NCBI GenBank assembly: GCA_013202205.1
Contig: JABMSB010000021.1
Span: 1 to 48,476 of the forward strand
Reading direction: 5' to 3'
DNA: 48,476 bases
Source of the DNA: Candidatus Omnitrophota bacterium
GTDB taxonomy: Bacteria > Omnitrophota > Gorgyraeia > JABMSB01
The notes under the pieces: model-generated
What the model was told of the DNA's origin: nothing
The model's input: the letters and a program-made list of their open reading frames with translations, nothing else
Databases searched by the model: none
Shown here: one piece after another, positions 1 to 48,476 of the stretch
Position numbering within the stretch: position 1 is the stretch's first letter
Layout: each line of letters begins with the position of its first letter
Made by a program: the position numbers and the translations under genes

Positions 1-13
1 AATTGAAAGTATC

Positions 14-95
14 ATGAAAAAGGCAAACCATCCGTGAGGGTGGGACGCAAAACCACAGATCTCGTAATGAGATGGCTGGGCTGCCATGCAGAAGA
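14..95 (+). ncRNA. Cyclic di-GMP-I riboswitch (GEMM), first of a tandem pair
   Basis: The stretch carries the GEMM-I hallmarks: GGCAAACC at 22-29, a short hairpin, GGGACGCAAAACC at 42-54 and the closing GGCTGGGCTGCC at 74-85. Between them lies a variable hairpin (ATCTCGTAATGAGAT). It is followed by a weak stem plus T-run (107-145) that could be its expression platform. The class senses cyclic di-GMP in the leader of transcripts for motility, pili, matrix and secreted proteins. It is recognised by eye from conserved blocks; no covariance search was run. Confidence 0.88.
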
Positions 96-106
96 GTCGA
101 AATTGA

Positions 107-145
107 CCCGCTTCTACATATCGTGGCAGCGGGATTTTTGTTTTT
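107..145 (+). terminator. Possible intrinsic terminator between the two riboswitches
   Basis: CCCGCT (107-112) can pair with AGCGGG (128-133) across a 15-nt loop, followed by ATTTTTGTTTTT (134-145). The stem is only six pairs, so this is a moderate call. The placement after the first riboswitch fits a ligand-controlled terminator. Confidence 0.5.
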
Positions 146-214
146 GACAAGGGGATTTACGCGGCGGGAGGGGCCGCGAGGGGCCGGATTCGAGAATCAA
201 CGCTTTTTGCTCAA

Positions 215-300
215 GCGATAATGGCAAACCTACAGTAATGTAGGGACGCAAAGCCGACAGTCCCGAGAGATCGGGAGGCTGGGCTACCGAAAGGGGCGAG
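215..300 (+). ncRNA. Cyclic di-GMP-I riboswitch (GEMM), second of a tandem pair
   Basis: GGCAAACC at 223-230, hairpin CCTACAGTAATGTAGG, GGGACGCAAAGCC at 243-255, a CCCGAGAGATCGGG hairpin and GGGCTACCG at about 281-289 are all consensus GEMM-I elements. It ends a few bases before the ATG at 305. The purine-rich AAAGGGGCGAG just before the start could act as the ribosome-binding site, so control of translation is plausible. It matches the consensus better than the first copy, whose GCC is ACC. Confidence 0.92.
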
Positions 301-304
301 TACG

Positions 305-595
305 ATGAAGAAGATTTATGGGTTATTTGTAGCAATCTTGGTGTTTGGGGTGCTTATTGTGGGCTTCCAGGAAAGGGCCTTTGGCGCAAAGACCGTAAGT
401 GTCAATGTCAGTTTTACGATATCGGCAGTTGCTGCGGATCCGGTAGATAGCGCGGTCCTGAACGCGGAAGACCCTTCATTAACCAAGAGCCTCTACGCCA
501 TGAGGGCAGGAACAGGTTTTGAAAGATTGGTCTATTTCGAGGAATTGGATTCGGACGATAGTGCTTACCGCTACACCTTCGTTCAGGTGCTCTAA
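305..595 (+). CDS. Small secreted protein under tandem c-di-GMP riboswitches
   Basis: This 96-residue protein has a clear Sec signal peptide: MKK, a hydrophobic run to about residue 22, then a cleavage-like AFGA at about 25-28. The mature part opens with a beta-rich stretch (TVSVNVSFTIS) like those at the start of pilin-like subunits encoded on the other strand nearby. I do not recognise a family. The start is fixed by the preceding purine tract and the riboswitch. The stop lies only 10 bp from the end of the convergent usher-like gene. The short acidic C-terminus could mean the gene is truncated. A minor fibre subunit or matrix protein induced by cyclic di-GMP is a reasonable guess, no more. 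Confidence 0.7.
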   Translation: MKKIYGLFVAILVFGVLIVGFQERAFGAKTVSVNVSFTISAVAADPVDSAVLNAEDPSLTKSLYAMRAGTGFERLVYFEELDSDDSAYRYTFVQVL

Positions 596-605
596 AGAAT
601 CGGAC

Positions 606-3600
606 CTATTCGAATACCTCCAGCTCAATCTCCTTGGGCCGGAGGAAGAAGCTTACATCCTTCACAGTGCTTCCCTGCATCAATTTCACATCCCAACTCT
701 CAGGAGAAGCAAAGCTATAGTATGAGGGTATCTCTTTAACCTCTATACGCACGGTGAGATCCCCGGGTGGTATATTTTCGAACTTGAAGGCACCATTCTC
801 ATCTGTATGTGTATATGTGTATCCGGGCTCGGCTATGATCATCGCACCCTCAACACCCTCCTCTTCACCCTCATCGAAGACACCATCGTCATCTTCGTCT
901 ATGAAGAAACGCCCCTCAATATCACCAAGCTGTATGACAGGAAACTCGACATATGCATTCTGGCGAGCCTCAATCTCAACCTTCTGCTCCCTATAACCTT
1001 TAGCGATCGCCATATCTATTGGTAAGTCAAGTGCATCGGCCCTCAATAGCTGTGTGCTTGGTGCTACCTTCTCTATCAAAAAATAACCATTCGTATCTGT
1101 CCTGGCCAGGCGTGAGTCCTGACCCAATATATCCACACGAACATCCTTTAAGAGGGGTTCTCCATCACTGTAGGTCCCATCCCCATTAAAGTCATGAAAG
1201 GCTATACCTTCTACTCCACCCCAATTGTAACCACTCACTACATCAAATCGGTGAGTAGCAGAACAGATGACGGTCCAGTTCTTTGTAGTAGCATCCTCGA
1301 GGTTCTTCAGGTTATAACCACCGAGAGCCCATGTGAGGCTCGCATAGGTCCGCTCGCTGAGATCCTGCCTAATCCCTATGTCGCCGCTTAAGCTGGCTCT
1401 ATTTTCTGTCGCTTCCTCTTGTACTGCTGATATGCGTGTTGTGCCAACTACGGATAGATTTTTGGTAAATACATATCTGAATCCCAGATCAGAATCATAC
1501 TCTTTCTTGGTAAAGTTGCCGGAGGTCCCGTATTTGGTCCTTTCCATATCCTGCTTAAATCTCAGATATGATCCCCTGAGCGGCGTCCTCAGGTATTTGA
1601 GCAAGGTAAATGTATATCTATCCTTAATCTGGGAGGTGCCGGAACCTATGGGGTCATCTATAGTATGGTCATAGCTGCCATAAAATGTCAAAAAATCTGT
1701 CCATGTCTTCGAATAGTCGAAACTGAGATTATTGTATATTGACCCCGAGGCTTCCTCTGATGGCCCGTTCGTCTCGCTCTCATTCCAGGTCCACCGTATT
1801 GAGAGGCTCTGCGCAGCCGGCATGCTGATATATGAACTCAATCCAAAATTAGTGCTATCTCGTGTGGCTTGATCGCTATTGTCATCTACATTATTCTGAT
1901 ACTGTGAAGCACTTCCGTTTAAACTCAACCAATCGCTGATCCGATATTGACCGGATGTCCCCCACCCCTTATAATTCTGGTATGAGGATGGATCGGAATA
2001 GCTGGCATAGTCGGTACCGACAAACTCATAATCGGATTTTAGCTGGAACTTTCTTTTTTTTACCTCCAATGCCGTGCGCCAGTTCATATCGTGGATGACC
2101 TTGGAGGTGTAATCGTCCGGTACATAATTACATCCCGCGTACTGGGCGGAGAGGGTCGTATCGTCTGTCAGGTGCAAGGACGTATCATTGAATAATATGA
2201 GGTTCCTTTTCGGATAGTTGGTGGTACCTGACTTTTCCCGGTTCTCTGCCCTGCTAAAGGTCGTTACGACCATTGCCTTTGTGTCGAAGTACTTATGATA
2301 ATACTCATTGCGCAGGCCGAACATATTGCCGAAGTATCTGACGGCCCCTACAGAAGATGGGCCTGTCACGGTATTGTCCGTCAGGCCCCAAAAACCCTTC
2401 ACCCTATAAGGATCATACTCCTTCGAATATTTGACACCTTCGAAATTCTCAGATTGTGACCTGAGCGGCCTCATAGACTCATAGAGATCTAAAAACTCCA
2501 TCTGCTCGCCTTTTCTAAATAGGCCTATATACTTTTCATCCTCTATCAGGTGTCGGGTATTTCCTGTATTTTCTTGCTCATCCCTCCACTTGAAGCTAGA
2601 GCTAAGGTCTCTATCAAAAAACTTACCTCTACTACGCAAACCTATAGTCCTCTCCTTCTCTTTGGATAAATAGTTGTACCTGTATGAACCACTTATGTAA
2701 TTATCGAGGTCTATTGATGGACGCACATTCCCCGGCATGCGCTGAGGCTGCAACCTGGCAATCCGGGGTGCGGTTGGGGGTAGTGGCATCTTGGGTATCT
2801 CTACCTTTGGCTTGCGTATGGTGTAAGTTGTATATCTAATATCCGGGGCTTCTCCTTCTAAAGCTATCGTTGAGGTAGCCGGTTCCCAACTATAAGCCAA
2901 TTTCAGTATATCATCGAGTGACTCTCTCGATACCATTATCCTGTCTTCGTATAGATATACAGGGTCCGGAAGTTCGGCCTTCTCCTTGCGGCCGACTATC
3001 ACAGCATCACTTCCCAGCTCAAGCTGAATATAAGAACCGTCCGCTCTGCTTACGCGAAATTTATTTTCCCTGGAACCGTAGACCAGAGAATGGCTCGCCT
3101 CGGCAATTTCAAATAGCGAGACCCACACCTCATCATCTTTACGCATGATAAAGGGTTCGCTCACATATTCGCCATTTACGCTTACCTTGGTCACGTTATC
3201 GATGCTATAGCCTTCCCAATCCTTCATGCCAACCTTCTCCTTTATTATAAAGTCGCGCAATCCCTTAACTAGTCTTTCTTTAACGCTCTCTTCCTTTGCG
3301 CCGGGTCCGAGTGAAACCACCTTCCCTATCTTCATCTCCTCCGGTACCGCACCTTTCTGTATTAAATCTGGCTCTTTCTCAATCCTCTTCTTTTTGACTA
3401 CTATCACAGCCCCTTCTGCCTTCAATCTTTCTATACTGGCCTGGCACTTCTTAAGCGCAATATCTACCAAAACGATATTGTACCAATCCGGATAGGCTTC
3501 CTTTAGCGCTTCGAGCGACTTTTCCGCATCCAAGAAGTTTGTCAGGGCCATGTCTATATCGTCCTTCGCCTCCGCATCTTGCGCCTCCTCCATGAGAAGG

Positions 3601-3719
3601 ACCGATCTCTTGTAGCTCCAGAACGGGTCATCACCGGCAAAAGATGATGCAGCCCCAAAGAGATTCACCGCTGCAATTGTAAAACAGATTGATATTATGA
3701 GTAATATTTTATGCTTCAC
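606..3719 (-). CDS. Usher-like outer-membrane protein with C-terminal Cna-B/SdrD-like domains
   Basis: This is a 1,037-residue exported protein starting at a GTG (3717-3719) preceded by AGGAG. In order it shows a signal peptide (about 1-28), a helical TPR-like stretch (about 30-105) and a basic segment. A copper-amine-oxidase-N-like domain follows (about 190-290, 'DDEVWVSLFEIAEAS', 'DRIMVSRESL'). Next is a long stretch of alternating aromatic strands (about 340-850), typical of a beta barrel. Two Cna-B/SdrD-like domains close it (from about 862 and 950), each opening with a calcium-loop-like acidic motif (DFNGDGTYSDGEP, DEDDDGVFDEGEE). Its position last in an operon with a PapD-like chaperone and secreted subunits suggests an outer-membrane usher or fibre anchor. 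Classical PapC sequence motifs were not recognised, so 'usher' is by analogy. Confidence 0.65.
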   Translation of the reverse strand: MKHKILLIISICFTIAAVNLFGAASSFAGDDPFWSYKRSVLLMEEAQDAEAKDDIDMALTNFLDAEKSLEALKEAYPDWYNIVLVDIALKKCQASIERLKAEGAVIVVKKKRIEKEPDLIQKGAVPEEMKIGKVVSLGPGAKEESVKERLVKGLRDFIIKEKVGMKDWEGYSIDNVTKVSVNGEYVSEPFIMRKDDEVWVSLFEIAEASHSLVYGSRENKFRVSRADGSYIQLELGSDAVIVGRKEKAELPDPVYLYEDRIMVSRESLDDILKLAYSWEPATSTIALEGEAPDIRYTTYTIRKPKVEIPKMPLPPTAPRIARLQPQRMPGNVRPSIDLDNYISGSYRYNYLSKEKERTIGLRSRGKFFDRDLSSSFKWRDEQENTGNTRHLIEDEKYIGLFRKGEQMEFLDLYESMRPLRSQSENFEGVKYSKEYDPYRVKGFWGLTDNTVTGPSSVGAVRYFGNMFGLRNEYYHKYFDTKAMVVTTFSRAENREKSGTTNYPKRNLILFNDTSLHLTDDTTLSAQYAGCNYVPDDYTSKVIHDMNWRTALEVKKRKFQLKSDYEFVGTDYASYSDPSSYQNYKGWGTSGQYRISDWLSLNGSASQYQNNVDDNSDQATRDSTNFGLSSYISMPAAQSLSIRWTWNESETNGPSEEASGSIYNNLSFDYSKTWTDFLTFYGSYDHTIDDPIGSGTSQIKDRYTFTLLKYLRTPLRGSYLRFKQDMERTKYGTSGNFTKKEYDSDLGFRYVFTKNLSVVGTTRISAVQEEATENRASLSGDIGIRQDLSERTYASLTWALGGYNLKNLEDATTKNWTVICSATHRFDVVSGYNWGGVEGIAFHDFNGDGTYSDGEPLLKDVRVDILGQDSRLARTDTNGYFLIEKVAPSTQLLRADALDLPIDMAIAKGYREQKVEIEARQNAYVEFPVIQLGDIEGRFFIDEDDDGVFDEGEEEGVEGAMIIAEPGYTYTHTDENGAFKFENIPPGDLTVRIEVKEIPSYYSFASPESWDVKLMQGSTVKDVSFFLRPKEIELEVFE

Positions 3720-3730
3720 GCGTGCTCCTA

Positions 3731-3780
3731 TTATAAAAATAGGGAGATGAGAAAAAAACTCTCTGCTCTCCCGTTTATAA
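3731..3780 (-). promoter_or_regulatory. Intercistronic stem-loop before the usher-like gene
   Basis: TTATAAA (3731-3737) pairs with TTTATAA (3774-3780), and GGGAGA (3742-3747) pairs with TCTCCC (3767-3772). An inner GAGA/TCTC hairpin has a poly-A loop (U-rich in the transcript). It sits between chaperone and usher and ends shortly before the AGGAG of the latter, so it may tune relative expression by processing or partial termination. It resembles the hairpin at 6740-6801. Confidence 0.55.
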
Positions 3781-3812
3781 GATGCGGCTTGGCTGCCAAA
3801 GACATAAAAGGC

Positions 3813-4643
3813 CTACTGCCCTTTGGTTTTTACCGAGAATGATGTCTGTCCTGCAATAAGCTCTTCCCCTCCATAATCTATGATAACCTGGGCTGTATAG
3901 TCGCCCCCTGCCAATTCCCTGTCAATATCTACAAGAAAATTCTGGCTCGTCCTGGGAAGTATGCCGGATTGGTCTGCATTGACCGATATCTCAGCCACCT
4001 TTACCTCTGCAGAATCTATTATCTTAACCGATCCCTTCGGCCTTATCAATACGTTGCCTTGATTGAAGATGGTACAGGAAACTTTATATATATCCTTACC
4101 TTCCTCCTCCGCCTCTTCTAAGCTCACACCAAAATTGATCAACTTCGCGTCATATACCTCTGTGCCCGGGACGATCACCGATAAGATACTCCCAAGCCTC
4201 AGGCTTATATTTGCCGTACCGCCTTCTTTTGGCTTAGCCGTAGGTCCTGTTGTCTCAAAAAATACTACGGCGTAACGGCCGCCTTCGATACCCTCCGGCA
4301 CCTTCACTGTAATCTTTACGCTCTCCTCCCTGTTGGGGGGTATTTCAAACTCCGCAGGCCTAAGCTGAGCCCACTCCCCGCATGACCATGGGGTAGATCC
4401 TATGGGTAAAAATTCGTTGGTGCCATCGGGCAGATAGACTACATCTTCCAGATAGGCCCTGACATACATCGGTTGGTCTGAACCCATGTTTGAAACAGTG
4501 ATATAGCTGCTCTTCTGTTTTCCGGGAGCAACAGATAAGCTAACGCGTGGCGGGTCTATATTTATACGAAATCCATGCGCTATTTCTGACAATAGACAAG
4601 ATACCGCTACCAACAAACTTAAAAAAATAATAGCCTTCTTCAT
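3813..4643 (-). CDS. PapD-like periplasmic fimbrial chaperone
   Basis: This 276-residue protein has a signal peptide (cleavage near AHG, about residue 24). It then shows an N-terminal immunoglobulin-like domain of the PapD/molecular-chaperone type: 'INIDPPRVSLSVAPGK', 'YITVSNMG' and later 'PPNREESVKITVKVPEG' with 'GGRYAVVFFE'. A second Ig-like domain follows (about 165-270). Such proteins bind nascent fibre subunits in the periplasm by donating a beta strand and hand them to an usher. It lies between the two subunit genes and the usher-like gene, which supports the role. The SD GAGAGG precedes the ATG. An alternative is a DUF916-like surface-protein partner. Confidence 0.72.
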   Translation of the reverse strand: MKKAIIFLSLLVAVSCLLSEIAHGFRINIDPPRVSLSVAPGKQKSSYITVSNMGSDQPMYVRAYLEDVVYLPDGTNEFLPIGSTPWSCGEWAQLRPAEFEIPPNREESVKITVKVPEGIEGGRYAVVFFETTGPTAKPKEGGTANISLRLGSILSVIVPGTEVYDAKLINFGVSLEEAEEEGKDIYKVSCTIFNQGNVLIRPKGSVKIIDSAEVKVAEISVNADQSGILPRTSQNFLVDIDRELAGGDYTAQVIIDYGGEELIAGQTSFSVKTKGQ

Positions 4644-4670
4644 ATCGATATAGCCTCTCTTATATAGATG

Positions 4671-5204
4671 CTAATTTTGGTCTGTGACCTTATAGCGCAC
4701 AGGTGTATCATAAAAACCTGTCACCTGCCCGTCCGGAACAAATAGATAATATTTAAACCTGATCGTAACAGTATTTCCGCTATTTCCATTAGCGCCGCTG
4801 GTATATGCAATAACTTCCTGATTGCTAAATTCCGTATAGCTTGCTTCATTATAAGTCCCGACATCGCTGCTATCGCCTGAGACCTGTGTCACCCGCCATT
4901 TGAAGTTTGAGTTAGGAATCTCATACCCGCCTGAGGATAACGGATGTGGCAGCCATATCTTCAGGTACCAAGTAGTGCCGCTTGGCCCGGTACATGTAAT
5001 CTCATTGTGGTAGCTGCCGTACTTGGCCAGTTCGAGCTCTACCGGCTCAGAAGGCCCTCTCATATTGCCAAACCCGAGATCGTCCCTGCTGACAGATATG
5101 GTGGCAGCTGCACAAATATTGGAGCATAAACAGAAGAGAAATGTGATAGCAATTAAAGCGGTGAAGTTTTTTAACAGACCTGAGCGATCTCGTGCGATCT
5201 TCAT
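4671..5204 (-). CDS. Secreted fibre-subunit-like protein (second copy)
   Basis: This 177-residue protein has a signal peptide ending near AAA, about residue 33. The mature part is beta-rich with one Cys (EITCTGPSGTTWYLK). It ends in 'VTIRFKYYLFVPDGQVTGFYDTPVRYKVT', shortened here to the core 'FYDTPVRYKVT'. It is a paralogue of the next gene upstream: both share a Cys-(x)n-TWYLK block, an 'NTVTIRFKY' or 'NEVDVRFKY' block and a terminal 'G-YDT-(I/V)-(R/K)YK-T' strand. Only five bases separate it from that gene, and CGGAG lies before the ATG. The chaperone gene follows 27 bp downstream. A structural or adaptor subunit of the fibre is likely. Confidence 0.68.
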   Translation of the reverse strand: MKIARDRSGLLKNFTALIAITFLFCLCSNICAAATISVSRDDLGFGNMRGPSEPVELELAKYGSYHNEITCTGPSGTTWYLKIWLPHPLSSGGYEIPNSNFKWRVTQVSGDSSDVGTYNEASYTEFSNQEVIAYTSGANGNSGNTVTIRFKYYLFVPDGQVTGFYDTPVRYKVTDQN

Positions 5205-5209
5205 ATAGA

Positions 5210-5776
5210 TTACTCCGTTATCGATTGCGTCATCGTATATTTTATGGTCGTATCATACGCCCCTGACTTTGTATCTGACGGTGCCTGCAGGGCATATTTG
5301 AACCTGACATCCACTTCATTACCTATATCATCATCACCGGCGCTGGTATAAGAGAGGGTCTGGGAGGTAGAAAAACTATTCCACCCGCCTACAACCGAAC
5401 CGGCACCTGTCGTATTATATATAGACCACTTAAGGCTATCTAGAGGTATCTCATCCTGGGCACCCAACATGGGCCCTTGCGCCGATACCTTGAGATACCA
5501 GGTACGCCCGTTATTTGAGACACAGGTCGCCTCGTTATCGTAAGACCCTGTACCCGTCTCGCACCACTCACCCGGGGTTATGGAACCGAAATCGATATAG
5601 GTAGGGCTGACTTCGAGGGTAAATATAGACGCGACTATTACTGATGCGCTCGTCTCATCCTCTGCCTCGTTCTGTGCATATACTAAAGCAGGGGTCAGGG
5701 ATATACAAAATAGGGCTACCCCAATAGCAACCGTTAAGGCTAGTCTCTTTTGATCTATCATGACTTCTTTTATCAT
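5210..5776 (-). CDS. Secreted fibre-subunit-like protein (first copy)
   Basis: This 188-residue protein has a signal peptide (cleavage after VYA, about residue 34), then 'VSPTYIDFGSITPGEWCETG', a Cys-rich-start beta domain and 'RTWYLKVSAQ'. It ends in 'DVRFKYALQAPSDTKSGAYD'. It is paralogous to the gene just downstream and first in the transcript from a consensus promoter at 5806-5834. Two in-frame ATGs (5776 and 5761) are possible and neither has a strong SD; the second gives the more typical signal peptide. The 'DFG' strand and late conserved strand recall WxL/pilin-like surface subunits. The family is not certain. Confidence 0.66.
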   Translation of the reverse strand: MIKEVMIDQKRLALTVAIGVALFCISLTPALVYAQNEAEDETSASVIVASIFTLEVSPTYIDFGSITPGEWCETGTGSYDNEATCVSNNGRTWYLKVSAQGPMLGAQDEIPLDSLKWSIYNTTGAGSVVGGWNSFSTSQTLSYTSAGDDDIGNEVDVRFKYALQAPSDTKSGAYDTTIKYTMTQSITE

Positions 5777-5805
5777 AATGCTTTCTATATGGTTATTTTC
5801 AGTTA

Positions 5806-5834
5806 ATTATACAATTAAATAGACGCTATGTCAA
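5806..5834 (-). promoter_or_regulatory. Consensus sigma-70-type promoter for the fibre operon
   Basis: On the minus strand TTGACA (5834-5829), a 17-bp spacer and TATAAT (5811-5806) give a perfect consensus. The start point would lie near 5799, leaving a leader of about 23 nt to the ATG at 5776. Confidence 0.82.
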
Positions 5835-5850
5835 ACAAAAAGGAAAGGGT

Positions 5851-5888
5851 ACAGATCCCCGATTGCGTTTGGGACAGATTCCCGATTG
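5851..5888. repeat. Short imperfect direct repeat upstream of the fibre operon promoter
   Basis: ACAGATCCCCGATTG (5851-5865) recurs as ACAGATTCCCGATTG (5874-5888), one mismatch, 23-bp period. Each copy sits in a GGGACAGATTCCC-type partly palindromic context. It could be an operator or debris of a small mobile repeat. Confidence 0.5.
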
Positions 5889-5908
5889 GAAGTAGAAACG
5901 TCTTGTCT

Positions 5909-5964
5909 AAAAAAAGAGGGAATAAGTCCTATATCTGCCTATATGCAGTATAGTGCCTATTCCC
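5909..5964 (-). terminator. Intrinsic terminator after the pilin-like gene
   Basis: GGGAATA (5918-5924) pairs with TATTCCC (5958-5964), with an inner extended stem (CTATA...TATAG and CTGC...GCAG). On the minus strand the hairpin is followed by a run of seven T (5915-5909). It separates the pilin-like gene from the downstream promoter. Confidence 0.82.
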
Positions 5965-6005
5965 CCTTGTTGGTCCTTTATACTATTGACCACATAAAAA
6001 AGGAG

Positions 6006-6641
6006 TTACGGTTTAGCTGTAACGCTAAAACTGATAGTAAAAGCAGTAGTATAATTAGCAGTAGGTAATCCTGTCGGATCGAGCGTATAGCCGAATGGTA
6101 ACGCTATACCACGAGGCGTACAGCTATTGTCACCGGCACCTGAACTGAATACCTCCACATCAACGGCAGTACTGGTGAATTCTGTGTCCACACCCGGAGT
6201 TACTGTACCGCCGACGGTACCACCAGCATTTCGGTTGTATGGTGCATGCCCCTTTATGACGAGATCGTCATAGTTTACATCCGCATGTTTAGCTGAGATC
6301 TTCATACTAACGGCAAATCCGGTGCTGTTGTTACACTTGACAATAACACCGTTATCGCTTTTGCCTGATCCTGAGCCTCTCTTAAGCGCGGTCGGTATAC
6401 GATTACCGTAACCATTGGCCTCATCTAACACATCGGCATCAATAGTGCCAAAGTCGATTGCGCTGCCATAGTTGACGTCATCATTCACATCGCCCACACC
6501 CACGTAGGGATCGAGCAACTCCAACGACAAAAAATCTGTGATATCGGCTGCAACTGTCGCTGTCTGCGTATCTGCTGCCTCAACGCTTTGACATATCAAC
6601 ATCCCCGCTCCTATCAGTAATACAATTAGGAGTTTCTTCAT
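6006..6641 (-). CDS. Secreted pilin/spore-coat-U-like major subunit
   Basis: I place the start at the ATG 6641-6639, giving MKKLLIVLL..., because GGGAGGTG lies just upstream; the longer frame to 6683 lacks a signal peptide. The protein is 211 residues. A signal peptide ends near VEAA (about 21) and the mature part runs 'TQTATVAADITDFLSLELLD'. Further on are 'YGSAIDFGTIDAD', two Cys (VKCNN and NSCTPRG) and a terminal beta strand 'TTAFTISFSVTAKP'. The overall plan resembles SCPU/fimbrial major subunits assembled by chaperone and usher. It has its own promoter and terminator, as expected of an abundant subunit. Confidence 0.66.
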   Translation of the reverse strand: MKKLLIVLLIGAGMLICQSVEAADTQTATVAADITDFLSLELLDPYVGVGDVNDDVNYGSAIDFGTIDADVLDEANGYGNRIPTALKRGSGSGKSDNGVIVKCNNSTGFAVSMKISAKHADVNYDDLVIKGHAPYNRNAGGTVGGTVTPGVDTEFTSTAVDVEVFSSGAGDNSCTPRGIALPFGYTLDPTGLPTANYTTAFTISFSVTAKP

Positions 6642-6739
6642 CTTCTTCACCTCCCCTTTTTTCGTGCAGCAGTCTGACCCCATGTCCCCATATTCATTCA
6701 GTACCTGCCCACTTTTTTTAGTTACTTATTTAACTTGTT

Positions 6740-6801
6740 TGTAAAGGAGGAAAAAATAAATGCGTAAAAAGAACGCAAGATAGCGCTTCCTCCCGTTTAC
6801 A
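6740..6801 (-). promoter_or_regulatory. 5'-terminal leader hairpin of the pilin-like transcript
   Basis: TGTAAA (6740-6745) plus GGAGGAA (6746-6752) pair with TTCCTCC (6787-6793) plus TTTACA (6796-6801), with an inner TGCGT/ACGCA hairpin. The predicted transcript start (about 6800) coincides with the 5' end of the hairpin, so it may protect the mRNA. The rest of the leader runs about 100 nt to the SD with no other clear structure. Confidence 0.6.
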
Positions 6802-6806
6802 TCCTA

Positions 6807-6835
6807 AGTATATCATAAACTGTGCATTTTGTCAA
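6807..6835 (-). promoter_or_regulatory. Sigma-70-type promoter for the pilin-like gene
   Basis: TTGACA (6835-6830), 17-bp spacer, TATACT (6812-6807) on the minus strand. The start point would be near 6800. Confidence 0.8.
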
Positions 6836-6871
6836 GAGCCATAATAAACTTTTTTATAACCTAACATGGCG

Positions 6872-8116
6872 TTATTTTATCTTCTTTTCTACCTTTGCCA
6901 CCACCTTCTTCAGCTCATATTCCGGTGCAGATCCCTCTAAAATGACCCTCTGGATAGCCTGGTCTATAAACCAGGTAGAGTCATCCCAACCGAGTACAGA
7001 TGGGGGGCCTTTTGCATCTAACGCCTGTTCTTTCAAGACGTTACGAAATTCCACATCCATGGGTAATATCTCCCAGGCAGCCATATTGGGCGGCAAATAC
7101 ATGCATTGCTCCCTCTCAGCCCCCTCATACAATTTAACCTGTACGTCAGGCCTTGATAGAAACTTGATAAATTCCCAGGCAATATCCTTCTTTTTACAAT
7201 CTTTGAATATTCCAAGAACCCTTCCTCCTACAAATGCCGTACCCTTGCCGCTGGGGCCCTTTGGAAGTGTGGCTATAGACCACTTTCCATCTATTTCAGG
7301 GGCTCCAAGCGTCAGGCCTACTATCTTCCAATTGCCGGATATGGCCATGGGAAAATCCCCTGTCCTCATACCCTGCTCAAGTGGTATCGATGCCTTTGGG
7401 ACTTTATACTTGGTGTAAAGTTCTGTAAAGAACCTCATGCCTTCAGCTGCCTCTTTGGAATCGAGCGTACACCTCATCCCTTCCTTATCATAGAAGTCTC
7501 CGCCGGCCTGCCATAGGAAATTAGAATACCCTATCCAATTCATCGAACCCCAGTCAAAGAGCATGCCCTGATCATTTTCCTTAAGGTCTTCCAACTCCTG
7601 CGCGAGCTCACTCCATGTCCTTGGCGGACGCTTTATGATATCGTTTCTATAATAGAGGATATATTCGGATAGATCATAAGGTATCCCATAGACGCTTTCT
7701 TTATATGCGGCAGACTCCCATAGCCCGGGAAATATATCCTTCTTCATCATCGCCACATCTTTAGGAAACTCTCTCTTTAAGTCTATCATGCCGCCGAGGT
7801 TTCCGAATTCGGTCGCCCATGTGAGCCCCATCGACCCTATGTCGGGCGACACCTCGCCTGCCATTGACGTGAGATACTTGCTGTGCGCCTCACCCCAGGA
7901 GATCGCATCACATCTGACAGTGATGCCGTATTCCTCAGTAAAGATCTTCCCGACCTCGTTTATGGTCTTCGCCTCGCTCTCTATACCTACCATCCATATC
8001 CTCAAGACCGACTTATCTTCCCCAAATCTCATACCACAGCCGGTGATCGCCAATGAAAACAATATGGCAACTGATAAAAAGGATATGGTTCCTATATAAG
8101 TATATCTTTTAGACAT
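6872..8116 (-). CDS. Sugar ABC transporter substrate-binding lipoprotein
   Basis: This 414-residue protein has a lipobox (LAITGC, Cys about residue 27). It shows the family 1 extracellular solute-binding fold: 'LRIWMVG', 'EEYGITVRCDAISW', 'YGIPYDLSEYILYYRND', 'PKGPSGKGTAFVGG' and 'AWEFIKFLSRPDVQVKLYE'. These proteins capture oligosaccharides for an inner-membrane ABC importer. It is the last gene of the mannan-type operon, behind the ROK regulator (21-bp gap), while the matching permeases are encoded at 14422-16169. GAGG precedes the ATG. The ligand is inferred from context to be a beta-mannan-derived oligosaccharide. No ATPase gene is present. Confidence 0.88.
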   Translation of the reverse strand: MSKRYTYIGTISFLSVAILFSLAITGCGMRFGEDKSVLRIWMVGIESEAKTINEVGKIFTEEYGITVRCDAISWGEAHSKYLTSMAGEVSPDIGSMGLTWATEFGNLGGMIDLKREFPKDVAMMKKDIFPGLWESAAYKESVYGIPYDLSEYILYYRNDIIKRPPRTWSELAQELEDLKENDQGMLFDWGSMNWIGYSNFLWQAGGDFYDKEGMRCTLDSKEAAEGMRFFTELYTKYKVPKASIPLEQGMRTGDFPMAISGNWKIVGLTLGAPEIDGKWSIATLPKGPSGKGTAFVGGRVLGIFKDCKKKDIAWEFIKFLSRPDVQVKLYEGAEREQCMYLPPNMAAWEILPMDVEFRNVLKEQALDAKGPPSVLGWDDSTWFIDQAIQRVILEGSAPEYELKKVVAKVEKKIK

Positions 8117-8137
8117 CTTGCCTCTTCGAAGACCAAT

Positions 8138-9373
8138 TTATAATTCCGACAGGATTACCTCACGCATCGCTATACATGCCGCACCTAACGCTACAACATC
8201 TTCACCGGCCTGGGACGGCATGATCCTTACCGTCTTAGCCGCTTCATCTGCAGCCCATGTATTTACCGTCTCCTTAACGGGGCCAATGAAGGCATCTCCT
8301 GCCTTCTCAAACCCCCCGCCTATTATTATCATATCGGGATTGAGCAAGTTGACGAGATACGCTACCTTTATGCCAAGCTGTTCACCGGCACCCTTAAGCA
8401 GCTTTTTACATAGACCATCACCCTTCTTGGCTATCTCCGCTATCTTTTCTATGCTCAGCCCCTTTAAGTCGGGGCCTAAGGCCTTAACTATCCCTGAAGA
8501 CGCAAGCTCCGCAGATTTGGCTTCGGCCAAATTCTGTATCTCCTGCATTACACCAAAATCTGTACCGGGGTTACTGACAAATTTACAGGCACAATCGCCG
8601 TATTTGTAATTGACGCCGCCGGTGCCAAATATGACCATCTCCCCTGCCGATCCGCTTGAACCTTCATAGAGCTCATCATTTATTATAAGACCGCAACCCT
8701 GGTCACCATACATATATATAATATTCCTCATACCTTCATACCTGAAGAAGGACTTCTCTGCCAGGACAGCCACGGTGGCATCGTTTGCCAGATATGCGGG
8801 AAATCCAAACTTATTCTCTATTGTGTTCATAGCGGGATTGTAGTCTGCTATCGAGCCGCTCTGGTGGTTTCTTACAGTGCCGGTATCTTCGTGGAGAACA
8901 CCCGATATGCCTATGCCTAACCCTTTGATATCTTTTATCTCCATCTTGGCCGCTTCTTCTACTATCTTTCCGACCATCTTAACGGCCCTCTCAAGGGTCT
9001 GGCTGACATTCTCAGTGGGCCTTGGGTCTTTTATCTTTAAGACGATCTTGTTTGAAAAGTCAATAAGCGTACCTATGATGCGTGACTCAACATCTGCCTC
9101 GCCGGTATCTATCCCTATTGTATAAGCATATTTCTTATTTATCTCAACTAGTTCGGGACGGCGGCCGCCCGTCGAGCTATCGAGCCCCCTCTCATAAACG
9201 AAACCTTTCTTGATGTATGTGGTTATGTAATTTGATACGGTGACGATATTATATCCGGTATCTCTCGATAGGTCGGTCTTGGTCGTAGTCTTGCTCCGCC
9301 TTATTGTCTCGATCATGTCGAGATTTCGCCTGTCCCTGTCGCCTAACCTGTGTGATGTCCTTTTAATAGCCAT
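8138..9373 (-). CDS. ROK-family transcriptional regulator / sugar-kinase-like protein
   Basis: This 411-residue protein has an N-terminal winged helix (about 10-75, 'TDLSRDTGYNIVTVSNYI') and a glycine loop 'STGGRRPELVEINKKYAY'. The ROK domain follows: 'GIDTGEAD', 'GIGISGVLHEDTG', 'LANDATVAVLAEKSF', 'GDQGCGLIINDELYEGSSG' and 'NPDMIIIGGG'. The Asn-Asp expected near the sugar is present. The ROK zinc site is degraded: only 'YGDCACKF' remains of the usual His and three or four Cys. It probably senses a sugar and controls the surrounding operon. A strong GGGGGAGG precedes the ATG. Kinase activity cannot be decided from sequence. Confidence 0.85.
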   Translation of the reverse strand: MAIKRTSHRLGDRDRRNLDMIETIRRSKTTTKTDLSRDTGYNIVTVSNYITTYIKKGFVYERGLDSSTGGRRPELVEINKKYAYTIGIDTGEADVESRIIGTLIDFSNKIVLKIKDPRPTENVSQTLERAVKMVGKIVEEAAKMEIKDIKGLGIGISGVLHEDTGTVRNHQSGSIADYNPAMNTIENKFGFPAYLANDATVAVLAEKSFFRYEGMRNIIYMYGDQGCGLIINDELYEGSSGSAGEMVIFGTGGVNYKYGDCACKFVSNPGTDFGVMQEIQNLAEAKSAELASSGIVKALGPDLKGLSIEKIAEIAKKGDGLCKKLLKGAGEQLGIKVAYLVNLLNPDMIIIGGGFEKAGDAFIGPVKETVNTWAADEAAKTVRIMPSQAGEDVVALGAACIAMREVILSEL

Positions 9374-9431
9374 TCGAGCTTCCTCCCCCGGTTAATCATC
9401 GCTAAGATAGAAATTGATGCCTGCCTTATCC

Positions 9432-10031
9432 TTATTCAATGACAATATTATCTATATATATCGGACCTGTATATGCGGTATCCTCTGATTCAACCCTCAC
9501 GCCAAACTTCTTGATTATACGCTTCATGCTACCGACATCGACAGCACCCCAGTCATTGCTGGTAGAGTGCATGTCGACCCTGAGAGTTATCCACTCCCCG
9601 GGCTTAAGGACCATCCCATACTCTGACTCATGCCATTTCCAATCTTCTCCCACGGTGAGGATAAATTTACCTACGAGGCCATAGGGGCCAAAGGGCGGCA
9701 TATACATATCTGCCCTTATGCTGCTCACGTCAGACCAGTCTATCATATCGGTATCCATCTCAAGCTCCATATAGACACCCTGCCAGTTATCGCCTGCAAA
9801 ATCCGAGAGCATCTCAATAGAATATTTACCGTCGCTTGCTTCATGTTCTGATATAGCAATACCTCGACAGACATGATCCACCTTCTCAAGGGCCCAGTTT
9901 GGCACGATCCACCCTTCGGGCCCGTTCTCAAAACTATAGGCCTGCCCTACGATACCGGTCTCCTCAGCCTGCGCATTTAGAGCCAAGCTAAATAGACACA
10001 ACGCTATAAATAAAATTGCGGTTATCTTCAT
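9432..10031 (-). CDS. Secreted carbohydrate-binding-like beta-sandwich protein (copy 1)
   Basis: This 199-residue protein has a signal peptide (cleavage near AQA, about 22), then a single beta-sandwich: 'YSFENGPEGWIVPNWALEK', 'DGKYSIEMLSDFAG', 'NWQGVYMELEMD', 'LKPGEWITLRVDM' and 'FGVRVESEDTAYTGPIYID'. The plan (damaged-sheet 'FE...GW.', 'G..S......', 'W....V....', 'Y.GP.YID') is that of CBM-like jelly rolls next to glycan hydrolases. It is one of three related proteins in this operon, interleaved with GH113 enzymes, and probably holds mannan near the cell. The exact CBM family is not assigned. Confidence 0.72.
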   Translation of the reverse strand: MKITAILFIALCLFSLALNAQAEETGIVGQAYSFENGPEGWIVPNWALEKVDHVCRGIAISEHEASDGKYSIEMLSDFAGDNWQGVYMELEMDTDMIDWSDVSSIRADMYMPPFGPYGLVGKFILTVGEDWKWHESEYGMVLKPGEWITLRVDMHSTSNDWGAVDVGSMKRIIKKFGVRVESEDTAYTGPIYIDNIVIE

Positions 10032-10066
10032 ATTTTTCCCTTTTATTATCTGTTATAGATTACTGC

Positions 10067-10089
10067 GCGCCCCGAAAATTTAGGGGCGC
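10067..10089 (-). promoter_or_regulatory. Intercistronic hairpin between GH113 and CBM-like genes
   Basis: GCGCCCC (10067-10073) pairs with GGGGCGC (10083-10089) across a 9-nt loop. There is no T-run after it on the minus strand, so processing or mRNA stability is more likely than termination. Confidence 0.6.
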
Positions 10090-10128
10090 AATAGCAGCGA
10101 AACCATTACCTGCTAAGTATTGCTTTCG

Positions 10129-11262
10129 TTATTTTTTATCAGACGATTTTCTGGGAGACGGTTTTGCATACCACTCCCGCAAAATATCTTCAGCCGGCTT
10201 GTTTTGCGGCGTAAATCCCCTGTCCTTTTCTCCGCCGGATCCCGGATCAGGCTCCCATAGCCACCAGTATGCGCCGTAAAAATAGTCCTTCTTTGAAAAT
10301 TCCTCAAGCAGGACCTTGTAAAGGTTTTTCTGCAGCTCGACATCTACCATCCCCTGAGCCATGTGCTCCCACGGACGCCTGGCTGCCCATGCTGCTGAAT
10401 GGTAACCAACTTCGGGGAATATGACAGGCTTATCTATCCTGGCCTGCCATGCGTCTATCTCCCCAATCCATCTGGCCCATCCATCCCTTATACGTTCCGT
10501 ATCCGGACTCAGGATATCATCCACCAAAGGAAAGTAGGCATCTATCCCAGCGTAATCGAGCGCGTCCCAAAACCTTATATTCTTAAATTCCCGCCGCCAA
10601 TTAGCCGCATATGTAAGAGGGCCATTATATACCCGTCGCACAGGCGCTATAACCTTTTCCCGCCACATATCGGGCTTGAGTATGGCGGAATCCGTTAATT
10701 CCGTACCCACGCAGAACATCTCTACGCGGTTCTCTTCAGCAATCTTTGCGTAGTGAAGGATAAACTCGTTGTAACTATCAAACCAGTCCTGCCAATCCTT
10801 CTCCTCCAAAAATTCTATATCGCCGCGCCATTTTCCGCTCGATGTGTCTTCCACCTCAAGATGTGGCTTGAGCATCACTTTTATCCCCAGCGAATGGGCC
10901 TTCTTTATAACATGTACGATACTGCTATCCGATGGGGTGCTCTCTACAGGGCATATTTCAGTAGAACTGCAGTCCCCCTGGTAAAAACTCGGCGTAATAG
11001 CTACCCAATCGACTCCTATATCCCTCATTGCTTCAAGCGACCTGTCCGATGAAAGGGTGGCAAATTCATCCTTATCCCAACTCACGTATGCCATGCCCCT
11101 CTGCCATTCCGGAGCGCCCACACCGCGGCCCAAATGCAACCCTTTAATGACATCGAAAAGACCGAGTCGTCCAAAAAGGAAGAGGCCGCCTGACAAAAGC
11201 AACACGGCCACGAATAAAAAGATGGCAGTCCTGCGCCTATGATTACCTGGCTTCTTAGTCAT
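10129..11262 (-). CDS. GH113-type beta-mannanase, membrane-anchored
   Basis: This 377-residue protein has a membrane anchor at about 12-31. The TIM-barrel catalytic domain then shows GH113 landmarks: 'GMAYVSWDKDEF', 'GIKVMLKPHLEVED' with 'WRGDIEF', 'CVGTEL' (acid/base Glu188), 'PLTYAANW', 'WDALDYAGIDAYFPL' and 'FPEVGYHS' (nucleophile Glu284). It ends with 'GAYWWLWEPDPGSGG'. GH113 enzymes cut beta-1,4-mannosidic bonds. The SD is weak (AAGAAAG). A second GH113 protein is encoded at 12692-14362, and CBM-like genes flank it on both sides. Both catalytic glutamates are present, so it should be active. GH5/GH26-like clan A relatives are the alternative. Confidence 0.83.
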   Translation of the reverse strand: MTKKPGNHRRRTAIFLFVAVLLLSGGLFLFGRLGLFDVIKGLHLGRGVGAPEWQRGMAYVSWDKDEFATLSSDRSLEAMRDIGVDWVAITPSFYQGDCSSTEICPVESTPSDSSIVHVIKKAHSLGIKVMLKPHLEVEDTSSGKWRGDIEFLEEKDWQDWFDSYNEFILHYAKIAEENRVEMFCVGTELTDSAILKPDMWREKVIAPVRRVYNGPLTYAANWRREFKNIRFWDALDYAGIDAYFPLVDDILSPDTERIRDGWARWIGEIDAWQARIDKPVIFPEVGYHSAAWAARRPWEHMAQGMVDVELQKNLYKVLLEEFSKKDYFYGAYWWLWEPDPGSGGEKDRGFTPQNKPAEDILREWYAKPSPRKSSDKK

Positions 11263-11287
11263 ATTGCGTCTTTCTTATAGTTTCGCG

Positions 11288-11977
11288 CTAGTATGCAACA
11301 CCAACGGCATCTATATAGATGGGGCCGTTGTAGAGTGGTTCTTTATTCGACTCTACTCTAACAGCAAGCTTCCTTACATTGGAGCGGGCCATCTCATCGA
11401 ATGTTGTCATGTCCCAATCCGGGCTATCCTGAAGAATGCTGGCATGCACTCTATTCCACTTTCCGGCCACAAGGGGCGCATCATGGTTCATCTCAACAAA
11501 CTTCCAATCATCCCCGATGGTAATTACAAGACGGGCCTTCAAGTCTGCCGGCGCACCTTCCGGTAGGTACACATGGGCAAAGACCTCGCTATATTTAGCC
11601 CAGTTGAAGTCCTCCATAACTTCTACTATCGCACCCGTCCATATGCCTCCTGGAAATTCAGCCATAAGCTTAAGTGATGTCTCCTCATCCTTGGCATAAT
11701 CCTTTGATATAAAAACATCCATGCCGACATAATCGGCCTTATCATATGCCCAGTCGGGAATTTCCCAACCTTCAGCGCTCCCTTCGAAGCTAAAGAGTGT
11801 CTCATCTGTCTTGACCTGGACGAGTTCTTTCTTGGCAACACCTTCTATCTTTCCTGCAGTTTCGCCCGGAAGACCCTTCTCCTTCAGGGTATCCAACTTC
11901 CCCAGGTTTAAGCCGATGACCAAACCAATAATCAATCCTATGGCCAGGCCTATCATATAATCCTTCTTATTTTGCAT
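11288..11977 (-). CDS. Membrane-anchored carbohydrate-binding-like protein (copy 2)
   Basis: This 229-residue protein has a glycine-zipper-rich anchor at about 8-28 (IGLAIGLIIGLVIGLNLG) and a linker. It then carries the same beta-sandwich plan as its neighbours: 'FEGSAEGWEIPDWAYDKADY', 'SLKLMAEFPGGIWTGAIVE', 'LVAGKWNRVHASI' and 'LAVRVESNKEPLYNGPIYID'. It is closest to the gene at 12029. GAGGAGG precedes the ATG. It differs from the other two by keeping an uncleaved anchor and so probably stays at the membrane. Confidence 0.72.
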   Translation of the reverse strand: MQNKKDYMIGLAIGLIIGLVIGLNLGKLDTLKEKGLPGETAGKIEGVAKKELVQVKTDETLFSFEGSAEGWEIPDWAYDKADYVGMDVFISKDYAKDEETSLKLMAEFPGGIWTGAIVEVMEDFNWAKYSEVFAHVYLPEGAPADLKARLVITIGDDWKFVEMNHDAPLVAGKWNRVHASILQDSPDWDMTTFDEMARSNVRKLAVRVESNKEPLYNGPIYIDAVGVAY

Positions 11978-12028
11978 CTCATCCTCCTCATTTTAAGCCG
12001 CTTAAAAATATAAGACAGCCTATTGCAT

Positions 12029-12649
12029 TTATTCTACTGACACCTCAGCCGCTTCCGGATTGGCTGCCCTTATGTTATCAATATAGAAAGGACCTTTGTA
12101 GGTAGGTTTTTGATTGGACTCTACTCTCACACCGACCTTTCTAACGTCAGAAGCCATATTCGGCGCGGATGCCGAATTCTTCCAAACCCTTCCACCGCCA
12201 TCGAGGTCTGCCCTTACGGTCCTCCACTGGCCCGGTATTAAAGCTACTGCCTTCTTCATCTCGAGAAACGACCAATTCTCACCTGCTGTGAAGATGGCTC
12301 GCGCCTTCAACCCTTCAGGGGCATCTTCCGGTATATAGACATCTACCAAAAGCTCCTCATAATCAGAAATGTCGAGATACTCCATAATCTCTACATATGC
12401 ACCTGTCCATATTGAACCCGGAAAATCTGCCACGACCTCCATGGAATGTGTGCCGGAACTTGCAAACGCATCCGAAGTTATCGCGCCCTTGGCTACCTGA
12501 TCTGCCTGCTTTAATGCCCATTCCGGTATACTCCAACCGCCTAACCCTTTCTCAAAATCATACAAGACCTTCTCATCCGCTGCTGCGCCGATATTAGCCA
12601 TCGACATGACCAGCACAACCATCACACATACAATCAATACACTCTTCAT
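12029..12649 (-). CDS. Secreted carbohydrate-binding-like protein (copy 3)
   Basis: The start at 12649 (MKSVLIVCV...) is preferred over the longer frame because GAGGAGGAG lies 6-13 bases upstream and the signal peptide then begins correctly. The protein is 206 residues. A signal peptide ends near GAAA, followed by 'YDFEKGLGGWSIPEWALKQA', 'SMEVVADFPGSIWTGAYVEI', 'ALIPGQWRTVRADL' and 'VGVRVESNQKPTYKGPFYID'. It has the same CBM-like beta sandwich as the proteins encoded at 9432 and 11288. It lies between the two GH113-containing regions and probably binds mannan outside the membrane. Confidence 0.72.
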   Translation of the reverse strand: MKSVLIVCVMVVLVMSMANIGAAADEKVLYDFEKGLGGWSIPEWALKQADQVAKGAITSDAFASSGTHSMEVVADFPGSIWTGAYVEIMEYLDISDYEELLVDVYIPEDAPEGLKARAIFTAGENWSFLEMKKAVALIPGQWRTVRADLDGGGRVWKNSASAPNMASDVRKVGVRVESNQKPTYKGPFYIDNIRAANPEAAEVSVE

Positions 12650-12691
12650 ACAAACTCCTCCTCTCAACTACTCAGCCCCCCGGCCCCCATT

Positions 12692-14362
12692 TTAGATTTT
12701 ATTCCTATACCACTCCCTCATAACCTCTTCACCCAGCTTGCCCCGTAATGTAAACCCAAGCGGCGACCATCTTTCCTGTGGAAAATAGTTCCACCAATAG
12801 AGCCCCCGAAACCATGGCCTCTTGGTCATAACATTGAGCATGGAATTGAGGCAATCCGCCTGCTCCTGCTGGTCTTCCTTAAGCGAAGTATTATTGACTT
12901 CCGTCGGTGAAGCCCAGGGCATGCGATTTACACCATCGAAGCTCGAATATCCTATCTCCGTAAAGATAAAAGGCTTCTTTACGCCTGAAGTCTCCCTCCA
13001 ACCCTCCATTTCATCGGCGAGTTTTTCCCAGGCAGCCTCCAGCTCTTCCGGTGTGGGATCATTCTTATTGGTAAGAGGGAAGTATGAATCGATCCCTACG
13101 AAATCGAGCGTGTCCCAAAACGGCACCTTCTGGTATTCATCCCAGTTGGCAGAGTATATAAGAGTACCGCTATATACTGCCCTGATCTCCCTTATGATCT
13201 TGCGCCAGATAGCTTCATACTTCTTGGGCGTCGTCTTGCGAAGCTCAGTACCAACGCTAAAACACTCTATTCCATTGGCCTCGGCAAACTTTGCGTAATG
13301 TATTATGAAATTCTTATAATTATCAAACCACTCATCCGTCGGTACTATATCGCCCCTGAAGTCCCCGGACCTGCAATTGACGTGCGGCTTGAGCATAACC
13401 CTCATGCCAAGCTGATGCGCGGTCTTTATGGCGTGCGCAAGCGACTCATCTGTGGGGCTATCACCCTCATCGGATGCAGGAGGAGAGATTTCGGTTGCAT
13501 CTAAATCCTGCTGGTACCACGTAACGATGAGGCCTACATGTGTGACACCCAATGTGTGGAGGTGGACATAAGTAAAGTCGGAGACGATGTCTGACAGCTC
13601 ATCTCTTGACCACGAAAGGTATGCAACACCCCTGTGAAACTCATCGATCGTTGGCCTTGCCTTATCTTCGACCTTCTGTCGATTGATCAGTTCTCTCCAG
13701 ACCTGATCGGCCCCTACCGCGCGCTCAGGATAGGCCTCAAAGAGCGGCTTATCTGTTGGGTTGGCCGACTGCGGCCCATAGGCCTCCAGCTCCCACAAAG
13801 AATAACCCCAGTCCGGATTAACCTTCTCATAGAATGAGAACTTAACATATTGAGTTACAACGGGGTCAAACTCTATCACTTCTTCACCGCCATCACCCTC
13901 ACTTATGCGCGTCAATCTCCTCCAAGCCTTACCATCATCAGATATAAAGACTCCGTAGCGAACAGCGTAAGCAGACTCCCATCTCGCGATGATCTTGTTC
14001 ATCGTCTTTGGTGACCCGAAATCTACCACCAGCCACTCCGACTCTTCTGACCCGAGCTTCGATGACCACCTCGAAAGCAGATTTCCGTCGATTATGGCCG
14101 CTGTGTTGGGTAGCGGCGCCCAGTCTGGCGTGATATCAAATGATGAGACCTCAACAGACGCTATTCTGAGATAGACCTCTTCGTCCTCAGCTTCTTGGGC
14201 CTTCTCTATTGCCTCATTAGCAGACTCCGATGCGCTTAATGCCTTATCTGCTGCCTTGAGAGCCTTTAAGGCACTATCTAGACTGGTATCATCCTTGGCC
14301 GTACAGGCAGTACCAGAAAATATCAATGACAAAAAGATAAGCGTTGCTAAAACTTTCTTCAT
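12692..14362 (-). CDS. Lipoprotein with F5/8-type-C (discoidin-like) domain and GH113 mannanase
   Basis: The ATG at 14362 is chosen (AGGAG upstream); it gives a lipoprotein signal with LIFSGTAC (Cys20). An Ala/Glu-rich helical linker follows (about 28-62). An F5/8 type C carbohydrate-binding domain then spans about 75-197, with 'IIDGNLLSRWSS', 'WLVVDFGSPKTMNKI', 'VRYGVFISDDGKAWRRL' and 'YVKFSFYE'. The catalytic GH113 barrel runs from about 240: 'GVAYLSWSRDEL', 'MLKPHVNCRSGDFRGDI', 'SVGTEL' (Glu373), 'WDTLDFVGIDSYFPL', 'FTEIGY' (Glu469) and 'GLYWWNYFP'. It is a surface-tethered beta-mannanase, adjacent to the sugar permeases. Confidence 0.83.
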   Translation of the reverse strand: MKKVLATLIFLSLIFSGTACTAKDDTSLDSALKALKAADKALSASESANEAIEKAQEAEDEEVYLRIASVEVSSFDITPDWAPLPNTAAIIDGNLLSRWSSKLGSEESEWLVVDFGSPKTMNKIIARWESAYAVRYGVFISDDGKAWRRLTRISEGDGGEEVIEFDPVVTQYVKFSFYEKVNPDWGYSLWELEAYGPQSANPTDKPLFEAYPERAVGADQVWRELINRQKVEDKARPTIDEFHRGVAYLSWSRDELSDIVSDFTYVHLHTLGVTHVGLIVTWYQQDLDATEISPPASDEGDSPTDESLAHAIKTAHQLGMRVMLKPHVNCRSGDFRGDIVPTDEWFDNYKNFIIHYAKFAEANGIECFSVGTELRKTTPKKYEAIWRKIIREIRAVYSGTLIYSANWDEYQKVPFWDTLDFVGIDSYFPLTNKNDPTPEELEAAWEKLADEMEGWRETSGVKKPFIFTEIGYSSFDGVNRMPWASPTEVNNTSLKEDQQEQADCLNSMLNVMTKRPWFRGLYWWNYFPQERWSPLGFTLRGKLGEEVMREWYRNKI

Positions 14363-14421
14363 TCGCACTCTCCTGGTTGTCTTTTCGCACACTGAAGTGT
14401 ACACTACTTATTTTTTTCGAT

Positions 14422-15261
14422 CTACGCCTTCAATCCCGTCATCGCTATTCCCTTCATGAAATATTTCTGGAATGCAATAAATACGACCAGCATCGGCAGC
14501 GTAGCCACTACCGCCCCTGCCATAACCATGCCAAAGTTGGTGCTGAATTGTCCGCTCAGTACAGATAGGGCCAGTGGAACCGTACGCATATCGGATGAAT
14601 GTATGACAATTAACGGCCATATGAAGTCACACCACTGCTGCATAAATGTAAATATGGCTAATGTCGCGAGGACCGGCTTTATGAGCGGCAGTATTATAAG
14701 CCTGTATATCTTGAATTCGCCGCAGCCGTCTATCTTGGCGGCATCTATGAGGTCACTTGGGACACTTATTATAAACTGCCTGCACAAGAATATACCAAAT
14801 GCGCCCGCAAGCTTAGGAATTATCAACGCGTTATAGCTATTAAGCCAGCCAAACTTTTTGATAAGGACAAACCCCGGTATGAGATTCACCTGCCAGGGCA
14901 GCATCAGTGAAGCGATTATGAGGAAGAATAGCTTATCGCGTCCAAAGAAGCGGTGCTTGGCAAAAGCGTACCCTGCCAGGGAGCAGAAGAACAAATTCCC
15001 CAACGTAACCGCAGTCGCCACAAATATTGAATTGAACAGATACCGCGCCATCGGTATGAGCGTAAAGAGATCCCTGTATGGCTCAATCGTAGGATTTTTA
15101 ACAATGAAGGAAGGCGGGTATGACTGTATCTCGGCCTGCGGCTTGAATGATGTGACCAGCATCCATACATAAGGCACAACCATGATTACCACACCTATAA
15201 TCAGGAAGGCGTAGACTACGGTATTTATCGCACTATTTTTTGCCTTGATAGATTGCATCAT
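14422..15261 (-). CDS. Carbohydrate ABC transporter permease (MalG/UgpE type)
   Basis: This 279-residue protein has six predicted membrane helices and the cytoplasmic EAA loop 'DLIDAAKIDGCGEFKIYRLI'. The front 'YVWMLVTSFKP' and the 'PSFIVKNPTIEPYRDLF' segment are typical of CUT1 family inner-membrane permeases. Its ATG overlaps the TGA of the partner permease by one base (ATGA at 15261), so translation is coupled. It should pair with that permease and the binding lipoprotein at 6872-8116. The energising ATPase must come from elsewhere. Confidence 0.92.
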   Translation of the reverse strand: MMQSIKAKNSAINTVVYAFLIIGVVIMVVPYVWMLVTSFKPQAEIQSYPPSFIVKNPTIEPYRDLFTLIPMARYLFNSIFVATAVTLGNLFFCSLAGYAFAKHRFFGRDKLFFLIIASLMLPWQVNLIPGFVLIKKFGWLNSYNALIIPKLAGAFGIFLCRQFIISVPSDLIDAAKIDGCGEFKIYRLIILPLIKPVLATLAIFTFMQQWCDFIWPLIVIHSSDMRTVPLALSVLSGQFSTNFGMVMAGAVVATLPMLVVFIAFQKYFMKGIAMTGLKA

Positions 15262-16169
15262 CAGTATTTAACCTTTGTCTTCAAGAACCGCATATTGGCC
15301 AGTGTCACGACCATGATACATCCGAATATGATATAGGCGAGCGCTGAGGCATACCCCATCCTGAACTTGGAAAAACCCTCATCATACAAATAAGGCACAC
15401 CCGTCAAAGCGCAATCGAGGACGCCTCCTATGCCGCTTTCACCACCGGTCATTATATATACCTGGTCAAACATCTGGAATGACACTATAAAGGCCATTAT
15501 CCCTACAAATACCATTGTCGGCCTCAAAAGCGGCAGTGTCACATTCCAGAACTTATCCCACGTCCCTGCCCCGTCTATATCAGCCGCCTCATACATAACT
15601 TTTGGTATAGTCTGCAGCCCCGCTAAGAAGAGAAGCATGTTGTATCCTATCCCGCGCCATATATCCATAATCATGATCGAAGGCAGCGTCCATTGGACCG
15701 ACATAAGCCAATCTATGGGCTGGATGCCAAACTTCATTAAAAAGTTGTTTATCAGGCCGTACTTCTCACCTGCGAGCATCCATTTCCAGATAACGGATAC
15801 GGCGACTATTGAAGTGACCGTGGGCAAGAAGAACATCGTCTTGAAGAAGTTCTTGGCCCTTATCTTCTGGTCGACTGCTATGGCAAGGATAAGTGCCAGG
15901 GTTACGCCTATGGGGACAACACCCACCACATAAAAGAGGGTATTACGCATCGTCTTCCAGAACCTCTCATCATGCATGAGGATCTGCTTATAATTGCCAA
16001 GACCTATCCACTGGGGGGCTTGGAAGACATTGTATTTGGTGAAACTGAGGAAGAATGAGAAGAAGATCGGCACTATTATAAATACCAAGAATAGGCCTAT
16101 AGCCGGTAAGATAAAGAGGTATGACATCTTCATCTCATTGAGCTCTGTCAGCAGATTCTTCTTTCTCAT
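15261..16169 (-). CDS. Carbohydrate ABC transporter permease (MalF/UgpA type)
   Basis: I prefer the ATG at 16169 (MRKKNLLTEL..., about 302 residues), preceded by AAGGA at suitable distance, over an in-frame GTG at 16187. Six membrane helices are seen. The EAA loop 'MYEAADIDGAGTWDKFWNVT' followed by LPLLRPT, and 'FKTMFFLPTVTSIVAVSVIWKWM', identify the CUT1 permease family. It is the first gene after the promoter at 16234-16262 and overlaps the second permease. It forms half of the sugar channel. Confidence 0.92.
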   Translation of the reverse strand: MRKKNLLTELNEMKMSYLFILPAIGLFLVFIIVPIFFSFFLSFTKYNVFQAPQWIGLGNYKQILMHDERFWKTMRNTLFYVVGVVPIGVTLALILAIAVDQKIRAKNFFKTMFFLPTVTSIVAVSVIWKWMLAGEKYGLINNFLMKFGIQPIDWLMSVQWTLPSIMIMDIWRGIGYNMLLFLAGLQTIPKVMYEAADIDGAGTWDKFWNVTLPLLRPTMVFVGIMAFIVSFQMFDQVYIMTGGESGIGGVLDCALTGVPYLYDEGFSKFRMGYASALAYIIFGCIMVVTLANMRFLKTKVKY

Positions 16170-16233
16170 GGTAAGGATCCTTATCACTTATATTAATACT
16201 TTATAAAAATATTATAGGATAATTAGGCTTTAT

Positions 16234-16262
16234 ATTCTAATGGCCTTCTTTGGCCTTGTCAA
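16234..16262 (-). promoter_or_regulatory. Promoter of the sugar transport/mannanase operon
   Basis: TTGACA (16262-16257), a 17-bp spacer and TAGAAT (16239-16234) on the minus strand. The spacer holds GGCC-AAAGAA-GGCC, a small inverted repeat that could be an operator. The start point near 16227 leaves a 58-nt leader before the ATG at 16169. Confidence 0.78.
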
Positions 16263-16278
16263 GTAAAAACCAAACCCT

Positions 16279-17208
16279 CTATAGGCTGTGTGTTTTGATG
16301 AACCTTATGACCTGATCGAGCTTCGCCTCTGCCATCGAGATACAGGTATCGGCACAACCATAATAAAGCCGTATGGTATCACCCAATACCACTGCCGAAC
16401 TGGGAAATATGATGTTCGGCACATCACCGATGCGCTCATAAGGCTCGGTGGGAGCAAGCATGTAGTCGCGTGTGCGGGATAGGACCTTCCAGGGCTTATC
16501 GAGATCTAGCAGCGCACCACCCATATAATAGATATAGCCATTGCAGCTGGTCCATACTCCATGGTAGAGAAGCAGCCAGCCGTCTTTCGTCTCTATAGGC
16601 ACAGGGCCTGGCCCTGTCTTGGTCGTCTGCCAGCCAATCTTGGTGGGGCCCATGACAAAGCGGTGGCAGCCCCAATGCGTCAGGTCCGGGCTGACCGCAT
16701 ATAGGATATCACCAAATGGGGTATGGCCCCTGTCACTTGGGCGGTGCAATATAGCATACTTTCCGTTTATCTTTTTGGGAAATAGGACACAATTCCGATT
16801 TGCCGGAGGGAGCAGGTTCTCTCCCTGCTTGAAGTTCTTAAAATCCTTAGTCGTCATCATGCCTATGCACGGCCCCTCACTACCCATGTTGCACCACAAT
16901 ATATAGTAAGTGTCTCCCATTTTCGTAATGCGAGGGTCGTAGCTCTGGGGCGCTATGCCTATCTCGGGATCATCGCTCGTCACCTTATTATCCATGCGCT
17001 CAGGGTCAATCTCCCATTTGATACCGTCTTTGCTAAAACCTATATGAAGTGTGAAGTTGAGGTCTATCTCATCTACCCGGAATATACCGGCATAGCCCTT
17101 GCCAAAGGGAATTACGGCGCTATTATGAATACTGGTAGCCCGCGGCACATCCTTGGCCGTGATTATCGGGTTACCCTTGTATCGTTTAAATACTGTCTCA
17201 TTAGCCAT
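16279..17208 (-). CDS. GH130-type mannosyl phosphorylase / mannosidase
   Basis: This 309-residue cytoplasmic protein has a five-bladed beta-propeller plan: 'KRYKGNPIITAKD', 'IHNSAVIPFGKGYAGIFRV', 'YDPRITKMGDTYYILWC', 'FPKKINGKYAILHRPSD', 'WLLLYHGVW' and 'YYGCADTCISMA'. The Asp of 'YDPRI' is the expected general acid. GH130 enzymes phosphorolyse or hydrolyse beta-mannosides, for instance mannobiose or mannosylglucose, which fits the two mannanases and the importer. AGGAGGAAACAG precedes the ATG. It lies before the permease promoter and after the AsmA-like gene. Which GH130 subgroup, and whether phosphorylase or hydrolase, is not decided. Confidence 0.85.
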   Translation of the reverse strand: MANETVFKRYKGNPIITAKDVPRATSIHNSAVIPFGKGYAGIFRVDEIDLNFTLHIGFSKDGIKWEIDPERMDNKVTSDDPEIGIAPQSYDPRITKMGDTYYILWCNMGSEGPCIGMMTTKDFKNFKQGENLLPPANRNCVLFPKKINGKYAILHRPSDRGHTPFGDILYAVSPDLTHWGCHRFVMGPTKIGWQTTKTGPGPVPIETKDGWLLLYHGVWTSCNGYIYYMGGALLDLDKPWKVLSRTRDYMLAPTEPYERIGDVPNIIFPSSAVVLGDTIRLYYGCADTCISMAEAKLDQVIRFIKTHSL

Positions 17209-17242
17209 CTGTTTCCTCCTGTTTTGAAGACTGAGGTGTGGT

Positions 17243-18004
17243 CTACTTCCTCCACTTATCTAATAAGCCCTTCACCTGCTCTGTTGTATTCCTTATGGCC
17301 TTTTCGGCCTGTATCTTAGCGCCCTCAAGTCCGCTCTCAGAGATGATATCCGTCAACCCCTCTCTCAGTCCACCGAGGTCGAGGTCAATGAGTCGATTGA
17401 TCGATGTGCGGATCAAGGTCTTATACATGATGAGAGAGACGAGCTTTGACGGATCAGATATGTCCTCATAGGTCTCATCTATATTTATATTCGCTTTTAT
17501 TATAGTAGGCGGCATGCGCGTATAATCCTTATAGACTACCTGGCCCACCTTTAAACGAAGCTCATCGATCTGGAAACCTTTTACAAAACCCTTCTTCTCT
17601 TCCTTTATCCCGGCACTCCTCTTTTGGGACTTGATCGGGTTGAGGTCATTGACGTTCACGTCTCCGCCCGGGCTCCTTATCACATTCAGCTCAGACATCT
17701 CGAGTTCAGCCTTCCTGAGATGGATCTCACCCTTCAGTAGCGCTACTGCATTGATATTTATATAGATATGGGGTATATTTGCCATATAAGGTTCGCTATA
17801 CTTGGAAGGGTTAAATATCTTCATCCCGCCTATATCGACAACCCCTTTTAAAAAACTGATATGGAACTTATCTATCGTAAGGCCAACCCCTGTGAAATTC
17901 CTGACACCATTCTCAAGAGCAGCTTTGAGCACGATATCTTTAGCAAAACTGATCCCTGTAAATAGAACTGCCACAATTACGATAAAAAATAAGAGACGTC
18001 GCAT
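17243..18004 (-). CDS. AsmA/DUF748-like envelope protein
   Basis: GAGGAG sits directly against the ATG at 18010, so the ATG at 18004 (MRRLLFFIVIVAV...) with a 6-nt spacer is the likelier start (253 residues). It has an N-terminal membrane helix or signal (about 2-21). It then shows the AsmA-type beginning 'VGLTIDKFHISFLKGVVDIG', 'IFNPSKYSEPYMANIPHIYI' and 'GGDVNVNDL'. The end is amphipathic and helical. AsmA-like proteins act between the membranes in lipid or outer-membrane balance. Here it lies between LacI and GH130, probably as part of the same transcript but without an obvious mannan role. Confidence 0.7.
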   Translation of the reverse strand: MRRLLFFIVIVAVLFTGISFAKDIVLKAALENGVRNFTGVGLTIDKFHISFLKGVVDIGGMKIFNPSKYSEPYMANIPHIYININAVALLKGEIHLRKAELEMSELNVIRSPGGDVNVNDLNPIKSQKRSAGIKEEKKGFVKGFQIDELRLKVGQVVYKDYTRMPPTIIKANINIDETYEDISDPSKLVSLIMYKTLIRTSINRLIDLDLGGLREGLTDIISESGLEGAKIQAEKAIRNTTEQVKGLLDKWRK

Positions 18005-18053
18005 CGGCATCTCCTCTCGTCCCCTTTGATCGGGGATAGCCGTTACTCGGGTT

Positions 18054-19085
18054 TTAACTTCCTTTTTTAGGCGGAGCGGTAGATTTACGTTTTACGAGTT
18101 CAGCAGAGAGCTTCTCCTGTACCGCCCCCTCCACCTCGCCTGAAACTATCCTGTTTAACATAAAAGCAGACCGTTTGGCCATCTCGGCCATGGGCTGGCG
18201 AACGGTAGTCAGCGGAGTTGGTATATAAGCGGCCAGCGGTATATCATCGAAACCTACGATCGAAATATCCCCCGGCACCTTAAGGCCTGCTTCCTGTATA
18301 ACTCTTATCGCCTCAATAGCCATCTCATCACCTGCCACAAATACCGCTGTCGGCCTCTGTGAGCATTTAAACAGCTTCTCCATCCCATCTGCCCCGGACT
18401 TGCTCGACCAATCCCCTTCTACGATATAACCACTTTCTATCTTAAGCCCGTGGTCCCTCATGGCTTCTTTATAACCCTCAAGCCTCTCACCTCCGGCTTG
18501 GGTATAGGGCTTACCGGTTATGGTAGCTATGCGCTTATGTCCTAATCCCGATAGATAATTTATGGCATCTATGGCAGCTGTGTGGTTATTGATAGATACA
18601 CAATTCTCGGACTTATCGTGATGGATCATTATAACGTAGTCTATCCCTTCAGCGCGCGCCTTCTTTATCATCTCTTCATTGCCCACTTTATCACTAAAGA
18701 GAAGCCCACGCACAAATGTCAGGTTTAATATATGGGTATTTACAAGGCGATCATCCATCTCGGGCGGGGTTACGTGCAACAGGAGGTCCATATTGAACTC
18801 ACTCAACCCATCAGCTACACCATGGATTATCTCAGACATATGGAAGGTCTGGAACATCTGGGCATAGCGCTGGATAACGAGCCCTACGGTCATAGATTTT
18901 TTGCCGGCGAGATATTGCGCGGATACGTTAGGTTTGTAGTTAAGCTTCTTTATGGCTTCTTCAACTCTGTAGCGGTTAGACGAACTGACTGTGGAGACAT
19001 TATTGATGACCCGCGATACGGTAGTAGTAGACAACCCTGCCGTACGGGCTACATCGGAGATATTTATCTTTCCCTTTTTAACCAC
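18054..19085 (-). CDS. LacI-family transcriptional regulator
   Basis: This 343-residue protein starts at GTG (19085) after an excellent AGGAGG. It has a LacI HTH (about 7-30, 'ISDVARTAGLSTTTVSRVIN') and a hinge 'LNYKPNVSAQYLAGKKS'. A periplasmic-binding-protein-like sensor domain follows: 'TVGLVIQRYAQM', 'GHKRIATITG', 'RPTAVFVAGDEMAIEAI', 'GDISIVGFDDIPLAAYIPTP' and 'LTTVRQPMAEMAK'. It probably responds to a mannooligosaccharide and controls the adjoining genes. Its own promoter is at 19120-19148. No typical LacI palindrome with a central CG was found near the permease promoter; the GGCC inverted repeat there is the only candidate. Confidence 0.93.
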   Translation of the reverse strand: MVKKGKINISDVARTAGLSTTTVSRVINNVSTVSSSNRYRVEEAIKKLNYKPNVSAQYLAGKKSMTVGLVIQRYAQMFQTFHMSEIIHGVADGLSEFNMDLLLHVTPPEMDDRLVNTHILNLTFVRGLLFSDKVGNEEMIKKARAEGIDYVIMIHHDKSENCVSINNHTAAIDAINYLSGLGHKRIATITGKPYTQAGGERLEGYKEAMRDHGLKIESGYIVEGDWSSKSGADGMEKLFKCSQRPTAVFVAGDEMAIEAIRVIQEAGLKVPGDISIVGFDDIPLAAYIPTPLTTVRQPMAEMAKRSAFMLNRIVSGEVEGAVQEKLSAELVKRKSTAPPKKGS

Positions 19086-19119
19086 AAAAACCTCCTAAGG
19101 CCATGATTTGAATAGCCAT

Positions 19120-19148
19120 ATAATACAAAACTTCTGCCTCTTTGTCAA
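19120..19148 (-). promoter_or_regulatory. Sigma-70-type promoter of the LacI gene
   Basis: TTGACA (19148-19143), 17-bp spacer, TATTAT (19125-19120) on the minus strand. It lies directly behind the stop codon of the 53-residue gene. Confidence 0.83.
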
Positions 19149-19150
19149 GC

Positions 19151-19312
19151 CTATCGACCCTCTCTTAGTCTTTGTCTTATTTCTCTTGTGCGCTTAGAGG
19201 AGTATTTGTTCATAAACTCACTCATCTGGCGCATAAGCTCCATCTTCTTCCCAGGAGGAACCTTCATAAACCTCCTAAGCTTCTCCTCTTCGCTTTCCCA
19301 TTTAAATATCAT
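19151..19312 (-). CDS. 53-residue basic protein coupled to a nucleotidyltransferase
   Basis: This short frame encodes 53 residues beginning MIFKWESEEEKLRRFMKVPP and ending in SKRTREIRQRLREGR. It is highly charged and helical, with no signal. Its ATG overlaps the TGA of the upstream nucleotidyltransferase gene (ATGA at 19312-19309), so the two are translationally coupled. It is a real gene by overlap, codon character and pairing. I do not recognise a named family. A partner in a toxin-antitoxin-like or regulatory pair is possible but unproved. Confidence 0.72.
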   Translation of the reverse strand: MIFKWESEEEKLRRFMKVPPGKKMELMRQMSEFMNKYSSKRTREIRQRLREGR

Positions 19313-19806
19313 TTCGTCTTCTTCAACCCTTTTATTTTGTTTAAGTATTTTATATCCAATTGATCTATATCCCTGCCAGCCTCCTTCTTCATCTTCAAGA
19401 TGTTGTCGGTAGAGAGTACAGGCAGTGTAAGGCCGCCCCCCCTGACAAGTACCATGCTCTTTTGGGCCTCCTTAAAAGAGACTGGTGAATCTATGATAAT
19501 ATCGACTTCTTTCCCGCTATCCGCTTTGTAAAAATTGAATGCCTTCATACCTTTTTCTTCGATCCACTTCTTCCTTGTCCTGGCGTCAGCTATTCCCATT
19601 GGATCGACCGGCTGTTTTACGCTATATCCATTCTCCTTTAATATCTTAACTATCTTGCTCAGATTATCATCACTCATCTCAACGAGTATATCCAAATCAT
19701 AGGTAGTGCGTGGTGAACCGAAGAGACCAAGCGCCACCCCTCCTACTATCACATACCTTACCCGCTCTTCTTGGAATTCTGCCAATATCTCTTCGTACAT
19801 AACCAT
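19309..19806 (-). CDS. Small nucleotidyltransferase (MNT/AbiEii-like fold)
   Basis: This 165-residue protein has a Pol-beta-type nucleotidyltransferase core: 'YVIVGGVALGLFGSPRTT' and the metal-binding pair in 'YDLDILVEM'. A third acidic position lies in 'KEVDIIID', so the active site looks complete. A Lys-rich helical tail follows. Such proteins transfer nucleotides to proteins or RNA and are common antitoxin or toxin components. The 53-residue gene overlaps its stop. No SD is seen; a promoter at 19814-19842 would start transcription at or next to the ATG, so the mRNA may be leaderless. Confidence 0.78.
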   Translation of the reverse strand: MVMYEEILAEFQEERVRYVIVGGVALGLFGSPRTTYDLDILVEMSDDNLSKIVKILKENGYSVKQPVDPMGIADARTRKKWIEEKGMKAFNFYKADSGKEVDIIIDSPVSFKEAQKSMVLVRGGGLTLPVLSTDNILKMKKEAGRDIDQLDIKYLNKIKGLKKTK

Positions 19807-19813
19807 GGAGCAT

Positions 19814-19842
19814 ATTATAAGTTATAATATCCAAAACCGCAA
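19814..19842 (-). promoter_or_regulatory. Promoter for the nucleotidyltransferase, probably leaderless
   Basis: TTGCGG (19842-19837), 17-bp spacer, TATAAT (19819-19814) on the minus strand. The ATG begins at 19806, only seven bases beyond the -10 box. The -35 region starts eight bases after the stop codon of the giant gene. Confidence 0.6.
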
Positions 19843-19849
19843 GCTAAAT

Positions 19850-20010
19850 TTATGCGGCACTGCCTAGCTGTTCCTGCCTATTACGCGCACTCTTGAAGCG
19901 CTCCCTCTCTGCCCTATCAGCATGCCGAAGCGGCCTGCGATCCATTGCGTTAGTCTCTGCAACAGGTGTGGCTTCAAGCCCTTGTCGCGCAGGCTTAAGC
20001 CTGCGCGACA
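19850..20010 (-). other. Giant protein: hydrophilic C-terminal tail
   Basis: After the last linker the chain ends in about 53 basic residues without a recognisable fold, including 'LSRRLKPARQG', 'RRPLRHADRAERERF' and a final GSAA. Part of it (SRRLKPARQ) is encoded by a perfect palindrome. Confidence 0.7.
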
Positions 20011-23000
20011 ACTCGGCCCCCTTGGGCGAGATCGCCCCCATAGAGAACGTCCCCATACCGGATGCAGACGCACTGATAATCGTCAAGAGCGCTGTACCGA
20101 TCGCCATGACGAACATCCCCAATCCCATGCGCCATTCCCCCCTTGGTGGCACATAACCGGGCACGGGCCTGCGGCGCTCTATATCCTGCTGCTTCCATGC
20201 CTCCATCTGCTCATCCCAATGATCATCAAGCCACTTTCTTGCCGTCTCCCGCGCCGCGGCAAGGCTCTGCAAGCGCGGATCTGTGTAACATGGCCTGTCT
20301 TCGGTCTTCAGCTTAACTACGACATTCGACCCCTTCTCTCCCATCACCTTCTGCCTTATCCCCTCCAATAATGAATTCATAGGAACCAAAATATCAAAAC
20401 TCCTGCCGGCATTTTGTGCTATCTGTTTGAAATATCTCGAAATGGTTGTGACAATCCCTTCTCCCCGCTTAAATGGGGTAACCCAAGCATGTGTTATTAT
20501 AATATCTTTTCCTGTATCCGTGACCGCGACATAACCTATATCCTTACCATCAATAATCACAGAATGATACCCTATGGACATCCCTTTATACCGTTTCGGC
20601 ACCAACTCTATCCACCGATTAGCGTCGCCTGCATTCTGCAGCATAACCGTCGAATCGGGAAGAATAGCCTCTTCGCGTGTCTTCTTCACCGCCCCACTGA
20701 AGATCATCGGTGCGCTGGCAAACGCGGCGCCGCCTATTAGCGCAAGGGCAAAGAGCAGCAACATCTTGCCACCTTGACCCCAACCAGCGCGTGGGGTGGT
20801 GCTTTTTGGATCGTCCCCTATTTCATCTGCTGTCTTCTTCATAAATTCATAAGCGGCGCTGTTGGGAAATTGGTCCAAAGCGGACTTCAAAATATAGGAA
20901 TGTGCCTGGGCGGGATAGGCGGCCAAAACCTGCCTTATCACACTCATCAGGCCTGCAATTATTTCCGCGCTAATAACTGGGTGTATTCCCCTTAGTTGTT
21001 CGAGCGGAATCCTCGCCCTGGGCCTCAAAAGCGACAAAAATGCCCAGGCCAGGTTTTCCGCTTGGGGCGCGAACCTGTCTTTGCCCCGCGCCTTAAGGAA
21101 GACCTGTTTCCTTTCATATAGCTCATCCTCAAGGTGGTCCAGGAAGATATTCGACGTCTCCGCCCTCTTATTACGTGGTGACTTAGTAAGTTTTCCAAAT
21201 AATTGAATTCCGGTAAAAGCCGGGAGGGCCGCGGGCGAGACCAATATCTGATATCCGTAAGCAACCGCCTCACTATAAAAGCGCAATAACAAACCTATAG
21301 CTATAATCTGCCTCTTATGGGCCAGGGGCTTCTTATAAAGATGGATAATCCGATCATATAGCTGTGCGCATTTAGTCACGCGGTGGGAAGCCTCATGTAC
21401 CCTGTTTATTAAAAATGAAGTGACAGGGAAATCCCTGGCTTCGCGATATAGCCTCTTATCATCCCCGCTTTTGCGTACAAAACCCTTGCAGTTAGCAACC
21501 GGGTGGTTATTTATGAGAAAGTTTAAAGAATCCGGGAATATACGTGATAACCCGTTAAGGATCCGGCTATTGTATTTAGGGGCTATCTCGGCACGCCTAA
21601 GGATGCGATTTGAATTTATCGCCGCGATCAGGGTTATTACGCTGCCTGCTATTATCCATCCACCGAGCAGCATGGAAAATTGGTTAAATATAATACCGCC
21701 TGCCAATATACCTAAAACGGCCGCGACAGATCCCTGGTGAGGCGTAGAATTTTCTTCTATCTCTTCTGCTGATCCCGGCCAATAGTCTCTCTCTATGGTA
21801 AACCTGCTTATCCCATCATCCCCCTTTTCCATTTTCACCTTCAGGATATGCAGCGGCCGGCTGAGCCTTCTTTCGTGATTCGAAATGCTCTCTGCGACCC
21901 GGAAGATACCTCTCATCTCAAAGACCATCACATGCATGCGGGAGTTGAAAAAGATATTGTAATTCTTCTCAAGAAAATAATAGAGATATTCTCCAAAACT
22001 CCTCTTTCTTTCCTTGAACCACCCGTAATCTTCTCTAACCAGATCGAGCAACGACTGGGTCTTTGCCTTTTCGAGTCTTGCTACTTCTACAGGCGACAGC
22101 TGCGTAACCGTCTCAACCGACCCCTTCCATTCATCCCCTTTTACAGTTGATTCACGACCGAGATCCACTCCCAAATCTATAGTGTCCCTCTCCAGACACT
22201 CAGCAAAAGATGTCTTGCCGGAACCGGAATCGCCATCGATAAGTATCAGCGTATCTTCTCCGGAAATCTCTCTTAAAAATCCTCTTATCCGGTCAAGCCC
22301 TCTCTTTTCTAATTTAATTTTCTTATCATAAAGATCTCTGCCTATCTCTACTTCAGTCTCTTCTTTAGTGTCCACAGCACGGCCATCTCGGCTATCCCCT
22401 GCTCTCTCTATTATCAGATCCGCGTTATCATTCAGCACTCTGAATATGGTCCTCAAATCGACCTCATCGTCAAGGTCTCTCCTGGACCACCCTATCTTTT
22501 CTCTGAGCGAGGCAAAACTTATGACCCTTTTCCCAAGGCCCTCTATATCATTGAATCGATCCAATATAACCCTTCGTTCCCCTTCTTCGGCAACTATTAT
22601 AATATCGGCCTGCTCTGCTATCTGGCGAGTTATCGGCTTAGAATGAAATTCCCGGCTCATACCTCCGATAACACTCTCAGCAACACCGATCCTGCGCGCT
22701 TCATCTATTATCGGAGGAATGAGGGTTTCTGATATATCGATCGATTGCGAGACTCCGGCCGAAACCACTTCAAATTTGTCGTCGATTCCCCTGTTCTGTA
22801 ATATTGTCTTGAGCAATATCTCCATTTGAGGGCCGCGGCACCTGTTCTTTTCACAGACTGCTACAAGGAGAGGTTTGGCAGATGTTGCATCGCGGCGTTT
22901 TCTGCTTTGTGAAGTTGCCCCGATCATCGCAAAAAGACCGCCACCGCCCATCAGAGCCAAAATAAATAACAAGAGCATCTTACCGCCCTGCCCTTTCCAG

Positions 23001-26000
23001 CCGGCGCGTTGGGTGGTGCTTTTTGGACCATTCCTTCTTTTATCGTCCTCGGGGTCCATCTCTTTGGTGCTGGCTAAAATTGGTTTGCCATCTCTCCCGC
23101 CCTCGGTTAAATAGACCGCTTCCGGCCTATTAAGTGAGTCTGTTGTTCTTTGTTTCAATTCATCCTGCTGTTGCGCATATTTATCACTGAGGCTTCTGGC
23201 AGCTTCGGATGTTAAGACCATAAAGTAAGGAACGTCTTTATATAAATCGGGTTTTGTGCCATGCACCTTATCATCCCACGGCCTAAATCCAATCTTGTGA
23301 TAGAAGGGTCTCGCATCATAACCCGATGCTACAACCATAGGCATGTCCGGATATTCACGGATAAGGCGTGTCACTACAGCAGTACCTCCGCCACGAATGC
23401 GTTCCGGATGGCCCAATTGATTCCACGGCGCGGCATCAAAGAACTGCAAGCGGAGGATTTGAGGACTTTCTTCACTCGACATCTTGTGACTATAAAAACT
23501 GTAAGTTATAAGTGTCTCAATACGCCTTCTTTCGCGATACCCTTCAGCAGTAACGACAATGAATCTCCTGCCAATCTCCTCCATCTCACGCTCAAGGTCT
23601 CCGGGCTTCCAGTGTCTATCATCATACTCATTCCACTCGTCTATCAAGCCAATATCATCTATCTTCAGTTCCTCAACCCTGCCCAGAAGCACCTCTCCCT
23701 CGGATGTGCCCTTTGTCAGATATATTGTCTCGGCACCATATTCGCGCCTCTTCTGTGTCGCGCCGCTGAATATAAACGGCATACCACCCAGAACCGCACC
23801 AACTAGTACAACTCCGATAAGCATTGGTATGATCTTTTTCCACATAACTTCACCGGACCTGCCATATCTAAATCTCGCAGTTCTAAATCCCTTGTGATGC
23901 AGAAAATGGGTCAGCGCCGCAGCCTTATACATAACACACGTTCTGAGGTATCCGATCAGCTTATAACCATTATCACCGGCATATCTTGTGAGGGTATTGA
24001 GAAGTGCCGTCCCAACACCCTTTCGCGTATATTCATCCTTGACATGTATGACAAACCTCAGTTTTGGATCCAAGTCACTATCCCATGCGCCAGATGTCGA
24101 CTCTTCATTTGTAAAATCGGAAACCCTATTTGCGATGACAACACCAACTGCTTCTTCTGATTCCTTCATAAATGCTGCAAAACAGATGCTTTTCGGACCC
24201 AACATAGAAATCCACGCAAGATTTTCTTTCTGCGCCTCCTTCACCATCTCGGGAGAATTCGCAAAATCGAACTGCTCTATATCTATGTCGAGAGAATCTT
24301 CTTTTCTCTTTTCAGCCTGTCTTGTCGCTAAAATATTTATGGATGGAAACCCTCCCATAAAAATTCCTAAAAGAGGCAACGCTATAAAAAGTAAAGAGAG
24401 CGCCAGAGAAAGAGGCTCAAGCAGGTGCTCTAACTGTCGCTGGAAGGAATTCCCCGGAAGTTTTTCAATAGGCTCCACCTTTTTGGACCACACCATATCC
24501 AGATGGTTGCCTCCCACCGGAAAACGCGGTGTCGGTTCAAGTTCGAATCCTGCGCGCATCGGCGCCTCTGTATAAACCCTGCGCACACCTTCGGTATTTG
24601 CCCGTGACCACCTGCCTATTGGATGGTATGAAGGTATCATGACCAGCTTATCCTCACCGGCATGGCGCGCTGCAACCTCAAGGCCTCCCAATAAGACCTC
24701 CGGCCAGTTTTCATACCCCCGCCTTATCCCGGAAGAGAGTTGCGCGTATACGTCGCTCTGGGCATTCTCTAAAATGCGGTCCTGCTCTAAGACATCCCTC
24801 CACTGCTCCTCAAGCCGCAGCATAGAACCTATGGCAAAACTGTAAGGGAAATGTTTCAGGAAGACCCTCTGCATAGCCCCGGATGAAGAAGTCGTCTCCT
24901 CGGGCTTTAAGAATAGCGCAAAACGTATCTTTGAGCTGTCCGTTGGGTCGATTGTGGTCTTATCGTGGAAGGACCCGAAGACACCATTAAACAGCCTTAT
25001 CCCGAAATCCCTCTTTATACCCTCTGCAGCACCTATCCTTTTTAATGTCTCGATGGTGGCCGCCAATTCTTTTGTCGTCTTAATACCTAACCCTGTCTGC
25101 GCTACAACAGCGCAGGTGACAAAGAGATCGCCGAAAGTCCCGGGATCCATGGTGCGATGTACATAAGGTGCATATTTCTCACATGCCATATCGAGAAGAG
25201 TTGCAGCTCTGGACGCAAACCCAGCAGGAAAATCATAATTGGGAAGCGAAAGCGCAAAGAGGAAGCGTTCCCTGTACCATCTCTTTGCAACATTAGGCCC
25301 GTGTTCTTTAAGAATATCCAAAAGCCTCTCCGCATGCTGCCATACAGTCACAGGGCTGACCTCATCGAGTATATGGACATCTTTCTTTACCATCTCAGAG
25401 CTATTGCTTCTTATGAGGCGTGCCAGCTCAACTGCACCCTGCATATCCACGCTGCCCGTCTTAGCCATCTGTATTTTGGCCGCCTTATCGAGCTCCCTGC
25501 TTTCATATATCGGGGTAATCTGTGGCACTTTTGGATCTTGAGAAATAATCTCACGCAATACCTCAAAAGGCATCGGTTCTTCAGCAAGGATATATTCTAC
25601 CTTTTCTCTGGAGCTCTTCTTGACAGCCTCTGCCACATAATCAATATGATCCCACGCTATAGGCTCGGCTATATTGCGGAATACTAAAATCGCCTCCTTC
25701 ACGCATGAAATTCCGTGCACATTTACGGCGCCAGCCAAAGGATAGATCGACTGCCAATGCACTCGCCCTTCTTCTTCTTTAAATATCCTGATAGCTTCTT
25801 TAACGTTATCAGCACCTGTCGTATATATCGCCCACATAAGATAGGGTAGGTCTTTCCACGAAATCGCGCCTTCTTCTTCCTGCATAAACTCAAATGCCTT
25901 ATTCATGCAGCCGATACCGCCCAGATTCAATTGCGCCGCGACTCCACCCAGCATAGAAGGATCTACCCCCTTCTTTAATAACCGGGCTGATTCAGTTACG

Positions 26001-29000
26001 CCTTTACGGACCACTGCCTGCTTTGCGCTGCCGGCATCCCTATCCGCCATATCATGCTCAAGAACAAAATCGACAACCCGCTCATCCAGCCCCGTTTGAG
26101 AAAGGACCGTCCGGTAATTCCTGCCTGCCTCCTGCAACCTCGTCGTAAGCCGCTCAAAGCTCGCCTGTGCAATCTGCCGTGATTGCGAATTTTTCTTGGT
26201 TATCTTGGTCGCGCCCACCACCAGCAGCGCCGGTGCGGCGGGAAAGAAACCGGAGACCATTACCCCAGATAAGAGAGCAAAGATCAAAACCGCTGTAGTA
26301 ATATGTGCCGATGTGAGGAAGGGCCATACCTTCTCACCCGTAGCCCTTATCGATTTCGCTATATCTTTTTTGTGTGACCTGAGCACCTCCGGATTAGTGC
26401 TCTTACCTTCAAAACTTAGGAATCTCAGTTTCGCGCCGCCACGGTTTATGATCTCTCTAAACTCACTCCACAATATCGGCCACTTATCTATGTTGTTTCT
26501 GATGACAGCGCCTTCCTTCGTCATTAAGATACCGGAGCTGTGATTGCGTTCCCGCATAACGAAGAGGCCATCCGGCAGAATCTCTGCCATGCCGGGCAAT
26601 GGATCCTCGACAGCCATCATATAGTCTGCCAGTCCCGATGGGTTATAGAGTTGAATACCAAATGCCCCAGGCTCTTCACTGAAGAGAGCCGCTTGCCTTG
26701 CCGCAAGATCCAGCTGATGAGTTTGAAGGTTCTCACCGCTGTAAATATGCGAAACCCCTATCCTCTCGGGAGAAACCACAACATTTCCTATGCAAGTGCC
26801 GAGTCCATTAATGGCCAGCATAAGACCGTCTGATAACAGGCTTACAGCCATAGCGCCTAGATTAAAAGGATGTACCAGAAGAGAATTTGTCCTTTCCTCT
26901 TTTGGCAATTCTTTCTTTAGGAGATCTCCATTAACACCTGAAGACACGTAGAGGGAAGCATCCGCCCCTTTCGCTATCCAATTATATGCGGCGACCTGTG
27001 TCGATATACTAATTGCCTTCTCAGCCTGTTCCAGTAAAACGGCCTTTGCTTCCAGCTCATCTTCCAGGGACGTCTCGGGACTTTCTCTGTTAACCCCAAC
27101 CGCCAGCACCATCGGTGCTGCAAATGCTACACCTAATAATGACAATGCAATAGGCAATATAATTGATAAAACCGGCCAAACTTTTGCCTTGACAGAGGAG
27201 GCCTTTTCTAATATACTGCCCTTCACCGAGGGCAACCATAAGGAGGCCTTCATGAAGGAAGATGCAAGAGGTAATGACATGTTTACTGCAACCGAAGTAG
27301 GCGCACTTATTGAGGAATTTAGAGGCGAATTTCGCGTATTTGGCGAAGATTTAAGAAGTGTAAAAAATAGCCTGAAGGCTATCAGAGAACAGGTAGCCAT
27401 AAATACCGAAAAGATCGAAATGAACCAACTCTTGATAATTCGGAACCAAGAGTTGATAACCGGAAACCGAGAATCGATAACCGAAAACCAGGGTTTGATA
27501 AACATTGTCTTGGAAAAGCTCGAATCGAAGGTCGACTGCACGGAATTCACAGCCCTGGAGAAGAAGGTCGGCTCTTTAGCCCACTGAGATTTTCGTTTCA
27601 CTCCCACCGCCAACACCGCCGGAGCGGCAAAGCCGGCGCACAATCCCAATATCGGCAGAGCAAAGAGTAAGAGCAGCTTACCACTCTGCTTCTTCCAGTC
27701 GCTATCTGGGGTGGTACTTTCTGGACCGTCCCCCTTACTTCCTTTACCTCCTTCGCTGAAGACGGGAATAAACGCCTTTAGTGCAAGAAGCGCACCCTGG
27801 TTTAGTACGGCTTCTTTACGGTGAATGTATTCAAGCCATTCGATACCTTTGTCTGAAATCCTATATTCTGCAACCGAGGAACCGCCTACCTTTCCCTTGG
27901 GCCGAGGCGCTACCCTGCGCTCGACTAAGTCAGACTCACGCGCATGGTTTAGCTGGTACTCCAGATTGGCACCTCTAAAAAGCTCTTTTTTCGTAAACCA
28001 TCTTCTATCTTGTCCGGCTTGTTGCGGCACCATGGAGCTGAGCATATCCAAACCGCTTTTTACAAACGCTAATGCAGAAACCTCCCCTGCTTCCTCCTCA
28101 ATTCTCTCCAGCTCCGGCAGACCATCCGCACAAGCCCTGCCTGGCTCCGTCAGAACCCACTCATTAGCCCTGCCTTTTACTTCTTGCCCACCCCTCAAGC
28201 ATATCAATCCTGCCTCGTGAAGCGCCCTCAAATCGCCGTCCAACTGCCTCTCTCTTAAATCTATATCCTCCTCGGCAGCAACATCCAGTAGTCCCTGTAA
28301 TCTGTACGGCTCGGATCCTGCCAAGCGGAGCTTTGTGATAATCCATCTCATCTTATGCTCGCGGTCGGGGAAGGGCTTTCTATCCTCAGGCGATTCCCCT
28401 TTCAGGGCATCTTTGCCCACCCTGGTGATAGAGTAATAATAAATGAGGCCTTCGTATTCCTTTGCCGTTTGTGACTTCATGATCACCATGCCATCACGCC
28501 TAAGAGAGGTCATATCGCGCGTAAACGTAACATCTGATAGGCCGGCGTACTCCGGCACCACCTCCATAATCTCATGAATCGTCAAGGGGCCTTTCTCCTG
28601 CAGCGCCCGCAGTATGCCAAGCCGTCTCTGTGCAATAATGCCTGGGCTGGAAGGCCCTCGCGGGGTTTGAGGTGAATCTTGCTCCTCATCATCCAACAGC
28701 CCCACATGCCTCATGCTGTCTATCATATCGCCCACTGAACCACGATCCTCCTCTTCCTGAAGCTCGCGCTCAATATCGGCTGATGACGTCAGATCCTCTT
28801 CATCCTCGGGTTCAGTAAAAAGTTCCTCCTCTATCATACGTTTCGGTTCCAGTATAACTTTGCTGTATCGCTCCTTTATAAGCGCCAACCTCCACTCTTT
28901 CATCTCCCGCCTCTCTCCTTCGCTCATCTGCCGCCCGCTGCTGTCATCTTTGCGGCGCGTCGCCCCCACCAGCACCGCCGGTACGGCGAATGTGGCGGGG

Positions 29001-32000
29001 ACCATTATGCCGCATAGTACCGCGATCAAAAACATTATACTCTTTGCACTTATTATCTTTCGCGCTGCTCTGACGGCCACAAGGAGGGCTGTCCGCGCGT
29101 AACTAACAGGTATGAGATCCTCTTTTGCCTCTACCTCATCACAGAACCCGCCATCTATTTCTCCATCATCTATTAATTTCTTAAGAAGGTGATGCCCTGG
29201 ATAACCGCTATCCCCAAAATGTTCGGCAAGCTCGGTCGCGGCCTTCCTTGCGCTGGCCATGGCATCTATATGATCCAAAAGTTTCTCCGGCGCCATCAAA
29301 ACTACCTGCCTGGTCTTGTAATTTATTATGGGCTTGAGATGGCTGCCCTCTCCTCTATTTTTTTGCGAAGCCACGCCAAGCATCGGTAGAGCAAAACCAC
29401 CACCGAATATCACACCCACAGCAATCACACCTACAAATAGAAGCGCCAGTCCCTTGATCTGGTATAACTTCTTGGGTGACGGCTCGATTATACGGTCACC
29501 ATCTATCTCTATCCCCTCGGGTAAGAGACCTGCTGTCTCCATCTTACCGATGGCTTCCTCGGTTATATCTACATTACAGAAAGGAGCTTCCCGTGTAAGG
29601 AACCAATCGAAAACGTGAGGGTATTTATCTCTGAATGATAGAAGGAGGCCTTCTGCGACTTCCTTTCTATGCCTCAGTAACTCACTTATACCGTGGTGTG
29701 TGTTTTCGTGGGCTACAAGGGAAGGATCTAATGGTATCTTGGGGTTGAATACCGAAATCTCAGCTCCCTTTAAGGATGTATGATCTAATGCTCCCGCGCC
29801 CGCTGATGCCTTGATAAGCAGGTTGCGCAGGTCAACAAAATGGGGACTTAAACATAACCTAAATGCGGCAAATTGGTGCGCCAGGACTCCGTTCTCTTTG
29901 GCCAAATCCAATACGTGAGCTGCACCTATACTTCGGGAAACTTCCAATTCATCTTGCGGCTTCTCCGGCATAAACCTTAGCGACAACTTTCTTCTGCCCT
30001 GCACGATAGACTGCACGATATATGAAAGCAGCTCATTGAGGGTATTCATAAGCGCCACACCAACATCACCTCTTTGAGATGCATCCCTGATACGTCCATA
30101 AAGAAGGTTTCTTCGGTCGCTCGATACAGCTATCTCTCCCCGCGCACGCGCATGAGTCGAGATAACATCATAATCGAGCAATCTCTCCATGATAAAACCT
30201 ATATTCTCAACGGTTTCTCTGTCGTCTGGCGCAATATCGATATAGAGGGCATTCAGGATATGTATATTGGCGATCTTATGATCAGGCGAATAACCGACTA
30301 TCAGGGTCCTCTTCCCCGAGAATGATCCGATCCATCCGCCATAGGTTATAAGAAAATATTCATTCTCATCGTCCGGGAAATCGAGAGCGCGCACCTCCTC
30401 TATATATGGCCTCTCATTCGGGAAGGTTACAGCCCACCTGAAATAATCCTCGGGTTCTCTTCCTTTTAAGGCGTGTGTCAAGAGCGCTCCCCTGACCGCC
30501 TCACCCCTTCTTGATGCCCGCTCCACCAGAGCATCTACATCGAATGACTGCTCCTTGCGCGTCGCACCACTCATCATCGGTACGCCAAAACCACCGAACA
30601 TAATCCCCGCAACCGGCAGGGCGATAAGAATTATGCTTTTGGTCAATGTTTGCCAGGTTGGGCCTGCTGATAAATTATCCCTGGAAAAGAGCAAAGGATG
30701 CGATACTAAATAAGATCTTGGTATTGCCGCAAAACCTTCCCCCTTGTCGATCTCCTCCTTTGACATGACCTTGGCGTCTATCAACCCTGAAACATCTATC
30801 CCCGTACCCGACATAACGCTATTAAATTCATCCGCACACACGCGGTTAAGCGTGTCCAATTGCTCTCGCACACCCGCCTTTTCCCCGTCGGACTCTACTT
30901 CTATGAGAATGTCTATATCGGAAGCGGGGCCTATGTCATCATCCGAACCTGCCGTGCTTCCGAAGAGCCATATACGGGTTATGCCACTGGAATGAGCTGG
31001 GAGACCTTCCGCTATGCGCTTGGCAATCTCGTATCTGACCCTGCTGTGAACCGGCTTGTCGAAAGACCTCAATCTCTTTGCGACCTCATCTTCGCCCGTC
31101 AGTCTCAGCGCTGAAGATGTACTCCTCACGGCCTCTCTCCATATATCCTCTTCTCTTCTCGCCTCTATCGCCAGCACCGCCGGAGCGGCAAAGCCGGCGC
31201 ACAATCCCAACACCGGCAGGGCGATGAAGATGATCATCTTAGCCAATCCGGTATTTTGTAGAATGGTGCGCCAGGTGCGGTTCCTGGGTACATTGAGAAG
31301 GTGTCTTTCTTGAGGACCGGGCATACCGATATTACCACTATCTGCCATATGGACACCTTCCTGCAGAAAACCTATTCCATCACGCAGGTCATCGATATCC
31401 TCTCTTTGGATTCTGCCGGTATAAGGCTCTCCTCCATCGAGGAAGTGTCTGAAGAATCCCTCATGGCGTTCATTGAAAGATCCTATAAGACTCTCACCCC
31501 ATTTAATCTCAAAGAATCTGCGATCCTTGGCTCTCTGGAAATGGTGATGCAGTATTTCATGGTCAAAGTACCATTCTCCTATCTCAAACCTTGGATTATA
31601 TACCGAGAGGGTGATGCCATACTTATGTAGGGTCGTCAAAGCTGTAGCTGCTACAGAAGTCTTGAACATCAGATCACATATCCAGATAAAGTGCGGGCTC
31701 ACCTGTGCTATGCCCTCTGTAAGGTGCTCTGCAACTATGCTGCTCCTTGAGGCATACCCCATAATGTCCTGTGGTTGGCCAAAGCTAAAGTATGCCTCTA
31801 CCCTGTCTTCAGGCTCTGCTTCGTTTCCATTGGCAGATATGGTAGATCTTCCCTGTATTATGCTTTCGACAATACGTGCCATCAATTCATCGAGAACATC
31901 TATGGGATCTTCCAACTTGTAGGTTCTGACCTTCTTGTATTTACTCGGGTCTCTCGGTGCAGCCAACACAGTCTCATCGGTTATAAGGTCATATGCCAAT

Positions 32001-35000
32001 ATCTTCTCTGCCCCGGATATGTCTAGTGCCATCTCGAAGGAATCCTCATCATCTGGTGCAATGCGTCCATAAAGATTTTTGTAGAACTGGACATATATCC
32101 TGCTTATCTCCTTTTGGGGAGAATACGCGACTATCAATCTTGCCACAACCTTCTTGTGTTTATTCATAACCACTACAAGGAAGTGCTCTTCTCTGTTTCC
32201 GTGAGTACCCAGGGGCCATGCTGTAAAATTATCGTGGTTCATCAATAGATGCTTGAGATGGCGCATGGGTACCTCCTCGCGGAATCTACGGCGCATCAGT
32301 TCTTTTCGTCTATATTCACCGTGGGCCAGTGATAAATCTACCAGTGTCGGTGTATCTACCCATATCTCTTTCTTGGAGGATCTCTTTCTTGTGCCCTTTA
32401 TCGCCCCACTCCACATAGTCGGCATAACTCCGAAGGCCATACCTAAGGCAGGTAATGCAATCATAAATATCACCGATGCCACTCTGGCGGCCATGGCAAC
32501 TTTTGAGACCTTCGCGACTCTCTGACGCTTAGGTGCCGGATCACCACGCAGTTCTCTATAATACTCTCGCACTTCGCTGCCGCGCACAAAACCTGCACTG
32601 ACATTATTGCGGCCCCGTGTGGTGTAGAGCGTCACACCGGATAGCTTACCCTTGTTCATATAACCACCTGCTGATTTTGTCTTGACTCCGAATAACTTGC
32701 CGATCCTATCTGCCTCGTAAAGACCTGAATCGACCACATCATCTAATACTATTCTATTTCGGCGAACATCATCTATCCTCTGCAAGAAACCCTTATCCCC
32801 CTTGGTGGGCCTGCGTAGATAGACAGTCTTATTTAATTTAAAGTACGGGTGTGTCGGCATAAGATCGGTATACGGCCAATCGACTTCTCTTGCGGCTTGT
32901 AAGAGAAGTGCGGGAGTAGCTCCCCTTACTTTATATTTAGTCTTTGCCAGTTTGGCTGCTTCCTCAAGTGGAATAGCCCCATCCTTGCGCTGTTCGGCAT
33001 CGGTCCTATCTACCATTGCCTTAAGTGCCTCAAGACCCTCCCTGACATAATAAACCTCACCGTCCAATTTGACCCAGAGGCGTTTTCCGTCTACATCATT
33101 CTTCGATAACCTTTTACATTCACCACGCATATATTCGGCCTGATTAGGTGTCACCTCCAAAATACCTGCAGCCGCATTCACCGCTACAATATCGATCAGT
33201 TCTTTAAGCCTTAATTCTATCACCAGCGATAATGCAGCCTCTCTTGTGAGCTGGGTTACATTACTGCGGCCATAGATGTCCCTTTGGATATAATCACCAG
33301 CTTTTAGCTTCTTCTGGCGCTTCTTTATGTCCTTTCTTCTCCTTATAGATACATTCCACATTTTATTACCCGTTAATCGCATAAGTTGAGTAGCACTGTA
33401 CCTCTCAGCCCTCATCTCCTGACCTGTCCTGGCGATCACCTCAACGTATCTGCCGTCGAGTTTGCCATTCTCATCTGTCAGGACATAACCTCTTTCGATA
33501 AGATTGGCTATCACAGATATGGGGACTGCCGTCTCGGGCACGACAGTACCTATTTCATCCATCGAATATGGCCTCGTTGGAATTACCTCCGCTATAGGTT
33601 TATCTATCTCGACTTCCCCTTCAGTACCAATCTCATCCCATCCGCCCGATATGCAGACGAAATTGGCCTTCTTTCTATCCCAACGCCCCCTATATAGAAC
33701 CCTCTCAGCTTCCTGGCTACCTGGTATATCACTTTTAAGTAATATAGCCCTGATGCATAATTTTCCTTTTTCATCACCCTCCTCACCCATATATGGAACT
33801 ACGCGCACCCTTCTGTCACACAACTCCTTACTCTGGAGTATCGTAACCTGATTATATTTTCTGTCTCTTACGCAATAGGAGAATAGCGTTATCTTGCCTA
33901 TGCTATTTGTAATATAATATACAACACCTGATTCACCAAACTTAGCCAGCAAGGCGTTAATGCCCGTCTTACCAGAGGAGGACATGCAAACATCCCTTAG
34001 TTCATCTCGAAATTCATCTACGAGGGCTTTCTCAACTGCTGGATCTGCGGGTTCGGCCTCTGTCGATGGCTCATCATTATTCTGATCTTCTTCATCTTTC
34101 TTATCTTCATCATCTATCTCAGCGGGCTTAGGTGCAGGACCGGTAGTAACCTTTACCCCATTGGTCACCTTCTCAACCAGTGCTTCGGTCTCATCTGTCA
34201 ATTCATCAGCAACAACTCCTCCATCATCAACTGTGCTCGTTTGTACTGCTGCAATAACCTTGCTCTCGTCTACCTCTCCTTTTGGATCGATTACCAGCAC
34301 TGCAGTGTCTTGTGCAGCATCAATTCCTGCTGTAGCAGGTTCTGGATCATCCGGATCTGTCTCTCCTTTTATCACCTTCCTGTGACGCGATTCTATTAGC
34401 GCTCTCCTTATTGCCTTCATCTCTTCTAATTCCTTATCACTAAGTGATTTCTTCCCCACCGCCCCACTCACCATAAATGGCGCTGTTCCCAGCGTAAGGC
34501 CAAAGATCAACCCAATAAGCAAAGTTGCGATAGTGGCAGATCCGGCAATGATATCTCCTGCCCTTTTTGTCTTTGAGAACCAAAACTCTCTTACGCGCCA
34601 ATTAAGAACATGCTCTCCGGCCTCCTTCCAATTCCAGAATTGCACGGGTAGTTCAGTAGATCTATCGACAAGATTAAATTCTTTTACCGCTCTAAAGAGG
34701 GAGTCCCAATCCTCTATTATATCTAGATATTCCATCTTCATGGGCATCTTGAGTTTATCCAAAACACATATATATGCGGAGCCGCTATCTGATAATAGCC
34801 TATGCCACTCCTCTATCTGGGGAGGCTTTACTACCTTTCTTATCATAGCACGCACCCTATCATGTAACCGTCGTTCGGACATCTTATCAGGATATCTTTC
34901 CTGCAACGCTTTGAGGATATAATGCAGAAGAGAATTTTCCAAATCGTAATATGTCCTTTCAGATATTATTAAATCTGCAAAACCAGAAGGAAAGACTCTC

Positions 35001-38000
35001 TTTTTGCGGTTAGTGATCACATCTATAGTTGAACGAACAGCATCTTTAAATTCCATAGATCCCTGCTCAACAGTGTGCATGTGCGCAATTATCTCTTCCG
35101 CAAGCCATGAGACATCTGCTCTTACTAAATATGTCTTTCTTCTCATATCTTCCGGCAACCTACCCCAGGCATATCGCAACGCATTTGGATTTATATCCAC
35201 TAATACGATATGATCAAATCTATGAAGAACGCTTTGGTCTATTGAGCCAGACCCGAGCACAAGAGCAACTCCCGTCTCTTCTAAATTATCCATGATGGTC
35301 GATATGTTTCTATTTCTAATTTCTGGGTCACTTTCATACATAACTTGATCATAAATATCAAAATATTCTGTAAACCTACTATCCTTTGACTCACCGGCAA
35401 AATCTAATATTTGACCATTGGATGGATTATCAAAAAGATCTTTCCATACATCTGAATCACTTTCGTCCTGCACTACCGCCCCACTCACCATAAACGGCGC
35501 CGCACCCAAAAGAAGGCCCATTAGTGACAATGCTGAAATAAGCATGAGTCCCAGAAGCTGGATATTTACCCATCCTAATACCTGACTATCTCCACTATGC
35601 TCCAGATGGTCAAACCATCCTGTATTATCTATGATAATATCGGGCTGTTTCGTTACATAATCCGGCCCTTCCTTCGCCCTCATGCCGGAGTTTACCGGCG
35701 CATCCCCACCCTCAAACATCCAATCCTCATCAGGACCGTGCCTGGCCATAAGCCGAAAACGCCTTGTATGATCATCCGCTATAATCACCTTGATGAAAAG
35801 GTCCAGGTTCTCTGTATCTTCGGGCAGCATATTTCGAACAACCTCTACAAATAAGACATCTGCCTCCGGATTGGACCGCTGTGCATCAGAAAATCTATAT
35901 TCATCCCACAGGTTTTCTTTAACCTTCTCTTGAAGAACAACAGACACACGCCTACCCAGCTCGCCTTCAACCCACTCACACAACATCTTTATAATGGTAG
36001 ATTTTCCGACACCCGAATCGCCCTTAAATAGTACCGTAACGGGCCTATCATGATCCTTAACCAGCTCATTCCTTATGCGCTCCTTGGCCAGCTCAAGGCC
36101 CTCTTCCAGCTCATATACATCCTTGCCGCCCAATCTGGATCTCTTGACCGTTCCGCTCACTATAAATGGCATGGTGCCGAGTACCACCCCTAAAAGGGGT
36201 AATACAACAACAGCGATTGAGGTAAGTGCCTTGGCACCAGATACAGATAACTTTGTCTTGCCCTTACCCGCATCATCTGAATCTGTGCTTTTTTGTGAAG
36301 TGGCACCGAGAAATGGCATTATGGCGCCGCCTGTTAATAGAATACCGATAATAGCTAATGTAATTAAGGTGACTCCTTTGGGTAGGGCAAACTGCCATGG
36401 GTGGTATGTTGGGACTATGGCGATCTCTTCTGCTGCGCGGAGATTTACATCATGCTTTAGCCATATATTGCTGTCTATCTCTACTATGAAATCACCGCTA
36501 ATACTGCCTGTCTCGGAGATTATCTTTCCAAGTTCGGGGTAATCTTGAACCAATCTTCTTGCAATATTGACCGGGCCGTCACGATCATATTCTATGACGG
36601 TCTCACCGCCTGTAAACCGAGCAAGCTGCGGCGGCAGCATAACCTTTATCTTGGGCCTTTCTTTTGGATCGACGCGCGGATGGATATTTGTAGCTACGCC
36701 AAGAGGGTGGTGTTTTCTGTAATTTCTGTCACTCGGAGACTGTACAATCCATGCGCCATCGATGAATTGCCTCTTGATCGGCACAAATGGATTACCGGAG
36801 GAAAAGAGGTCAACTATCCAGCCGTCGTATGCCTCGACCCAATAGTGTACATATGATGTACCGTTGGATGATCTGTAATATGCCTTATACACCTCGGCAG
36901 GCACATCGTAAGAGCTCCTAAGCAGATTTCGTAGTACGAATGCCGATTCGAAGCATACCACATCGCCTATTTTCTCCCGAACACTCATCGCCGCCTCTGT
37001 CAATACACTTCTCTTATATACCTCAGCTTCATCGAAATGCCGATATCTATCAGATCGTATCCTCTGGGTCAATAAGATGATAAGGCCAAATGCGGCTATT
37101 CCGCCTATGATAGGAATGATGATCATCCCTTTCGGCACATGGAACCCCATAAAAATCTCAGCAACCAGCCCTACCAACGCACCCCCTGCCAATAGATGTG
37201 TAAATCTCGTCCTCTCATGCATATCTTCTTGTATCGGACTATCTGTATCGGTAGGCTCCTTGCGCATACTGGTTTTGGTGGTACCACTCATGAATAAGAT
37301 ATTGCCGAATGCCAGACCTGAAACTATACCGATTATAGGTAGAATGATTAGTGATAAACTGCGGAGGGATTGCCACCATGGGCGGGGAGAGGTTCGATTT
37401 AATGCCACACCCTTAGGTGATCCTCTATTTGCGTGTGCCCTTCCTTTCCACTTGCCCAGCTTAAACCACTTTATCATGACAATGGTATATATGATAACCG
37501 ACATCAGCGTACCTATCCATAGGCCCTCAAGGCCTATTCCCATCCCTTTGAAGGTATATCCGGCCAATGAGAATGTACCCAACGCCATGACTGTGGATAG
37601 TACCAGCTTCAATGCAACATTGGTCGTCACGGAGATCCTGAGCGGTGTCTTCATGTCGCGCGCTCCCCATAATGCACTACACAGGACATACGAAGTACCC
37701 CATAATAGCAATATAGGCACCATAAAGCGCAGGTATGTGGCGCCTATGCCTATTACCTCTGGGTTGATAGTGAATAGTCCCACTATTTGTGGGGCGAGGA
37801 TAAATATAGGTACGGCTATTAATATATAGGAAGCCAGATATAGCGCTGTGGTCCGCCATCCCATATTCTCTGCTTCATCCATATCTCCTGCTCCAACTTT
37901 CTGGCCGACCAATGTATTGGCAGATGCACCAAATGCTATACTCGGTATTAACATAAAGAGGCCGAACCTCTTACAAATACCATAAGCCGCCAATGCAAGT

Positions 38001-41000
38001 GGTCCAAATGTATTGACGAGCCTCATAAAGACCATCTCAGTAGCAAGCTCTATATCGGCCTGCGCAAATCTATAGAACCCTAAACCCCTGCTGAGTGGTT
38101 TCATCAACTCAGGATCGAACTTAAGATCATCTCCATTTAGGCCGATAGCGTCGGACTTATTCTTAAATAATATATACAACCCTAATACCAGATCTATACA
38201 TCTACCCAGTGTTATAGATACCGCAACACCCACCAACCCCAAACCGAAGAACGGCAGGCCCAGTCCTGTAATACCAAAGAGCCCGATTCCCCATCCGAAT
38301 ATCAAGATCGGTGTCATCAAGGTAGTGAATGTTGAGAATACGATCGCTATCTTCATCGGCCATTTCGAATCCCCGGCACCCGTTAAAGCGCTCCTGACCG
38401 GCCATGATACGCTGTTTATTCCCATCCCTATGGCGAGAACTTTAAGGAAGGGCGTGCCCAGCTTCAAGACCTCAGGGCTTGCCCCAAAGAACTTAAGCAT
38501 GGTCCCGCCAAAGATCCAGGTAAGTATCCCTACAGCTACACCTATTATCGTACCAAGTATTATGGTTTGGACGATAGTGCTCCTCGCCCTTTCATGATCT
38601 TCTGCACCTATAAAATTTGCTACCTGTGACTGTGCGGCTGTATTGAGGCCTATGGACAACCCCATGGCAAAGAGCATTATAGTAGTCGCCATAAATCCTG
38701 CACCGATTGCATGGTAACCCAATATCCCCACAAAGAATGTCTGGATTATCCTCGCCATATGCATCGAGCCCGTCCATGCAAAGATCGGTCCGGTCAGCTT
38801 CCAGATCTTCGCCAGCACCTTCGCCGGTATAACCTTAAATAGTGACCGTTTCACTTTGTCCCAACCCATTGCGAATAAAGGTGTTGCAACATGAACCTTG
38901 CCATTTTTCGCTTCAGGCTGACCTGACTCGGCTGCTCCTGAAATATGTACAAGTTCATCTTGCATCTTTTTGGGTAGCAATGGCTTGCGTGAAGGTGAAA
39001 CGGTCACTTCTTGGCCCCAGAGCTTATCGAATTCTGCGAGGTTTATCCTGGCTGCTACCTCTTCCTGGTATATCTCACCCAGCTCCGGTGAAATGGCACA
39101 CAACTGCCCATAATGCGTTCTCGTCGTTACTGTCTCAAATCCCTCCATCCGGTCTCTTATTGATGCTAAATTATCATCCAAATCACCAAAGTCAAATAAG
39201 GAAACTCTTCTTTGGCCATCAACCTCTACTACACTGAAGTTGTGATCGAATCCAAGACTATTTGAAAGCTTAAGCGGCCACAACATCCTTACCGCATCCG
39301 CCGCCTGTCTCAATAACCTTCTCGCCTCCCGGAGATCTCCTGTCTTATATAACCTGCCTAATTCATCAAAGAGCATAACCGGATCTTTTGCCTGAATGAA
39401 AGCTGTCGGAATCGTTTCATATTCTGCAAAGAAGAATAACCACCGCCGCCTTATCGTCAGGTCATTTACCATAATAGCTAGGGTATATATACCTAACCCC
39501 CTTACTTGATTATCATAAATATTAAACCTTCTTAAATATTCTTCCTCATTGATCGGCCCCTGATCTATCTTAGAACGCATAATTCGCTGCTCTCTGCTTT
39601 CAGCAAATATTAGGCCGAACTTAATGATCGTCTCCAATGCCCACTTTGGCAGCCTTACAAATAAAGACTGCCTCTGCTCTGCTGTAAAGATATTACGGAC
39701 TCCTGCTGTATCTGTATCCTCGGGCCTGGCAAAAGTCCTCTTCCCACCCATCATTCTATCCATAAATTCGTGGAACTTTTCTCTAAGGAAGACCTTAACC
39801 TGCCCTACTCTTACATCCAATGCCGGTCCAGCCGTAAAATAGTTTATCAGGTGCGCATCCTTTATTACAATAGCGCTATCTCTATGCGAATATACCTTAG
39901 CCTGGCACCCTCTACCCATCTCACTGAAGACGAATCTATCAACCTCACCCTCGTAGACTTCCTGCAGCTCATCTACTGTGGCTGGATATCTCCTTTTTGC
40001 TGTGGTTGATCTCTTCGTCATTGCGGTTAACCTCTTTACAAAACCACCACCTACGGTCTCTTTCCCGCTCTTCCAGGAGACATAAATATTCGTAAACATA
40101 ATAATAGCACCGGCGGCCACAACACGCGCAGCCCTCTTCAGTGCCTCTCCAACGAAGAGAAGCGGCAGCAGGTTCATATAAATGAAGTTGGGTATGACTA
40201 TCCACCACCTATCGGTTACACCCTCCAATGTCTTCAGCAGCCTTTGTGAACTGCTATGCATAACCCGTACATCTTCGTAGTGCCTATGCGCCTCCTCGTT
40301 TCCTTCTTTCTTATGCCTTATCCATGCTGCCCATTTTTCAAATAGGCCCGGCACCCAAATAGCGTAAAGGAGTGATATCTGCAGCGCTCCAGAGGAGAAA
40401 ACGATAACCGATCTGACTAAATTTGTAAGGGTAAAGATGGCTTCAGTCTGTGGGAAGAATTGCCCAGTGCCACCTATCACCAGGGTGCTGACTATGCCTA
40501 TCGCTGGTCCAATAACCAATAATATAGCTAATGATCGTGCCACCCAGAGCTTCCACGGATACCTTTCACCACCTAAAAGTTTTTTACCGAGTGTATCGCC
40601 TACTGCAAGCAGGATTGCTGCCATTATGATGGCATTTATCGGCTTTGAATCGCCGGCGCATATTGCCGCCACCATATGAGGAAGATGTGCCCAGTACATG
40701 AATACCGTTGCCGCACCAACTAACCCTATCATACCCCAGGTAAATGGTGACTTAAGCGAAATGAAGCTTCTCTTTGCGCGCTCCTCAACTGGAATCTTTC
40801 TCTTTATGATTATATTTCTGATGAGCCATGCCACAAATGGTATCTGCACAAGACCAATAGCCATTGCCGGCGACATTCCTGCCAAGACCGCCACCAAGGT
40901 CGCTACCCCACCCACCACCGCAGCAATCACCAGGCCACGCCCCAAGGAACGAGGATCCGTTTCCTTCCTAGTTATCCTATAAATAAATATGGGGTCATCT

Positions 41001-44000
41001 CTATATACAATCTCGCAATTGAGGATATCGGCATTTGCCTCAACGAGATCCCTTACTAACCTCGTTGCTTTAACACTTACGATGGCCACTCCCCCTTCTT
41101 TTAAGTGCTTAGGCAGCTCGTTAAAAAATCCTGTTATCACCTTGCCGCCTACATCGTAATAGTCCTTATCGGGATCATCATCGTCGAGAATAAAATCTTC
41201 GGCTACAGGAGGCTGCGCGTTGAAGCCTATAAGATCAAATTCGCCTAGCCCTTTTAATCCATCATTAACAAAAGCTGTTATCCTATCAGACAATCCGGCT
41301 TGCGCAGCTGTAACAACTGTATTGTCTATAGACATCTCCTGACTATCTACCGCTGTAACATTGGCGCCTTCTTCTGCCATGCCAACCGAATCATATCCAT
41401 TACCGCAACCAACGATGCAAACTTCATCACCTTCTTTGACTTCCTCCTTCAGTTTTGCTAAGGTGTCCCAGCTGGACTGATCTGGCGCAAATACCTCGGG
41501 AAATGCACACATCCTCGTTAGCGACTTAAGCCCCCTAACCTCTCCCCATATGGTCTCTTCGGGTATCTCGATTTCATTAGCTAAGCGTGGTGCAACATGA
41601 GGCGTTTTGGTCTCTTCTTTTAGTCCAAATAAGAGTACAGGGAAATAGAGTATCGCGCCAACGGCTATAGCCGGTATAGATACATGCGTCGTCAATATGA
41701 AGAAATTCCAGATAACCGCCGGCACCAACAAGGCCTTAGCCCACCCCTTCATTACCAAAGTCTTATCCGGATTTGGTGCCCTGTTTGCCATAAAGTATAC
41801 GTAGATTACGGACGGAGGCTCCAGCATGCTCACCAGGGTATTCTGCATTGTAAAGCTAACCGGCAATGAGAAGATGATCGTCAGACCTAATGTCCAATAT
41901 GGTAGGATAGATAAGAGGGCGTATCTAAGCTGCGGCAGTTTTTTGCGCAGCATAGTTTTAAATATAGACTTATCCTGATGCAATTCTTCATCGGCTTCTG
42001 TGAATCTCTCGATAATGGTATGCGTGAAGAACATTATAAAGAGTGAGACCAAGGCCGTAGTCATCTGATCTGCAATCGCCAAAAATATCGGGTGCGGCAG
42101 GCTTCCCCATAATACATATGTGCATGGCCAGAACCAACCAAAGAGAACTGCGGTCAATGTGAATGCCGCCACTACCTTCCATTTATTGAAATCTGAAAGC
42201 TTGGGCCTGAAATTTCCTTCTCTGCGCAGATTTATAAGCTGGCCCAGGAATTCCCCGACGGTCATAAAAGATACAAAACTAAGCCATACCCTTAGTGGCC
42301 CTTCCACAATAACTGCTCTAAGCCCGAAGAAGAGGGCTGTCTCAACTATAGTTATCCCGGCCAGAAGCTTCAGCGATATAATCTTTGGCCTTTTGTTATT
42401 GACCGGCTTCTCACTCTCTGCACCCTTTTGGGTCGTCGCCAGTATCGATGGCATGAAGGATAGACCTGATGCAATACCCATCAATAGCCCTATCGCAGGT
42501 ATAGCCATAAACAATAAGACTTTCTGTGCAGCGATCATGCGCCTTAAGAGATCGCCGGCGTTTTTATCACCTTGATCTGTGCGTTCTTTGAGGATGGTGG
42601 CTGTGGTTTGGGAGGATTGCTTAAGGGCACCATCTATTTCCTCTTTAGTATATGGTCTTTTTTCTACTTCGGCGGTGACTTTTCTGGGATCATTTGTATG
42701 AGCAGGGAAACCCATAGCGATCAGCGAAGGTTGTGCGGCTGGAAGAGTTGTACGTATCTTATATCCCTGGCTTGAAAATTTGCGCATCACCCAAGCCATA
42801 AGGGTCCTTGCGCCATTTAATTTGTAAAGGGTACTATATCCAACTGCATAACCCTTTCTAAACCAGTAACTGGAAAGGGTGTTGTGAGATATACTCGCCC
42901 ATAATCTGATGTCGCAGCTTTTGATAGCATCATCTATAAAAGCTACTATTGCCGATTCCACTACCTCAACATGACCTTTATCAGAGACCCTAAGGGCCAT
43001 AAATAATTCGCGCCGTTGTTGGAACCCGGGGAAACTAACATTTGGCATTATTAAGATCTTTACTTTATTGAGCTGCAATTCTTTTACTAGATTTTCAGCA
43101 AAATAGGGTATAGCTCTTGCATGAACCAGGGTCTTAATTCGATCAGTATTCGCTATTTCTTGCGCTTTCTCACCTTCCGGTGTTAAAACCCCTCTCTCTT
43201 GGTGTCTCTTTTTGAGATCGCGTTCAAAATTATCCATAAGCTCTATTGTTGTATCATATTCTATCCTCCATTGTGACAGGCTCCTCAGTATTTCAACCCA
43301 GACGTCCTCTCCCAATTCAGACATCACAACCGGCATAAGAACCTCTGTGGCCTGATTCTCAGGTCTGCCTGTATGGTCTATTCTTTGGACTACGAGTTCA
43401 TCCCCTGCTGCAAATTGATCTTTTACTAGCTCTGGATCCAGCTCTTCTGATCCATCTCCCTGCTTCGTTGCCAATATGCTTGGTGTAAATAGCATGCCCG
43501 CTGAAGCAAAGATTATCCCGAGCATGGGCAGGGCGATGAAACACATTGCCCTCCATGCAAACCTACCTAACCCTTGCTGCGCCATCCAGGCCTTGACCTT
43601 GTTGCCTGCCTTCTCAAAATCCTCTTTTCTTGTTATCTCATAGAGGGTTATCTGCTCTTTTTCCTTGACCTCGCGCATTGCTTGGCTGGCTCTAAACTTA
43701 CCTGTCGGTGCCTCGAGCTGCCAAGTGCGTGTTATGATAAATCCATTGCGTTTGATTAGCTCCCTTAAGAAATTTTTATCTCTATCTCCTGTTAAAACTG
43801 AGAAGTTTGAATAGACCAGATATATCCTGCCACCGGGGTTGAGATGCTTATCCGCATCATCGAAGTATTTGGTTATCGCATAATCTTCCTCATCATATAC
43901 CCCCTCATCGAGCTGGCGCCTTGGCGCACCCTTGAGCCAGGGCGGGTTACCTATTATTATGTCTGCGGTAGCTCCCTCCGGATATACATCGGCCCTTACG

Positions 44001-47000
44001 ACCTTCATGCGGTCACTTAAACCGAAACGCTCCGCATTCAATGTGGCGCATCTAACGGGATCGAGGAATTTATCGGTTGAAAGGACACTCGTAGCGCCAC
44101 CTATAGCAGCCAAAATACCTATAACCCCTGTGCCCGTAAATGGCTCAATCACCGATTTACCCTTGAAATCTACATGGGCGGCTATGAGATTGATGATGCT
44201 GAAGTGCGTTGGTAAAAATACATGGTAAAGGGGTATAATATCGCCGCGTAGCGCTCTTACATAGAGGCCTTTCTCTTCATTTTCAGCGGCATTTGCTATG
44301 GCAATGACGGCTTTTACGGGTATAAAGAAGTTTCTTCCTGCCAGATTGGAATAGTCCCCGTCTATCTTTCTGACTAAATCTCGTAGTGGCGGGGCGTTCG
44401 TAACCTGCAGGAGGTCATCCCCATTTGCTACGACTACCAGCCGTGATGTAATAGCCCTGTAGGCCTCCTTCTCGGCAAAGCTCCTATCAAGGGGGTTCTT
44501 TATCCGATACATCTTACTCCAGTCTATCAGGTCCCATGCCACCCTGCCGATCTGTCCATTGACCAGCTCAATCATCCTGAAGTCGCCGGTTATGACTACA
44601 AAATTTCCTCCTCGTATCTCTTTGAGAAACGGCTGTGCCCCGCTTCCGACACCGATAACTTGAGGAGGACTTGACTTGGGAATCAGGGCATTCTCATAGC
44701 ATGCAGGTATTACAACATCACCATACCGCGGCATATTTAAGGTGACCTCAGAATCGGTCCTCATCCGCTGCATCACCATGGCAAATTCATCTCTCTCTAG
44801 ATCCTCCACATCTCCTACAAGAGTGGCCTCTTCTGCATCTCGAATTACATCATCACCAAAATACTTCCTTCCTACGATCTTTGAGCCCACGGGTATGTTG
44901 GATAGAATATGGTGTATCCCCCGTACACCCTTAACCCATATCCAGCCACCCGGGCTCATCTTCAAAGCACCATCTGCCCATACATCCCCCCTGGTGGTAA
45001 TAACGAACTCATCAAAAAATACCGCAGACAATGGGAGTGCCCTACCCTGGTCACCCATACCATCGTAAGAATCCCCCGCACCCAGCCTCATCGCCTCTTC
45101 TATGTCAGGCAATCCATCTCTGTCCTTATCTATAAAACCATCCCCGGGATCGACCAAAACCACCTCAAAGCATCTCCCCCTTGGTGTATCGGCCATCCTG
45201 AATGCTATAGTTGCCGGGAAATATTCCCTCTGATATATGTTCTCAACCATATAGCCGAGATACATGCTTAATACCATGCGTTCATCGACCCCGATCTCCG
45301 GAGCCTCCAACTCAGCTATGTGATCTCTGATTAAGATGGTACATTCAGAAAGGTCCATCTGGTCTTCTTTTAACTGGATAACGGTAAAACCTATATCTTT
45401 AAGGCTCTCTGCCGTCACAACCCTATTCATCTCTGAGTGGTGAAGCGCATACCAGTGTTTATCGATCAATAAAGATGCATCCGGTTTTCTTGGAGAAGTA
45501 GCACCGACATAGAAGCCAATCATAGGTGCGACTGACATAAAACCACCTAGTGTGAGTATGGACGCTGCTATGATAAGCAGGATTGGGCTTAGTTGATCGC
45601 TGGGGCCTACGCGCCACTCACCGCTATCTTCGTCATCGTCTTCTCCATCCCAGTCATCACTTGCGTCATCACCATCTTCGCCTTTCTCCAACCCCTTTAT
45701 GATGTAGAAACCTTCTCTGTAGCGCAGCTTGCCGCCTCGTTCCCTAATAGCCTCATTTACCGCAGCCCTCCCAAACCGCTCAACGAACATCTCGAAGGTC
45801 TTCGGTGCCATGTGGCACTCCGGATCTTCTTCCAAGAGATTGTCAAGCACATCACTTGCTGTCTCGCCAATATCCTCATCCTCTATGAGAGCCCGTATTG
45901 CCCCCTCTTCATCGTTAAGCGTAATCCTGTCTTGAGCAAACTCTATCGATTCAGTCAGTTCCCGGGGACCACCCATGCAGTTTCTGGCGGCAAGATCGAG
46001 TATCCCATATAATCGGCCTCCTATATAAGATCCATCCCCGATTATCCCTATCAATCTCATTGCCGCGGCGCGTTCAATTGGGGAATGGTCGCCCTGGAAT
46101 ATGGTGATGAGGTTTCCTATCGCGTTATTCCACAACACATCATTCACATCAGGGATTATATCGAGATTTATGACCTGCCCTTTTACCTCAAGAGAATGAA
46201 TCAATTGATTTAGTGCTATGGCTGCCACAACACGTACTTCTCTGTTCTTTGAGTCTTTGGCCCTGTCACCTAATGCGCACATAAGGGGCACTATAGCCCG
46301 AAGGTCACCGGTGCGTCTTAATTCGAATGCCGCATGTATCTTTTCATCCGGGTTACCTGCAATAAGAATATTGACGGTATCTCTGATCCTGCCATCCAGT
46401 TCTGAGAAATCTATAAAATCATAATCCGATTGGTGCCTACCACCAGGCTGGGTGGCGAGCATCGTTGCGGGCATAAACGAGGCCCCCAAGATAGAGGGCA
46501 GCATCGCGTTGCGTTCAACTTCTATACCTTGCAGGGCTTCCCACATCATCTCCAAGAAATCGCAAATTGCGTCTATGTTCAAGGCCATTAAGACAACAAG
46601 CATAATCGCAATTATTGTAATAACTACTTCATAGCGGGCTATGCCTACTTGATTTCTGCGCTGCGGTCCCCTGCGGCTGCGCGAGAGGGGCGTGCGGCGA
46701 CCGCTCCTGTCTATCACCTCTCCCTTAGCTGCGCGCCTGAATACCATGACAGTGGGATAACCATCGGAATCCTTACTTGCTTCCGGTTCCTCAACCTTTA
46801 TATCTTCTGCTCTGCGCAGCTTATCGAACTTATATCCTTTGCCTCCATATGCGATAAATCTCCCTCCTGGCTTAAGCTGCTGTAAAACCTTATCTTCAAG
46901 GAGTGAGGGGTCCCTTGTGCCGTGCTGGAAGTAGGTCAATATGTCAAATTTGGAGAGATCCTTATCATCATCTAAATAATTCCCTTGCTCAAGCTGGATC

Positions 47001-48476: not shown

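Follow-up and report, generated by a model that had tools for sequence, protein, structure and literature searches.

A giant open frame in the window, a stretch of 48,476 nucleotides from a Candidatus Omnitrophota bacterium, encodes a chain of unrelated protein modules separated by 23 copies of one hydrophobic peptide element. The window appears to hold part of a bacterial polyprotein gene in which the elements would act as species-matched recognition sites, most likely proteolytic; this reading, in which cleavage is deduced from sequence, stands at about even chances. The frame continues for 28.6 kb without a stop in the standard code, exceeding the length (>20 kb) that marks a giant open reading frame (ORF) of Omnitrophota, and its 5′ end is truncated by the end of the contig (48475). 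Helix-turn-helix (HTH) repeats lie at this cut end and may have caused the break in the assembly.

19850..48475, minus strand: giant frame of 9,541 aa, truncated 5′ by the end of the contig
47846..48475, minus strand: four tandem HTH repeats of ~56 aa each at the cut 5′ end, from Pfam HTH families and sequence

The window's genome comprises 1.5 Mb and belongs to the same class as MAG K_DeepCast_250m_m2_027, also from Ca. Omnitrophota. A second contig of this genome, C4 (11.1 kb; 11,100 bases), is open throughout (3,699 aa) and adds eight copies of the element, so a continuous frame across many units is present on both contigs (9,541 aa in the window, 3,699 aa on C4). C4 represents either a further part of the window's giant gene or a second gene, the gap between the two being unbridged.

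The window elements follow a consensus consisting of a basic residue, a hydrophobic run in which LPxxG is frequent, a short stretch with Phe and Pro, Ala or Gly with Thr/Ala or the variant SGA, and finally Lys or Arg. An initial annotation of the window had reported about 23 copies of a single linker, and all 23 lie where it had put them. Its count of nine LPxLGxxxG motifs is correct for the looser LPxxG within the hydrophobic run, the strict form being present in five elements (L8, L11, L12, L16 and L19). Elements L3 to L23 were located in the frame and with the leave-one-out profile described below; L1 and L2 are given with their leave-one-out scores.

47357..47473, minus strand: L1 (LPLLGIVLAGAGFAAPAVLATK), 31.9 bits
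46430..46537, minus strand: L2, weak, FMPATMLATQ, 8.1 bits
45479..45598, minus strand: L3
43445..43555, minus strand: L4, LPMLG...FTPSILATK
42413..42523, minus strand: L5, IPAIG...FMPSILATTQK
37256..37366, minus strand: L6
36281..36379, minus strand: L7, MPFLGATSQK
36125..36232, minus strand: L8, LPLLGVVLG...SGTVKR
35453..35566, minus strand: L9
34436..34543, minus strand: L10
32375..32488, minus strand: L11
31145..31246, minus strand: L12
30545..30646, minus strand: L13
29348..29455, minus strand: L14
28940..29050, minus strand: L15
27581..27685, minus strand: L16
27077..27181, minus strand: L17
26186..26302, minus strand: L18, weak
24305..24412, minus strand: L19
23741..23839, minus strand: L20
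22889..22987, minus strand: L21
20672..20773, minus strand: L22
20012..20125, minus strand: L23, weak, last

In the leave-one-out procedure, a profile is built without a given element and then scores that element together with 86 other membrane-type segments from the same region. The 23 elements average 25 bits against 2.3 bits for the 86 controls (AUC 0.99), and all except the weak copies L2, L18 and L23 (20/23) outscore every control. Random membrane segments taken through the same procedure give an AUC of 0.47-0.63. The alignment of the elements is therefore far superior to that of random membrane helices, a comparison that had been set beforehand as the test of the family, and this scoring rules out chance or ordinary membrane helices as their source. 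The C4 elements did not contribute to the 23-element profile, which scores them at 7 to 37 bits. Across the whole 1.5-Mb genome, matches to the profile are confined to the window frame (C3) and C4, with the next place at E = 1.2. No clear match in this genome is found at a protein N-terminus, all being inside giant frames, in agreement with the annotation's view that these are not ordinary terminal signal peptides. A PDB sequence search with the profile gave no match.

Where pairs of window elements agree in a residue, the codon is identical in 673 of 2,006 cases, against 548 expected from codon usage. A few pairs are recent copies, such as L12 and L16, which use the same codon at 16 of 19 shared residues; L21 and L22 have 15 non-Met residues in common and four identical codons. 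As residues are kept and synonymous codons are near random in most pairs, the peptide is the selected feature, and its conservation across the elements makes it very likely that the giant frame is translated through them.

The sequences between the elements encode a diverse set of modules. Pfam recognizes HTH repeats, methyltransferases, a MATE transporter, a nucleotidyltransferase, GNATs, and a low-molecular-weight phosphatase in the window frame. The annotation's description of the intervals as whole known domains applies to some of them. Many others lack a Pfam match and may conceivably be decaying, several domains lie within L5-L6 (~1,700 aa), L7-L8 consists of a 16-aa spacer, and L16-L17 holds an antisense gene. 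Only M11 and M13 are similar among 33 modules, so the units are not repeats of one protein.

43802..44161, minus strand: methyltransferase module, MTS (PF05175), by Pfam
37466..38758 (approximate span), minus strand: complete MATE transporter, TIGR00797 profile 10-396 of 396, by family model
31247..32374, minus strand: module with HEILHH (HExxH), no family, paralogue of the 29456..30544 module, from sequence
30794..31021, minus strand: nucleotidyltransferase domain PF01909 in the L12-L13 module, by Pfam
29456..30544, minus strand: module with HENTHH (HExxH), no family, 28% identical to the 31247..32374 module, from sequence
27252..27587, plus strand: complete gene antisense between L16 and L17, ATG at 27252, TGA stop, Shine-Dalgarno AAGGAGG at 27240-27246
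23915..24238, minus strand: GNAT acetyltransferase PF00583 between L19 and L20, by Pfam
22577..22861, minus strand: low-molecular-weight phosphatase PF01451 with the C-x5-R motif present, by Pfam

The modules of C4 include a kinase-like domain, a GNAT, a complete sigma-70 factor (C4 frame, L037, aa 2025-2300), and a module that opens with a putative lipoprotein signal. This lipoprotein-type sequence (RRGILQILAAVFITVFAFIGC), recognized by reading, stands directly behind an element, where it would be sensible only if a new N-terminus arises there. Four HExxH motifs are found in the window and C4 frames (window frame aa 5639, 6256, and 9027; L037 aa 2743), against 0.3 by shuffling. The four modules match no peptidase family in Pfam and are possible candidates for in-chain metalloproteases. 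The HExxH paralogous modules were sought in 291 genomes of the class and none were found, and an AlphaFold model of an HExxH module has a mean pLDDT of 34.5, too low for use. Adenylation, ketosynthase, or carrier modules of NRPS/PKS type are absent from the Pfam results.

The annotation had also proposed that the linkers mark module borders, and the positions of the elements sustain this. Pfam domains contain none of the 31 elements of the window and C4 (rough p 0.04, given the small part covered), and the same is true of 31 elements in a second genome, G033 (rough p 0.001), giving 0/62 for both genomes together. Shine-Dalgarno-plus-start combinations are not in excess behind the elements (25/57 vs a share of about 0.5 at random places), which indicates that the modules are produced solely within the chain. 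An operon whose genes are separate and simply have no stops is rejected on the same ground.

The L16-L17 interval is an exception. Its giant-frame reading is nonsense, with a codon usage that is nearly the lowest of 236 windows (one is lower), whereas the plus-strand reading is normal. Homologues of the antisense gene are found in G053 (43% over 97 aa) and G013, where they are stand-alone. This part of the chain, at least, is consequently not a working module, and the backwards gene implies that whole genes can enter the chain as modules in both orientations. By chance, an antisense stretch as long as this one lacks a stop in 0-6% of windows, depending on the frame; the giant frame across the gene has been either kept open or open by chance.

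A second system of this kind is encoded by the giant gene of the MAG named above (G033), which belongs to a different family from the window's organism. Its 8,346-aa frame is the best foreign match of the window profile among 384 genomes of the class, at E = 5e-4, a value that counts for one genome and is not significant over the whole 384-genome search. The layout is the same as in the window, with a separator of its own, GCFFGLPVMAMT. A profile of this separator finds 27 copies, all in G033 open frames of 8,346, 4,681, and 3,236 aa, and nothing better than E = 0.25 elsewhere in that genome. Searched as a DNA pattern, it has 26 occurrences in G033 and no more than one in any of the 383 other genomes, and its longer form is found only in the G033 MAG among 84,980 species genomes, a set from which records very near the window were possibly left out. 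It is absent from G059, of the same genus as G033. The annotation's expectation of clusters in other giant frames is hence realized in the form of a different separator, the window profile itself hardly reaching other species.

Codon identity among 26 G033 separator copies is near expectation in most columns and raised in some. A DNA-level recombination site, as in an integron-like cassette array, finds no support in either the window or G033, where codons are near random. The G033 separators contain ~12 hydrophobic residues, and their flanks are polar and Ser-rich, as would be fitting for exposed spacers.

The modules of G033 are easier to identify than those of the window. GlgB occupies a whole interval between two separators, retains its catalytic motifs (GLRVDAV, AEES, and SHDEVVHGK), and is the only copy found in this 91%-complete genome. 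Carbamate kinase matches its family model over 1-309/309, tryptophanase over 5-461/463, and acyl-CoA dehydrogenase nearly end to end; judged by their sequences, all four are full-length enzymes with intact catalytic residues. Further modules include HPr, a PtsI-like protein, PRPP synthetase, sigma-54 activators, and a histidine phosphatase, among others. Adenosine deaminase is apparently split across the ends of contigs C48 and C32, suggesting that the G033 frame continues across both. A lipoprotein-type signal sequence (ILSVILILVTFVFNIAGCASN) is also seen deep within a giant frame of this genome (G033:C13 aa 3544-3575).

Comparisons of the elements between species involve short profiles. The longer G033 elements (MPFFGMT type) align to the window profile with an hhalign probability of 86%, and the other comparisons yield 23-34%. 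A core hexapeptide is found 11 times in the window and 20 times in G033, nearly always in elements, against about one by shuffling; it was defined after both sets had been seen and is therefore descriptive. A third giant frame, G031, has elements resembling plain signal peptides, and their ends (LPLLGILLAQDVFAA, NNAWAG; AWA/FAA ends) look like textbook signal-peptidase sites. Their profile relation to the window elements is weak (hhalign 34%), yet LPLLGI is common to both. The carbamate kinase module of G033 (C48 aa 1089-1432) is 64% identical to one in G031 (aa 8616-8937), from a different family. HTH-like stretches recur in the G031 frame, as in the window (47846-48475). In a fourth giant frame, G196, the enzyme modules comprise a C39 peptidase, a glycosyltransferase, and PtsI, and motif and k-mer checks found no homogeneous separator. 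C39 and Rce1-like modules occur in giant frames other than the window's.

A mechanism can be proposed from these features. Unrelated, largely complete proteins strung in one frame would be translated as a single chain. The element would act as a peptide separator at the borders, made of a hydrophobic run, a helix breaker and small residues with the core P-x-hydrophobic-(x)-A/G-A/T, and finally Lys/Arg. The separator would be read by a processing protease, probably one of signal-peptidase type, which would free the modules. Each species would have its particular version of the separator, common to all its copies; a motif that is homogeneous within a species and different between species suggests a reader acting in trans. 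That a protease cuts at the separators is the most likely case, and its identity is likewise put forward on grounds of likeness, the small-residue end after Pro resembling a signal-peptidase site. Lys/Arg directly behind the small residues is unusual for such a site and counts against a signal peptidase. More broadly, it is tentatively suggested that some Omnitrophota produce a sizeable set of everyday proteins of metabolism and regulation, single-copy enzymes and a sigma factor among them, in the form of a single processed polyprotein of >13,000 residues, with separator and reader coevolving in each lineage.

The nearest analogue would be the plastid polyproteins of Euglena (RbcS, LHC), which share the layout of mature proteins in one frame, from which a conserved short linker decapeptide is excised (PMC4938576). 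The E. longa linker NMAAMTGEKD resembles the G033 separator VMAMTESKED, probably by chance. The Euglena system is eukaryotic, has units that are repeats of one protein, and bears N-terminal plastid targeting, whereas the window is bacterial, its units are unrelated, and cutting is only deduced. Viral polyproteins with internal signal-peptidase sites likewise place a hydrophobic stretch and then a small-residue site at module borders; in tomato ringspot virus, a site of this kind lies behind a 14-residue hydrophobic stretch (PMC5010249). No viral genes were seen in the modules scanned. A viral origin was rejected, the G033 separator pattern being absent from viral contigs. Type I signal peptides appear, from the alignment, to share the hydrophobic run, a Pro 5-7 residues before Ala, and small residues at the end. 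The window elements differ from them in being chain-internal, never N-terminal in this genome, and followed by Lys/Arg.

The main rival to a processed polyprotein is an uncut, membrane-tethered or self-assembling chain, in which the elements are membrane anchors or docking stickers that hold enzymes together like beads on a string, at the membrane or in an assembly. With 24-38 uncharged residues and basic residues on both sides, the window elements are long enough for membrane segments, those of G031 are followed by a second segment of membrane length, and many transmembrane helices are stressed in published Omnitrophota giant proteins (PMC10066038). However, the separators of G033 (GCFFGLPVMAMT) are too short to span a membrane, which makes it less likely that the function common to all elements is a membrane one. 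Moreover, a single crossing per element in the same orientation would not leave consecutive soluble modules all on one side, and the lipoprotein-type signal behind a C4 element would have no use. An uncut chain is a fairly unlikely reading.

In a gene-capture array, the elements would be traces of recombination that inserts cassettes in frame, and the peptide would have no role. This would suit the unrelated nature of the modules, among them a complete backwards gene with its own ribosome-binding site exactly between two elements, as well as the recent copying seen in L12/L16 and the copies in G033 of one module together with its element. Such capture could account for the arrival of modules, but not for the retention of a peptide whose synonymous positions are near random in most pairs, the DNA not being the conserved entity; as a full explanation it is improbable. 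It is also improbable that the elements are internal signal peptides moving modules singly across the inner membrane in a flavivirus-like manner, with secreted enzymes attacking host or prey: the h-region, Pro (helix breaker), and A-x-A-like end with small residues at -3/-1 (visible in the alignment by eye only), the net flank charge (summing to +36 on the N-side vs +9 behind), the AWA/FAA ends of G031, and the presumed predatory or parasitic habit of Omnitrophota (PMC10066038) would fit, but the cargo is of cytoplasmic type (sigma-70, sigma-54 activators, HPr, PtsI, GlgB, carbamate kinase) and includes a MATE inner-membrane transporter, most elements have no stop-transfer segment between them, and those of G033 are short.

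Giant frames of Omnitrophota are already known and have been interpreted as adhesins or weapons rich in membrane helices (PMC10066038; PMC12057145). Those of Ca. Velamenicoccus archaeovorus and others share with the window the phylum, a length of >20 kb, and many hydrophobic segments (PMC10066038). The published frames are assigned to surface adhesion, with few known domains, or to cell-wall degradation, in contrast to the metabolic and regulatory modules of the window, and the hydrophobic segments of the window frame are largely one repeated separator. The literature searched makes no mention of a repeated separator or polyprotein in these genes, in keeping with the annotation's statement that the layout has no described precedent; a 2023 preprint on giant genes, outside that search, may contain part of it.

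If cutting at the separators were shown, the system would be categorically new for bacteria. A processed polyprotein would be a strategy of gene expression not known in bacteria, and a very large one, whose separator varies from lineage to lineage. The giant genes of Omnitrophota remain puzzling, and separators allow them to be parsed into modules; the frames parsed here yield ordinary enzymes rather than surface weapons or adhesins. Separators also make the choice between one giant protein and many small ones testable in existing metaproteomes, and biotechnology might draw new protease sites from them.

Downstream of the giant gene, window positions 10129-16187 encode two GH113 glycoside hydrolases and ABC transporter permeases, along with a solute-binding protein and a LacI regulator; the locus reads as one for mannan-type sugars.
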